A stretch of 64,000 bases of DNA from Escarpia spicata (taxonomy: Eukaryota; Annelida; Polychaeta; Sabellida; Siboglinidae). The stretch's first letter is position 1. Each line of letters opens with the position of its first letter. Where the stretch lies: the NCBI GenBank assembly GCA_963995525.1, contig OZ023209.1:31300635-31364634 (forward strand), given 5' to 3'. This document shows, in pieces, positions 1-64,000 of this stretch. The position numbers and the translations under genes are program-made. Below the pieces are notes generated by a model. That model ran no database searches. It saw only the letters and a program-made list of their open reading frames with translations, and was not told the origin of the DNA.

Positions 1-1628
1 CCACCTCACCATACACATCCAACACCATCTCAACATACACATCCAACGCCATCTTATCATACACATCCAACGCCATTTCACCATACACATCCAGCACCGT
101 CTCACCATACACATCCAACGCCATCTCACCATACACATCCAACGCCATCTCACCATACACATCCAACGCCATCTCACCGTACACATCCAACACCATCTCA
201 CCATACACATCCATCGACATCTCACCATACACACCCAACACCATCTCACCATACACATCCAACGCCGTCTCACCATACACATCCAACACCATCTCACCAT
301 ATACATCCAATACCATTTCACCATACACATCCAACGCCATCTCACCATTCACATCCAACGCCATCTCTCCATACACATCCAACACCATCTCACCATACAC
401 ATCCAACACCATATATCCATACACATCCTACACCATCTCACCATACACATCCAACATAATCTCACAATACACATCCATCACCATCTCACCATACACATCC
501 AACGCCATCTCACCATACACATCCAACACCATCTCACCATACACATCCATCACCACCTCACCATACACATCCAACACCATCTCAACATACACATCCAACG
601 CCATCTCATCATACACATCCAACGCCATTTCAACATACACATCCAGCACCGTCTCACCATACACATCCAACACCATCTCAACATACACATCCAACACCAT
701 CTCAACATACACATCCATCACCACCTCACCATACACATCCATTACCACCTCACCATACACATCCAACACCATCTCAACATACACATCCAACGCCATCTCA
801 CCATACACATCCATCATCATCTCACCATACACACCCATCACCACCTCACCATACACATCCAACACCATCTCAACATACACATCCAACGCCATCTTATCAT
901 ACACATTCAACGCCATTTCACCATACACATCCAGCACCGTCTCACCATACACATCCAACACCATCTCACCATACACATCCAACACCATCTCAACATACAC
1001 ATCCATCACCACCTCACCATACACATCCATTACCACCTCACCATACACATCCAACACCATCTCAACATACACATCCAACGCCATCTCACCATACACATCC
1101 ATCATCATCTCACCATACACACCCATCACCACCTCACCATACACATCCAACACCATCTCAACATACACATCCAACGCCATCTTATCATACACATCCAACG
1201 CCATTTCACCATACACATCCAGCACCGTCTCACCATACACATCCAACGCCATCTCACCATACACATCCAACGCCATCTCACCATACACATCCAACGCCAT
1301 CTCACCATACACATCCAACACCATCTCACCATATACATCCAACACCATTTCACCATACACATCCAACGCCATCTCACCATACACATCCAACGCCATCTCA
1401 CCATACACATCCAACACCATCTCACCATACACATCCAACACCATTTCACCATACACATCCAACGCAATCTCACCATACACATCCAACACCATCTCTCCAT
1501 ACACATCCAACATCATCTCACCATACACATCCAACACCATCTATCCATACACATCCAACACCATCTCACCATACACATCCAACACCATCTCACCATACAC
1601 ATCCAACACCATCTCACCATACACATCC
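1..1628. repeat. 24-bp minisatellite, about 68 units, cut by the window edge
   Basis: Tandem repeats of a 24-bp unit of the form CACCATACACATCCAACRCC plus ATCT. Variants fall at a few fixed positions. Because 24 is divisible by three and the unit lacks stops, the minus strand reads as a long open frame of an 8-residue repeat (MVLDVYGE-like). That is a by-product of the unit length, not evidence of coding. The array runs off the left edge, so its full size is unknown. It ends near 1628 in ordinary AT-rich sequence. Confidence 0.97.
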
Positions 1629-1855
1629 AAAACCATACAATTTGTTTCGTTCACAAATTTAGCCATTAAAACCAATACTAGATGCGCATGATTAGCGCTA
1701 AACTGTAGGCAAATGATACCAATCATAGCAATAGGACGTTAAACCTTGCTAGTCTATATCTCAATTACCCAGAAACCTTTGTATAATGGGAACCAAATTT
1801 CAAAACACTAATATACCCCATTATGAATGCATGATTTAAAAAAATGTAAACAATG

Positions 1856-2206
1856 AAAACGGTAGAAACAGTAGAAACAGTAGAAACAGTAGAAACTGTA
1901 GAAACTGTACAAACAGTACAAACAGTACAAACACTACAAACAGTACTATCAGTACAACAGTACAAACAGTAGAAACAATAGAAACGGTAGAAACGGTAGA
2001 AACGGTACAAACAGTACAATCAGTACAAACAGTACAAACATAATGAACGGTACAAACAATACAGACGGTATAAACAGTACAAACAATACAACCAGTACGA
2101 ACAGTACAGACATAATGAATGGTACAATCAGTACAAACAGTACAAAAAACAGAATGAACGGTACAAACAGTACAGACGGTATAAACAGTACAAACAGTAC
2201 ACAAAA
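1856..2206. repeat. 9-bp tandem repeat, (AGTAGAAAC/AGTACAAAC)n
   Basis: A run of 9-bp units that drifts from GTAGAAACA to GTACAAACA, interrupted by TAATGAACG and CAGACGGTAT variants. Open frames on both strands here (Ser-Thr-Val or Asn-Ser-Thr repeats) are low-complexity artefacts. Confidence 0.93.
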
Positions 2207-4105
2207 CACAACACGTCAATGTGCACATCTCACCATATTCTCGTCAGATGATAGTCTTGTTCTTTATAAAATATCTTGAAGGTATATTTGCCGCCAACTT
2301 GCGTTTAACCAGACCGAAACAGTCTACACAAGTTGAAAGTTGCGCCGGCGAAATGTTCAAATTATTCAGCAAAACATTCGATTTGTAAACGATCATTATC
2401 AACACTTATTAGTTACTTCCAGTTTTTGCTTTGACTTTGACATTGGCCCGTCCTCGTGTTCCGGACCAACATGTAACCATAGGTCGGTGAACGTCCTTCT
2501 AATATTGACCTAACGGAATAAGCAAACTCCTTTAAATTTAATTTGTTGATACGTTTTCGCATCGTTCTTTACTGTATTATATTATGATGCTTCCAGTTGT
2601 GTGATAACCTTTGAAAGATGTGGCATCTTTTAATTTTTCCTTCCATGAGTATAGACAGCGCCTGTTTTGTAATGGGAATAATAAAGTACGAAAGATAAAT
2701 ATCTGAAAGCTTGTTTGGGAAAATCATCAAAGGTAGGACTTATTTAAAATTATGACAATGACAAATTTCCGAGAGCGGCAAATTACATTTACGTGCTCCA
2801 ATTGTAAAATAGTTCCGCTGACAACAGTGGCAGTGTATGATATTTATCTGACACTGTATAAAGTAGTCCTAAAACCTAACCACAGCGAATGACACCCGTT
2901 TACACTGTCTAGTGTATTCCCGTGAGCCAACCGCACCGTTGAAGGTCGTAGTTTTTCACGTTGGCAAAACAACATCAAAAGCCGGTTTTTCTGTATATAA
3001 AGCAAGACTTTGATGATCGTGTGGGTGATAATGAAGACCCATGAAAACGTCAATACGTGTTCATCCACTCGTATCGTTTGATAGGATAGTGAGCATAACA
3101 GAAGAAACGGTGCAAATAACCTACCGTGTTGCCATACATGTTAGGTGATGTATTATAGAAAACACATAACAGAAAATCACGTGGCTATCGCCCGCATGGC
3201 AGATTAACTTTCGTTGGTGCGGAGTGTGGCATCGCGAAAAGGGAACCAACGTACAGGTGTGTACTGTGCAGCCTAGTTTCTCCCATGTACTAACTAGGTG
3301 CACCCTTAGCCAATTGTTACGAAATAAAAGGGCGGGCAGGTATCGTTAAAACACGATTAAGATATCAATGACATGTTCTCAAAGACGTTACACAACAACG
3401 CTCTTGTCAAGATATTATATTTTCTGGTAACTGCAGAATACAAAAATAGACGGTACTTGGAATAGCGCAGGACACCATTGTGTGTGTGTGTGTGGGGGGG
3501 GGGGTAGTAAAGACGGTGGGATCAGGGGGGGAGACTAGCCAAATGTAAATCTTGAGAGTAATGTTGTAGCACCCTGCAATCAGTGTGCCACCCAATAAGT
3601 ACAGACGATGAGGCTTCGAATCAACCCTCGTGAAAGACTCATTAAGAATTATTTGCTGTCTTTTCGTAATGTGAAAAATTTCGTGTTGACACGATTCATC
3701 CACATTATAATTGAGTTCCATGCAATAAACAGTGATATTAAGCAATATTTTGTGCAATTAACTGTAGCGTGGCTGAATGCCTCCACAGTGTAGCTTAGCT
3801 GGTGTAATAATTAACATATTTGCTCGGAGTAAATTATAAGATGCTTTTAGCATTCTGCCAGTACGCGGGGGTATTTGTAGGATTTCTTTGTGCAGTCTTA
3901 TTGATTGGATACCGCGCTAAATAAAAACTTACCTTTACATTTTTAACTACGAATGTGCCAGAGCTTCTGCTACAAAACGATCACATTGACCGATAGTTTG
4001 ACTTAAAAAAATCATATTAATCGTGGTGTTTTTAAAGCTTTTAAGGTGAATGATTTTATTAAGCGCGTCTGTACATTTACCGATGTACAGACTTTGCGAT
4101 CATTG
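2207..4105. other. AT-rich sequence with no recognised gene; SINE core fragment
   Basis: No coding signal or family recognised. A short (TG)n followed by a G-run lies at 3480-3504. At 3752-3780 a stretch reading GCAATTAACTGTAGCGTGG plus CTGAATGC matches the internal core of the SINE family described below, so a degraded fragment of that SINE is likely here on the plus strand. Confidence 0.5.
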
Positions 4106-4116
4106 TATATATATCT

Positions 4117-4742
4117 TTAGTCAGAAGCCAGTTGGAGTATTGCAGTGTTATCTGGAATCCCTGGAAACGTACGTTTATTGAAAAAATCGAACGAGTTAAA
4201 AAAATCATTAAATTTATATGTTACAAATTCAAAATACAGTACTCCTCTGACAGTTATCCTGAACTTTACCATCATTTTAGACTACCTTCCCTTCAACATC
4301 GTAGGCAAATTGTAGATCTTATTTTTTTACACAAGTGTGTGCACTCCCAACTAGACTCGTCCTGTCTAGTTGGGATTATATACAATTTCACTGTCCTTCA
4401 CGATATCTACGAAACTACATCCCTTTTAGAGTCTCCGATAGCAGAATCAACATTAGAAAACACTCTGTTTTGAATAGATGTATGACTACTTTCAACACAT
4501 TGTATTTAAGTGATCCAACTTATGATATATTTTCAGGAGCTTTAGATCATCAATTCAAAAACATTTCTATGTATAACGGATGTTTGACTGGTATATTCGA
4601 CGCTGATATTGTGTGTTTATGTCCTTATTGTTCTTATTGTTTTATTGTTCTATTATTTATATGTATTGTTTCAGTTATCAGTCCTGTTACTGGGTCCACT
4701 GGACCTGTTCGAATCTGAATAAACCTGTACAAAAAAAAAATA
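4117..4742 (+). mobile_element. 5'-truncated non-LTR retrotransposon (RT C-terminal tail)
   Basis: Starting near 4117 the plus strand reads RSQLEYCSVIWNPW, then EKIERVKKIIKF, then LPSLQHRRQIVDLIFLHK. This is the usual order of motifs after the reverse transcriptase core of Jockey/CR1-type LINEs. A frameshift near 4390 moves the frame, and the tail then resembles the NIRKHSVLNRCMTTFNTL region of such proteins. The copy ends at AATAAA-like sequence and an A-run (4719-4742), consistent with target-primed insertion of a 3' fragment. The catalytic RT motifs and endonuclease are absent, so it is dead. Confidence 0.75.
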
Positions 4743-4807
4743 CAATACAACAAGTTACTAAAGTTGCATTCTGAGTTAAACAACCATTTCAAACTGTCAA
4801 CAACAAT

Positions 4808-4825
4808 GCAGTGCACACGCACTCA

Positions 4826-4909
<84 letters not shown>

Positions 4910-4911
4910 CA
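4808..4911. repeat. (ACGC)n microsatellite
   Basis: About 25 uninterrupted copies of CACG/ACGC. The alternating purine-pyrimidine composition could favour Z-DNA. Cys-Val-Arg-Ala frames on the minus strand are artefacts. Confidence 0.96.
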
Positions 4912-5289
4912 TTGACAAGCGCCGTCACAGCACGAGCGCGTTGTTTCCACCCTCGGGTGAACAGGTACGCGGGGGTATTTTTGGATTTGTTCCTTTCTTC
5001 TTTGACGGGGTGCGACGGGCCAGGGATAGCCGGGAGCCACCCCTTTTGGGGGAGTCGGGGGTGAATGCATTGAACAATCCGCGGTCGGGTTATCAATCAT
5101 AACGCCGGATAGGAGATATCGGCGGCGATAAGATCTCGGTGACGGGTGATTAGGGTCATCGTGTGACAAGGCGTCTCACACCTGACGTGCCACCGCCATC
5201 ACGGGTGAGTCGAGTTAGTGCGTCACCCAGCCGTCAACCCCCGGGCCCGTCCAGTCGACGTCACCCACGTCAAAGCAGTTTTACCTTCT

Positions 5290-5600
5290 TTGCACATGTC
5301 CCGCTGACGTCATCAGGACACGTCATCGTCATGCGTTGCTAATATAACTACTGCGCTGCGCATGTGCGTGCAATGAATTGTGGGAAGACTGCGTGTGGAG
5401 CGTGGTGGCGTCGTGTTTAGAGCAACGGACTCCCTTTTTCAGTTTATTTTATTTTAGAATGTCAACATTTCCAATCAAGCGGGACTACTCCCCCCAAGCC
5501 GAAGTCTGGCCTCGGCGGGGAGGGGGTGCATTCGCATCCACAGAACCCCCTAGCCCAACGGACATGCGAATACTGATAGTGTACATGTTAGCAGTGTAAA
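5290..5600 (+). promoter_or_regulatory. GC-rich promoter-like stretch with short downstream ORF (tentative)
   Basis: The GC-rich region from about 4.93 kb contains a perfect CRE palindrome TGACGTCA at 5305-5312, a further ACGTCATC, and an NRF1-like TGCGCATGTGCG at 5357-5368. A short ORF with ATG at 5459 (MSTFPIKRDYSPQAEVWPRR...) follows, ending at 5599. This could be a first exon with its promoter, or an LTR or LINE 5' region. I recognise no family and see no convincing downstream exon, so this is inference from motif content only. Confidence 0.25.
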
Positions 5601-5989
5601 TACTGTTTAACAAATAACACAGACACATGATATTGTAAATGGACCCCCGTGGTGTATAGACCCCCTGTGAAAAATATACTTTTTAATGTGTTGAGTGAGA
5701 TGTAAATGGTTCACTTGTGTATGATTGCACATGCTACAACAAAACACAACATGAATGAAAATGTGTCAAACGTTACTGATCCGCGGCCAGCGGGATGACA
5801 ACAGCAGTTGCAGCTTTCATGATAGGAAGAACCGCTGCATCATTCCTCAAACAAGCCTCAATGCCAAGAACATGAAAATTCAGCACACGATGAGCGTCAG
5901 TGTGAAGATCGCCTCATCGGCTAGCTTTTACAGTCCATCTTCGCTTCCCACTACTGATGTGGTAGACACAACTGCGAAGCGCAAAGCTG

Positions 5990-6430
5990 AGTGTCTTACC
6001 TATCTTATATCTCACGTTGAGGAGTTGCCTTATTTTTCAACCCGTTTCTCGTGGAACTCGATGCACGGGAAGCTGTGCATATAGAGTTCACCGAACGACA
6101 ATGCGGCACTGTGACACTCAAGCCTACCGCCACAGAGTGGACGCTTGTAGACTTTTACTATAGACACATTTGCCGACGGAACAGTTTCCTGATCTGATCA
6201 AACACGCAAAACGTGTTGAATGGCATTTGCTGGATCAGCGCAATATGCAGTTTAAAGACGACATTCAACATGTGCAATCTGCAGATTGCGCTGCGCATTC
6301 CTCGGATATGCAAAGAACCGCAGATCGCGCGCCCATCTGCAGATTGCGCAATTGTTGCGTGTTTGTTAATATACGCAATCTGCACCTGTCCCCGAACACC
6401 GATACGGCACTCGAGTCGAATGCCGTGTAG
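5990..6430 (+). pseudogene. hAT transposase C-terminal relic
   Basis: From about 6060 the plus strand reads EAVHIEFTERQCGTVTLK, then TLVDFYYRH, and in a shifted frame PTEQFPDLIKHAKRV. The order (a 'P-E-x-x-Q-x-E-L' segment, then 'LVxFY', then 'FPxLxKHAxx') is that of the C-terminal dimerisation region of hAT transposases of the ZBED5/GTF2IRD2-like type. Frames are broken and the region after KHAKRV is rearranged, so no functional protein can be made. Sequence from 6270 to 6380 contains a repeated GCAGATTGCGC motif. A second relic of the same type is at 27.1-27.9 kb. Confidence 0.55.
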
Positions 6431-8052
6431 GCCTGTAGGTAGAACGTGAAACCTGCCTTACACGAGATACATCCAATGGTTATGTGCCATCGGTAAATCT
6501 AGCAGCGAAGACGCCGGCGACGACGACAATGGCAACTATTGTCTATTTATCAAAATGGAAACAATAATTGTCACTGATATAGGGAACAGAAGCACAGGTT
6601 TGACGCAGACATAGTCGCTGAAGTTACCATCACGACTGATGGTAAAGTAATTGGATGTAGCTTAAAGCGACGTAGTCTGTTCAACTACCCGTAATTAGCG
6701 GGCATAGTAACTTGCAACAGGAAGTCTACTGAACGTGGGTATATTGAACACCAAAGGGCATAGAAGTTAACTCGGCCGTAATGACAATAAAGCTGGTTTT
6801 GAAAAGGGATGTTTTGCTTACTATTTCAACATGATCCGGGGCCGTAAATCCAAATTGCAACCATTTTAACGGGCTTATTAAACACAGTTTGACTGGCAGT
6901 ATACCTTCAACAAAGTAAGCATAGTTTTAAGAACATTGTGTTAATTAATTAATGAAAAACTAGGACAAGACTGCCTCTTTTTAATCGGAGGAAGAACGGA
7001 TGAACCAGAGAGAGTGGCAACACACACTAGTACCAAGAGATGCAGCGACGAAGAAAGCGTAATAGCATTATAATTAATGTATACAGATATATCAAAATTC
7101 AAACCACTCATAGAAAAAACGAAACACGCCGTCATACGACTGGAAAGGCCATGTAAGACTTAAACGACAAGAATAAGGAAGGATCCCCAGCTCTTCAGTT
7201 CCGGTTCTGCTCCAACTAATGCACAGGTCAGCATGTGTGGCGCTCCAGACCAGCAGAGCCAAAAAGCAGAAGGAATCGTTGATACTAAAAGCTTCTACAT
7301 GTGTATATAGGAAACGTGTGGGTGAAACATCTTAACATGGTTAATATATCCATTCTCCGTTTGCCGAAGAGCATCTTCTACTAGGTTCTTAACCCCTGGG
7401 TCACGACCCAAAATTGGGTCGCCAAACTATTTTGAGTGGGTTGATAGAAATGAATGGCGCTGATTTGGCGATGCCTCCGTGCTATTCTAACGAGTTTGAA
7501 AACAAATCTACATTAACTATTTATTAATGCTATGCCAATTTTATGCTTTGTAAGCTTTTCTTCGTAGACTCTTTACATATGCAGCTCGGGCGTCAGATTT
7601 TCTGGTAATAAAGTATGTTTTCGAAACTCTCCGTTGGTGAAGGTTCTCATCGGCTTGGGGGTTCGTGCTGGATGTTAATCGATCGTGTGTTCACAAAGTT
7701 ACCCGTGTCTTCTTAATAACAAACAATCGTATCAACCACGTGCAGCGTTGCGAATCACTTCAAAAATTTACGTCGTAATAACACTCTTTCGGTGCGAATA
7801 CTTCGGAACACTTTCTGCGCGTTCGTGCATACGTGCGCGCGTGTGCGTGCGTGAATGTGTAGCGGCATCCGCATGACGAATATTTTTGCTAGTTTTCGAT
7901 TTCATTTATGTTCTAAAACAGTTCGTTCACTGTTTGTATGTGCACCTACATCTCCGTCAGTTTTACATGTATCGGGCTGAACGTTTGCATGTGATCTATC
8001 GGGCCCATTGAGATGGTTCGTAGATTTAGACATTTTCTAAATTCTTCCGGGG
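6431..8052. other. No gene recognised; hAT-like terminus at 7385-7445
   Basis: Mostly AT-rich sequence with no coding signal. Around 7385 the sequence GGTTCTTAACCCCTGGGTC, followed by ACGACCCAAAATTGGGTCG, resembles the termini of hAT (Charlie/SPIN-type) elements, including the internal GGGTC/GACCC hairpin. I could not find the matching other end. The last few hundred bases may belong to the 5' untranslated region of the LINE whose ORF starts at 8053. Confidence 0.4.
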
Positions 8053-11000
8053 GTGGAGAACTTGGGAGCTCAATATTTCAAAAGGCTGTACTTGGAGTTA
8101 GTTCCAGCCGCGGAATTTAATGTTTTTCTATGTCATCGTAAAGATAATTATGCCATCTACAAATGCATAGAGGAGTTGGGGGCGCCACTCTGTAGCGACC
8201 CTAGTCTTGTTCACGTGTGTCGTCGTTTTTGTATTGTTGTGGTGGTTGTGGGTGTTTCTTTTTCGAAGAACTCTGCATGCACGTGTATAACCATGGGAGG
8301 AAAGTGTCTGCTGTTTATCATCATGTGGTACCTCATTTCTGACTTTGTGCCAGCGATTTTCGTCGCTGGTGACCTCGGCCCGGGATCTTCCGCCATTTTG
8401 ATCAGGTACTCTCGCGAGTTTTTGTTTACACTTCGGCACACCACTACACCCGACCTGAAACTGCCTCTTATTGAATTTGCTGAGACCGTTGGGAACAACG
8501 ACAGGAAGAAGAAGAAGAAGAAGAAGAGAGGTTCTAGAGGAGGTGTGGGAGAAAGACTGAAAAGGCGTGGCAGTAGACACCCTCTCCCCACCATCACTCT
8601 CTCGAATATAAGATCGCTACAGAACAAGATGGACGAACTTTTGACCTTGACCCAGTTTGATGGTGACTTTCGTCGCTGTAACCTGATGTGTTTTACGGAA
8701 ACCTGGCTAAATGAGAACGTTGATGAAAATTGTGTTTCTCTTCCTGGCTACAGTATGATTCGAACGGACAGAGACAGCAGCAAGGCCCAGAAGAGGGTGG
8801 GTGGGGGTGTCTGCATGTATGTCAGTGACAAGTGGGCTAAACAGTACCATGTGCAGGAGCGAGTGTGTACTCGAGATTACGAACTGCTGCACGTGTCATT
8901 CCGTCCTCATTACTTACCTCGTGAATTCGGCAAGCTGACTGTCATTCTCGTCTACGTACCAGGCCCTGACTTCAAAGCAGCCGCCGAGAGAATTGCAGAT
9001 AGCTACAACGCCGCTGCAGCCCGGTGTGCAGATCAACCAGTTTTTATCGCAGGAGATTTTAACCAGTGTGATCTTGCTTCTCATCTTCCAACCCTCCAGC
9101 AGTATGTGTTGTGCCCCGCCCGTCTCAATCGGACTATTGACTTGTGCTTTGGAAATATAGAGAACGCTTACAAGTCTGTGTGTAGACCACCACTTGGCCG
9201 CTCTGATCATAACGTTGTGCATTTGCTGCCGGAGTACAGACAAAAGCTGAAGACAAAAAAACCTAGAACTCGTGTTTCTCAACTCTGGACACCTGAAAGC
9301 ATGGAGGAATTACGTGGTTGTTTTGAAGTAACAGAGTGGGATGTTTTTACGAACAGCTGCTCTGACCCCTCTGAACTTGCGGACACTGTGTCGTCTTATG
9401 TCAAATTCTGTGAAGAGTCAGTCATCAAAACCAGGACAATGCGCGTGTACCCGAACAACAACCCCTGGATAACGAAGGACCTTAAAGTGCACCTGAATCA
9501 AAATAAACTTGCCTTTCTGCTGGGAAAGAAGGATAAATATCGTGAGAAAGAAAAGGAATTTAGAAGGCTTGCTAGGATTGCCAAACTTGAATTCAAGAAC
9601 AAAGTTGAGGGAAAATTTCGGACTGGTAATGCTAGGGAGGCATGGAATGGACTCAAAACTATGATGGGTAAGCAACAAATCAAGCAGCCTGTGTACCATA
9701 CTGGTGATCCCGTTACTGCAGCAAATGAACTTAACCGTTTTTATGCTCGGTTTGATGTTAATGATTTTCGTGGTCAATGTACATCTCTGTGCCAGACTGT
9801 TGTACCGGAACACATTGAACTCTCTGAGGATGAGGTAATGAAAACTGTCTCCAGATTGAACGCACACAAAGCTTCAGGCCCTGATGGAGTGAAAAACAAA
9901 GTCTTAAAGACGTGTGCGGCTCAGCTGGGGAGGATTTTCACTACCATATTCCAGGCTCTGCTAGACTCTCATACTGTACCCCTGGCATGGAAAACCTCTA
10001 TGATTATCCCTGTACCAAAGAAACCTAGCGCCAGCCAGTTAAATGACTTTCGTCCAGTAGCACTTACCTCCACCTTAGCTAAATACATGGAGAAGATTGT
10101 ACTCAGTCGTTTGCTGTCTGATGTGTCTGCACATCTTGATCCTCTCCAGTTTGCTTATAAAGCCCGTAGGGGTGTTGAAGATGCTTCTCTCTTGTTGTTT
10201 AATCTGATTTCACAGCATCTTGAAGACTCCAAAGCCTACATCAGAGTGTTGTTCATAGATTTTTCGAGTGCGTTTAATACCATCGAACCTTACGTTCTTT
10301 TGAAGCGCTTGATTGATCTTGATGTAAGCCCAAATATTGTTCTTTGGGTGAATGATTTTTTGAAAGACCGTCCACAGCGTGTTAGTATTCAGGGTTGGAT
10401 GTCGGATGAGATTATTGTAAATTCCGGCGCACCCCAGGGCTGTGTCCTCTCGCCGACACTTTTTTAAATATACACAGATCACATGAGGTGTCAGACCTCC
10501 TCTAGCTGGCTACTGAAATTTACAGATGACATAGCCTTAGTTGGCCTCATGAAAAAAGAAGATTCCCTGGCAGAATATTTTTCACAAATCTCTGTTTTGG
10601 AGAAATGATGCGCTGACAGCTTTCTTCACCTTAACGTTGGCAAAACGAAAGAACTTCTGATCGACAACAGGAAAGTCTCAGATGTTTTTGCCCCTGCCAA
10701 GATCAGTAATGAACCTGTTGAAGTTGTGTCCAATTTTAAATATCTTGGCACTTTTTATGACAACAAGCTGTCTTTCACTGATAACACTGATCACATTGTA
10801 AAAAAGGCAAACCTGCGCCTCTACCTTCTAGGGAAATTGAGATCTTTTGATGTGAACCAAGAAATCTTGGAAATGGTGTATAGGAGTTTAATAGAGAGTG
10901 TTCTGACCTTCAATGGTGTTGTATGGTTTGGCAATCTGAACATGAAAGACAAAGGTAGGCTGTCACGCATTGTCAAAGTTGCAGGAAAAATTATTGGGTC

Positions 11001-11202
11001 AGGGCAGTACTCGCTGGTAGACTTGTACATTGGCGCTGTCAGAAGGAAAGTTATTACTATTGTTTGCAACCCCATCCATCCTCTTTTTGGCCAGTTCCAG
11101 CAGCTTCCGTCAGGCCGACGATATAAGATGCCCCTTGCTCGGAAGAATCTCTTAAAAAAATCCTTTATACCAACTGCAGTGTCCATTCTCAACTGTAAGT
11201 GA
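8053..11202 (+). pseudogene. LINE EN-RT polyprotein, interrupted by two in-frame stops
   Basis: Residues ~1-180 form a leader ending in a Lys/Arg-rich stretch. The AP endonuclease domain starts at TITLSNIRSLQNKMDEL (~8600), with TETWLNE, VYVPGP, AGDFNQCD and the LGRSDHN catalytic signature (~9197). The reverse transcriptase follows: KASGPDGV, IIPVPKKPS, LNDFRPVALT, LFIDFSSAFNTI and GAPQGCVLSPTLF. Two nonsense codons interrupt the same frame: TAA at 10465-10467, just after SPTLF, and TGA at 10606-10608, where tryptophan is expected. The frame is otherwise open to LPSGRRYKMPLARKN and the stop at 11202. The catalytic FADD box reads FTDD. These few lesions suggest fairly recent insertion. Confidence 0.9.
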
Positions 11203-11863
11203 ATGTATTCTGTAGCAGTATTTTGTTTGCATTTAGTTTTATGTCATTATATTGTGCCTTAGTGTCCTGCAGTGTATATGTCGTGGCTCCACAGTTTTGT
11301 TTTTGTTTTTAACTTGTAATGCCGGTGCCAGATGTCTACTCATGGTAACGCCACTCTTCTTTTTATTTGGATTATTATTTAACTTAAGGACTGAATGCTC
11401 ATGATAAAAGAGTGCATGCGTAAATTAATCTTACCAATTTTAGGCATGACTATGACTTCATAATAATCTATTGCAATATATATGTGTTTAATTGAATAAT
11501 TTCAATCTGTGATAGTATGCTTACCATTTTATAATGTTACTATTTTACAATGTATTTACTCTGACCCCATGTATTAGCCTGATTGTTTACAGTACTACTT
11601 GTATGATAGACATTCTCCTCCTGTGGTTTACTTGTTTACCTGTTATTATTTACTTATTTATTGTGGTTTACTTATCTATGAGCATATGATCTATCACTAT
11701 ATTCTTTTGTGCATGTGATATAAATATTATGTGATAACCTCGCTCTTAGTACTTATCTTAACCTTGTATACATATATATGTAAGATTTTATATGAACAAG
11801 CCTATAGGAAATTTTCTGTAACCCAACAGACAATAAAGTTATTGTATTGTATTGTATTGTATA
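8053..11863 (+). mobile_element. Near full-length Rex1/CR1-like non-LTR retrotransposon
   Basis: The element spans an EN-RT open frame (8053-11202), a ~650-bp AT-rich 3' UTR, and a 3' end that carries AATAAAGTTATTG and finishes in (ATTGT)4 at about 11840-11863. A short tandem repeat rather than poly(A) at the 3' end is typical of the CR1/L2/Rex1 group. The 5' boundary is not defined; sequence from about 7.7 kb may belong to it. No separate ORF1 (gag-like) was seen. I assign it to Rex1/CR1-like from the wording of the EN and RT motifs, not from a search. Confidence 0.85.
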
Positions 11864-12744
11864 CATACATTTTTATTGAAGTTATTGATGTTTGAAAATC
11901 CTCAACGCTTAACATGCACCAGGTCTACCTGTCGTTGGTCACGTCCGCACACACAAGTAGCGCCCTCTTTCCCATTTCATATATTTCCTACAGATGGAGG
12001 TATGTGTCATTTTGCCAGTTACCATTTATTATTGCAGGTAGGCTGGACATATTTGGGGTGGGTTTGGGGTGTCTATTACATATAACTGCCTTTTCCTCCG
12101 GGCAACGACGGGTAACTCAGCTAGTAATTTACAACTAGTTAACCGTTTGAAGACATGATTCGGTCGCAAAGCAAGTCGGCAGATGGTTCGCAATATCAAC
12201 ATGTTAAGAACCGCTAAATTAGGTGAAAAACCTTCCAGGACCCAAGAACATCTTCAACCAGGTGAATCACCTCCCAGTACCCTATGAATAACCGAGGATT
12301 TTTCTCATATATTTTTTGATTTCTCCAGCTGATTTATATATACATTATGAGATTATTCACACTTTCGCATTTTAACTGATATAGCTATCAACATAAATTA
12401 TTTCGATGACTTTGACAAATGCGCAGACGCTTTTTACTCGACCGACAGCGCGCAGTAGGCTTAGATAAAGTGTTCGCACACAACACATCTCAATTTAAAT
12501 GAATCCGATTCGAGGTGGGCAAACTCAACCGAGTAGGGAGTTTCGGAGAATTGGTTCACTGCGTACGCTGTCTGTGTGAAACATGTCTTAGAAGACACGC
12601 GTTCGAATACTAAATATCTACACACCAACAACACGGGCACAAGGGAAGTAGAAGATTGAGAAGAAGGAAACAGAGAAGAAGAAGAAGTAGAGGATAAGAA
12701 AGACACAACAAAGAAGTATCTAAAAGAAAACTGCTGCTGCTCTC
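11864..12744. other. No gene or recognised repeat
   Basis: AT-rich sequence on both strands without recognisable coding motifs. The stretch near 12640-12715 is A/G-rich and leads into the (TC)n tract. Confidence 0.5.
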
Positions 12745-13075
<331 letters not shown>

Positions 13076-13080
13076 CCCCC

Positions 13081-13199
13081 AGTGGCGTAGGCAGGATTTT
13101 TTATTGGAGAGGGCCATCCGTCATCCAAGCAAGCAATGAGTAGCGGGATATGACACACACACGGACGCACGCACTCACGCACGTACGCACATACACACA

Positions 13200-13231
<32 letters not shown>

Positions 13232-13238
13232 TATATAT
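13081..13238. repeat. Possible transposon end (AGTGGCGTAGGCAGG) and (ACGC)/(CA)n microsatellite
   Basis: AGTGGCGTAGGCAGG at 13081 resembles a terminal sequence common at the ends of hAT-like elements in invertebrates, but no partner end was found. A (CACG)/(CA)n tract occupies about 13153-13233. Confidence 0.35.
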
Positions 13239-14149
13239 CGCATGATTCCCTCCCAATGCTTCAGTGTGTGGGTTTCTCAAACCCAGCTCGTTTAAACTGA
13301 ATGACGACATGACAACCAAGTTTACTGACCAGTGTAGCTGCCAGTTCTACAAAAACGTTCATAGAAGCCGTCAAACTAAGAGAAAAACGACACAATACCA
13401 GAGAGATACGAACCCATAAAGCCCTTACATAATATCCATCTAACCCTTTATTTGATGAATTATTTCAACTTTATGAAATACAAAAATACTTCGCCACCTA
13501 CGTTATGATGTTGTATTCAATAAACTATGTGTAGAAAAAAGACATGAAATAAATATCTGTATACACTACCTTTGTGTGGCAGCAGTGCTTTTGTGTTGAT
13601 AGCTGTTTCTAAAGTATGGCATATAGACATTGCACACAGCATAGGACTGCTACGTTGCCTCAGGGCATTAGTGTCGAATAAAGGCCTAAAGCCGCCATAT
13701 TTCTCATGCTATATCTCCCAAACCTACAGACAAGCAACATGACAACTACCGACACTTAGTCACTTACTCCGATGAAACAATAAACATTCGTACCTTAATT
13801 TGGATAATGAGGCGCTGGCGTTCAACCGATAACTTCACAACAAATCCGTACCGCGGCGGCGGCGGCGGCGGCGTCGAGTGAGCTTCACAAAAATGTCCGT
13901 GTCATGTGCAACGTTGTCGCTTATTAAAATTAATAAATTCACGATAAGAAGTTCCGACTACCCAGTTGAAAATCGACTAGATACATTGCTTTGGCCGCAA
14001 CGTGCAACTTGATCTTAGTCCAGTAACTAATCATCTTGCCGGGCAATATTATTTTGCATCCTTGTGTTGATATATTAATAGGCATAAGCCAACAAGCACA
14101 TTGTTGAATGATGACATTTTCATTGCCCTATCATCTCTTGAGATGCAGC
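13239..14149. other. No gene; short (CGG)n at 13853-13873
   Basis: AT-rich sequence without coding motifs. A run of about seven GGC triplets lies at 13853-13873. Confidence 0.5.
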
Positions 14150-15512
14150 CTGCTTATCGCCTACGGCAGAAGCGGCGGATTCATCCATGTAATCCCATTT
14201 GATTCGATTTACAACTTTACTGACAATGACAGAAGAGAAAGAACCAGACGAATTCGTAAATGACATCAAGACAACTAGCCATGCAAGCAAAATATTGCTG
14301 ACAATCATAATGAAAAGAATGCAAGATAAAATGGAAATGGAAGTGAGCAGTACACAGGCAGGCTTCAGAAAAAAAGAGGTACAAGGGACCACATATTCAA
14401 TCTGAGAATGTTGATTCAGAAATTCAGAGAGATAAATAATGAACCAAGAATATGCTTCATCGACTATTCCAAGGCTTTCGACTGTGTGAATCACCAGATG
14501 ATGTGGAAAACGCTCAGCGACATGAACTTCCACCCAAAGATAATCGCCCTCTTGAAATCGCTTTATAGCAACCAACAAGCAGTAGTCAGGCTGGAAAACA
14601 CAACTACAGAAACTTGTTCAATGGGAAAAGGAGTAAGACAAGGATGTATTTTATCTCCATACCTATTCAATCTCTACACAGAATACATAATGAGAGATGT
14701 AGAATTAGATGACAGAAGTACAAGATACGATGAAGTGAATATTCATGGACATAGAATCAGAGACCTACGATACGCAGACGATACCGCACTCCTGTCCACT
14801 ACAACAATTGGCCTAAGAAACCTAATCATGTCTGTAAAAGAACACAGTGAGAAAAAGGGCTTGTTAAATGTGAAGAAAACAAAGATCATGGACACTGACA
14901 GATGCATTGGAAAAACGGATATTGCAATCAGCGGGGAGCAAGTTGAAAATATGAACCACTACGAATACCTTGGAGCAAGACTACAAGGAGACGGCAAGAC
15001 ATCATCAGAGATCAGAAGAAGAATAGATAGCCATTGCAACGCAGAAACTAAATAATCTGAAAAATGTATGGAAAGGCCAAAACATACCAACAAAGATAAG
15101 AATTTTAAAAACTTGCGAAACGTGGACACTGAACAAAGACATGAGAAGAATACAAGCACTTGAGATGAAATGTTACAGAAAAGTCCTAAGAGTGCCATGG
15201 ATAACAAGAACAACCAACGCAGAGATCCATAAAAAAATATACATAAAGAACTGCCAACTAGTGATAAGATTAAAAGGACTAAAACTGAGTTATTTTGGCC
15301 ACATCAAGAGACATAATTCCTTAGAGAAAACAATCCTAGAAGGCAAAGAGGAGGGAAAGAGAGGAAGGGGAAGACCAAGGAGAAGATGGCAGCAGGACAT
15401 CGGTGACTGGTTGGAAGACGACATCGTGAGAGCAGGGAGACGAACGGCAGACAGAGCAGCGTATCGTGGGATCATCCGGGCAGCTACGTCTCGCAGAGAT
15501 ATACTGAACTGA
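14150..15512 (+). mobile_element. Degraded non-LTR retrotransposon RT (RTE/Ingi-like), frameshifted
   Basis: The plus strand carries SHASKILLTIIMKRMQDKME and STQAGFRK. A frameshift in the A-run near 14370 leads to NLRMLIQKFREINN, then CFIDYSKAFDCVNHQMMW, MGKGVRQGCILSPYLFNLY and the catalytic LRYADDTALL (~14780). After DSHCNAE the frame shifts again near 15040. The tail reads RIQALEMKCYRKVLRVPW, FGHIKRHNSL and GRGRPRRRWQQDIGDWL, ending at 15512. A short deletion is apparent near LKTCETWTLNKDM (~15110). The endonuclease is missing, so it is a 5'-truncated, dead copy. Confidence 0.88.
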
Positions 15513-15579
15513 AGAAGAATCCCATTTGAATGATGACACATTTATTTGCCAAAGGGTAGGACTGGTCCCCCTCTGGCTA

Positions 15580-15976
<397 letters not shown>

Positions 15977-16897
15977 GTTTCAACGTTCCACGTCGGCAGC
16001 AGACCTTCAACGACCGCCGATGATGACAATCAACCGCCGTTTGAAAGTCAACTTTTTTCGTTACGTGGTCATTTGTTAAATATCGTGTAGGCATACAGCG
16101 CGCAGACGGCGAACTTCCGGGGGTGGACCGCGCAGTTGTCGACCGACTCACGAGGAGGGTAGATTGGTAGTCGTGACCCTCGGGGCATCGCTACCGATAG
16201 ATTCGGTCGGCGACAATACCCCTCGTCGACGACACTCGACAAAGGCCACTTTGTAGCGGGCGGGGCCGGTGATGAAGTGGCTGCCAGAGGCCGTCAAAGC
16301 CAGGCAGAGTATGTACCCCGACCCGGGGGTGTGGGCGCCGCTTCACTAGGCAGGTGACACCCATCGCTCACGGGGCGACACGACAGGCACACACCGGCCG
16401 CCGCAAAACTCTTTGATATTGCACAGATAATCCAACCGGCCGGCCACGAGGAGGATGACAATAACTTACTTTTGGAAGCAGGGTTTTTAAGATGCTACCT
16501 GGGGTGTGTTCTTACCATTGCAATCTTGGCCGGGTGTATGAAGTCCGGTGAAGGACAGTTGATTCAGTGAACCTCCTCACAACTGTCTTGGCGATCTCCT
16601 CTTGGCGCCTCCCAGCAAAAACCAAGTGTCAGAAATTATTGAAATGTTGAACTTATGTTATTGGTATACCATAGATATGAGCACTTTTCGTCTTCAGTCA
16701 CGTGACTGGTCAGTTGTGGTGTGTGCACATACGAGGACACAGGGTCTAGATGATAATAGATTGCACGAATTCAATATTTACCAAAATAAAACTAAGATTA
16801 CACGTCCACGTGTGTGGTGTAGTGGAGCCAGGAGGATATACCAAGGGTGGTTCAATAGTATTGCCACCCTTGGCTCGAAACGGTACTTGAGTGGAAT
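15977..16897. other. GC-rich non-coding stretch, unassigned
   Basis: Markedly more GC-rich than its surroundings, especially 16100-16450 (CCGGCCGGCC, CCCGACCCGGGGGTG). No open frame recalls a known family. It could be a promoter-type region or a retrotransposon 5' region. Confidence 0.35.
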
Positions 16898-17225
16898 GCG
16901 GTGACATAATAATTAGAGTATCGAACTCTCAATTGAGAGATTACGGGTTCGATTCCTCCTGCTGTCGTTTCGAACTTCAAAGAGTTTGTTAATTCCACGC
17001 TAGTCCAGTTAACTCAGCTGTACGAATGAATACCTGACTGTAGACAGTGGTGGATAATTGTGTACGAACAGTCTTCGCGCAGTAGCTGCAACGTGGCTAA
17101 ATGATTCTGAGATAAGTCAAGATGGTGATGGATTGAGCAAGTCTGTCATGGAGTAAAGTGGACATCGCTTCGTGCAATCCTGAGGAATGGATACGTCACT
17201 TTTGAAAGCAAGTAAATGATAATAC
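16898..17225 (+). mobile_element. tRNA-derived SINE, copy 1
   Basis: The head resembles a tRNA gene, with a B-box-like GGGTTCGATTCC near 16946. It is followed by the family body: TTCGAAC, CCAGTTAACTCAGCTGTACG, GTAGACAGTGGTGGATAATT, GTCTTCGCGCAGTAGCTGCA, and a tail around GAGTAAAGTGGACATCG and CCTGAGGAATGGATAC. The same order recurs in the copies at 17.7, 17.9, 20.0, 23.1, 34.1 and 58.5 kb, which defines the family. Confidence 0.8.
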
Positions 17226-17714
17226 ATGATCCCGAGGTTTACCAAGTTAAAGCAAACCTGTCGCTTTTATACCCACCACGACAATCGAAAACACATTTAA
17301 AGTAAAAGCTATTATCACAACCTAACCATCTATTGTTCCTAAACCAAAGAAACCAAAACCCTGCATAGTTTGTTTTAGTTATGAAACCCTTCCTGTCTAC
17401 GCGGTTGGGTCGCACCAGACGATCGCACAGCATTAACACAGGACAATGTGGAAATCATCTGTCTCAATTTGGTTTCTCATTGGGGCCTAATGGAAACTCA
17501 CCTGTCATCAACACAATAATCAACTTGCATGGCAACAAAAGTTTATAGAAAATTTTATTCTTCATTAAAAAAAATTGTTACAGCCATTGTCGATACCCTG
17601 TTAAACCGAGGGTGTCAGTTTTTAATGAATTTTTTTTAATACAAAATAATGTTCTTATTAAAATAATAAATATGTTGAACATATATTACTCGCCAAATGT
17701 GTTTCTATATGAAT

Positions 17715-17905
17715 AATTCAGCCACGCTGTAATTACTGCACAAAGATTGTTCGATCACATTTATCCACCACTGCCAGCTAGGCCTGATCATTTATAGAGA
17801 ACTGAGACAACGTGGTGGGAACGAAATTACCGAAGCTTCGAAACGACAGCAAGAGGGTTCGAGCCCAGTTTCTCTTGATTGAGAGTTCCATGCGCTACCC
17901 ACTAC
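17715..17905 (-). mobile_element. tRNA-derived SINE, copy 2 (truncated), head to head with copy 3
   Basis: Read on the minus strand it begins TAGTGGGTAGCGCATGG, has GGCTCGAACCC as B-box, and continues with GCAGTGGTGGATAAATGTG and CAGCGTGGCTGAAT. It meets copy 3 at a perfect 15-bp inverted repeat (ATGCGCTACCCACTA ... TAGTGGGTAGCGCAT, 17891-17924). Confidence 0.75.
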
Positions 17906-18195
17906 GCTAGTAGTGGGTAGCGCATTCGGGTTCGAATCCTGTGCGGCGGTGTCGAACCTTGGACAAGTTCGTTCACTCTACGTTGCTCCAGTTCACCCAG
18001 CTGTATGAATGAGTACCTGGCTATAGACAGTGGTGGGTATTTGTGTAGGAATAGTCTTCCGCGCATTAATTGCAGCGTGGCTGAATGCTTCCGAGAGAAG
18101 TCGAGATGGTGTTCGATTGAACAGGTCTGCCGGGGAATAAAGTGTAAAGCGCTTTGAGCAGTCCTGAGGATTAGATACTGCGATATATAAGACCT
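17906..18195 (+). mobile_element. tRNA-derived SINE, copy 3
   Basis: The tRNA-like head contains GTGGGTAGCGCATTCGGG and the B-box GGGTTCGAATCC. The body follows the family order (CCAGTTCACCCAGCTGTATG, CTATAGACAGTGGTGGGT, CGCGCATTAATTGCAGCGTG) and it ends GCAGTCCTGAGGATTAGATA. It is one of the best-preserved copies. Confidence 0.82.
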
Positions 18196-19995
18196 TCCAC
18201 GCGTAGTTTCTCCGTATAGAATTCGAGCCGACCTTTCCATATTTACGGACGCTACCAAAGGCTATCTGCGTAGGTGCTGTGGCCCCGGAGATAGCACTTC
18301 ACAAACGCCCTCTGGTCTGTGTGAAACGTATCTCAACAAAAAACACAAACTGTTCTGTAACATACCCGATTGACACGAATTGTCCATACTATCAAAAGAG
18401 GTCATCAACGGGGTGGGAGGGGGGTGGGAGCGATTTTGCTTTGTGTTTTGTAGTGTATTGATGATCTTTTGTTATGACACGATTGTTTGGATTCGTTCGC
18501 GTCTGTGAAAGTTTAACTTTCTGCTATGCAATACATTTTTCCAAGAAACTTAAACTGGAAATGCAGTTCGTGGTTTGTCTACGTAATGTATACAATTAAT
18601 AACGTAGTCACAACCAGTATTGAAAATCTCAAACTATGTTATGATTCTCCGAGAAAATTGTATTGGAAATCCATTTACAAGATATATTTCCGTGTTCTTT
18701 CTATGCAATGTCTGGATAAGTTTAATAACTAAGTCACATTTTTGACAATCTCAAATGTTTATATTATGATTTTCAAAGAAAAGTAATTGGACATGTATTT
18801 ACACAATGTTTTCCTCTCCTTTTGTTAAAACTACACTGTACTCCCAATTTGCCTAACGGATGTTGCTATCAATGAACGCGAAACGATTTATTTTGTTAAC
18901 GCCAAAGGAATTTTCGTTTTAAAATACCAATATGCTGATAGATTTGTTAACGCCGGCCAAAGGAATTTTCGTTTTAAACTGCCAATATGCTGAGTCTGTG
19001 CCGTCAACCAAATGAGCATCGTCGAGACTGAAAAGGGCAATTAAAAGCGAAATAACCCCATAGCACGGTGCTGTGGCCTACGGTCGCGGCCCAGCCGACG
19101 TCTGACAGCGTGTCTAGCGCAAGGCGTGAATCCGAACTTCTCGAATCGAGTTTAATTTAAAAAGTACAGGCCCCATTACAAACGGGGTGACACCCGACTT
19201 TCAGTGCGGCTATTGGCTGTGACATGTTCAATTAATTCACTCGTCCATCGCGCCGCGTCAAGTGCGTGTCGTGAATTTCTAGCCGCGAACAAAAAACGGT
19301 CGATGCGAGCGTCTGGCGTCAGCCTGTGTCCCACAATTCCCCGTTGTCATCTGCTTCGCCTTGGCGCCGCGGCAGACAAGTTGCGAGTCTCTGATGTCAC
19401 AGTCTGTAGTCGCGCCCTGGCAGCGAGGGGCAAAATTGCCGCCGACGATAGTGCGAAGTCATCAGCGACCGAACGCGCCCGGTTTTTTCGTACGCGGACA
19501 ATAAAAGCGTTATTGATTAGGACGTCACAACTTTCGGACAGGTCACGTGACGCCCGCTCGCCGTCACACCATTTCCGACACGCGTCAGTCGGCAGCATTT
19601 GAGACGGGTTTTTTTTATGTTCATCACTTGATTTAATAAACGCCGCGAACGCAACAGGTAGTAGAAAGCCGCTTTGAAACTAATTGTTGGAGTCGACGAC
19701 GGAGATTGCCTGGTTGGGTAGGGTAGGGGGTAATGTATTCTTACGTTCAGATGATGGCACGCTTAACATAAAACCTTTTTATAGAGTTTCCTTATGTTGC
19801 ATGGCTTCTAAGAAAAAAACAAATCAAATTTTAGAATAAACAGTATGCTATCACATCATTTGATGATCATTAAAACATTGTAACATTGCACCGATATTCC
19901 TCACATTTTAACCAATAACAGTTTAGCTGTGTGATACGTGGTGCATTATGATAACATTAAGTGGTACATGTTAGCACACTTAGTTGCCAAAAAAG
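18196..19995. other. No gene recognised; short direct repeat at 18.9 kb
   Basis: Contains a two-unit direct repeat of about 49 bp, each unit with AAAGGAATTTTCGTTTTAAA followed by CCAATATGCTGA (18897-19000). A GC-richer stretch at 19050-19600 holds an open frame from 19204 to 19602 that resembles no family I know; it probably reflects base composition. Confidence 0.4.
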
Positions 19996-20098
19996 TTAAA
20001 GGTAAGTTCTTATATAACACAATATCTGACTGCTCAAAGCGTTTTATATTTTACTCCCTGTCAGACCTGTTCAATCGAACACCATCTCGACTTCTCTG
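19996..20098 (-). mobile_element. tRNA-derived SINE, copy 4 (3' end only)
   Basis: The segment matches only the tail of the family in reverse: ACTGCTCAAAGCGTTTTATA, TTTACTCCCTGTCAGACCTG, and TTCAATCGAACACCATCTCG. It is 5'-truncated. Confidence 0.7.
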
Positions 20099-20099
20099 G

Positions 20100-20460
20100 T
20101 GTACTCTCGTGTATAGAGATGGCGTAAACGGAGCTGGTATACGCTCGTGTATATGGAATTGATGCACTGTCGTAAATGGACATTGTACACTGTGACATAT
20201 GGAGATGTTGCACTGATTTAAATGGATATGGTGCACTATGTAAATCTAAATGGTTCACTATGGTGAGTGTAGACGGTGCACTGTGGTAAATCGAGATAGT
20301 GCACTATGGTAAATGGTGCACTATATAATAAACGCAGATGATAAACTGAGATAGTGCACTATTGTAAGCGAATATGGTGTACAGCAATGAGATGGATATG
20401 GTGCACCATAAGGCTAAATGGTTCACTATGCTAAAAGAAGATGATTCACTGTGGTAACTG
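20100..20460. repeat. Degenerate ~20-25 bp tandem repeat (GGTGCACTATGGTAAAT)
   Basis: Irregularly spaced, diverged copies of a unit containing ATGGTGCACTATGGTAAATG. The repetition is obvious by eye but divergence is high. Confidence 0.7.
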
Positions 20461-20844
20461 GAAATAATAATAATAATAACTTATTCTTAACTTCACTTCA
20501 CTCTCCCATAACCCGTATGGATCGTTGGGGCACCACTGACGACTTCTTAACCAGCTCTCTCCACGTTTCCATGTTCTCCACAGCTCTCTGGGAGTCGGCG
20601 AACTCCAGTCCTATCCACTCTTTGATGTTGTCTTCCCACCTCTTTTTTTTTTCTTTTCTTTTTTCTACCTCTTCTTCTCCCCCCTCTCACGGTACCTTGC
20701 AAGATAGTCTTTGCAAGGCCGGATGATCGTGAGCTGTCGCCGTACCACTTCAGTTTACGCTTCTTGACTGTTGTAAGGAGGTCTTCGTAAGGTCTGATGG
20801 CTTGTTTGATCTTGTTGCGAACGTCTTCGTTAGTAATGTGGTCT

Positions 20845-21120
20845 TTGTATAATATAATAATAATAATAATGACAAACTTCTATAGCGCCTAAACCCCCAG
20901 GAATCTGAGCTCAAAGGCCAGAATCATTGGGCAAAATCGTTAACAGGGACACGCAAGAGTCAAGGGTTAGGGTGGGAATGCAATTTCAAATAAATAAGTC
21001 TTCAGTTTTTTACGAATGGTATTTATAGTCTCAGATGATTTTAAAGCGATAGGGAGTTGATACCAGGTGTTGGGTGTAGCTACAGAAAAAGCACGTTTGC
21101 CGATATTATTAAGCTTGGTT
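20845..21120. mobile_element. Interspersed repeat with (TAA)n tail inside the RTE relic
   Basis: Begins with (AATAAT)n, then TGACAAACTTCTATAGCGCC and TAAACCCCCAGGAATCTGAG. A diverged partner sits at 22620-22670 (TTTTCGCCTAAATCCTCGGA), just outside the other end of the LINE relic. Family not identified. Confidence 0.5.
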
Positions 21121-21425
21121 TTTAAAAAAAAAGTCGTTGTGAAACAGATGATCTGAGATTATGATGGTGATATATCATTGCCAAGCAATTTAACTGGAAA
21201 GTAGTTAACAACCTTGTTTCGTTGTTGTTTTGTGCCAATAATAATTAGATCAGTTTTATCTGGATTTAGTTTCAATTTACTTCCATCCACAGCAAGATGT
21301 CATTGAGACAGTCAATTATAGTTGATAGAGATGTCTGTGTATCAGTTGGTTGGTGAAAGTGATATATACACCTGTGTGTCGTCAGCATACAATTGATGAT
21401 TTATATTATGATTAGTTATGACTCG
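21120..21425 (-). mobile_element. L2-like LINE fragment nested in the RTE relic
   Basis: On the minus strand: HQLYADDTQVYISLSPTN, then (shifted) TSLSTIIDCLNDILLWMEV, then KLKLNPDKTDLIIIGTKQQR and NYFPVKLLGNDISPS. YADDTQ followed by WM..NKLKLNPDKT is the standard wording of L2-clade reverse transcriptases. Two frame breaks are visible. It interrupts the RTE relic, so it inserted later. Confidence 0.8.
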
Positions 21426-22620
21426 ACTAAGGGATGTAGTTTATCAGCTAAACAGTGTAGTTTATAAGCTAAACAGTGTTGTTTGTCATCAGTTTGGTCC
21501 TTTCGGCGCCGATCTCCATTCCGTATGCTGTAGAGGCTTTGTCAAGGCACTCCACCAAGTTGACTAGTTCTTGTTGTTCTCCTGCTAGGCCGCCGATATC
21601 ATCAGCGAAGCGAAGGTTAGTGATTGCCCTGCCTCCAATGCTGATAGTGCCTTGATGGTTTTCCAAGGCATCATCCTCATCTCGATCCTGTCCAGAAAGA
21701 GGGTGGGTGATAGTAGGCATCATTGTCGAACTCCCAAAGTTGTTCGAAACCTATGTTGTCATTGAAGATGACTGCACTGGTGGCCTTGTCATATAGGTGT
21801 TCAATGGTTCGGACAAGATTGGAGCCAATGTTGTACTTCTTCATGGTCGACCATGGGGCTGCATGCCATACGCTACCAAAGGCCTTCTTAAAATCTATGA
21901 AGACATGGTACAGGCTTTGCTGATGTTGAAGATGTTTCCTATAAGGATTCTAAGGTTGAAGATCTGTTTACAGGTGCTCCATCCTGTTCGAAAATCCACC
22001 TGTTCTTCTGTGATGATCTTTTCTGCCTGGGGTTTGAGTCTGTTCAGTAGGATCATCAGCATGACTTTGTTCGGGTGACTGATGAGGTTCTATAATTTTG
22101 GCACAGCTGTAGGTTGCCTTTCTTGGGAAGCGTGATGATCAATGACTGGGTCCATGGAGTGGGTCATTCTCCTGTCTGCCAGATCTTGTTGCAAATTGTT
22201 GTGAGGGTGGTGATCAAGGCTTCTCCCCCAGCTTGAACCAGTTCTGCTGGTATGTTGTCAAGTACAGCTGACGTTCCTTTTTCCAGAGATTTCACTGCCG
22301 CCTCCACTTCCTCACGGAGAATGGGGTAGTCGTCCTCTTCGGTGGTCAGTGGACAATTTAGCACCGCTGGGTCTCCGGTGGTCTTGTAATTGTACAGTTC
22401 TGAGCAGTATTCTGTCCATCAGTTGGGAATCTTTTGTTCTTCTGTAAGGCATTTCCCTGATTTGTCTTGTATGGTGATGGTTATCCCTGTCTTCACTGAT
22501 GTCAGGTTTTTCACAACTTGGTAGGCCTTGTTGTTGTTGTTCTTGCACAGACTGTTTTCAATTTCCCAACATTGTTCTGCTATCCACTCACCTTTTGCTC
22601 TTCTCACATCTTGTCTGATA

Positions 22621-23093
22621 ATAACAACATAAATAATAATTAGATAACTGCTTTTTCGCCTAAATCCTCGGAAATCAAACTCGGGGACACCAAGACAAAG
22701 AGTAGACTATGGCGACAGAGCACTGTGATCCGGCTACTGGTGAACGGCCTCATCCCAAGTGAAGTCCATTGGTAGATGTCACTGCACAGAGATCGTGGTC
22801 GCAGAGCCGCTGTAACAGTTTCTCTCCCCAGATATCTCCCCCGTCACCCATTATTTACCCTCTTCCCCGTACCACAGCTGTCTTCAATCCACAAATTGCT
22901 GCAAGCCAATTTAATTAAACCCCACAAATAGAAGCAAGGATCACTTGTCTACCGTTAATCTAATCACACACTGTATATATCTTATGTTGCTTATTAATCA
23001 TATTGGTACGGGGGAAGATATACAAGGAGGGAGATATATCCCATAAGGAATCTCTCTCTATGGAAGAAATACTTCTCCCGAACATTTTTCTTT
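22621..23093. other. Diverged repeat fragment, otherwise unassigned
   Basis: The first ~100 bp match the (TAA)n-tailed repeat described at 20845. No coding signal in the remainder. Confidence 0.4.
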
Positions 23094-23420
23094 TAGTGAG
23101 CGCAGTGGCACAGTGGATAGAGCGTAGGACTCTCAAGAGAACCCGGGTTTGAATCCTGTGCTGCCGTATCGAACCTCGGGTACGTTCGTTCAATATACGT
23201 TGCTCCAGTTCACTCAGCTGTATAAATGAGTACCTGGCTATAGACAGTGGTGGATAATTGTGTATGAATAGTCTTCGCGCATTAATTGCAGCGTGGGTGA
23301 ATGCTTCCAATAGAAGTTGAGATAGTGTTCGCTTGAACAGGTCTGCCAGGGAGTAAAGTGTAAAGCGCATTGAGCTGTTCTAAGGATTGGATACTGCACT
23401 GTATAATAAGAACTGATCTT
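23094..23420 (+). mobile_element. tRNA-derived SINE, copy 5 (best-preserved tRNA head)
   Basis: The tRNA-like head reads AGCGCAGTGGCACAGTGGAT, AGAGCGTAGGACTCTCAAGA, with B-box GGGTTTGAATCC. A-box-like (TGGCACAGTGG) and B-box spacing fits an RNA polymerase III internal promoter. The body and tail follow the family consensus and end TAAGGATTGGATACTGCACT. Confidence 0.85.
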
Positions 23421-23794
23421 TACTTTGCCTTTACATTTCAGGTGATGAGCCACGCCGTCGTTGTGATCGCAAGGCCGCTGCTATGGCATTAATATGGAAC
23501 ATTTTGAGCAGTTTCTACACAACACCCTCTCATATAAGAACAATGGAACATATCATTATCCTACTATGGATTTCCTGTTCCCGATAAACGAATAACGTAT
23601 CATTGGTTGTGTTACCGTCCCCCGTTTGAAGATTTCCTGGACCACATTTACCTGCAAACAGGTTTTAAGTTTCCACTAATTTATATATGAAAAAAAGTGT
23701 GAGTTTCAAGTCAATTATTTTATCTACACACCCACATGCCGCAGTTGTATTTGGTACTAGTTAAGTAGTCTACGGCCCTTCAAGCCGGACATCA

Positions 23795-24060
23795 AATCAA
23801 ATCAAATTTATTTATACACCAGACATCTCTACAAAGCAGATTCAGGGGTGTTTACAAACTAAAACATGATGTAAGAATGCATTACGTTGTCGTTATAATA
23901 TTACAATACATGGGTTACATATGCTAACACAACTACACATTTCGATTATTATGTGGGCCATATATAATATTAAGATGTACATATATGTATTTAAAATACA
24001 ATAAATTACGAAAAAGCCTGATTAAAGATAAATGTTTTCAGGTCTCTCCCAAAACGTCCA
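23795..24060 (-). mobile_element. LINE 3' UTR fragment with (TTTGA)n tail
   Basis: On the minus strand the segment ends in TTTGATTTGATTTGATG at 23795-23811, preceded by TGTATAAATAAATTTG. A pentanucleotide tail after AT-rich 3' UTR sequence is typical of CR1/L2-like LINEs. No coding sequence is present. Confidence 0.45.
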
Positions 24061-26384
24061 GAGTCACGTCATCAATAACATCAATCAGTTACGCTTAAAC
24101 TTTTTTTGTAGCGATATGGATTTTTTGCGCTTTATCACACGCTGCAGACTTTTTTATATAAATTATGCTCTGGCCTATTTATTGATGTTCTTAACGTGGA
24201 TATGATTGCTGTCACATAGGCCTATCACCAGAACAATGAGTTTTTTTTAATAGAATGCGCAAAGGATTCTTCCGCCATTGACCCATTGATATAATGCAAG
24301 CCAACATCCGTCGACACGTGCACACTTAGTCAACCTGTGTAACCGCGTTACAGTTTGTCAACATGCAAATTTGTCTGCTGAAGATATATATCCCTATAGC
24401 GCAAACATATCCAAAATTAGGGACCGTCTCAAAATATTGTCAATCAGTCAGTAATCTAGCATGAACGTGGAGCGAATATAAATAAGTTGTCCTCTATTGT
24501 AATATTTGCAGGAATAAATGGCAACCAGGCCATTAAGCCATCTATCAGAATAAAAGGTGTCTTTCTAGTCACCCGACTGACCCTGTTAAATGTCTCCGAC
24601 CCTAGAAGTCCTTACGACTTAACACGGAAAATGAACAATTTATTTGCCTTCCTCTGTTAATCCAAGCAATTTTTTAAAATAATAAATCTTTGCTGCCCGA
24701 CCTAATATCTAGCTGTCAAAATACAGGGACATTTTTTTTCTTATATTGACGTTTGTTTGATTTGACGAAAAAAACGAAGAAAATACTCAAATTCCCTAAA
24801 TATTTGCCCTCAAAAAAATAATAAAATAAAGAAAATGTCCTACCTACATACCATTAAGCTTTAGAGCATATAACAGGAACTAGAGTGATAAGTGTCTCAT
24901 TCTCACCAGCCACAGATGGTAATAACAATATCATAATGCCTCTCGTAACCACGACATTTATCGCACGCAAAATACAGATGTGCGCTGGTACTGTGTACTT
25001 CGCCCCACTTACTGTATCCCGTGTTTCCATGAATCAGCTCAACTTCAAAGGGCACTTCGAGGAAAGGCCTGCCATTTTCAGACTTTATCCTGTCATTATT
25101 CGACTAACAAATACACGTTTTGATACGTCGACATGCCAGAGCTAATGATATAGGTACCGCACTCAACATGCTCTGGCAGAGAGCTTCCTGCTGCCCATCT
25201 ACGTAAATGCATGTAAAGCTGTGTCAATTTTGTTAAAAAGTACCTTCTACCTGACCCTAACCCTAATTTTTTTTTGCAATCATGCCATCCATAAAAGGGC
25301 ATTTGTACACGATGGAGTAGCAGAAAGCTTTCTTTTGAATCAAGATAACCAATGAAATGGTCTCTCGTATTTAGTTATAAGATAAAATTGCATTTGTTTT
25401 AAGATTATGCGAAGCCTTTGAGGAATTAATTCACAACTCCGAACATAGACTCACACACACACGTAACGCTGAATTTCAAATCATCACGTTTAGTCCCATA
25501 CTACCAGGTAGTCGACTTTTAAACACTTTAATTTTTTGAGTACATTTTATTTTCTGTAAAACTAGTAGATACATAATTGCATGATCTCAAACACTTACAA
25601 TACTGCATTAAATATACTTTAACCGTAGAGCCTACACGAAAACACAGGCTCGGTTGCCAAAATGCAGGGATGTCACCTGATCGTAACAGTCATGCGGTTA
25701 TCTGAAGCCAGACTCTCTTCCCGATTCACACTGTCCGGTGAGAGGCAGCTAAGCGAGACTATCTCACCTCAGAGTGTGGGCAACATTCGGCATGCTATAT
25801 AGTCACCAGGTGGAACCACTAGAGTCAACATCCCTGTTAGTTGGTTCAATGCCCACCGCACTGCGCCACTGGTACACCAATGTTTAGCATAGCCATAGAT
25901 AATTATATAGAATACCCTGGATTAACCGCTCCCTTGCTTCGACGCTACCTGTATCACTGCACGCGTCTTTTCGCCGTAGTGCACCACATAATCCCGGTTA
26001 GACGTGGGTACGTGTAAACAACAGTACACCCGCATATAAATTAACTTGTGACCGCGTCAAATGAAGAATAATGCTCAACTAATTCACAGTTATTGTGCAA
26101 TGTGAAAACCAAGGAACTAGATGGGCGCACGATGAGTGGACACTTCGGATATTGGCTATAGAATAGTCTAATCAGCCGGGCTGTCACGGCCGAGGCCGAG
26201 TTTCGAAGACGACTGGCAAGTTGAAGTGAGTGACAGTGAAATACGAACTAACACTTTTTTTAAAGACTACGCCGTGGATGAATTCTTCAGAATGCTATTT
26301 TAATATGTTGTGCTGCGATCATTTTGGACGGTAACTGATTTAATTTAACCCAGCACAAAAGAATTGCTAATGAAACGTTAATTG
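24061..26384. other. AT-rich intergenic sequence; possible second SINE type at 25640-25880
   Basis: No gene recognised. On the minus strand 25880-25640 starts GTACCAGTGGCGCAGTGCGG with a later GGTTCCACC, which resembles a tRNA A-box/B-box head, so a different tRNA-derived SINE may be present. A short TAACCCTAACCC-like stretch at 25253-25266 is too brief to be telomeric. Confidence 0.4.
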
Positions 26385-26445
26385 CACACACACACACGCA
26401 CACGCACACGCACACGCACACGCACACGTACACGCACACGTATAC

Positions 26446-26483
<38 letters not shown>
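26385..26483. repeat. (CA)/(CGCACA)n followed by (TA)n
   Basis: Compound microsatellite: (CACACG)n then (TA)n. Confidence 0.95.
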
Positions 26484-26486
<3 letters not shown>

Positions 26487-27105
26487 GCGTCAAACTAGTT
26501 CACCAGTAATCAAACTAAGCCTTTATCTAGCCAAATCGAGTCTAAGCACAAGTTAGTCAATTCCGCCTACAGTTCGAGAGACAGATAGACGCATTGACAT
26601 AGGGTGGAGTAGGGAATCATCACAATAACCGCGTTTACCTTGGAATAACCCTTGACTTCACAATATCCTTCAAGAATAAGGGCAATAGTTGCCACTATTC
26701 GCAAAGAAGATATACGAGGCAACGCTACAGCTACTCTGGAAGAAGCACATTCTTTGAGCAAATACGCTAACGGGGTGAGCTATTGAAAGTGCATTGCTTG
26801 TGGTTGTGAGAGGTGGCGTGGACAGTCAGAATTGTTCGGGATGACCGAGACAGTGTCCAGTGATGGGGTGGAGGTGTTGTTCAAAAGTTTTCGCCGCCGC
26901 GCCGCCGTAACATCAGCTTCTGCTTCCTCGGCTGTCTCGGCTCGATTGGTGACATCGAAAGACGAGTGTTGTTGACCATTGTGCACGGCGACATTCACAG
27001 TAAACCTACAATTGCGTCTCTCTGGAGATTAAGCTAAACAGGGACACATTCCAAAGATCTGGGGGGGCACATTAAAAAAAGTCTAGGGGCACGCCAAATT
27101 CCAAA
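26484..27105. other. No gene recognised
   Basis: Includes a 72-codon minus-strand open frame (26780-26998) rich in Ala and Glu with no recognisable domain. GGGGGGGCACATTAAAAAAA at 27061 precedes the hAT relic. Confidence 0.4.
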
Positions 27106-27109
27106 TGTC

Positions 27110-27945
27110 TAGGGCAGGGGTCGGCCAACTGCGGCCCTCGAGGCTATTTCATGCAGTCAGCGCTCTAAAAGCGAGATTGCATACACAATGCGGCCCGCGG
27201 GATGACAATGTATAAAACGCACGAATACCTTCGCTGGGAGGAAGAAAACAAGTTGTTTCGCTGATTGGAAACGTTCGACACCATGCTGGTGCCTCTGCGA
27301 ATCTCTCCAGGCCCGATGCATCACCCATCCCACAAGAAAGCCTGTGTTGCAAATCAATGGAAATGCAAAACATTCGCGCTCGTGGCTTAAACTTCCAACA
27401 GTTCAAGCGCTTTCTGGCAGAGACGAATGCGCAAAAATCTATAACTCCTCTACTCCTGGCAAGTGCGCTGGCTGAGTCGAGGTTCCATGCAGGGTCGCGT
27501 GCACGAGCCTGAGACGTGACATTAGCTTGTTCGTGGAGCAGACATTTACAGAGGTAAGGTCTACAGGCCATCTCTGACCCCCCAGGTGCATCTACGAGTG
27601 CTCACTTTTTGACGACATCGTGGCGCATCGCAATCTGATGATTTTTCAACTTATGAGACGAGTACATCTAACCAAAGAACTCTTGTAGTTCGTTTCTTAA
27701 AGATTGTTTCCGCTCTCAAGATCACGTTGCGATTGTGGAAAACACAACTATTGCATTTATCAACACTCCTGAAAACGAACCATAAAGGTAAGACACATAC
27801 GAAGCATCCATTGAGCTACTGAAACTGGAGTTTGCAGAACGTTTTATAGATCTCGGAGCTCGTGTTTTTTCTTATGTTATAGCCCATTATAGTCGATGAC
27901 GCGCCGGAAGCTGTGAACATAAAGTTCACCCAAATGCAGTGGCGG
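27110..27945 (+). mobile_element. hAT transposon relic (ZBED5/GTF2IRD2-like transposase remains)
   Basis: The left end AGGGGTCGGCCAACTGCGGC is like hAT (Charlie-type) termini. The plus strand then shows transposase fragments in the expected order: ESLCCKSMEMQNIRARGLNF, QQFKRFLAETNAQKS, VRWLSRGSMQGRVHEPE, ALKITLRLWKTQLL, SIELLKLEFAERFIDLGAR and IVDDAPEAVNIKFT. Frames change repeatedly and stops are frequent. The last motif is almost the same as in the relic at 6.06 kb (EAVHIEFT), so both come from one family. Confidence 0.65.
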
Positions 27946-27949
27946 ATTA

Positions 27950-29115
27950 ACCAATAGGCAATATAGGCAAGTGCCTAGTGCCCACGAAGGCCAGGAGGCC
28001 CACGAAAATATCCAAGCATTTTTTCTCGTGGCCGAATATTCCCGAAACCCAACTACTTTCTTACTCCATCGACCATGGTCCTCCACTGTTGTTGGTTTGG
28101 TGCCATTTTCTCAATATCTTTCCAGGTTTTCCCCATCTGCTTTCTTTCGCCTTCCGTGTCTCTCTGCCAGGTGTCTCTCGGCCTTCCTCTTCTTCTCTTC
28201 CCTGGGGGGTTCCGTGTCATTGCTTGTCGTGTGGTGTTTGTTGCTGGTTTCCTCAGTGTATGTCCTAACCACTTCCATTTTCTCTTCTTTATTTCGTTTT
28301 CTATTGGCAGTTGTTTAGTCCATTCCCATAGTGTAGTGTTGGGTCCCTTGTCTGACCACTTTAGGTGTATGATTCTGCGCACGCGTTTGTTGATGAAAGT
28401 CTGTAATCTTTTAGTGTTTTTCTGTATAATTCGCCATGTCTCTGAGCCATATAATAACTTGACTTGATATTAGAGTTGAATATCCTCAATTTAGTGTTAA
28501 GCTTGATTTGTTTTGCCTTCCAAATGTTTCTCAACATTATGAATGCCACTTTTGCTGTTTGTATCCTTGCTTTGATGTCTTCTTCTGTGCCTCCACTCTT
28601 GCTTCTGTTGATATTGTGTCCTATCTGTATTGACACTGTGTTTAGAAGTTATGTTTTCTCCTGCATCTGTTGGTGACTGTGGGACAGGAGAGCGAGGTCA
28701 TCTTTGCCTCGCTCCGGTCTTCACCATAAATGAGTATGTCAGTTGTTCTGCCTTCGTAGTTACTTTGTATCAGAGAAATCTGTCTTTACAGAAGCCTGCC
28801 TGATGATCTGTCTGGCGTCCACTGCTGTTTTCAGTCTGTCCAATATGACTCTGTTAAGGATCTTTCCGGGTACTGACAGGAGCATTATCCCTCTAGTTTT
28901 TTGTATTCTTGCAGGTCTCGTTTCTTTGGGATTTTCACCAGGTATCCTTCTTTCTATTCAGTCGGTATTTCTTCTTGATCCCAGGTCTTTTTAATCCGAC
29001 CATGCAGTATCTATGTGGAGGTCTCCACGTCTGCCTTGATTTCCTTGGCAGGAATTTCATCTAGGCCAGAAACTTTCTCTCACGTCAGGTGATGAATGGC
29101 TTTCTCTGCCATGCA
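27950..29115 (-). mobile_element. Non-LTR retrotransposon relic with internal deletion
   Basis: On the minus strand, from 29.1 kb downward: EKVSGLDEIPAKEIKADVET, then broken RT motifs. The frame then passes from QTQQ-like RT sequence directly to GRTTDILIYGED, which corresponds to the YADD catalytic region, indicating loss of the segment between them. It continues with INRSKSGGTEEDIKARIQTA, LRNIWKAKQIKLNTKLRIFN, then KKRKWKWLGHTLRKP and GKRRRGRPRDTWQRDTE. The end (GRPR..W) is typical of the C-terminus of RTE/Ingi-type LINEs. Several frameshifts; inactive. Confidence 0.8.
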
Positions 29116-30721
29116 TGATTTTTTGCAGTTTACTTATAGCTATGTGCAGAATAAAAACTGCATGACCAAGTTGCAGTTTTTTTATGTTCGCTGATATCAC
29201 CCAAAATATCACAGAAAAAAAGGTAAATTTAGTGAAACAAAAATAATACCGATTTAAACTCTCCAGTCTGATATTTCACATACTTGTGAATCACTTTTGT
29301 TTGACTTATTTTATGTTAGCTGTTATTCTTATTGCATTTGTACTTTTTATGTCATTCTGGGGAGCACATGCCATGAAGTTGAATATAGGTATACATTTAC
29401 ATACATTCTGAAATGCAGAATATGACTATGAAAGTAAATTAATCAATAAATGACATGTATTCATTAAAGACACAAGCTCCTTGAGAAATGCAAAATTTTG
29501 ACTGTCATATCTTGGAAGTTACACATCCTTTCTTGAAAAAAGTGAACCTAAAATATTTATGTCCTCATAGTGCATGACATGGTTTTATAGCAGTTGGTCT
29601 TGCATGCACAAGTGTAACCTGGCTTCTGATTCAAAGGAACACAAGAAGCCAATGTAGGAACAGGCATACCAGTATTTGTAGACATGTTGATGGACGCCGA
29701 GCATTCGATTTGTCACTGCGTGGTCTATCGGTCAATATGTCTACCATCGGGAACTACGAGATTTCACAAGAATCTCACTTTGAAAATAAAATCTAAGTAA
29801 ACCACAGTGTTGGTTGCTGTTGCAAATTGTTTGTTTGCAGGAAAACATATATAGGTATATATGCACAAACAGTTGCCTTTTGTATCCCTTTAAGCCATAA
29901 TAAATATTACTCATTATACAACCTACAAAACCACCCTATCAACATTGTAACGATTATCTTATGCAAATGAAGTATTACACACACGCATACATACATACAT
30001 ACACACTGGACATTATGTCAAGATTGGATCAGTAGTTTTTAAGATATGAAAGTAAATAAAAATGACATCTAAGTATGACCTTAAAGTGACAGATATATCC
30101 ACCAGTTCTGTTGTTGTGACGATGATGGACATTTTAGAGAAAAGTAACACATCCAGTAAACAAACTTCTTTATCACATTTACGCCCAAGCTAGCCATAAC
30201 CCGTGCTTTTATTATCGCAATAAAACACAACGTACATTTTATTTAAAGGTTTGATTATTTATTTGTTGGTACTTTAATAAACATGTATGCATGCCAGTAA
30301 ATGCTGCTAGTGATTTCAGACATGTACAAGGATCAAAGGTCATGGCAGATCCAGTAATAAGTGACAATCAAATAAACTCTGAAGATTTAAAACGCCTAAA
30401 TTAAAATGTCAATTAATCATCTTGAAGCCTGAATAGTAAGTCTGTTTATGACGCAACCCGGGAGGGTTAAACAAGGACTACTCGATTATTATTTTATTCT
30501 GCTGGGTATTATCTTTTATAATACACATTTCTATTTAATGTGACACATGTCCTATACAATGTATACCATTATATGTTCACACAGACTAGATCACTAAGTT
30601 GACAATTTTGTACATACTCAATTATACACTGGAGCCTGGAACAAAACAAGGACAAAACAAATGATCATCTGTGACTGAAATGCATGTTATTCTAAAGTCG
30701 GTGGTGGTCAGATGTGGTCAC
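29116..30721. other. 3' flank of EMC2, AT-rich, candidate poly(A) signal
   Basis: No coding signal. On the minus strand AATAAA occurs at 30498-30493, about 225 bp past the EMC2 stop codon, a plausible polyadenylation signal. The rest is AT-rich with no recognised repeat. Confidence 0.4.
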
Positions 30722-33700
30722 TCAGGTGCCTTGAGTGATCTGTAGTGTGTCCAGCATGCCACTGACTGCGTCCATTTGATTTGACCCCGAGTCTGACATG
30801 GGCAATTCCTGCAGCAAACATTGACAGTGAAATGTAACATTTTTGACACAAAATGTGATGCTTAGTTGTTGTTGCTAGTTGTGAGTTGAATTAATAGGTA
30901 AATGGAGGCCTGCTAATCACAACTACAATCTTGATAAAATACAAACCTAAGGCCAGTGAGTTCAAAAACATAATGGCATTAATAAATAAAATAATAACGT
31001 TTAAAATAATATAATCACATATGAGAGTGAAAAGAAGAATGTAAAAATTATATTAAGACAGACACACTCGAGTTGAGAGTGAGAGAGGAGCTGCTCCATT
31101 CTGGAGTTGCTACCTGTATCAAGTGACACACCTTATATTTGAGAGAGATCTGCTGGGCTGCCCATGCTGCGTACTTTATAGCATCTTTCTTTGACTTGGC
31201 GTTTGTCTTTTGTGATGATGCAATTGTACTCGCCGTCTGAAACAGAGAACACTAGTAATAGTAATAATAAGTTTAATAGTAATAAGTTTATTTTCCTTGG
31301 CAGCCATTGAGGCACAACGTCTCCCTCCGGTCTGCCAGCGTTGGTAGTCTCGCTGTGGTGATGGCTTCATCGTAACACACGTCATGGAATATCCGCATAG
31401 CTCGTCTCTGGATACTTTCCAGCTGCTTGGTTTGCCTTTTCGTTAAGCTCGTATGCCACACCTGGCAGGCATATTCAAGGACTGATCGGATTAGTGTTGT
31501 ATATATGTTGACGAGATGATGGGGTTCGACTCCTGCTCGCTTGAGCAGGATTATGAAATATAGTCTATGACGATACCTGTATATGGGTGGTGTCGGCGTA
31601 TGTAGTCTAGTGACTGGTCGATGTAATTTAGCATTGCCCAATCATCTGACCCGGGAGGATGATATATGGTTCCAATTGTCATTTGTGGGTGGTCGCGAGG
31701 CATCTTTGGTGGGCGTATAGTTATCCACAATGTTTCTAGCTCAGGTTGATTTAGTTCGGGCCAATATTTGCTTGGAATCGAGTCTCGAACGTAGCAGGCT
31801 ATACCTCTGTGTTGGCAGCCGTCTTGTCTGTCTCTCCGGTAGATATTGAAACCGGACAGCGAGAGCGGGCCGTCTGGTATGCTGCTGGTGCACCACGTTT
31901 CTGTTATAGCTATAACGTCTACCCCGTAGTTGTCCTTTATCACTTTAATTTCATCCAGTTTACTAGACAGCGCTCCGCGGATGTTTGTATTGATTATCGT
32001 TGGAAGGGCCCATTTATTTGTTTGAACACATCAGATTTCTACCGTCAGCACCAGTTCCACAAATGTTCGATTCATTGTTGTTGTTCGATTCATTGTTGTT
32101 GTTATTGTGTGTGGGTGGTCGATGACCGATCACGGTGAGTATTCGGTGTTGTTTACGTCCGCCTCGGCACCCGCGCTTGGTAGAAGGTCTCGCAGCAATG
32201 CCAAGTTTACATAACACTGTCCACGTACTGGCATCCAATCTTGACTTGATAGAATGTCTGCATTGAGCCAGTTGACAAATAGTGTAGGTGTAGAAGGCTT
32301 GGACCAGTTCTGTCATGCTTGACCAGGTACAGCCAATTGACACTGTCACTGAAGCGTGAAGGCCGATCTGCAGGCTGGTTGGGTGTGTCTCTGGTTCTGG
32401 TAGTGGTCGAGCCTGACTGATCATTAGTTCAGCAAGGCAATGTCATAAAACCATTAAAAACTCACATATATGTCGCATTTGCATAAAATTGTCTGCGAAT
32501 TGTAGTCCACGTATATTCAAAAATCACGTCTGGTAAACAATACGTGTATCAGATAGCCACAACTTGTAATAAATCAGATGTTATACAGCACTTGCAGAGT
32601 GCAGCCACATCGGCGCAATACAACACACTGGGTAATCTACCTTGTGGTGCTGTCACAACTACGAACTCGTGATAGGTATCTATGCCAAGGCATGCACCAA
32701 CACTGCATCTATGCCAAGGCATGCACCAACACTGCATCTATGCCAAGGCATGCACCAACACTGCATCTATGCCAAGGCATGCACCAACACTGCATCTATG
32801 CCAAGGCATGCACCAACACTGCAGCTATGCCAAGGCATGCACCAACACTGCAGCTATACCAAGGCATGCACCAACACTGCATGTATGCCAAGGCATGCAC
32901 CAACACTGCAGCTATGCCAAGGCATGCACCAACACTGCAGCTATGCCTAGGCATGCACCAACACTGCAGCTATGCCTAGGCATGCACCAACACTGCATCT
33001 ATGCCAAGGCATGCACCAACACTGCATCTGTGTATCACCACAAAGTGTATCGGTTTGTATGAACTCAAAACATAAACAAATTGTCAACTTAAGAAGAACG
33101 TACACTTATAAAAGTCAAACCATTAAACTATAATTTTATTAGCTTTCATTTGATATATAGTTCTTTATGCCTGTTGGTGAACAAAGTATAACAAATACAA
33201 AATGAACAATGACAAAAACATGAAATCATTGAGTCTGCAGTGAATTTGCTTGGGAACTATGAGGCTTATTCGAGACAGGTCTCTTGGATAGAGTCAATAG
33301 AGGTACAACAGTTCTTTACTACAGTGTTACTCATTTAAAGGTATTAATGAAGGTGAAATTATACATCATACATTATACAGACTGGCTCAAAGAAACACTG
33401 TCTCTGTCATCTGACTGTTGGGTGACTCACCAGAAAGAGACCAAACAGGGCACGCATGTTGGTGGGGTTGAGTTTGATGGCCTGTGCGAAGTATTTGCAC
33501 GCATACTCCATGTTGTCTTGGCCCCCCTGCGTGTACTTCACCTGCAAGTAACACCCTCGTTACTACCCCTCAAGGGGTGTACAACAAAACACCCCCATCA
33601 TGCCATCAGTTTTTACTTTCTACCGTTGCCATTGTTACAGCACCATAGAATACAATTGTATAAATATGGTGCTGTAGAATTCAATTTAGATTTACAAACA

Positions 33701-36700
33701 GTTACATAATTCTGGCAACTGTAGCAGCAAACACAGCACAAGAAAAAGGACCTAATATACTTGATGATGTTCTAGCAACTTTGTATGCTTCTGTTCTTCA
33801 CAAATTATTAATAGAGTCCCGGAGCTTCCAACATTCACATGCATTCAGTTGTGCTAAGTAGGAAGTTAAACTACAGATGCACTGTCAAACCTGGGCATCA
33901 AGTGGATTGCTGCTAAGGGGACAAAATGAAAGCAACACTACAAATATGACATAACATAAAATAAATGTTTCCAAATACTGATGTTGGCACTATACTCGCA
34001 AGTTGACATTGTCATGTTATAGGCATAAACAACCATAAAATGGAACAAAGATACACAATGTTTACTTTCATATTGCACATGTCTTTCTCTGAACACCCGA
34101 CTATTAAATTATGCTAAAATAACGTAAAGGTAAGTATTTCTACAACGCAGTATCCAGTCCTTACGACTGCTCAAAATACCTTTATACTTTACTCCCTGGC
34201 AGACCTGTTTAATCGAACACCATCTCAATTGATCTGGGAAGAATTCACCCTCTCTGCAAAGACTAAATATATCCACCACTGTCTATAGCCAAGTACTCAT
34301 TCATACAGCCGAGTGAACTGGAGCAACATAGAATGAACGAACTTGCCCAAGGTTCGACATTCCCAGGATTCGAACCCGGGTTCTCTTGAATGAGAGTCCA
34401 ATGTTCTAGCCACTGCATCACTAACTGTGCCAGTCTCACCTCTGCATACTTCTGGTGAAAGAGATGGTTGCGGGGGTTGGAGAGGATCAGCTCCTCAATA
34501 CAGAATGCTGCCTTGCTGTAGTCCTGCTCTGTCAGGTACAAGTCACACAACTCCATCCAACTGTCAGTGTCACTCATGAACCTACAACCGTCAGGTACAA
34601 GTCACACAATTCCATCCAACTGTCGGTGTCACTCATGAACCTACAACGTCAGGTACAAGTCACAACTACATCCAATTGTAAGGTACAAGTCGCACCCCAA
34701 TCCAACTGTTAGGTACAAGTCACACAACTCCATCCAACTGTCAGAATCACTCATGAACCTTCAACTGTCAGGTACAAGTCACAACTACATCCAACTATCA
34801 GGTACAAGTTGCAACCTCATCCAACTGTCAGGTACAAGTTGCAACCTCATCCAACTGTCAGGTACAACTCACACAATTCCATCCAACTATCAGTGTCACT
34901 CATAAACCTACAACCGTCAGGTACAAGTCGCAACCCCATCCAACTGTCAGTGTCACTCATGAACCTACAACTGTCAGGTACAAGTCACAACTCCATCCAA
35001 CTGTCAGGTACAAGTCGCAACCCCATCCAATTGTCAGGTACAAGTCACAACTCCATCCAACTGTCAGGTACAAGTCGCAACCCCATCCAACTGTCAGGTA
35101 CAAGTCGCAACCCCATCCAACTGTCAGGTACAAGTCACAACTCCATCCAACTGTCGGGTACAAATTACACAATTCCATTCAACTATCACTGAATATATAA
35201 AACAATTTTGTTTAGTTTGAGTTATTACTGTTTAAAAATTACACGTGTATTAAATGGCAATAACTGAGAATGGAAACAAAAATCGCTGGGTATCCAGAAA
35301 CGTATTTATAGATTATAGAAAAACATTAAATCCCCACATGTCGAGTTGTCCATGTTAATACATGGGTTCCTTAATATGTGTCTGTTTGTTTAATGTTACT
35401 AAATTGTTTTAAATAATAAATTGCAGCATATGTATGCTTAGCACCGAGTAAAGACGTGATATATAACAGAAGACCCAGTCTTTGAGGTAGTCATTGAGTC
35501 AAGAGAAGAGATATGTAAGAGTAGAACCCACTGTTTGAGGTAGTCATTGAGTCAAGAGATGAGATATGTAAGAGAAGACCCACTGTTTGAGGTAGTCATT
35601 GAGTCAAGAGATGTGATATGTAAGAGAAGAACCCACTGTTTGAGGTAGTTATTGAGTTAAGAGATGTGATATGTAAGAGAAGAACCCACTCTTTGAGTTC
35701 AGAGATGTGATAGTCGCACCCCAATCCAACTGTTAGGTACAAGTCACACAACTCCATCCAACTGTCAGAATCACTCATGAACCTTCAACTGTCAGGTACA
35801 AGTCACAACTACATCCAACTGTCAGGTACAACTCACACAACTCCATCCAACTGTCAGGTACAAATTACACAATTCCATTCAACTATCACTGAATATATAA
35901 AACAATTTTGTTTAGTTTGAGTTATTACTGTTTAAAAATTACACGTGTATTAAATGGCAATAACTGAGAATGGAAACAAAAATCGCTGGGTATCCAGAAA
36001 CGTTTTTATAGATTATAGAAAAACATTAAATCCCCACATGTCGAGTTGTCCATGTTAATACATGGGTTCCTTAATATGTGTCTGTTTGTTTAATGTTACT
36101 AAATTGTTTTAAATAATAAATTGCAGCATATGTATGCTTAGCACCGAGTAAAGACGTGATATATAACAGAAGACCCAGTCTTTGAGGTAGTCATTGAGTC
36201 AAGAGAAGAGATATGTAAGAGTAGAACCCACTGTTTGAGGTAGTCATTGAGTCAAGAGATGTGATATGCAAGAGAAGAACGCACTCTTTGAGGTAGTCAT
36301 TGAGTCAAGAGATGTGATATGTAAGAGAAGAACGCACTGTTTGAGGTAATCATTGAGTTAAGAGATGTGATATGTAAGAGAAGACCCACTCTTTGAGGTA
36401 ATCATCGAGTCAACAGATGTGATATGTAAGAGAAGACCCACTCTTTGAGGTAGTCATTGAGTCAAGAGATGTGATATGCAAGAGAAGAACGCACTCTAAG
36501 GTAGTCATTGAGTTAAGAGATGTGATATGTAAGAGTAGAACCCACTGTTTGAGGTAGTCATTGAGTCAAGAGATGTGATATGCAAGAGAAGAACGCACTC
36601 GTTGAGGTAGTCATTGAGTCAAGAGATGTGATATGTAAGAGAAGAATGCACTGTTTGAGGTAATCATTGAGTTAAGAGATGTGATATGTAAGAGAAGACC

Positions 36701-39700
36701 CACTCTTTGAGGTAGTCATTGAGTCAAGAGAAGTGATATGTAAGAGAAGACCCACTCTTTGAGGTAATCATCGAGTCAACAGATGTGATATGTAAGAGAA
36801 GACCCACTCTTTGAGGTAGTCATTGAGTCAAGAGATGTGATATGCAAGAGAAGAACGCACTCTAAGGTAGTCATTGAGTTAAGAGATGTGATATGTAAGA
36901 GTAGAACCCACTGTTTGAGGTAGTCATTGAGTCAAGAGATGTGATATGCAAGAGAAGAACGCACTCTTTGAGGTAGTCATTGAGTCAAGAGATGTGATAT
37001 GCAAGAGAAGAACGCACTCTAAGGTAGTCATTGAGTCCAGAGATGTGATATGTAAGAGAAGAACCCACTGTTTGAGGTAGTCATTGAGTTAAGAGATGTG
37101 ATATGTAAGAGAAGAACCCACTGTTTGAGGTAGTCATTGAGTCAAGAGATGTGATATATAAGAGAAGAACCCACTCTTTGAGGTAGTCATTGAGTCAAGA
37201 GAAGTGATATGTAAGAGAAGAACCCACTGTTTGAGGTAGTCATTGAGTTCAGAGATGTGATATGTAAGAGAAGAATGCACTCTTTGAGGTAGTTGTTGAG
37301 TTAAGGCCAGACACCCCAGGTGAAATGGTGTTTTTTGACAAAAAATACTGAAAATGATTCTCTGCCAGATTATTATACCTTTGTATGCATACTATCTATA
37401 AAGTTCACTTCTATGACAATTACGAGGAGAGATATGGCAGCTAGATAGGAATTTTTTTTTTAATTCACAATTAATGCAATGTTTTGTGCCCAAGATGTAG
37501 AGTGTCTTATTGAATAAAATATATATGAATTTTGTTTGTGCCAGACTCCCCGTTTCCTTGGCAACAATCAAAGATGCCTGTCGGAGAGGGAAAATATAGC
37601 ATACCGGTAATTTGGAAACATTGCAGCTCCTCCAATAATGCAGTAATCAGTGTAATTCTTTTAGTTCTTATTTACAACACATCACGCTATGCAATGACGA
37701 AGATATATGTTTTGTATTGTAATTATTTAATGTTTAAAGGATATGTTTAAATTTTGATGGTAAAGAAATACATACTTTTTATTACGATCAGTATGTTCAG
37801 CATATAACTAAAAACTAAATATGTCCTTGTCATTGCTTAAAGAAGTTAGCAAGGATCACATCAGTAAAAATTTCATTAATGTAGCATCATTACTTCTTTT
37901 TAGCACATGACAGAAGCATACTTTATCCATGAACATAAGTTACTTAGAGGTATGTTAATGTTATAAGAGTTCTTTATTAATAGTAAACATAAAACGGTAT
38001 CAAAATACAGAAGAATCACATTTTGAGTATTTTTTCAAAAAATGTAATTTTAGCTGCAGTGTCTCTCCTTAAGAGGTGTGATATGTAAGAGAAGAACCCA
38101 CTCTTTGAGGTAGTCATTTAGTCAAGAGATGAGATATGTAAGAGAAGACCCACTCTTTGAGGTAGTCATTGAGTTAAGAGGTGTGATATGTAAGAGAAGA
38201 ACCCACTCTTTGAGGAAGTCATTGAGTTAAGAGGTGTGATATGTAAGAGAAGACCCACTCTTTGAGGCAGTCATTGAGTTAAGAGGTGTGATATGTAAGA
38301 GAAGAACCCACTGTTTGAGGTAGTCATTTAGTCAAGAGATGAGATGTAAGAGAAGAACCCACTCTTTGAGGCAGTCATTGAGTTAAGAGGTGTGATATGT
38401 AAGAGAAGAACCCACTCTTTGAGGTAGTCATTTAGTCAAGAGATGAGATGTAAGAGAAGAACCCACTCTTTGAGGCAGTCATTGAGTTAAGAGGTGTGAT
38501 ATGTAAGAGAAGAACCCACTGTTTGAGGTAGTCATTTAGTCAAGAGATGAGATGTAAGAGAAGAACCCACTCTTTGAGGCAGTCATTGAGTTAAGAGGTG
38601 TGATATGTAAGAGAAGAACCCACTGTTTGAGGTAGTCATTTAGTCAAGAGATGAGATGTAAGAGAAGAACCCACTCTTTGAGGCAGTCATTGAGTTAAGA
38701 GGTGTGATATGTAAGAGAAGAACCCACTGTTTGAGGTAGTCATTTAGTCAAGAGATGAGATGTAAGAGAAGAACCCACTCTTTGAGGCAGTCATTGAGTT
38801 AAGAGGTGTGATATGTAAGAGAAGAACCCACTGTTTGAGGTAGTCATTTAGTCAAGAGATGAGATGTAAGAGAAGAACCCACTCTTTGAGGCAGTCATTG
38901 AGTTAAGAGGTGTGATATGTAAGAGAAGAACCCACTCTTTGAGGTAGTCATTTAGTCAAGAGATGAGATGTAAGAGAAGAACCCACTCTTTGAGGCAGTC
39001 ATTGAGTTAAGAGGTGTGATATGTAAGAGAAGAACCCACTGTTTGAGGTAGTCATTTAGTCAAGAGATGAGATGTAAGAGAAGAACCCACTCTTTGAGGC
39101 AGTCATTGAGTTAAGAGGTGTGATATGTAAGAGAAGAACCCACTGTTTGAGGTAGTCATTTAGTCAAGAGATGAGATGTAAGAGAAGAACCCACTCTTTG
39201 AGGCAGTCATTGAGTTAAGAGGTGTGATATGTAAGAGAAGAACCCACTGTTTGAGGTAGTCATTTAGTCAAGAGATGAGATGTAAGAGAAGAACCCACTC
39301 TTTGAGGCAGTCATTGAGTTAAGAGGTGTGATATGTAAGAGAAGAACCCACTCTTTGAGGTAGTCATTTAGTCAAGAGATGAGATGTAAGAGAAGAACCC
39401 ACTCTTTGAGGCAGTCATTGAGTTAAGAGGTGTGATATGTAAGAGAAGAACCCACTGTTTGAGGTAGTCATTTAGTCAAGAGATGAGATGTAAGAGAAGA
39501 ACCCACTCTTTGAGGCAGTCATTGAGTTAAGAGGTGTGATATGTAAGAGAAGAACCCACTGTTTGAGGTAGTCATTGAGTTAAGAGGTGTGATATGTAAG
39601 AGAAGAACCCACTCTTTGAGGAAGTCATTGAGTTAAGAGGTGTAATATGTAAAAGAACCCACTCTTTGAGGAAGTCATTGAGTTAAGAGGTGTGATATGT

Positions 39701-42700
39701 AAGAGAAGACCCACTCTTTGAGGAAGTCATTGAGTTAAGAGGTGTGATATGTAAGAGAAGAACCCACTCTTTGAGGTAGTCATTTAGTCAAGAGATGAGA
39801 TATGTAAGAGAAGAAACCACTCTTTGAGGCAGTCATTGAGTTAAGAGGTGTGATATGTAAGAGAAGAACCCACTCTTTGAGGTAGTCATTTAGTCAAGAG
39901 ATGAGATATGTAAGAGAAGACCCACTCTTTGAGGTAGTCATTGAGTTAAGAGGTGTGATATGTAAGAGAAGAACCCACTCTTTGAGGAAGTCATTGAGTT
40001 AAGAGGTGTGATATGTAAGAGAAGAACCCACACTTTGAGGAAGTCATTGAGTTAAGAGGTGTGATATGTAAGAGAAGACCCACTCTTTGAGGCAGTCATT
40101 GAGTTAAGAGGTGTGATATGTAAGAGAATACCCACTCTTTGAGGAAGTCATTGAGTTAAGAGGTGTGATATGTAAGAGAAGAACCCACTCTTTGAGGTAG
40201 TCATTGAGTTAAGAGGTGTGATATGTAAGAGAAGACCCACTGTTTGAGGTAGTCATGTAGTCATTGAGTTAAGAGGTGTGATATGTAAGAGAATACCCAC
40301 TCTTTGAGGTAGTCATTGAGTTAAGCGATGTGATATGTAAGAGAAGACCCACTGTTTGAGGTAGTCATGTAGTCATTGAGTTAAGAGGTGTGATATGTAA
40401 GAGAATACCCACTCTTTGAGGTAGTCATTGAGTTAAGAGATGTGATATGTAAGAGAAGACCCACTCTTTGAGGTAGTCATGTAGTCATTGAGTTAAGAGG
40501 TGTGATATGTAAGAGAAGACCCACTCTTTGAGGTAGTCATTGAGTTAAGAGATGTGATATGTAAGAGAAGAACCCACTCTTTGAGGTAGTCATTGAGTTC
40601 CTTGATGGCCTCTGGGATCTTGTTCTGTTCCTTCAGCACTGACACTACCCGCTTCCGCACCAGCTAAACACATGACAATGTTAACATGTTTGACATCAAT
40701 GTCATCGACAAGCACATTGCTGACATGTTATCGGGAAATACAACATTGACAAGAGCCCTATCTACATGGCGTTTTTAAGGCTCGGCTGTGCTAATGTTGT
40801 CGGATAGCCTGGGTTATGTCGTAGTGTCAGGACTCCACTACTTCTGCAAGATGCTTCAGATTTAACCTGGGGTAAATTATGCTTCGTGTAGACGCTAGAC
40901 AGGTTTAACCAAGGCTAAAATAGCTCGAGTTAACTTTAACCCAGGTTAAAACTTCATATGTGTAGACAACAATTGTCTTAATTCATCAGTCAACAACTCA
41001 GATGTCTATGACTTATCGGTTCAAAGAGACTCATTAGAGGCGCAAAAGGGAAACATTATCAAAAGTTTACAATAGTATATTTCAATAAATATAACTGTTC
41101 ACCAAAGAACTTCTCTGTACTTTTTGACCAACATAGCTGAGACTTTATTACAGACACATGACTGGGTCCAATTATGTCATTACAATTGAATTACAGTTTG
41201 AAAATCAAGATTTTCTTACAAGACCTACTAGTACTCAAATAAATCTTTACAAGGGCATCAGAAAAATGCCTTCGTCTTTACTACTCAAATACAATCTGTT
41301 TTCTGCACAACTGTAGTAGAAAGCATGTAGAAAATTTAATAAGTTGAAATGAAAATTGATTTGGATACATATAACTAGACCCAGCCATGATGCAAATGTA
41401 ATAATAATTTAAATCGTACACTGTTCGTTGGGTCGTCTTTAAGCATTTCTTTGTAGATTTCCATGGCACCTTCATAGCTGAAATATGACCAACCATAACC
41501 ACATTCAACCAGGCTGGAATGCACAAAGTGTCACATTTCAAATATTCATGTAGCATTCATTTCATATGAACAAATAACAATTTATATATACGAACATTAG
41601 CAAGAAGGTTTGTACAGAGGACTGCAGGCACCAAGTGATCCAGTTGGAATATAATGCAGCTCCGGGGTTGATTCCACATCAACGTTTCCGATTCCAACTA
41701 ACTTTTCTGATTCCACCCGTACTACAGCAATTCCAAAACATTTGTTTGATTCTGATTCCACCCACACTTTGCCGATTCCCATTTTTTTACCCGATTCCAC
41801 TAAATATTAACATTTATATATAGATGTACAAGTTATAGGCATTTTTGTTTCTTTGGAAACCTTCTACGATGTCAGCTAGTTGAAACTGTAGCCTGTAGCT
41901 TTCTGTCTCATATACTGCTAATATGAAGACACTGTACTGGGACAGCTTGTTGTTAGACTTGCGAGATAAACTGGCTGCGTTGTTAGACTTGCGAGATAAA
42001 CTGGCTGTGTTGTTAGACTTGTGAGATAAACTGGCTGTGTTGTTAGACTTGTGAGATAAACTGGCTGTGTTGTGACTCACTTGTCTTCTGACTCGAGTAG
42101 AAGACCCTCAAGTCTGTGTACACGACAACTGGTTGGGAACTGTCTATTGAGGGCCTGGATACAAAACTACAACACAACAAGACAACTGTGACAGTGATGG
42201 ATGGATGGATGGATGGATACAGAGCTACAACATACAAGACAAATATCTGAAGAATGTCAGTCATAGGTGTTGTCAGTTATATGTCCACATAAGACTTCTT
42301 TCCACACCACTGGCTTCTATATGGTAATAATCCAACTGTGGGCGCAGTAAGACAGTATCTCCTCCCATGTGTTCTACTCGCCACTTTGTAGTTATTAGGA
42401 ATGACTGATGTACCCTTTGCTTGCTGCTGCTGGCGGGTCACTCTCCAGAGGGCTCCACTGCGATTTTACACAGTAATATTTGCGTGCCATAATTGGCCAT
42501 TGCAGAAATGAAAATGCCAGCAAAAACAAGTTAGATATGCAAAATAAGAAATGGTTATAACTGGCTTATTCCTCTGTGAACTGTTAACAATAGCGCTAAG
42601 ACACACAACCATGTACATACCTCAGCTAGGCGGCACTGGTGGCAGTCGCACGCTGCTATACACACTTGCTCATAGATGATCCACACTACATCACAGTTGC

Positions 42701-43895
42701 AAGAAGACAGAAGTGAATGACATATCCTAACAAACATGATACCACATCTTTACTATATTTGGCTACTGACTTTTGCCGAAGATAAATGGTCTTTATAGGT
42801 AATGATTCTTCAAAATTATTCTTTATATTGTTGGTAGCATGCTATTAGCTACCTTATCATTAATAAAACTGTTTTGAAACAAAACACAGGAAAAGTAGTT
42901 AATTTCCTAAATAATATAAAACAATGTGACATGTTCCAGTAATTTGTTAGTCAAAATGGAGATGGCGCTTTCCATTTTTTTAAAACCGATCAATGACACA
43001 TTTGGCTAACGGAATAACATAATATAATAATTTAAATAGATATGCATACATACAAAGTAAGAATAACAGTAAATAAATACATTGTGTTTTCAGTGTGCAT
43101 TCACTCTTACTATGTATTGATCTCCCAACCTAGTAATCATTACATCAGGTAGTTTCACAACATATCACAGAAAATAAATATTGATACACAGCTGTATACA
43201 AAATTAAACTGTTTCACTTACGCTCATCCCCAAGTTTATAACTGTAGTCAGCCAGCACGTCCAGCCAAATCTCCACCACCTCTTCGCTGTTTCTTGTGCG
43301 ATCTTCACGAAATTCAGAGAGCTTTTCCCGAGCTTCTACAAATGTTAAACTGTAACTGTTAGGTACCATTTGCAGATATTTTATGAAACTGATTATAAAT
43401 ATCAAACACTAAGTCTAAGAGCTCCACGTAATTTTTAGCAACACATCTCACATTTGCGACAACTCACATCAACCACATACACGACGGTACACTACACTAC
43501 AGGCTAGTACTTAACGTTTATACTACAGCGTAATCAACCGTTGTGGACGGTAGCGTCTACTGTCCACTAGAAAACAGTGTTTAGTATGAACCTACACAGC
43601 CCAGGCTACAGCTTCGTCTATTACTCTACTGTAAGTGTATTGTAACAAGTCTACCCGGCCTGGCCCTAGCCCTAGGCTAAAGACAACGCAGCGCCAGCGG
43701 CGCTGTCACAATGTGTGAGCTTATCAAAAACCTCGGAACGCTGCGCGGAAAACGCGATCAGACACGTTACGGGTGCCTGGATATAACTTGCAATAAATGC
43801 CGCGACAGTAGTAGTTTTATCTATCCTAGATACGGTGTTAATTAAGAATGTTCACGAGTAAAAATCTCACCCTCCCAAGTCATGGAGGACGCCAT
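30722..43895 (-). CDS. EMC2: ER membrane protein complex subunit 2 (TPR protein), 10 exons, 288 aa
   Basis: EMC2 is the cytosolic tetratricopeptide-repeat subunit of the EMC, which inserts tail-anchored and multipass proteins into the ER membrane. Exons: 43895-43871, 43335-43222, 42685-42621, 42154-42081, 41477-41420, 40663-40578, 34581-34440, 33541-33431, 31236-31132, 30808-30722. All introns are GT-AG and all phases join. Recognisable segments are [19 protein letters not shown] (residues 36-54), [93 protein letters not shown] and C-terminal MLDTLQITQ, in family order and near the usual ~297 aa. The ATG at 43895 gives MASSMTWE; a second ATG four codons on is possible. Intron 6 (about 6 kb) is mostly minisatellite derived from its own flanking exon ends. 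Confidence 0.96.
31255..32430 (-). mobile_element. LINE relic in EMC2 intron 8: endonuclease joined to RT tail by deletion
   Basis: Same strand as EMC2. A 5' frame ends [18 protein letters not shown], a linker often seen before LINE endonucleases. A frameshift near 32015 leads to [20 protein letters not shown], then [23 protein letters not shown] and [13 protein letters not shown], ending at HHPYTGIVI just before the expected GDFN motif. The next residues are [20 protein letters not shown] and [17 protein letters not shown], from the far end of the reverse transcriptase. The whole RT core is therefore deleted at about 31560. The 3' end has a TTATTACTA-type tail. Confidence 0.8.
32682..33030. 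repeat. 29-bp minisatellite, 12 units, in EMC2 intron 8
   Basis: Twelve copies of a 29-bp unit (ATGCCAAGGCATGCACCAAC plus ACTGCATCT) with few variants (GCATCT/GCAGCT, CCAAGG/CCTAGG). CCAAGGCATGC contains the palindrome GCATGC. High identity among units indicates a young array. Confidence 0.97.
34131..34437 (-). mobile_element. tRNA-derived SINE, copy 6, in EMC2 intron 7
   Basis: Reverse-oriented family copy, the tail at low coordinates (CAGTATCCAGTCCTTACGAC) and the tRNA-like head at high coordinates. On the minus strand the B-box reads GGGTTCGAATCC. The head ends within a few bases of the exon 7 donor at 34439. Confidence 0.83.
34582..35190 (-). repeat. Minisatellite derived from the 5' end of EMC2 exon 7
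   Basis: Directly upstream (in gene sense) of the exon 7 acceptor. Long units of about 59 bp repeat the acceptor (TTGTAG then GTTCATGAGTGACAC) together with about 50 nt of exon 7. Short 30-bp units repeat only the exonic part (ACAGTTGGATGGAGTTGTGA plus CTTGTACCTG, read [10 protein letters not shown] against [11 protein letters not shown] in the real exon). About five decoy acceptors are visible. The reading frame after a decoy runs into a stop, so using one would truncate the protein. Confidence 0.92.
35161..36260. repeat. Tandem duplication of the EMC2 intron 6 core (offset 700 bp)
   Basis: The block from 35161 (CAAATTACACAATTCCATTC) to about 35550 recurs from 35861 to about 36250 with only about one mismatch. 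Each copy contains a roughly 290-bp unique segment (35171-35455 and 35871-36155) with exon-7-type repeats on one side and exon-6-type repeats on the other. At 35711 an exon-6-type unit is joined straight to exon-7-type units (35712-35890). Confidence 0.9.
35455..37304 (-). repeat. Minisatellite derived from the 3' end of EMC2 exon 6, distal block
   Basis: Units of 50-53 bp. In gene sense each contains AACTCAATGACTACCTCAAAGA (in two pieces: AACTCAATGACTACC, TCAAAGA), equal to the last 22 nt of exon 6, then the donor GTGGGT or GTGCGT, TTCTTCTCTTACATATCACA and TCTCTT. The block is split by the exon-7-type patch at 35712-35890 and the duplicated core. It ends at the TTAA where the MITE is inserted. 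Confidence 0.93.
37301..38072. mobile_element. TTAA-flanked non-autonomous DNA transposon inside the minisatellite
   Basis: TTAA is present at 37301-37304 and 38069-38072. Between them a 764-bp AT-rich element begins GGCCAGACACCCCAGGTGAA and ends, in reverse complement, GGAGAGACACTGCAGCTAAA. The terminal ~55 bp pair imperfectly (shared TTTTTTGAxAAAATACT and GATTCT). Removing the element and one TTAA restores an intact minisatellite unit (GAGTTAAGAGGTGTGATATG). TTAA target duplications point to the Kolobok or piggyBac superfamilies; no transposase is encoded. Confidence 0.8.
38073..40577 (-). repeat. Minisatellite derived from the 3' end of EMC2 exon 6, proximal block
   Basis: About 48 units running right up to the genuine exon 6 donor at 40577, so the exon end is effectively the first unit. 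From about 38290 to 39560 units alternate between a 53-bp form (TGTGATATGTAAG, GAGGCAGTCATTGAGTTAAG) and a 51-bp form (TGAGATGTAAG, GAGGTAGTCATTTAGTCAAG), giving a ~104-bp higher-order repeat. Nearly every unit keeps a 5' splice-site-like GTGGGT. Confidence 0.95.
40757..40975. mobile_element. Possible MITE in EMC2 intron 5
   Basis: Left TCTACATGGCGTTTTTAAGG and the reverse complement of the right end, GTCTACACATATGAAGTTTT, are roughly complementary; the interior has repeated TTAACCTGGGTTAAA-like motifs. No clear target duplication. Offered with low confidence. Confidence 0.35.
41940..42095 (-). repeat. 30-bp tandem repeat overlapping the EMC2 exon 4 donor
   Basis: In gene sense, four and a half copies of a 30-bp unit (ACAAGTCTAACAACACAGCC plus AGTTTATCTC) start immediately at the end of exon 4. 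The first unit is ACAAGTGAGTCACAACACAG, so the real donor (ACAA|GTGAGT) lies inside it and later copies read ACAAGTCTAAC. A (ATGG)n tract lies a little away at 42197-42217. Confidence 0.8.
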
Positions 43896-44067
43896 GTTGG
43901 AAATAACTTATCGCGAGAATATACGAGAGCTTTCACGCATGCGCGATGAACTGTTGCCATAGTGATCTTGGTAAACGTTTGGCACCGAGCAAAGAAACGG
44001 AAAGGTGCACTTTGCGTTGATTTTGGAGTTTCTTCATTTTGTATTTCGTTACAGCTAATACGCAAAC
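43896..44067. promoter_or_regulatory. Compact bidirectional promoter between EMC2 and DNALI1
   Basis: Only 172 bp separate the two divergent start codons. CGCATGCGC at 43936-43944 fits the core of an NRF1 site. GTTGCCATAGTGAT at 43953-43966 has a perfect left half of an RFX X-box (GTTGCCAT) and a weaker right half. GTAAAC at 43971-43976 is a FOX-type core. No TATA box is seen. RFX and FOXJ1 factors are known regulators of ciliary genes, which suits DNALI1; NRF1 suits the housekeeping EMC2. Site function is inferred. Confidence 0.6.
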
Positions 44068-47000
44068 ATGATTCCACCAAATGCTTCGTTGGTGAAATAT
44101 GACAACCCGGTGCTCGTCAGTAGAAACACAGACAAGAAAACTCCGCGGGTACGGCCAACGATAAGTTTTAAAATGTAAAACTATTAAAAAAGTTGCATAC
44201 GTCGGCCGATGCCGTTGTCTGTCAGTAGTGGACACTAGCATCATGTTAACGCCTAAATAATTACTGTGAATAACTGATATTTACTATTTCGCTACAGCAT
44301 GATCTATTCAGCCACCTTTTAATAATTCATACTTATATCACATAATATACTTCTACGTGGTTAATCAGCATAATCCATAGGGATTTTGACGCCGATGTGT
44401 GTGTGTATAATATATGCAATTGTGCAGTGCCAGATGTGAAGGTGCGAAAAAAAAGTATATACAAAGTGCGAGTAAAAACCGACCAGGGCTTAGAAGTGTG
44501 AATCAACCGCACCCGTGAAGGCCTGGATGGTTGGAGCTACAAACACTCTCCCGGGAGGGTGTTCCACCAGAAGACAGTGCGTGGGAAGAAAGAATTGCTG
44601 TAGACCTGAATGCGAGCTGGGATAATCTGATATTTATTTGGATGGTAATATCTTGTACTGGTGGAGAGCATTAGGGCAAGGTAGTGGTTACCATTGATGA
44701 CAATCTGTTGGTTGTGTCCTGTGGTTGACACTTTACAAGACATGCTTAAACTTCCGGACCTTCTTTAGATTAAACTGTAATTATATTTTTTGTCTTTGGG
44801 AGTAGAATGATTGCAAAGAAGTCAGATGCCCAGGGAGTGGAAAAGAAAAGGAGGTGATGACAACCTAGACAGCAGTGGAGCATTGTGTAAAGAGATATTT
44901 GGAGGAATTGGGAGAGGAGTGGAGAATGAGAATGAAAGATAGATGGGAATGGAGACGGTTGGTGGAGACAGCAGTAAAAGATCTGGGGAAAAGAAAACAG
45001 AAATCGAGGATCAGTTTCGAGGCCAGCCTCACCCCAGACATACAGGGAAGTATGAGAACAACGATTCATTCAATGTGTTGTTTCGTAGGCCCGAGCTCTG
45101 AAGGTGAGTCCCCAGCAGCCGATTGGTGCTGGCCCTGTGCCTAGTCCACCCGCCAAGCAGAAGGTGGCAACAACAGATGCCAAGGCCGCTCAACAAACGG
45201 ATGAAATACTCAACTCCATACTGCCTCCACGGTACAGTTCCCTCAACAGCAACACTCAGTTGAAGTGTATCTATCTGTGTTTGTAATGTCCTACCATTAG
45301 TTGATTACAAGTGCTTAGTTTAATCACTGAAAAATAAAAACTTAGTACTAATGCAAGAGGGTAGCTAGTAGCATAAGTACAAATGGACACAAGATATAAA
45401 CATGAAAATATAATCGTGACATTTGAGATTTATTTTAATCAAATTCATGAACTCCAACAAACCATGTCAGATAAATAACATACACACTGCACATGCATGC
45501 ATACACACTCACACCACACATACACACACACCACACACATACACACACCACACACATACACACACAAACATAGACACATGTATGACTCCGTGAGTGACCT
45601 CTGTGACAGGGAGTGGACAGAAAGCGGTCAGTTGTGGGTGCAGCAGGTGTCCAGCACACCGGCGACCCGGCTCGATGTGGTCAACCTGCAGGAGGAGCTT
45701 GACCGGCGGCTACAGCAGCGCCAGGCGCGGGAGACTGGCATCTGTCCGGTCAGACGGGAACTCTACTCACAGTGCTTTGGTACGTCCACACGCTTCTCTT
45801 TAATGATTCATAATTTTATTATTAGTTGCTGCTTTTATTGATGTTTTGTTAACAATCTATGGGCATTTTCAGCTTGAATGCTTCATGAAGTAATAGGTTT
45901 TATTGTGTCGAAAACGTAATGTTGTAGACCTACCATCATGTCTTTTTAGTGGCTCCAGCATTCACAACACACTGCACAATATCTTCACTTTGTGTAGTAT
46001 TTGATGTATTTCAGTTACTAGTAAAATTACAGTTTTGTATAAACAAAGTTAGATAATTATCGTGTTTATTGCAATAACTGGATAATCTTGGTTTTTAATT
46101 AACCATGTTTATAACGTAGACTACTGAAAATATACATTATTAAAGTTTAATATTATCTTGTCACCATCAAACAATATTCATCTCGAAACATCATGAATAA
46201 AGTTGTCAACACTCGGTCTGATACTACTCATAACTCATTAATTAAAAAGATCTAACTGACCTTTCCTTCAGATTACAACATTCCATCCTTGTGCACTATG
46301 GGGTGCTGCTAATTACATAAGTCTCAGCACCCCCTGACAGATGAATTATAGTTGGAATGCCCCACTGCCTGAATGCACCACTACCTGAATGCACAAAACC
46401 TAGTTGCAATGCTCCAACGGCGTAGTCACAATGCTACAACGGTCTGGTTGCAATGCACCACTTTTGGTCAGAATGCCCCACTGATTGTAAAATTGTCAAA
46501 CCTTTGCATATATATAGATAATACAATTGTATATATTAAAACTTTAAATATTAAATGCATAATTAATATAGAAATAACATGTTTCGTTGACTTGTTGTAC
46601 GTCCTTAAAAGTAAACTATGTTTTGTCTTCGTATACATGTGTATGATTGTATTACATAACCTATCATTAAATATCGATTACATATTGTCCTTTAATGTGT
46701 AGAAGTCATGTAGTAATAACCTAATAGGCATCCGGCTCATGCGTTGAGCAGATCTTTTACGTTGGTTGTTTTGGATGTGTGCCCACACTAATTGGCTAGC
46801 TACTCTGGCATTGTTTTATTGAGCATGTCGGTTTGTTTGAATAACGGCAATTTACCAAAAAGATTGTGCAACGTACATTGAAATAAAGCTTTTGACATCA
46901 AAGACATCTAATTTATGTTGGTTTGGACAGCGGGTTGAATACGGGGAGGGACTACATATATATATACCTTTATTATATTATTATATTACGATATCAACCA

Positions 47001-49455
47001 TAACACAATAAAGGTATATATATATATGTAGTCCCTCCCCGTATATATATATATACATACATACATATATAGTAATATACGCAGTCGCGTGGGCGATACT
47101 TAAAGAAGTTATTATACTAGCCGACTTGCCCGGGGAAAAACTAACAAACCAACAAATAAACAGAGAAACCATAATGTTTTATAATATATAAATACCATAA
47201 GAGGTGCATTGCGCCAAACCATTGGAGCATTGCGACCAGGCGGCTGGGGCATTGCGACCAGGCGGTTGGGGCAATGCGACCACGCGGTTGGAGCATTGCG
47301 ACTAGGCAGTTGGTGCATTGCGACTGGTGCATTCAGGCAGAGGTGCATTCCGACCATTACCCTGACAGATCGCCTTGCAAACCTCTGAAGATAAGCTCAG
47401 CCAATGATATCATTTTCTGGGAAGGTCTGGTGGTCTTCATTTCAGCCACACCCTTGCTGCGTTACATGCATGTAATATTAAGGAAGTAGACGTAATTATT
47501 TGTATACACAATGTGTTGGCTCGTGAGAATGGTCAAATGGGTATTTAAAGTGGGATTTCCGGAAGTCATGGACTTCATCTTGGAATTGGAGCACGGGTCA
47601 GACGGGTGTCTGTACTGTTGGCTTGTGAGGATGCAACATGTACCTAAACCTGTGTTTCACTGACAGACGAACTGATCCGCCAAGTGACCATCAACTGTGC
47701 CGAGCGAGGTTTGCTGTTGCTGCGAGTCCGGGATGAGATCCGTATGACGATCGCTGCCTACCAAACCCTGTATGAAAGCAGTGTGGCTTTTGGCATGCGC
47801 AAGGCACTGCAGGCGGAACAGGGCAAGGCAGACACAGAGCGCAAGGCAAGTCTACGTCTCACGTATTCTGTGTCTTTGATAAGCTTCCTATTTAAATTTT
47901 GGTTTATTTAGATTGTACAATGTAAATGAAATGGTGTACATTTAACACTCTTAATACCAGCAAATGTTTTTTCTGAAAATAAATAAACATTATGGAATGA
48001 CCATCATGAAACTAGCCAATAGTGAAATTAATCCTGAACTGTCTGAGGATGATTTTAATATACTTGAAATATTTACGGATTTGGAAAAGTAATAAATTTC
48101 AGGTCAGGGTTTGACAGTAATTCCTTCTGTATGGTTGTGCTTTGTGTTGAAACCTTACTGGCTGTGTGTCCAACAGATCCAAGAACTGGAGCAGGACAAG
48201 CGAGACTTGGAGCGACAAGTAAACGAACTGAAGGCAAAATGCGAGCAGATCGAAAAGCGCGCGCAAGAACAGCGTCAAGTGGAGGAGAAGAAACACACAG
48301 AGGAGATTCAGTTCCTCAAGAGAACCAACCAGCAACTCAAGGTACAAGATATATATTCAACGACTCAGTGTAGATGTTTTTGATATGAGCCCCGCTTCTG
48401 CAAACCGGATATTAAGTCGCATAGAACTAGTTTGCATATGAGCCAAAACAGCTGCCATGCTCCATCAGTTTAGTGATTCTGGTAGAAATGCATACCTAAT
48501 CTTGTCACCTTTCAATGTCCAGTTTAATATACTTGACAAATAAACAAACAATAATAAAATACCTGCATTTACAAACTCATTCATTAACAGACAATGGAAA
48601 ATATGAGACAAAATGACCTAGTTTGTCAAAATGTTGCTTTTTAAAAGTTTGCTTCAATTTTAAGAACACATAAACAACTATTGAAGATATATCAACAAAT
48701 AAGATATCATTTTAAAGTTAACAATCTGCGGAATCCAAAAAAGTACAAAACTCCATTTTACAATGTTGCAACTTGATACCTGCTTTGCTGTGGTGGCAGG
48801 TCACCATGTGTGTAGGCAAACCAATTAGCAACTCAAAGTAGGATGTTCAGTTGTTCAAGAACTCGCTGCAGATGGTTCAGTTTGTTCACAAAATATAATC
48901 AGTAACTCGAAGAAAACAGTCCAGTTATTGAAGTTATTATCAAGAAAACAATCTGTACCTCAAGTTAGGTTCAATTCTTCAAGATGAACGCTGTGTGGAT
49001 GATTCAGTTTGTCACGAGAAATAAGCAGTAAGTCAAAAAAGGAGGTTCACTTCCTTAATGATGCAATGTAGATGGTTAAATTTTTAAAGAAAACCAAACA
49101 GGAGTAGGATGGCCAATTTTCCTAGGAGTCGATGTAGATGGTTAATTTGATCAAGAAACCTAATTAATAACTCAAAGGAGGAGGTTTATTTCTTCAACAA
49201 TGCAATGTAGATAGGTCATTTTGTTAAGAAAACAACAACATGCTTTTTACAACTCAAAAAAGCATGTTCAGTTGTTCAGAACTAACCAAAATAGAAGGCC
49301 CAAGGAAGGAGGCTTGGATCTTTTATGACTCGATCAATAACTGTTAGTAGCATTTTATTTTGGATGGTGAGAGAGAAACCAATTCCTGCAACATGTGACC
49401 AAATGTTGTTCTGTTTCAGACTCAACTGGAAGGAATAATTGCACCAAAGAAGTAG
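44068..49455 (+). CDS. DNALI1: Axonemal dynein light intermediate chain, p28 family, 6 exons, 257 aa
   Basis: This protein binds the single-headed inner-arm dyneins of motile cilia and flagella and is needed for their assembly and beating. Exons: 44068-44148, 45089-45231, 45610-45779, 47667-47845, 48177-48341, 49420-49455; phases join throughout. The start MIPPNASLVKYDNPVLVSRN matches the family's N-terminus. The conserved block includes LWVQQVSSTPATRLDVVNLQ (residues 81-100), ICPVRRELYSQCFDELIRQV, NCAERGLLLLRVRDEIRMTI and YQTLYESSVAFGMRKALQAE. A Glu/Lys/Gln-rich coiled coil occupies about residues 175-246, ending TQLEGIIAPKK. Length is as expected (~255-260 aa). Intron 4 uses a GC donor (AAG|GCAAGT). 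Head to head with EMC2. Confidence 0.97.
44525..44745 (-). mobile_element. LINE 3' coding tail in DNALI1 intron 1
   Basis: The minus strand reads STRYYHPNKYQIIPARIQVY, then SNSFFPRTVFWWNTLPGECL and a stop at 44537. 'SFFPRTxxxWNxLP' is the C-terminal signature of CR1/Jockey-type reverse transcriptase ORFs. Only this tail remains. Confidence 0.75.
46332..47370. mobile_element. 1.0-kb non-autonomous DNA transposon with iterated long inverted repeats
   Basis: The 11-bp sequence CCCTGACAGAT flanks the element at 46332-46342 and 47360-47370, a likely target-site duplication. The two ends (about 46343-46490 and 47205-47359) are inverted relative to one another, and each is built of ~22-bp iterations of GTCGCAATGCNCCAACNGCNTG. 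The right end has about six iterations, the left about four. The interior is AT-rich with a strong hairpin and no coding sequence. The 9-11 bp duplication is compatible with a Mutator-like origin, but the superfamily is unproven. Confidence 0.7.
46941..47042. repeat. Long hairpin with ~34-bp arms
   Basis: ACGGGGAGGGACTACATATA ... CCTTTATT (46941-46973) is the reverse complement of AATAAAGG ... GTAGTCCCTCCCCGT (47008-47042) with essentially no mismatch; the loop is about 34 nt. It lies inside the 1.0-kb element. Confidence 0.9.
48505..48800 (+). repeat. Unclassified interspersed repeat, copy 1 (DNALI1 intron 5)
   Basis: Shares collinear blocks with 55985-56275 in HMGCL: CAATGTCCAGTTTA, GCATTTACAAA, GTTGCTTCAATTTTA, CTACTGAAGATAT, and CAACTT...ACTTTGCTGT. 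The copies are diverged (about 70-75% by eye). No coding, tRNA-like head or terminal repeats recognised. Confidence 0.65.
48815..49275 (+). repeat. Degenerate ~74-bp tandem repeat derived from the DNALI1 exon 5 end
   Basis: About six diverged units, each following the pattern GATTCAGTTTGTCAAGAAAA, CCAA-CAG-AACTCAA, GGAGGTTCACTTCTTCAA, GATGCAATGTAGATG. The same order is found across the exon 5 donor (GATTCAGTTCCTCAAGAGAA, CCAACCAGCAACTCAAG|GTAC, then TTCAACGACTCAGTGTAGAT). Each unit thus copies about 36 nt of exon and 38 nt of intron. Drift has removed most donor GTs. The array starts about 470 bp downstream of the exon. Confidence 0.65.
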
Positions 49456-49775
49456 ATGCGACAGAGCTACATCCTCATAATATATATGCATGAACTGTCT
49501 GAACAACAACAAAATGCAGACTTCCACAGAAAGTACTCGGCAAAACACCAACATAATGAATGTTGTAAAACGTGCTTATGCAAGACAACTGACAATCGCT
49601 ACATATCCACTCAAAAACAAGCAAACAAAAAACACAGAAAAGTACCTGTGCTAGAACCCAGATAAATATACATACAAAGTATTTTTTTCTGTTTCTTAAA
49701 ATGATGTTGTCTGATGCGAATTGTTCTGTCTTCTCATAAAAGCATTGACTGTGATGGAAGATCTGCTTGTGGATA

Positions 49776-49781
49776 AATAAA
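49776..49781 (+). terminator. Candidate poly(A) signal of DNALI1
   Basis: AATAAA about 320 bp past the stop codon, followed by the GT-rich TGTTGTGTGTCTT, as expected for a cleavage/polyadenylation site. Confidence 0.5.
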
Positions 49782-52700
49782 TATTACTGTTGTGTGTCTT
49801 CCCGCTCCTAGTTAATTACACAGTCATCAGTGATAGATGTTGGTAATATGTTCCTGTATTAAAAAAATAATGTTTGAAAGTGGTCATAATATTCAGGGGG
49901 AACGAGCTGGAGGAATCTGTGATGAACCCAGATTTTCAATGTGCACAGTTTGGGAGTGGATCGGATTTTTTGGGTAAATATGGGATTGGATTAATTTTCA
50001 GTGCATCAACTTTTGCTAATTATAATTTGTTTACCATTGTGTGTGTGTGTGTGTCAGATTTCAATGCGTCTGATTATGGGTGGGTTACATTTAAATGCAC
50101 ATGATTTTTGGATTTCAAATCAAGGTCTGATCCCTCTGGCCTACCCCCTGATAAATAATGACCACTCCCTTGGTGAATTGAAGTTATACGTCAGTGTTGT
50201 GTCCTCTGTAAGGTATGCTCTGATGGAACACTGGATGATCAATACAATGGGAGGACCAAGAAGCATCAACAACATATACTAAGGATGATCCAAGTGAAAT
50301 TTGCATTCAGTATAGATGTCTATATTCTATGCTAGCCTGATAACACACCTGGGAACTGTACAGTCATGTTGACTTAATTAAACTTGTTTAAATATAGTAA
50401 TGGAAAACTGCGTATGTGTTTCTATCTCTGCGGTGGTTTAATTGGTGTGTCTAAGTGACATGTGCGGAACTAAGAAATCAGATGGTCATCCAGTTTAATA
50501 TATAAGCAAAATTTTACATGTTTCAAAAAATAAATCCTAACAACCGATACCTGGCCCAGAAGAAATTATTGCATTTAGAAATAACACAATCTTGACACAA
50601 TGTATAATAGAACTTGGATCTTTTTATCCTTGAAACCAGTTATTACACAACTACCTTTATTGAAGAAAAAAAAATTCCACATTTCATGTACACAGACAGT
50701 CTGGACTATAGTTTGCCTAACAACCAAGAGCAATTGTGTTGTAATTGTTTTATTTTCACAGGAAATCCTGCACTCACACTATGATTGAAACGCGCAGTAT
50801 ACAGTCATGTACAGACCCAGGTACACCAATTATGTGTATAATAATATAATATAATACTGTTCAATATCTAATAATTAAGACACAGTACAATAGCAGAAAT
50901 GCATATGAATGGCATGTCATGGAATCACATCTGGTAAATCGGGTGTTGGTAATTATACTAATAACCTTGAATACCTCAGTATATCCGTCAATTAAACAAA
51001 CATCAGTTATGATTATTACACAACCTGACCTACCCCCTTGGTATGTATCATTATCGCATCTACCCACATACACACATAAACATATACAACCCCCGACCTA
51101 AAGTCTGTCCATTTTTATCATAACATCCTGCTATAAAAATAGTATAAACTATTTATTTATTAACTCTCATCTGCCCAATTTTCAACATTTCTAAAAATAT
51201 AACTTGATTGAGATAATTGATAAAAACACCTGTAGAATTGCATCCCACTCTGTGAGCAATGCCAACATGACAGGCAGGCCAAAATATTAAAAATAAACAA
51301 TGATCAAATTATATAAAGAAACTGGTTAATTGTAAAACTTGAGCAGTCAGAATGTTAGAATACGTATAGCTTATACTATGTCATGTAACAAGTTATTATA
51401 AAATCAATCAGAGTTTATATCTTTAACATGATATCTGTTACTTCACCCTCCTCTAATGATGATATGTAGTAGACTTATAAGCAATTTGTGAGGAGAGCAG
51501 TCTTACGAACATACTCACTAAGGGATCACCTCAGAATGTTGACGTCCGATACCACACAAAATTACTTTCATTCAAACGACTTTTAAAACCTCACCGAATA
51601 TCTTCCGCGAAGCTTTCAACATATAGTTTAGTGCACTAACTCGACCATAACAGTGTTTTTAAGCAATTTATTATTCATTTATTATAATTTAACTAACTTA
51701 TTTATGTCATATTATGTAACTTTTTAATTAATGTTATCTCAATTTTTGTTATTTGCCTGTGCACTATGTACCACGGTTTTAATAATTTTATTAACTAGCT
51801 CTGGTTTGAGCATTTATGTATTTGAGCACCTCTGAATGGACTTTTGTTTAGATTTATGGCACTTTACAAGTTGTCTTATTATTATTATATTATTAATTGG
51901 GGGGAGAGGGTAAAAGGCAGCTTTGTTCTGCATCGAACATCGTTATTTTATGCTTTGGACAGATACTGATATCATCACATCAATGTTTACAAACTGTCGT
52001 CTGATGACGGGGCTGAGGGACTGAGCCCAGATGAAAGAAATTTTGGCTGATATCGGACATCTATGTTCTGAGATGATGCCTAAAGACTGGCTTCAAACAA
52101 ACCGATAATTAATGACCCGCTCAGCTGCTAATCCTTCAACAAAGAACAGATTACGAAACTTACAAAGATTTAACAAAGGATGTGTTCACTGGCTTTCTGA
52201 TCAGTTTAGTCATAAATGCACTAAATACATAATCAGGATTACCATAAGGTCATAGCTGTTGGCTTCTGGCATTGCCAAACCTGTTAACATCTGAATGACC
52301 CACGTACGAGTCAACCCTACATACACAGCCAGCCAGCTGCATCGTTACATTAATGTCCATTGTTTCAGCTTGGAATTACACATTCATATTATCGACACAC
52401 AAACACAGCAATGAAGCCAGCCAACTAGACCATAATTATAGGCCAGACAAACAAATATTTGTTTCTTTCAGTCGAAACAACTTTATAAAATTATGCTTTC
52501 AAAAAATTGAGTACCACCTTCAAATCTTGTTTGAAAAAAAGAACATGCATAAATTGTACAAATTATAATTAGTTAAAAATTAATGTCCGACACCAATAGC
52601 ACTAAAATTATATATACCCATTAAGTAAACACAGTGACCTGTGCAGATCAGAAACAAAAACAATTTTGTTTGACCCTTATTCTTGCTTTCAATTTCAGGT

Positions 52701-53533
52701 GCTTGCTATGGAAACAGACTAACCAACAATTTCAGAGTTTACATAACATACTCTGTATATACTGTTGACTGATTGCATGCAATAGGTATATCACACTTGG
52801 ACAATACTTTGGTTTAGCGGGAACCTTCTGACCGATGCAAGAATCCTGGAATTCTGCAGATTTTCACATTATTGCAACTGACGTATGCTAAAACACAATT
52901 CCAACTTAGAATGAATGTTTCCCCCATCCACACGCATCCAATTAATCATACTCGTCTCGTTAAGTAGCATCATTGCTTAAAACCACTTCCATCCAACTCA
53001 CTACATTTACACACACTATACTATAAATTGTCAATATATATTATTATATTTCTATTGCACATTCACCTACTGTTACCAGTACATTGACAAAAAACAATAT
53101 ATTTAACAGATGATGTTAGCAACTTATTTTGCAATTAGTGCTTTTTCCGTATAGCGGTTTAGATTGGACTTTTCATTCCCATCTTTTATATTCCTTTATG
53201 AATGAAGATGCATGATATTTGTTAGTAAATTTTATGTCCACTTCAGTGGCCACTAACATAATGATCGGATATGCTAATTTCTTGTAATATATTGATTTTG
53301 AAAGCAGTTTCTTAATAAGAATCAACAGTGAAATGTTCCACCGTAATCTACATGAGCACATTTTCAATAACAAAATTAAGTTCCATTACGCAATATATTG
53401 TGAAACTAATGTTAGTTCAACACTAATTTGAGAATGATGAATTTAGTGGTAAGATTCTTATGGAAACGTCAACCTGGCATGAACCATTTCTGTACACTAC
53501 CTAGATAGGTAATGGTCTTGGCTAGTTGTCCAC
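49782..53533. other. Intergenic region between convergent DNALI1 and HMGCL
   Basis: AT-rich, no host gene recognised. At 51530-51610 the plus strand resembles the 3' coding end of a CR1/L2-type LINE (YHTKLLSFKRLLK), and 51830-51900 ends GGCACTTTACAAG...(TTA)n, like a retroposon tail; both are weak. GATGACGGGGCTGAGGGACT at 52004 may belong to the same or another element. The HMGCL 3' UTR lies below 53534. Confidence 0.4.
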
Positions 53534-54670
53534 CTATAGATTAGACTTTGCTTTAGCCTGGCCAACCTTGGACTGAGTTGATCGTCGTAAAGCCTCAGAT
53601 ATGAAATGTCCGGTGGAAATCACTTTGTCTATGTTGATTCCCTGCAAGGAGAATATGTGAACCTCACCAACATCATTCAGCTGTAACAGGCATTTAATCT
53701 GGGAGTAAAAACAAACATCACTACTATTCACGTCCACATATATTTGTATTTCTATGATGAGATATGTGATACACCCCAAGTACTAATAAACATTCATAAC
53801 ACAGATCCTCTGAACTGTGAAGATATCAGACTAACAGTATGTTTAAAAATGGCTTTACATGTGCATATGATGAAAACCTATCAATCCTGTGGATTAAAGA
53901 ATGCCACAGGGATGTTGCATACAATAATAGTGCTATAAAATAAAAAATGGCATCACCCAACCCGCTTAACTATATAAAATCAGATAGTATCAGCTTGTCA
54001 CAAAAATCACTGTCAAAAGTAACTATTCATTAATGCCGACTGATGCACAATTTAACAGCTAAGCCTTATCACTGAGACAGCGCATACTCCCGTGTCCTCA
54101 ATGATCATACATATGTAAAAACCTTCAGATAAAAACAATAACTATCTGCATGTTTTGATGACCAACTGCCGACATCAGCCCATATATACATGTATCAACT
54201 ATGTATTTGTTTGCTAATGTTTTTATACATATTTAAAACATATATGTCTCTCAATATGTCTCCAGACATTAAAGAGCTCACTGGTAGTTCAGATAAGGTC
54301 ATACAAGTGCTAATTTCAAGTAATCCCCATGAATATACATTAGCTTAGACTATGTCTCTAGGAAGTACTTCCCCTGCCCACTGCCTTGTGTCAGTGGGGT
54401 ACTCACAGTTTTGATGCCAAGGCCATGTAGGAGGTAGACAACGTCTTCGGTGGATACGTTCCCACTGGCTCCCTTCGCGTACGGACAACCTCCCAGTCCC
54501 GCCACCGAACTGTCCACAGCTGCCACTCCCATCTGGGGGAACAGGGACAAAGTTTAGGTATCCCTTCTCTTGCTATCACTCAGGGGGTGTATAGAAACTT
54601 CAGCATTTAACAGGCTACATGGATGCGCTTGAAATAACTTTCTTTGTGCGTGGTGATTTTAGTTACACAA

Positions 54671-54711
<41 letters not shown>

Positions 54712-54761
54712 TGTGTGATGTGTGTGTGTGTGGTGTGTGTGTGTGTGTGTGGTGTGTGTGT

Positions 54762-54820
<59 letters not shown>

Positions 54821-57800
54821 GTGGTGTGCGGGAAGATATCCATAAAACTATAAGGTAAAGGTTACTTGTCATACATGGCAGCTAACGTGTATGCTACACC
54901 ATGAGGTAATGCCACAAAACCTACCTGGAGGGCAGCAAAGATGTTAGCAATGGCCTGGCCGTAGGTGTCGTGACAGTGGATGCCTAGCTTGTCAGCCGGG
55001 ACCAACTTCACAACCTCTGTCAACATCGTCTTAATCACCCCGGGGGTTGCAACACCGATCGTGTCCCCCAGAGAGATCTCGTAGCACCCCATGTCATACA
55101 GCGTCTTAGCAATCTGAATGATTGATTGAAAGTTTATCCAACAACAACAACATAATATTATTATCAGGATAAATTTGTAAAGCACCATGTATCCGGGTTA
55201 AAACCCTGTTCAAAGGCACAAACAATATAAGCTAAATAAATACAAAATTTGTGTGAAATATGGTATGCTGCTGCTGCTGAAGGTACATAGCTGAAGCCAT
55301 ACGACTTATAAGGTGTTACGTCATTGATGAACTAAAAAAATGAATAAATACAATACAAATTAAAACATAAAATACAAATTAACATTCACAATTCTTTTAT
55401 AAACTGATTACAATCTAGCAGCTGTGGCCTTTGTGAGGCACAGACAAGGCTGAAACATTCATGCATGAATACATATAAAAACATGTCTAAAACATTTTAA
55501 ACAAATATGATAACAAATAAATATGATTATTTATATATATATATACACACACACCTAGTCATCACACTGCACACCTCCATACTGCTTACGTGATCCGACA
55601 AACGCCTGAGTTTATAGGAGTACTGGACATTTTTGAATGGCAAAGGTTGATATACATAAATATACATAGCTTAGGATAAAAATTATGACTGCACCTTGGA
55701 AGAATACACAGGTCGGTTGAAGCTAGAAAGGCAAAACTGACCAACCTGAGCAACTTTGACCGGGTCCACAGTGCCTTCGTATGGACAGCCGACTGTACAG
55801 GAGATGTAGCTGAAACATGGAGATGGCGAGACATGGAGACACAGCAGAGGTGAACACATGTGACACGCCACAGCAAATCAAGTAGTAAATGACACAGGCC
55901 TGTTCTGCAGACGAGCCAAATATAGTTGTCCACGTCATGTCCCATCAATTTTTTGATTTTGGCAGAAACGTACGCCTTTTAGTATCATCTCTCAATGTCC
56001 AGTTTATTTCCCTCGATAAACAATCCCAAACTAGTAAAATACAGGCATTTACAAAGATATTAAAAATATATAGACAATACGAGTTAAAACTATCTCTTTT
56101 CTCAAGATGTCGCTTTTAAATTGTTGCTTCAATTTTAGCAATAAACAAAAACTACTGAAGATATTTCAAGAAGTTATGTATCATTTAAAAACTTATGGTC
56201 TATGAAATACTGAGGTGCAAAATTCCATGTCACAATTTTGCAACTTAGTACCCACTTTGCTGTAACAGATCACACATAGAAGATGGGTAGACGACCATAT
56301 CGACATCCACACAAACAACAGAACTCAAAGGGTCCACAGTTTCTCCTGAAGCCACTTTCATGTTTTGTATATATGGAGGAAATGGTCAAATTATATTTAA
56401 ACAAAGATTAATCTTTTAAGAATTTAATAAACTATATTAATATCACCGTACAGTAACATGAATTAATGTCCTGGTTTAATAGGTAATGTTATTAACCCTC
56501 ACACTGTGTCACAGAAGATACTCAGACAGAGTGAGACTTGTATGAGAGAGTGAAATATATAATTCATTTTACATAATTTTCCTTCAGGAAATACAAATAG
56601 CTGCTGATTTCCAAAGATGCCCCTAGTCATCACAGAGCACACCTGCACAATTATTTTACCATTCTTTCGTAAGAAATATTCTTCGTTATTTACCTGTGTT
56701 AATAGCACTGACCATTATAAAATACTTTCATAATTTTGTTATGATAATGTCAAATATATTAGTTTTATGTAGGTAGCAACTGATCTTCCAGTGTTTCACT
56801 CTTATGAAACAAGACAATGGATCTGCACGTGACATTGAAAGAGAAACCAACCCTCTGACTGGGATATCTGCCTCCTTCGCTGCTGAGAGTATCTCCCTAG
56901 CCCTCTGTAACCCTTCCTCTATGGAACAGTTTGTGTTCTTCCTAAAAACAACAAATACACTGAGAGTATGAACATATCGGGTACAGCCGTAAACATAACT
57001 CAGACGTTGTCATTTAACCTATTCAAACATGAGTCGAATCCCTAAAACTGGCGGATCTCTCCAAAAATGTCTTACCATATTGAATCAAAGACACAAGAAT
57101 AAGTATATAATACTAACGAATTATTCAAAGCCATGCATCCACACATATATTCTACAATACAATATTGCATATATAACATACATACTAAGCTCATCAACAC
57201 AATAAAGACAATACATGATAAATTAAACCAGCCTGCTTATGCGATACATATTTGTGCTTATCTCAATGTGGTTCGAATGAATGAATTCAGCTGTACATGC
57301 TGTAGAATACAACATTCACAAGTCCAATCTAATGGTCAATTTTCTACAATCTTAATCCTATGGCCAAAAACATCTGACTGAAAATTTGTGTCACAGCACC
57401 TACATCTACAGTAACAATATATGCTCCTTACAGCTGACAAAACTACACAAATTATTTTTCGGTAATACTGAATAACTCTTTTATGTAATTATTTGTTTCC
57501 AGTTTTATATAATTTTACATGTACATTTATGGTTTAAACTTTTAGGAAAATAAAATGTATAATTTACAAGGTTATCATGAATAAACAATGTTTATTATTA
57601 TTACAAAATGTGAACATAAATGAAAATGATTTGTGATAGGTTAAGTGGGATGCGAGTTCTAACTGACCGAGAGAAAGTCTCTGTGGCAGCCCCAAAGACT
57701 GCCACTTCCTGAGTTCCAGCAGTTCTCTGTAAATAAACATTTACAATTTTACATTAGCATGTCAATTATAATTCAACATTAAACTATATTCAATTAACTA

Positions 57801-60800
57801 AGAATTACTGCACATTTGCAAGCAGGTGCATATGAAAAGTGATATGCTTCATGAATTAATTACGAACATCACAAGTTAAAAGATGACCAACATTTAATTA
57901 CATAACTTTCTACAGACTATCAACATTTTATACACTAAATGGCGTATTTATAACTGAACCATGTGAAATTTAAGTATTTTAATAGAACATCTCTGTATTT
58001 GATCAACTGAAGTATAAAGTGCTGCAGGTTGTTTTGGTTCCCCCAAAATGCATTTGATCCCAGCCTTGTTGAGCAAGATTTCCAAGGTTGATGGTCAATC
58101 TGTTTGTAAAACCCTTTATTATAATATACATATCTCATGTTCAAACAGATTTCTAACTGTGGTGATCTGGTTCAGGTCACATCTGTCTTTCAGTGTTGTA
58201 TTCGGTTTAAATGGTTCTTGATCACCGATACTGACCGTCACTGGGATACTAGTGAACAGGGCTGTCACATCAAAAAACAAAATTTTCTCCCTGGTGGAAC
58301 TTCCAACCCTTCCATCTTCTTTGTAGTCTGCTGTCTTAGGGTCAGTTTTTGGATATAATATTCATTTTTGGAAGAAATCACATTTGGCACAGATGCCCTT
58401 TGATAGGTACTAATCGAATCCTGATAGGATACACCTTTTGGGATTCGTTAACACTCCTTAATTAATCGAGATGGTGTTCAATCAAACACCACCCTGAGCC
58501 AAGCTGCAATTATTGCGCGAAGACTATTCGTACACAAATATCCACCACTGTCTATAACCAGGTACTTATTCATGCAGCTGAGTGAACTGGAGCACCGAAC
58601 ATACCCAAGGTTCGACAGGTTAGCACAGGATTCGAACCCGGGTTCTCTCGGTCGAGAGTCCGAAGCTCTAGTCACTGCACCACTGCGCTCCACGACATGA
58701 TTGGTTTGAATTTTTTTAAACAATATACAGATCTTGCGGCACTTAGAGATCACCACCTTGACCTTTTGGACTTGACATTGACTTCATGGAGACAAAAAGA
58801 GGCATTTATTTTAGTATATCATAATCTGATCTGGCATGCAATACATCTCAAAAGGTGTGTCCTATATCAGGATTTGATTAGTACCTAGCATAGGTCACCT
58901 ATGCCAAATTTTGTGATTTCTTCAAAAAATAAACAGTCAAACCCCTAAGACAGCAGACTATTACAAATTGTATGCTGTTTTTCAAACAAGTAGACTCAGA
59001 ATGCTGGCTAGGTATATTGCCGTCTTGTATGTTATGCTGCCTATACTTGACACTATACGTCTCAATGGTACATCTTTTTTTTTTGTGGATCTTAGGCAAT
59101 CCATTTGATGTAGATATGACTTACGGCTGTCTGGAAGCCCTTCATGTTGGGGGTGAGAGCAGAATACACCACCCCGCTGTGCTTCTTGATTCTCGACATC
59201 ACCTCCGTCTGGTCCGCCATCTACAACCAAGTCCCATCAGAGTAGAATGAGAGGTTTCCAGAGGATCTCCTTAGACATTAGGTGCACTTGTTGTCTACTG
59301 AATGTCTCATAACGTGATGTATATTATACATGTAACCACATAAATGATGTTCTATTCCTAGTATAGCCATGATCTGAAGTGGAATTCTTCTCTTGCCAAA
59401 CCCAACATAATGTCAAAGCAAGTGCTTATGGCTAGCTACACGCATGGCCCTGCCTTTTATGATGCTTGCTAAAGTTATAGGACGGGACAGCCTGTCAGAC
59501 AGCCCATCAGCTAAAAATGATCTCAGCCCGTCAAAATGATGGATGGACGGGTCTCTTGATAAATAATAATAATAGTGACTATTTTATATCGTTCAATATC
59601 CATAAAGCTACGGTCTTGTAAGAATATGTGCAGTGCTACTGAAGTGGTTACCTGTGGAACCCATTTGGGCGAGACAAAGCTGGTGACTTCAATCTGTGAG
59701 AATCCGCACTCAGATAGACGGTTCACAAACTCCACCTTCGTTGCTGTTGGTACAATCTCCTGTGAATGGAAGACAACTATTCCAACTTTTGTTGTACTAA
59801 AATATATTGATTCAGTTTACAAATATAATTATTTGAGAAATGTAAAGTTGTTTGTAAGAGTGGAAAAGGTATGGAAGAGTGGGGGGGGGGGGGTTCACAG
59901 GAGCGTGCATTTGTCTTTATGTTCGCAGGGTTGTAAAAGTGTGTGTGTATTTGTGATTGTGTGTGTTTGTGTGTGTTTGTGTGTGTTTGTGTGTGTTTGT
60001 GTGTGACAGTGTGTGTTCCCATGCAAGAATTTGTGTGTATGTGGTTTTGTTTGTGTGCATTTGTGCATGCTTGTGTGTAATTATGTGTGCACACATGCTT
60101 GTGCATGTGCTCCGTCTGAGTGCTGCATGAACATATTGGTGATGTACATACACAAACACTAGTACTTCGTAAAGTGTAGGGGTCACTGAGCTACCCAACA
60201 TTGAATACTACCTAAACTGCAAATATTTCACATACAGTGGAACCTCAAGATTAAGGACGCCATTAGGTCAGAACAAAAGTGACCTGGCTAGCAAGGTGAC
60301 CATATTAGCAGAACTAATTTCCTATACTTTACTGTATATGGAACATACATGGGACTAACATATGGTGACCATAACTGCAAGGTCGCTGTATTACCAAGGT
60401 GATCGCAAAGCGAGGTTTGACTGTATTTCCATTCAACGTGACATCATGTGGAACTACAGGTATATACTTTTGTTTCCTTTGACAAAATCTCATATTTTTT
60501 ATTACAATTAGAAGAGAGACTGATTACTAGAAAATACTTCTATATGGGTCGTTCTCTGAAACTGCACTCCACTGTGGGCCACGTCTTGTGATACATGTAA
60601 CAAAACTACCTTCTTGTGTATTTTAAATGTTTTGCACCCTCATTGATTGAAATTGATATGAGAGACAACAGAGATATCATGAAATAAAAATGATGCCTTT
60701 TTGTATTGTTTTATTGCGTTTTTGTGTGGACATCGGATCGAAAATGGCCTGCTGATTTGTGACATGAAAATAGGCATGTTGGGGATGTGCATTCAAGAAC

Positions 60801-63654
60801 AAGACTGTAGACTGAAACACTCGAATTGTGCCTTTTAAAGAATCTTTATACCAATATCTACCAAACAAGCTGCTCGATAATCTTTGTTGAGCAATATTTC
60901 ATGTAGATATTGCAATGTTTTGATCAGGATCAGCTACGTAACGCTTTGCGTCCGGACACACACTCTTTCCCTCCTTGTGTAGCTTGGCGTATGAATACAC
61001 TGGACTGACGCTATCAGCATGAGCATAACAAGCACACGTGTAGTCAACATGTTTTCTGAAGGACGGCTATAGTAGTTTGTTTTAACCGTTGAAATTAAAT
61101 TTTGAAATTGCCACTCTGGATCAGTGTCCGTTTTTGAGCGTTACGTGCCAATCAGAAGTGACAAAAGATGTGCATATTTGAAGCGAGTAAGGACAACGTT
61201 TTTAGTAGAAGGTTGCCTGTACTGGCGGAAGAATATCAGTACATATTCTTTCGGATGATGCTGTGGGGTTGCCTTTGCGGAGCAATTTTTCTGTGTGGTG
61301 TCTATTCGCGTGCGAAAGTTACGTGGCTGATGCCAGCGAGAGCAAACTGCTCAAAGGCATGTTTTGATGCAGATTTATGGACGTTTTCTTGTATTTTCCT
61401 GTTTCTAAATGATTGTTATGAAATTGTACTTTGTCAACGAACTAATTATCGTTGCACAATTTTTTTTAAAAGATCAAAACTGTTTGACACACCGGCTATT
61501 CTGATTTAATTCCTAGAAATAATTAGTTATAGTGTAGTTAATTGATTGGTATGAGTTTTGAAGAAGCATGAAGCCTCCAACGAAAGGTTGTAATTAGATA
61601 TGTTTGTCGATAGCCCTCGCCATTTGCTCCGTAACGAGGAAGCCGACTCATTCGCCGTGACTAGTGTCTTTGTGACGAGGTTGATCTTACAGTGAGAAAA
61701 TCGTGCTTTTTATACTCCATTCCAGACCAGACCATAGTTGCAGTTGTCCGAAATTGTGTTTTTTCTTTGAAAACGTCTTCATGAAAACATGTAAATAGAT
61801 GACTACGCTCTTCCTGCAGTGTGTTGGTTTTCCACGTCACGCAGAAGCAGACTTTTCTTGCGTCTTGGTTATAAAGCTGATTTTCGAGGTCAGTTTTTCC
61901 AGGGCTGATGTATTGAACTTTCGGACTTCGTTTCCAGCCGATTGCTGGATTGTTATCTCAGCCACGTAACAGACCCAGCATTTGTCGCGTCTTTCTTATG
62001 TAGCTGAACTTCGGAAGGGAAATTTTTAATAAATCTACTTTTAACTGGATGTGCTTTTTATTATGAGAAAGAAACCGACATTGGGATTAAAGGTTTTTTT
62101 CTCTCCACAAACAGTAAACACTGTGATCCTTTAATAAATGTATTGCAGCTTCTTGTGAAAGTGCTCTCAGCACGTTTCAGTCTTGAGAGATTGAAGGGAA
62201 ACTGTGTTAACTTGATTTGCTTGTTTTTCTGAGCTGTAACTGATAAACATGTGATGTAACAGGGATCAATGATTTTGACAGGAGATCATGAGGCTTATTT
62301 TTTACAACACCAACATTTCTGGCCTCCTATTTTTTAAGCCCCCTCTCCTGCGGCCCAGCCCCGGCCACCTCCTCTTCCTGCGGCCCAGCCTCAGCCAGTC
62401 CACCCTCCTGTGGACCTGCCTCAGCCAGCTCCCAACACAGCCAGAACCTCCTTCTGGAACTACCTCTCAGGTTGGGAGCTTTATCAAGGTGGAGGGGAGG
62501 AACAGGAAGGTGCCATTTTATAGCAAAATACTTCACATTGATTCAGAATCAAAGGACTTAAAGGTGCTGTACTTGAAACAGCGTCCAGATTCAGGCATGT
62601 CTGTCTGGGCCGATGAGGCCTGGCTTCCAGCTCACCACCCTGTGACTTGTGTGTCCCCTCCCACTCTTGCACCTGGTCGCGGGGTTGCGTTCATATTTTG
62701 AACAAGGTGTATTGAACACTCTGTAACAGTGTTTCACTAAAATGTCATATACTGTGCCATGTCAAATGCCTTACGATTGGTATTAAGTTGTTTCTTTTTT
62801 GTTTTGTTTTTCTTTACAAAATAAACGAAGCTTGATTACATTCACATTGCAACCATTTGTTAGGTTTTTATTTGTACTGTCTGTCACCTGTTGTCTGTCG
62901 TTAGTATGTGGTGTCCATGTTACACGGCTGATACAAATTTATAAACAGATGGCAGTTCTTTAAAATTTATGAGTAATCATCTCAAATCTTTTGTGGGCGT
63001 TCTTTGCTCTTTTATGTAGCTAATAATGCTGTCACTATGCTGATAAACTTCATTCTTGTTGGACAAAATAGAAGTGTGTGATCGCTACGAACCAGTTCGT
63101 GAATAATGCACGAAATATGACTTCTAGACACTGCCTCTATGTAACAGAAGATTTGTATGCCGTTTTTAGAGGTTACTAAAACATATCCTTGAAATTTAAT
63201 AGACTCTGGGGTTCTCTTCAAGCTGTTTGAAAGAAACATTTTGTGTCCATGTTACATGGCCAAATTTTTTCATGGCCGACAACTTTCAAGTTTCTACTGC
63301 CAATATACTTTCCTGACCTATATTTTTTCCTGCAGAACTACTTTCTATGACCATGTGTCTTTAAAAAAAAGCATTTCAGATTTTTTGGAGCAGTTTTATT
63401 TTTGGACCCCAGTGTCACACTTTGGCGCCCAGTTTCAGAGAACGACCCATATACGAGTCAACAATCTGATAAAATCTCCATAGCATCTTGCATACACACT
63501 GTACACAATGCCACAACACTTGTGTAACATTAATGTGTGCATTCATAAAAATATCTGTACCTACTGGATGTTGCTGACCACAAACCTTTTCATTTTGCAG
63601 TCCGTCCCTGGGGCCAACTTCTACCACCCGGACATAGGACGGAAGACCCGCAAT
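53534..63654 (-). CDS. HMGCL: Hydroxymethylglutaryl-CoA lyase, nine exons, N-terminal exon missing
   Basis: The enzyme splits HMG-CoA to acetyl-CoA and acetoacetate, the last step of ketogenesis and leucine breakdown, normally in mitochondria. Exons: 63654-63586, 59759-59652, 59220-59125, 57726-57668, 56941-56852, 55809-55746, 55113-54925, 54532-54407, 53641-53534; all GT-AG and in phase, 302 codons. Catalytic features, numbered from the first residue here: [10 protein letters not shown] (R16, D17), [22 protein letters not shown] (D179), HCHDTYG (H208, H210) and the lyase signature [17 protein letters not shown] (C241). With an offset of 25 these match R41, D42, D204, H233, H235 and C266 of the human enzyme. 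About 25 N-terminal residues (targeting peptide) are not found and probably lie past the right edge. The C-terminus is KSNL, not CKL as in human. Confidence 0.96.
54671..54818. repeat. (TG)n microsatellite in HMGCL intron
   Basis: About 145 bp of TG dinucleotides with occasional TGG or ATG interruptions, between the exons at 54532 and 54925. Confidence 0.96.
55985..56275 (+). repeat. Unclassified interspersed repeat, copy 2 (HMGCL intron)
   Basis: Partner of the copy at 48505-48800, in the same plus orientation although the two host genes face opposite ways. It includes CTCAATGTCCAGTTTATTTC, TTGTTGCTTCAATTTTAGCA and GCAACTTAGTACCCACTTTG. Confidence 0.65.
58465..58690 (-). mobile_element. tRNA-derived SINE, copy 7, in HMGCL intron
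   Basis: Reverse-oriented; the minus strand begins GGAGCGCAGTGGTGCAGTGA, with B-box GGGTTCGAATCC and body GTGCTCCAGTTCACTCAGCT and CTATAGACAGTGGTGGATAT. The 3' tail (AAAGCGC... region) is missing. It is close in head sequence to copy 5. Confidence 0.83.
59881..60010. repeat. G-run and (GTGTGTTT)n low-complexity tract
   Basis: A 12-nt G-run at 59881-59892 and an imperfect GTGTGTTT octamer repeat at 59940-60005. Confidence 0.85.
60233..60425. mobile_element. Tc1/mariner (pogo-like) MITE, 189 bp with TA duplication
   Basis: TA at 60233-60234 is followed by CAGTGGAACCTC; the other end is GAGGTTTGACTG followed by TA at 60424-60425. CAGTxxAACCTC termini with TA target sites are typical of pogo/Tigger-like MITEs. 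No coding sequence. Confidence 0.7.
60541..63453. mobile_element. 2.9-kb DNA transposon with perfect 24-bp terminal inverted repeats
   Basis: TATATGGGTCGTTCTCTGAA plus ACTG at 60541-60564 is the exact reverse complement of 63430-63453. The outer TA or TATA may be the target duplication. Subterminal direct repeats GTGTCCATGTTACAYGGC occur at about 62912 and 63243. Inside are two plus-strand frames (61168-61509 and 62288-62701) and an AATAAA at 62820-62825. It lies in HMGCL intron 1 (the intron between 63586 and 59759). No DDE transposase core is recognisable, so the superfamily is open. Confidence 0.75.
62288..62701 (+). CDS. Uncharacterised ORF inside the 2.9-kb transposon, 137 aa
   Basis: A proline-rich first half ([20 protein letters not shown]) is followed by a compact second half, [38 protein letters not shown] and ending PGRGVAFIF. 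That half has the look of a small beta-barrel (Tudor/SH3-like) module, judged only from its alternating pattern. A candidate splice acceptor (TTTTTTAAG) at about 62339 suggests the frame could be a terminal exon; in another frame the same DNA gives an Ala-Pro-Gln-rich linker built of repeats of CTGCGGCCCAGCC. AATAAA follows 120 bp downstream. It may be the C-terminal exon of a degraded transposase gene or an accessory protein. I do not recognise the family. Confidence 0.4.
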   Translation: MRLIFYNTNISGLLFFKPPLLRPSPGHLLFLRPSLSQSTLLWTCLSQLPTQPEPPSGTTSQVGSFIKVEGRNRKVPFYSKILHIDSESKDLKVLYLKQRPDSGMSVWADEAWLPAHHPVTCVSPPTLAPGRGVAFIF

Positions 63655-64000
63655 CTGGAAACAACAACATCTCACTCTGTAACAACAATAACCAGGTTTC
63701 TACTAATTGTCGATAAAACAACTGAATAAGCATGAAATGGTTCCTTGAAATTGGAATGTCTATTTCATCACATAAAGGGGGTGTGATGTGTCTATACAGA
63801 TATGAGATGAAGATAGTTCAGCTATCCACCTGTGGAATACATCCGACGCAAGGATGCCCGACTTCAAATCCGAGTTGGACTCGGACAGTGACTCACTGGA
63901 GTGAGAGTTTCTTACAGTCTGACAGTCTCGGTGCTCCTGCAGATGATGGCAACAGTTCTGTGTAGACCTCTGCAGACATTTATGTTGTGGTATGTGTTGT
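63655..64000. other. HMGCL upstream intron, no further exon recognised
   Basis: Minus-strand sequence above the 63654 acceptor (TTTCCAG) should be intronic. I looked for an exon encoding an amphipathic mitochondrial presequence in all minus frames and found none convincing. Confidence 0.5.

Follow-up and report, generated by a model that had tools for sequence, protein, structure and literature searches.

The closest described counterparts of the locus reported here are the "mirages" of amphioxus, minisatellite-like tandem duplications that extend across 5' or 3' exon/intron boundaries and carry splice signals in many of their units. In the available portions of the two reports concerned (PMC3087553, PMC3902484), such repeats are described for Adh3, for the globin genes BflGb6 and BflGb9 and for TnC, PGBD5 is likened to them, and splicing is seemingly not disturbed by their presence; the former report also proposes that mirage-type repeats can seed new introns. 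In humans, the minisatellite of IFI6 (also 6-16 or G1P3) contains multiple splice donor sites, and two downstream units are used as donors to give isoforms according to the available part of PMC4526556, while variable internal tandem repeats of segmental duplications, located at exon-intron boundaries, are stated, in the text available for PMC2812944, to alter gene structure and possibly to form new introns. For annelids, the literature searched, which covered few subscription papers, yielded no account of junction-seeded arrays, and the available part of a paper on earthworm metallothionein (PMC12783039) describes intronic minisatellites with no tie to a splice junction.

The window analysed here, a 64,000-nucleotide stretch of the genome of Escarpia spicata, contains EMC2 on the minus strand as a gene of 10 exons and 292 amino acids, with an intact joined frame and GT-AG introns. 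Intron 6 of this gene is 5,996 nt long. At its 5' end lie tandem units of approximately 53 bp, in which the 5' splice site and the 22 nt of exon 6 that precede it are copied, and its 3' end is a second minisatellite, in which 8 nt of intron and approximately 51 nt of exon 7 are repeated with the acceptor included. The two junction-derived arrays with their additions make up approximately 78% of the intron. The features are given below in the order of transcription.

43895, minus strand: short first coding exon of EMC2, the inclusion of which makes the junction exon exon 6
40578 to 40663, minus strand: EMC2 exon 6, 86 nt, placed by the intact 292-aa joined frame and GT-AG introns
38071 to 40599, minus strand: donor array D1, 48 units including the real exon end (wrap-around alignment, TRF and lag identities)
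37305 to 38068, minus strand: interspersed element inside the array, between D1 and D2, with TTAA flanks and imperfect terminal inverted repeats over approximately 60 nt
36150 to 37302, minus strand: donor array D2, 22 units, more diverged, with several GTGCGT donors and a final unit without GT (wrap-around alignment)
35889 to 36149, minus strand: non-repeat spacer, with a second copy at 35449-35189 through segmental duplication
35715 to 35888, minus strand: first block of exon 7-start repeats, with one acceptor copy at 35782
35450 to 35697, minus strand: donor array D3, 5 units, the first partial and the final one without GT (wrap-around alignment)
34532 to 35188, minus strand: acceptor array of 57-59-nt and 30-nt units (segmentation and acceptor scan)
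34440 to 34581, minus strand: EMC2 exon 7, 142 nt, its first approximately 50 nt forming the final unit of the acceptor array

The anatomy of both arrays was established from the sequence. Wrap-around alignment with a 53-nt unit gave 75 donor units in three blocks after removal of four fragments of fewer than 30 aligned columns. Each unit consists of 22 exonic and approximately 31 intronic nucleotides and crosses the exon/intron boundary, the exonic part of unit one being the terminal 22 nt of exon 6 and its donor the authentic one (AAGA/GTGGGT, first intron base 40577). In agreement with a preliminary description of this DNA, the alignment and the intact joined frame indicate that the exon-intron junction itself was amplified and that unit one is the real exon end; the interval 38073-40663 given there corresponds to exon 6 plus D1, and its exon numbering is correct once the short first coding exon is counted. 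The tandem array that it put at about 80 copies of about 52 bp was confirmed, with the count revised to 75 and the unit to approximately 53 bp. The 22-nt exonic match, which it had expected most units to share, was present at 18/22 or better in 74/74 complete units (exact in 8, 21/22 in 34, 20/22 in 18, 19/22 in 13 and 18/22 in 1; one of the exact units has an 8-nt insertion, ignored by this count). Similarly, a 28-mer of exon end plus donor occurred 67 times at up to 3 mismatches, as opposed to 0 times in 100 dinucleotide shuffles.

GT was retained in 73/75 donor units (GTGGGT in 63, GTGCGT in 7, GTGCAT in 2 and GTGGTT in 1) and lost in 2. Spacing between units was 53 nt in 38 instances, 52 in 15, 51 in 15, 60 in 3 and 50 in 1, in addition to two block gaps. 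Units 20-44 of D1 form a dimer of approximately 104 bp, for which lag-2 identity was 99.3% compared with 85.5% at lag 1, a difference indicative of recent expansion; thus, in the one assembly at hand, the near-identical dimers suggest recent turnover of the array. Identity to unit one over the 74 complete units was 93.1% for the exonic half and 93.9% for the intronic half, and diversity was if anything greater in exonic columns (0.095) than in intronic ones (0.064). This similarity of exonic and intronic divergence indicates that copies were homogenised without regard to coding. The last two exonic nucleotides were GA in 51 units, CA in 23 and GT in 1; the last codon of exon 6 encodes E here and Q in Ridgeia.

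Interruption of the array by an inserted transposon, as previously described, was upheld, to which must be added the spacer and exon 7-type repeats between D2 and D3. The inserted element is flanked at each end by TTAA and has terminal inverted repeats and dispersed copies (at least 76 among the matches listed, with 40 of 2,023 first-look candidates scored), features consistent with a piggyBac-like element, putatively non-autonomous by its size. Positions 36300-35712 and 35599-35013 form a segmental duplication with 560/592 identical columns (94.6%).

A mirror-image acceptor array at the opposite, 3' end of intron 6 had been overlooked. Its long units, of 57-59 nt, comprise 8 nt of intron, the AG and approximately 51 nt of exon 7, and its 30-nt units are the inner exonic part of the exon 7 start. 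This short unit is the interval between two copies of a direct repeat, CTGACAG, located at offsets 14 and 46 of exon 7. Acceptor copies within 34532 to 35188 begin at 34964, 34907, 34758 and 34640, followed by the authentic acceptor at 34581, giving, with the copy in the first block, six instances of AG preceding an exon 7 start. The 30-nt units are locally open, but a hidden coding exon was not supported, as a stop followed when the true donor was paired with any of the decoy acceptors (5/5).

The predicted coding consequences of decoy use were uniform. Thus, only 1 of 434 donor-acceptor pairings, the outermost and authentic one, was open to the native stop, and for 72/72 GT decoys, pairing with the true acceptor placed a stop over 50 nt upstream of the last junction. 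The earlier view that decoy use would be destructive was therefore borne out; the stops that it predicted were present in every case, whereas its statement that the added lengths are not divisible by three failed for 26/72 decoys. Compared with unit one, U1 pairing of the other 74 units was equal in 38, better in 3 and weaker in 33, so that the donors, previously called equivalent, are roughly so by this measure. With 41/74 units matching or exceeding unit one, which is not special in this respect, U1 pairing was ruled out as the discriminator of the true donor. The authentic donor was also weaker than 6 of the 8 other EMC2 donors, equal to 1 and stronger than 1. No discriminator was found in local RNA structure at three stretches (z 0.11, 1.42 and 0.85) or in the pyrimidine content of the six acceptor copies (0.55-0.59). 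Together, the approximately equal exonic and intronic divergence and the 41/74 proportion give no sign of selection on the decoys. EMC2 is a conserved, intact gene, and searches of the same genome for a second EMC2 or array locus revealed none (at least 11 matches in one search and at least 8 exon matches in the protein search, all at this locus). Correct splicing must therefore be possible.

We consider it probable that intron 6 is bounded by two near-neutral, junction-seeded minisatellites of the mirage type and that the outermost pair of sites is spliced by way of exon definition. Characteristic of mirages, both arrays span an exon/intron boundary, both terminate at the authentic junction and splice signals are present in many units. 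We infer that a short tandem duplication arose across the exon 6/intron 6 boundary and a second one across the intron 6/exon 7 boundary, and that both arrays were enlarged and homogenised by slippage or unequal exchange blind to the coding/non-coding border; the two-unit higher-order repeat, the segmental duplication and the transposon would be later additions. Splicing would probably be limited to the outermost donor and acceptor, since their use keeps the exons at lengths of 86 nt (exon 6) and 142 nt (exon 7), as favoured by exon definition, and since full exonic context is present only at these exons. Products of decoy use, with their early stops, would be expected to undergo nonsense-mediated decay, and the decoys themselves would be functionless by-products. 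Counting against this explanation, the general expectation given in the available part of PMC6002489 is a preference for the intron-proximal donor where two are comparable, which is the opposite of what EMC2 needs. The 3 units that pair better with U1 than unit one and the 38 that pair equally well count against it also, as does retention of GT by all of units 2-11, near the exon, where harmful sites might be expected to decay.

The arrays might instead act as a valve, nonsense transcripts from decoy use, in amounts set by array length or splicing-factor levels, tuning EMC2 expression. The uniform stops upstream of the last junction and the weakness of the authentic donor among EMC2 donors agree with such regulated unproductive splicing, which we nevertheless regard as unlikely given that decoy donors show no more constraint than the remainder of the unit and that amphioxus mirages are reported, in the portion of PMC3087553 available, not to disturb splicing. 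Use of several donors to add in-frame repeat peptides, as in human IFI6 (PMC4526556, available part), would draw on the likeness between two exon-end minisatellites that repeat a donor in tandem and on the 26 decoys that add a multiple of three. In contrast with IFI6, where downstream donors give isoforms, no downstream donor usable with an open frame was found (72/72 decoys and 433/433 other pairings closed before the native stop), and protein variants of this kind appear next to inconceivable.

Suppression of premature polyadenylation by U1 snRNP is known as telescripting. Approximately 70 donors might accordingly keep U1 snRNP on the intron for this purpose, or act as a sponge that titrates it. 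Retention of GT in nearly all units fits this proposal, as do two AATAAA words in the transposon inside the array and the 53-nt spacing, which exceeds a U1 footprint of 23 plus 12 nt (PMC6002489, available part) so that simultaneous binding is possible. The donors, however, are weak, 8.5% of 2,000 random GT 11-mers from the window pairing with U1 as well or better; an intron without its own insert would need no such protection, and with no sign of selection either, the proposal seems very improbable. Misassembly of the array or its copy number, to which tandem arrays are prone and by which near-identical dimers (99.3%) could be over- or under-counted, is scarcely to be expected where units are individually diverged, an interspersed element splits the array and the segmental copy is only 94.6% identical. 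An artefact would not, moreover, make a second array of other sequence at the other boundary, although the exact number of donor units may be off even in a real array.

Relative to known mirages, the copy number, the involvement of both ends of one intron and the non-chordate host, an annelid, are new. Thus, the 75 donor units of EMC2 compare with arrays of 3-6 units in BflGb6, each unit 150-160 bp long, and with 2-7 and 3-6 units in PGBD5 in the text available (PMC3087553, PMC3902484), where no single intron amplified at both ends from two different exons was found described and from whose mirages the EMC2 array further differs in its higher-order dimer and inserted transposon. The repeats of human segmental duplications are likewise minisatellites at exon-intron boundaries but, as far as the available part of PMC2812944 indicates, belong to young paralogues and lie in coding sequence in half of the cases, whereas those of EMC2 are intronic and belong to a conserved gene found once. 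The statement in the preliminary description that no standard description of such repeats was known is superseded by these amphioxus and IFI6 reports.

Among 25 exon segments of the window checked for other copies (10 of EMC2, 6 of DNALI1 and 9 of HMGCL, two of the DNALI1/HMGCL segments having weak E-values of 0.29 and 0.057), such copies were confined to exons 6 and 7 of EMC2 (2/25). In a 230-kb sample taken from this genome, one further supported junction array (L019) and two weaker candidates were present; Pfam support was not found for the candidate exons of L015 and L040 (TALPID3 at E 1.3, below the cut-off). Genome-wide, tandem CAGGTAAG triplets gave 887 matches compared with 627 for the reversed control, a per-match count whose listed part is dominated by a few long arrays. 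Tentatively, the arrays may exchange with the authentic exon end so that the last codon of exon 6 drifts, a non-coding satellite thereby editing a conserved protein, and junction minisatellites of donors and acceptors may be recurrent across this annelid genome, as a second mirage lineage after lancelets. If this doubtful but possible reading were true, the double array would amount to an extreme natural experiment on spliceosomal choice of the outermost among dozens of near-equal sites.

In EMC2 intron 6, 73 similar donors and six similar acceptors are in competition and protein results only from the outermost pair, which makes the locus a natural competition assay between exon definition and the intron-proximal rule. 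The findings extend junction minisatellites beyond chordates and provide a second lineage in which the intron-seeding proposal, as set out in the available part of PMC3087553, may be tested.

With a human EMC2 sequence as the tblastn query, most exons of EMC2 were placed on the minus strand of the window, and the reading frame was intact once GT-AG exons were joined. One short exon completed the gene, so that the numbering "exon 6" and "intron 6" used in the preliminary description was correct.

43895, minus strand: short EMC2 exon 1 (MASSMTWEE), completing a gene of 10 exons and 292 aa

The product matched Pfam family TPR_EMC2 (E 1.5e-24), and, among the 120 listed of 485 matching proteins, the closest were the 292-aa EMC2 proteins of two vestimentiferan tubeworms, Ridgeia piscesae (90%) and Lamellibrachia satsuma (87%). 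DNALI1-like (dynein light intermediate chain; 44068-49452, plus strand) and HMGCL-like (53546-63645, minus strand) neighbours were also noted with human queries, as were open frames at 21469-22706, 28053-28469 and 31288-32030 (minus strand) that by eye resemble broken non-LTR reverse-transcriptase/endonuclease pieces.

Wrap-around alignment resolved the exon 6 side of intron 6 into 75 units in three blocks, four fragments being left out of the count.

40599-38071, minus strand: donor block 1, 48 units
37305-38068, minus strand: TTAA-flanked interspersed element within the donor array, whose ends are imperfect inverted repeats of ~60 nt
37302-36150, minus strand: donor block 2, 22 units
35697-35450, minus strand: donor block 3, 5 units

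Thus, the tandem copies of the exon 6 end and its donor reported from the sequence alone are real, 73 of the 75 units carrying GT, and continue as claimed past the inserted element at 37305-38068 (22 + 5 units in blocks 2 and 3). The 22-nt exonic match described for every unit was likewise borne out, at 18 or more of 22 nt in all 74 complete units and exactly in 8. The exon-plus-donor 28-mer, with up to 3 mismatches allowed, occurred 67 times as opposed to 0 in 100 shuffles. Both units lacking GT are copies of one another through duplication of a ~590-bp segment that comprises array end, spacer and acceptor-side repeats (560 of 592 columns identical). Units 20-44 form an alternating ~104-bp dimer, with identity of 99.3% at lag-2 as opposed to 85.5% at lag-1, and were therefore expanded recently. 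The inserted element has dispersed relatives elsewhere in the genome, a family with 2,023 first-look candidates, of which 40 were scored.

The opposite end of intron 6 likewise consists of copies, in this case of exon 7, a mirror array that was overlooked previously and that enlarges the original observation. Long units (57-59 nt) contain 8 intronic nt up to AG, give or take one nt, and ~51 nt of exon 7; short units (30 nt) contain the inner exonic part only. The sequence GTT(C/T)ATGAGTGA is preceded by AG in six copies; the true acceptor, at 34581, is the last of them. Thus, the sequence ahead of this acceptor is itself exon-derived. Since CTGACAG occurs within exon 7 at offsets 14 and 46, an interval of 32 nt compared with 30 nt for the short unit, the array could plausibly have been seeded by slippage, or by unequal exchange, between the two words. 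Donor units occupy 65% and acceptor-side units 13% of the 5,996-nt intron. Searches of the 1.06-Gb genome returned array DNA (at least 11 matches) and EMC2 exons (at least 8 matches) at this locus only and, within the window, nearby copies were found for 2 of 25 exon segments tested, EMC2 exons 6 and 7.

Other repeats were also noted. An intron 4 array (30 bp x 4.2, 41948-42073, minus strand) lies next to the donor of exon 4 (42081/42080), its first base being the 8th of the intron, and ACAAGT in its units resembles the exon 4 end, ACAA/GTGAGT; the copy test for exon 4 gave nothing significant, so this array adjoins the donor and does not clearly extend across it. Minisatellites occur at 1-1636 (24 bp x 68) and, in EMC2 intron 8 at a distance of ~400 nt from the donor of exon 8, at 32678-33029 (29 bp x 12). 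Similar 22-bp units with a GGAGCATTGCGAC core form short arrays in unrelated places, at 47222-47324 and at 1533-1614 of L017 (a 10-kb stretch from elsewhere in the genome), and are perhaps one dispersed repeat.

The consequences of using decoys, i.e., the splice sites of units other than the authentic exon 6 end, had been predicted to be stops and added lengths indivisible by three. The former held for all 72 GT decoy donors joined to the true acceptor (stop after residue 172 in 71 and after 164 in one); the latter failed for 26 of the 72, whose added length is divisible by three. The true donor with each of five decoy acceptors also gave a stop and, among 434 donor-acceptor pairings at least 60 nt apart, only the outermost pair stayed open to the native stop. 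The donors had further been called equivalent, which by U1 pairing is correct for 38 of 74 other units, equal to the authentic site (-5.7 kcal/mol), but not for 3 that exceed it and 33 that fall below. Neither folding nor pyrimidine content singled out the true sites. Position set them apart: exon 6 is 86 nt and exon 7 142 nt, and use of the first four decoys would lengthen exon 6 to 139, 199, 251 or 311 nt. Splice sites can be chosen by exon definition and, since position with the resulting exon lengths marks out the true sites, this is the likeliest means by which the true donor and acceptor would be selected. Choice of the outermost donor by exon definition contradicts the preference stated in PMC6002489 for the donor nearer the intron where two are comparable.

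Identity to the authentic unit was nearly the same for exonic (93.1%) and intronic (93.9%) halves, column diversity was if anything higher in the exonic (0.095) than in the intronic part (0.064), and decoys near the exon were undegraded, units 2-11 all having GT. We take the arrays to be non-functional by-products of copying. The last codon of exon 6 encodes E in Escarpia spicata and Q in Ridgeia, and the exonic part of the 75 units ends in GA (51), CA (23) or GT (1); sequence may have been exchanged between array and exon end.

The statement that no standard description exists of such a minisatellite must be rejected, and the EMC2 arrays are of a kind already known. Mirages, amphioxus-type minisatellites across an exon/intron boundary, have been published, with PGBD5 likened to them and Adh and TnC counted among them in the cited passages (PMC3902484), and a human IFI6 minisatellite is described as supplying multiple splice donor sites that are used (PMC4526556). 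In the structural features tested, the EMC2 locus agrees with mirages as there described, but differs in host, in amplification of both ends of one intron and, from those mirages with counts in the passages, in unit number. Unlike IFI6 as there described, it has no usable in-frame decoy donors. We consider it quite probable that intron 6 carries a near-neutral mirage at both ends and is spliced correctly through exon definition.

Tandem arrays were also listed in 23 stretches of 10 kb (230 kb) at blindly picked genome positions, with ends inspected for 13 arrays and surrounding DNA read where coding-looking; arrays were chosen by eye, so misses are likely in this sample.

L019, 963-1168 of G000:C1:76800001-76810000: junction array, three 68-bp units
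L015, 8763-8985 of G000:C1:59200001-59210000, minus strand: candidate array, 45 bp x 5, open frame
L040, 2123-2470 of G000:C8:20000001-20010000: candidate array, 36 bp x 9.6, open frames only

Each L019 unit has a GTATGT donor (GT at 1017, 1085 and 1153), and its exon joined to the next matched PF00652, the beta-trefoil lectin domain, at E 7.8e-9, although singly both exons fell below the Pfam cut-off. These results support L019 as one further junction array in the sample; its DNA occurred once in the genome search. Pfam searches of the L015 and L040 candidate exons gave no support. AAG/GTTTGT occurs in 4 of 5 L015 units, and the array stays open in one frame, so that use of alternative donors would lengthen the product 15 aa at a time, as in IFI6. 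CAG/GTAA was read by eye at 5 of 9 L040 junctions; a pyrimidine tract and CAG lie immediately 5' of GTAAGG, an arrangement resembling a recursive splice site, with an acceptor-like signal directly adjoining a donor-like one. Elsewhere in L040, a 29-bp x 32 array (4573-5612) reaches an apparent acceptor; the L040 exons are candidates read from open frames. Tandem CAGGTAAG gave 887 genome matches compared with 627 for a reversed control, a few long arrays supplying most of the matches listed. Sequence comparisons thus suggest that junction arrays may be recurrent in the Escarpia spicata genome.
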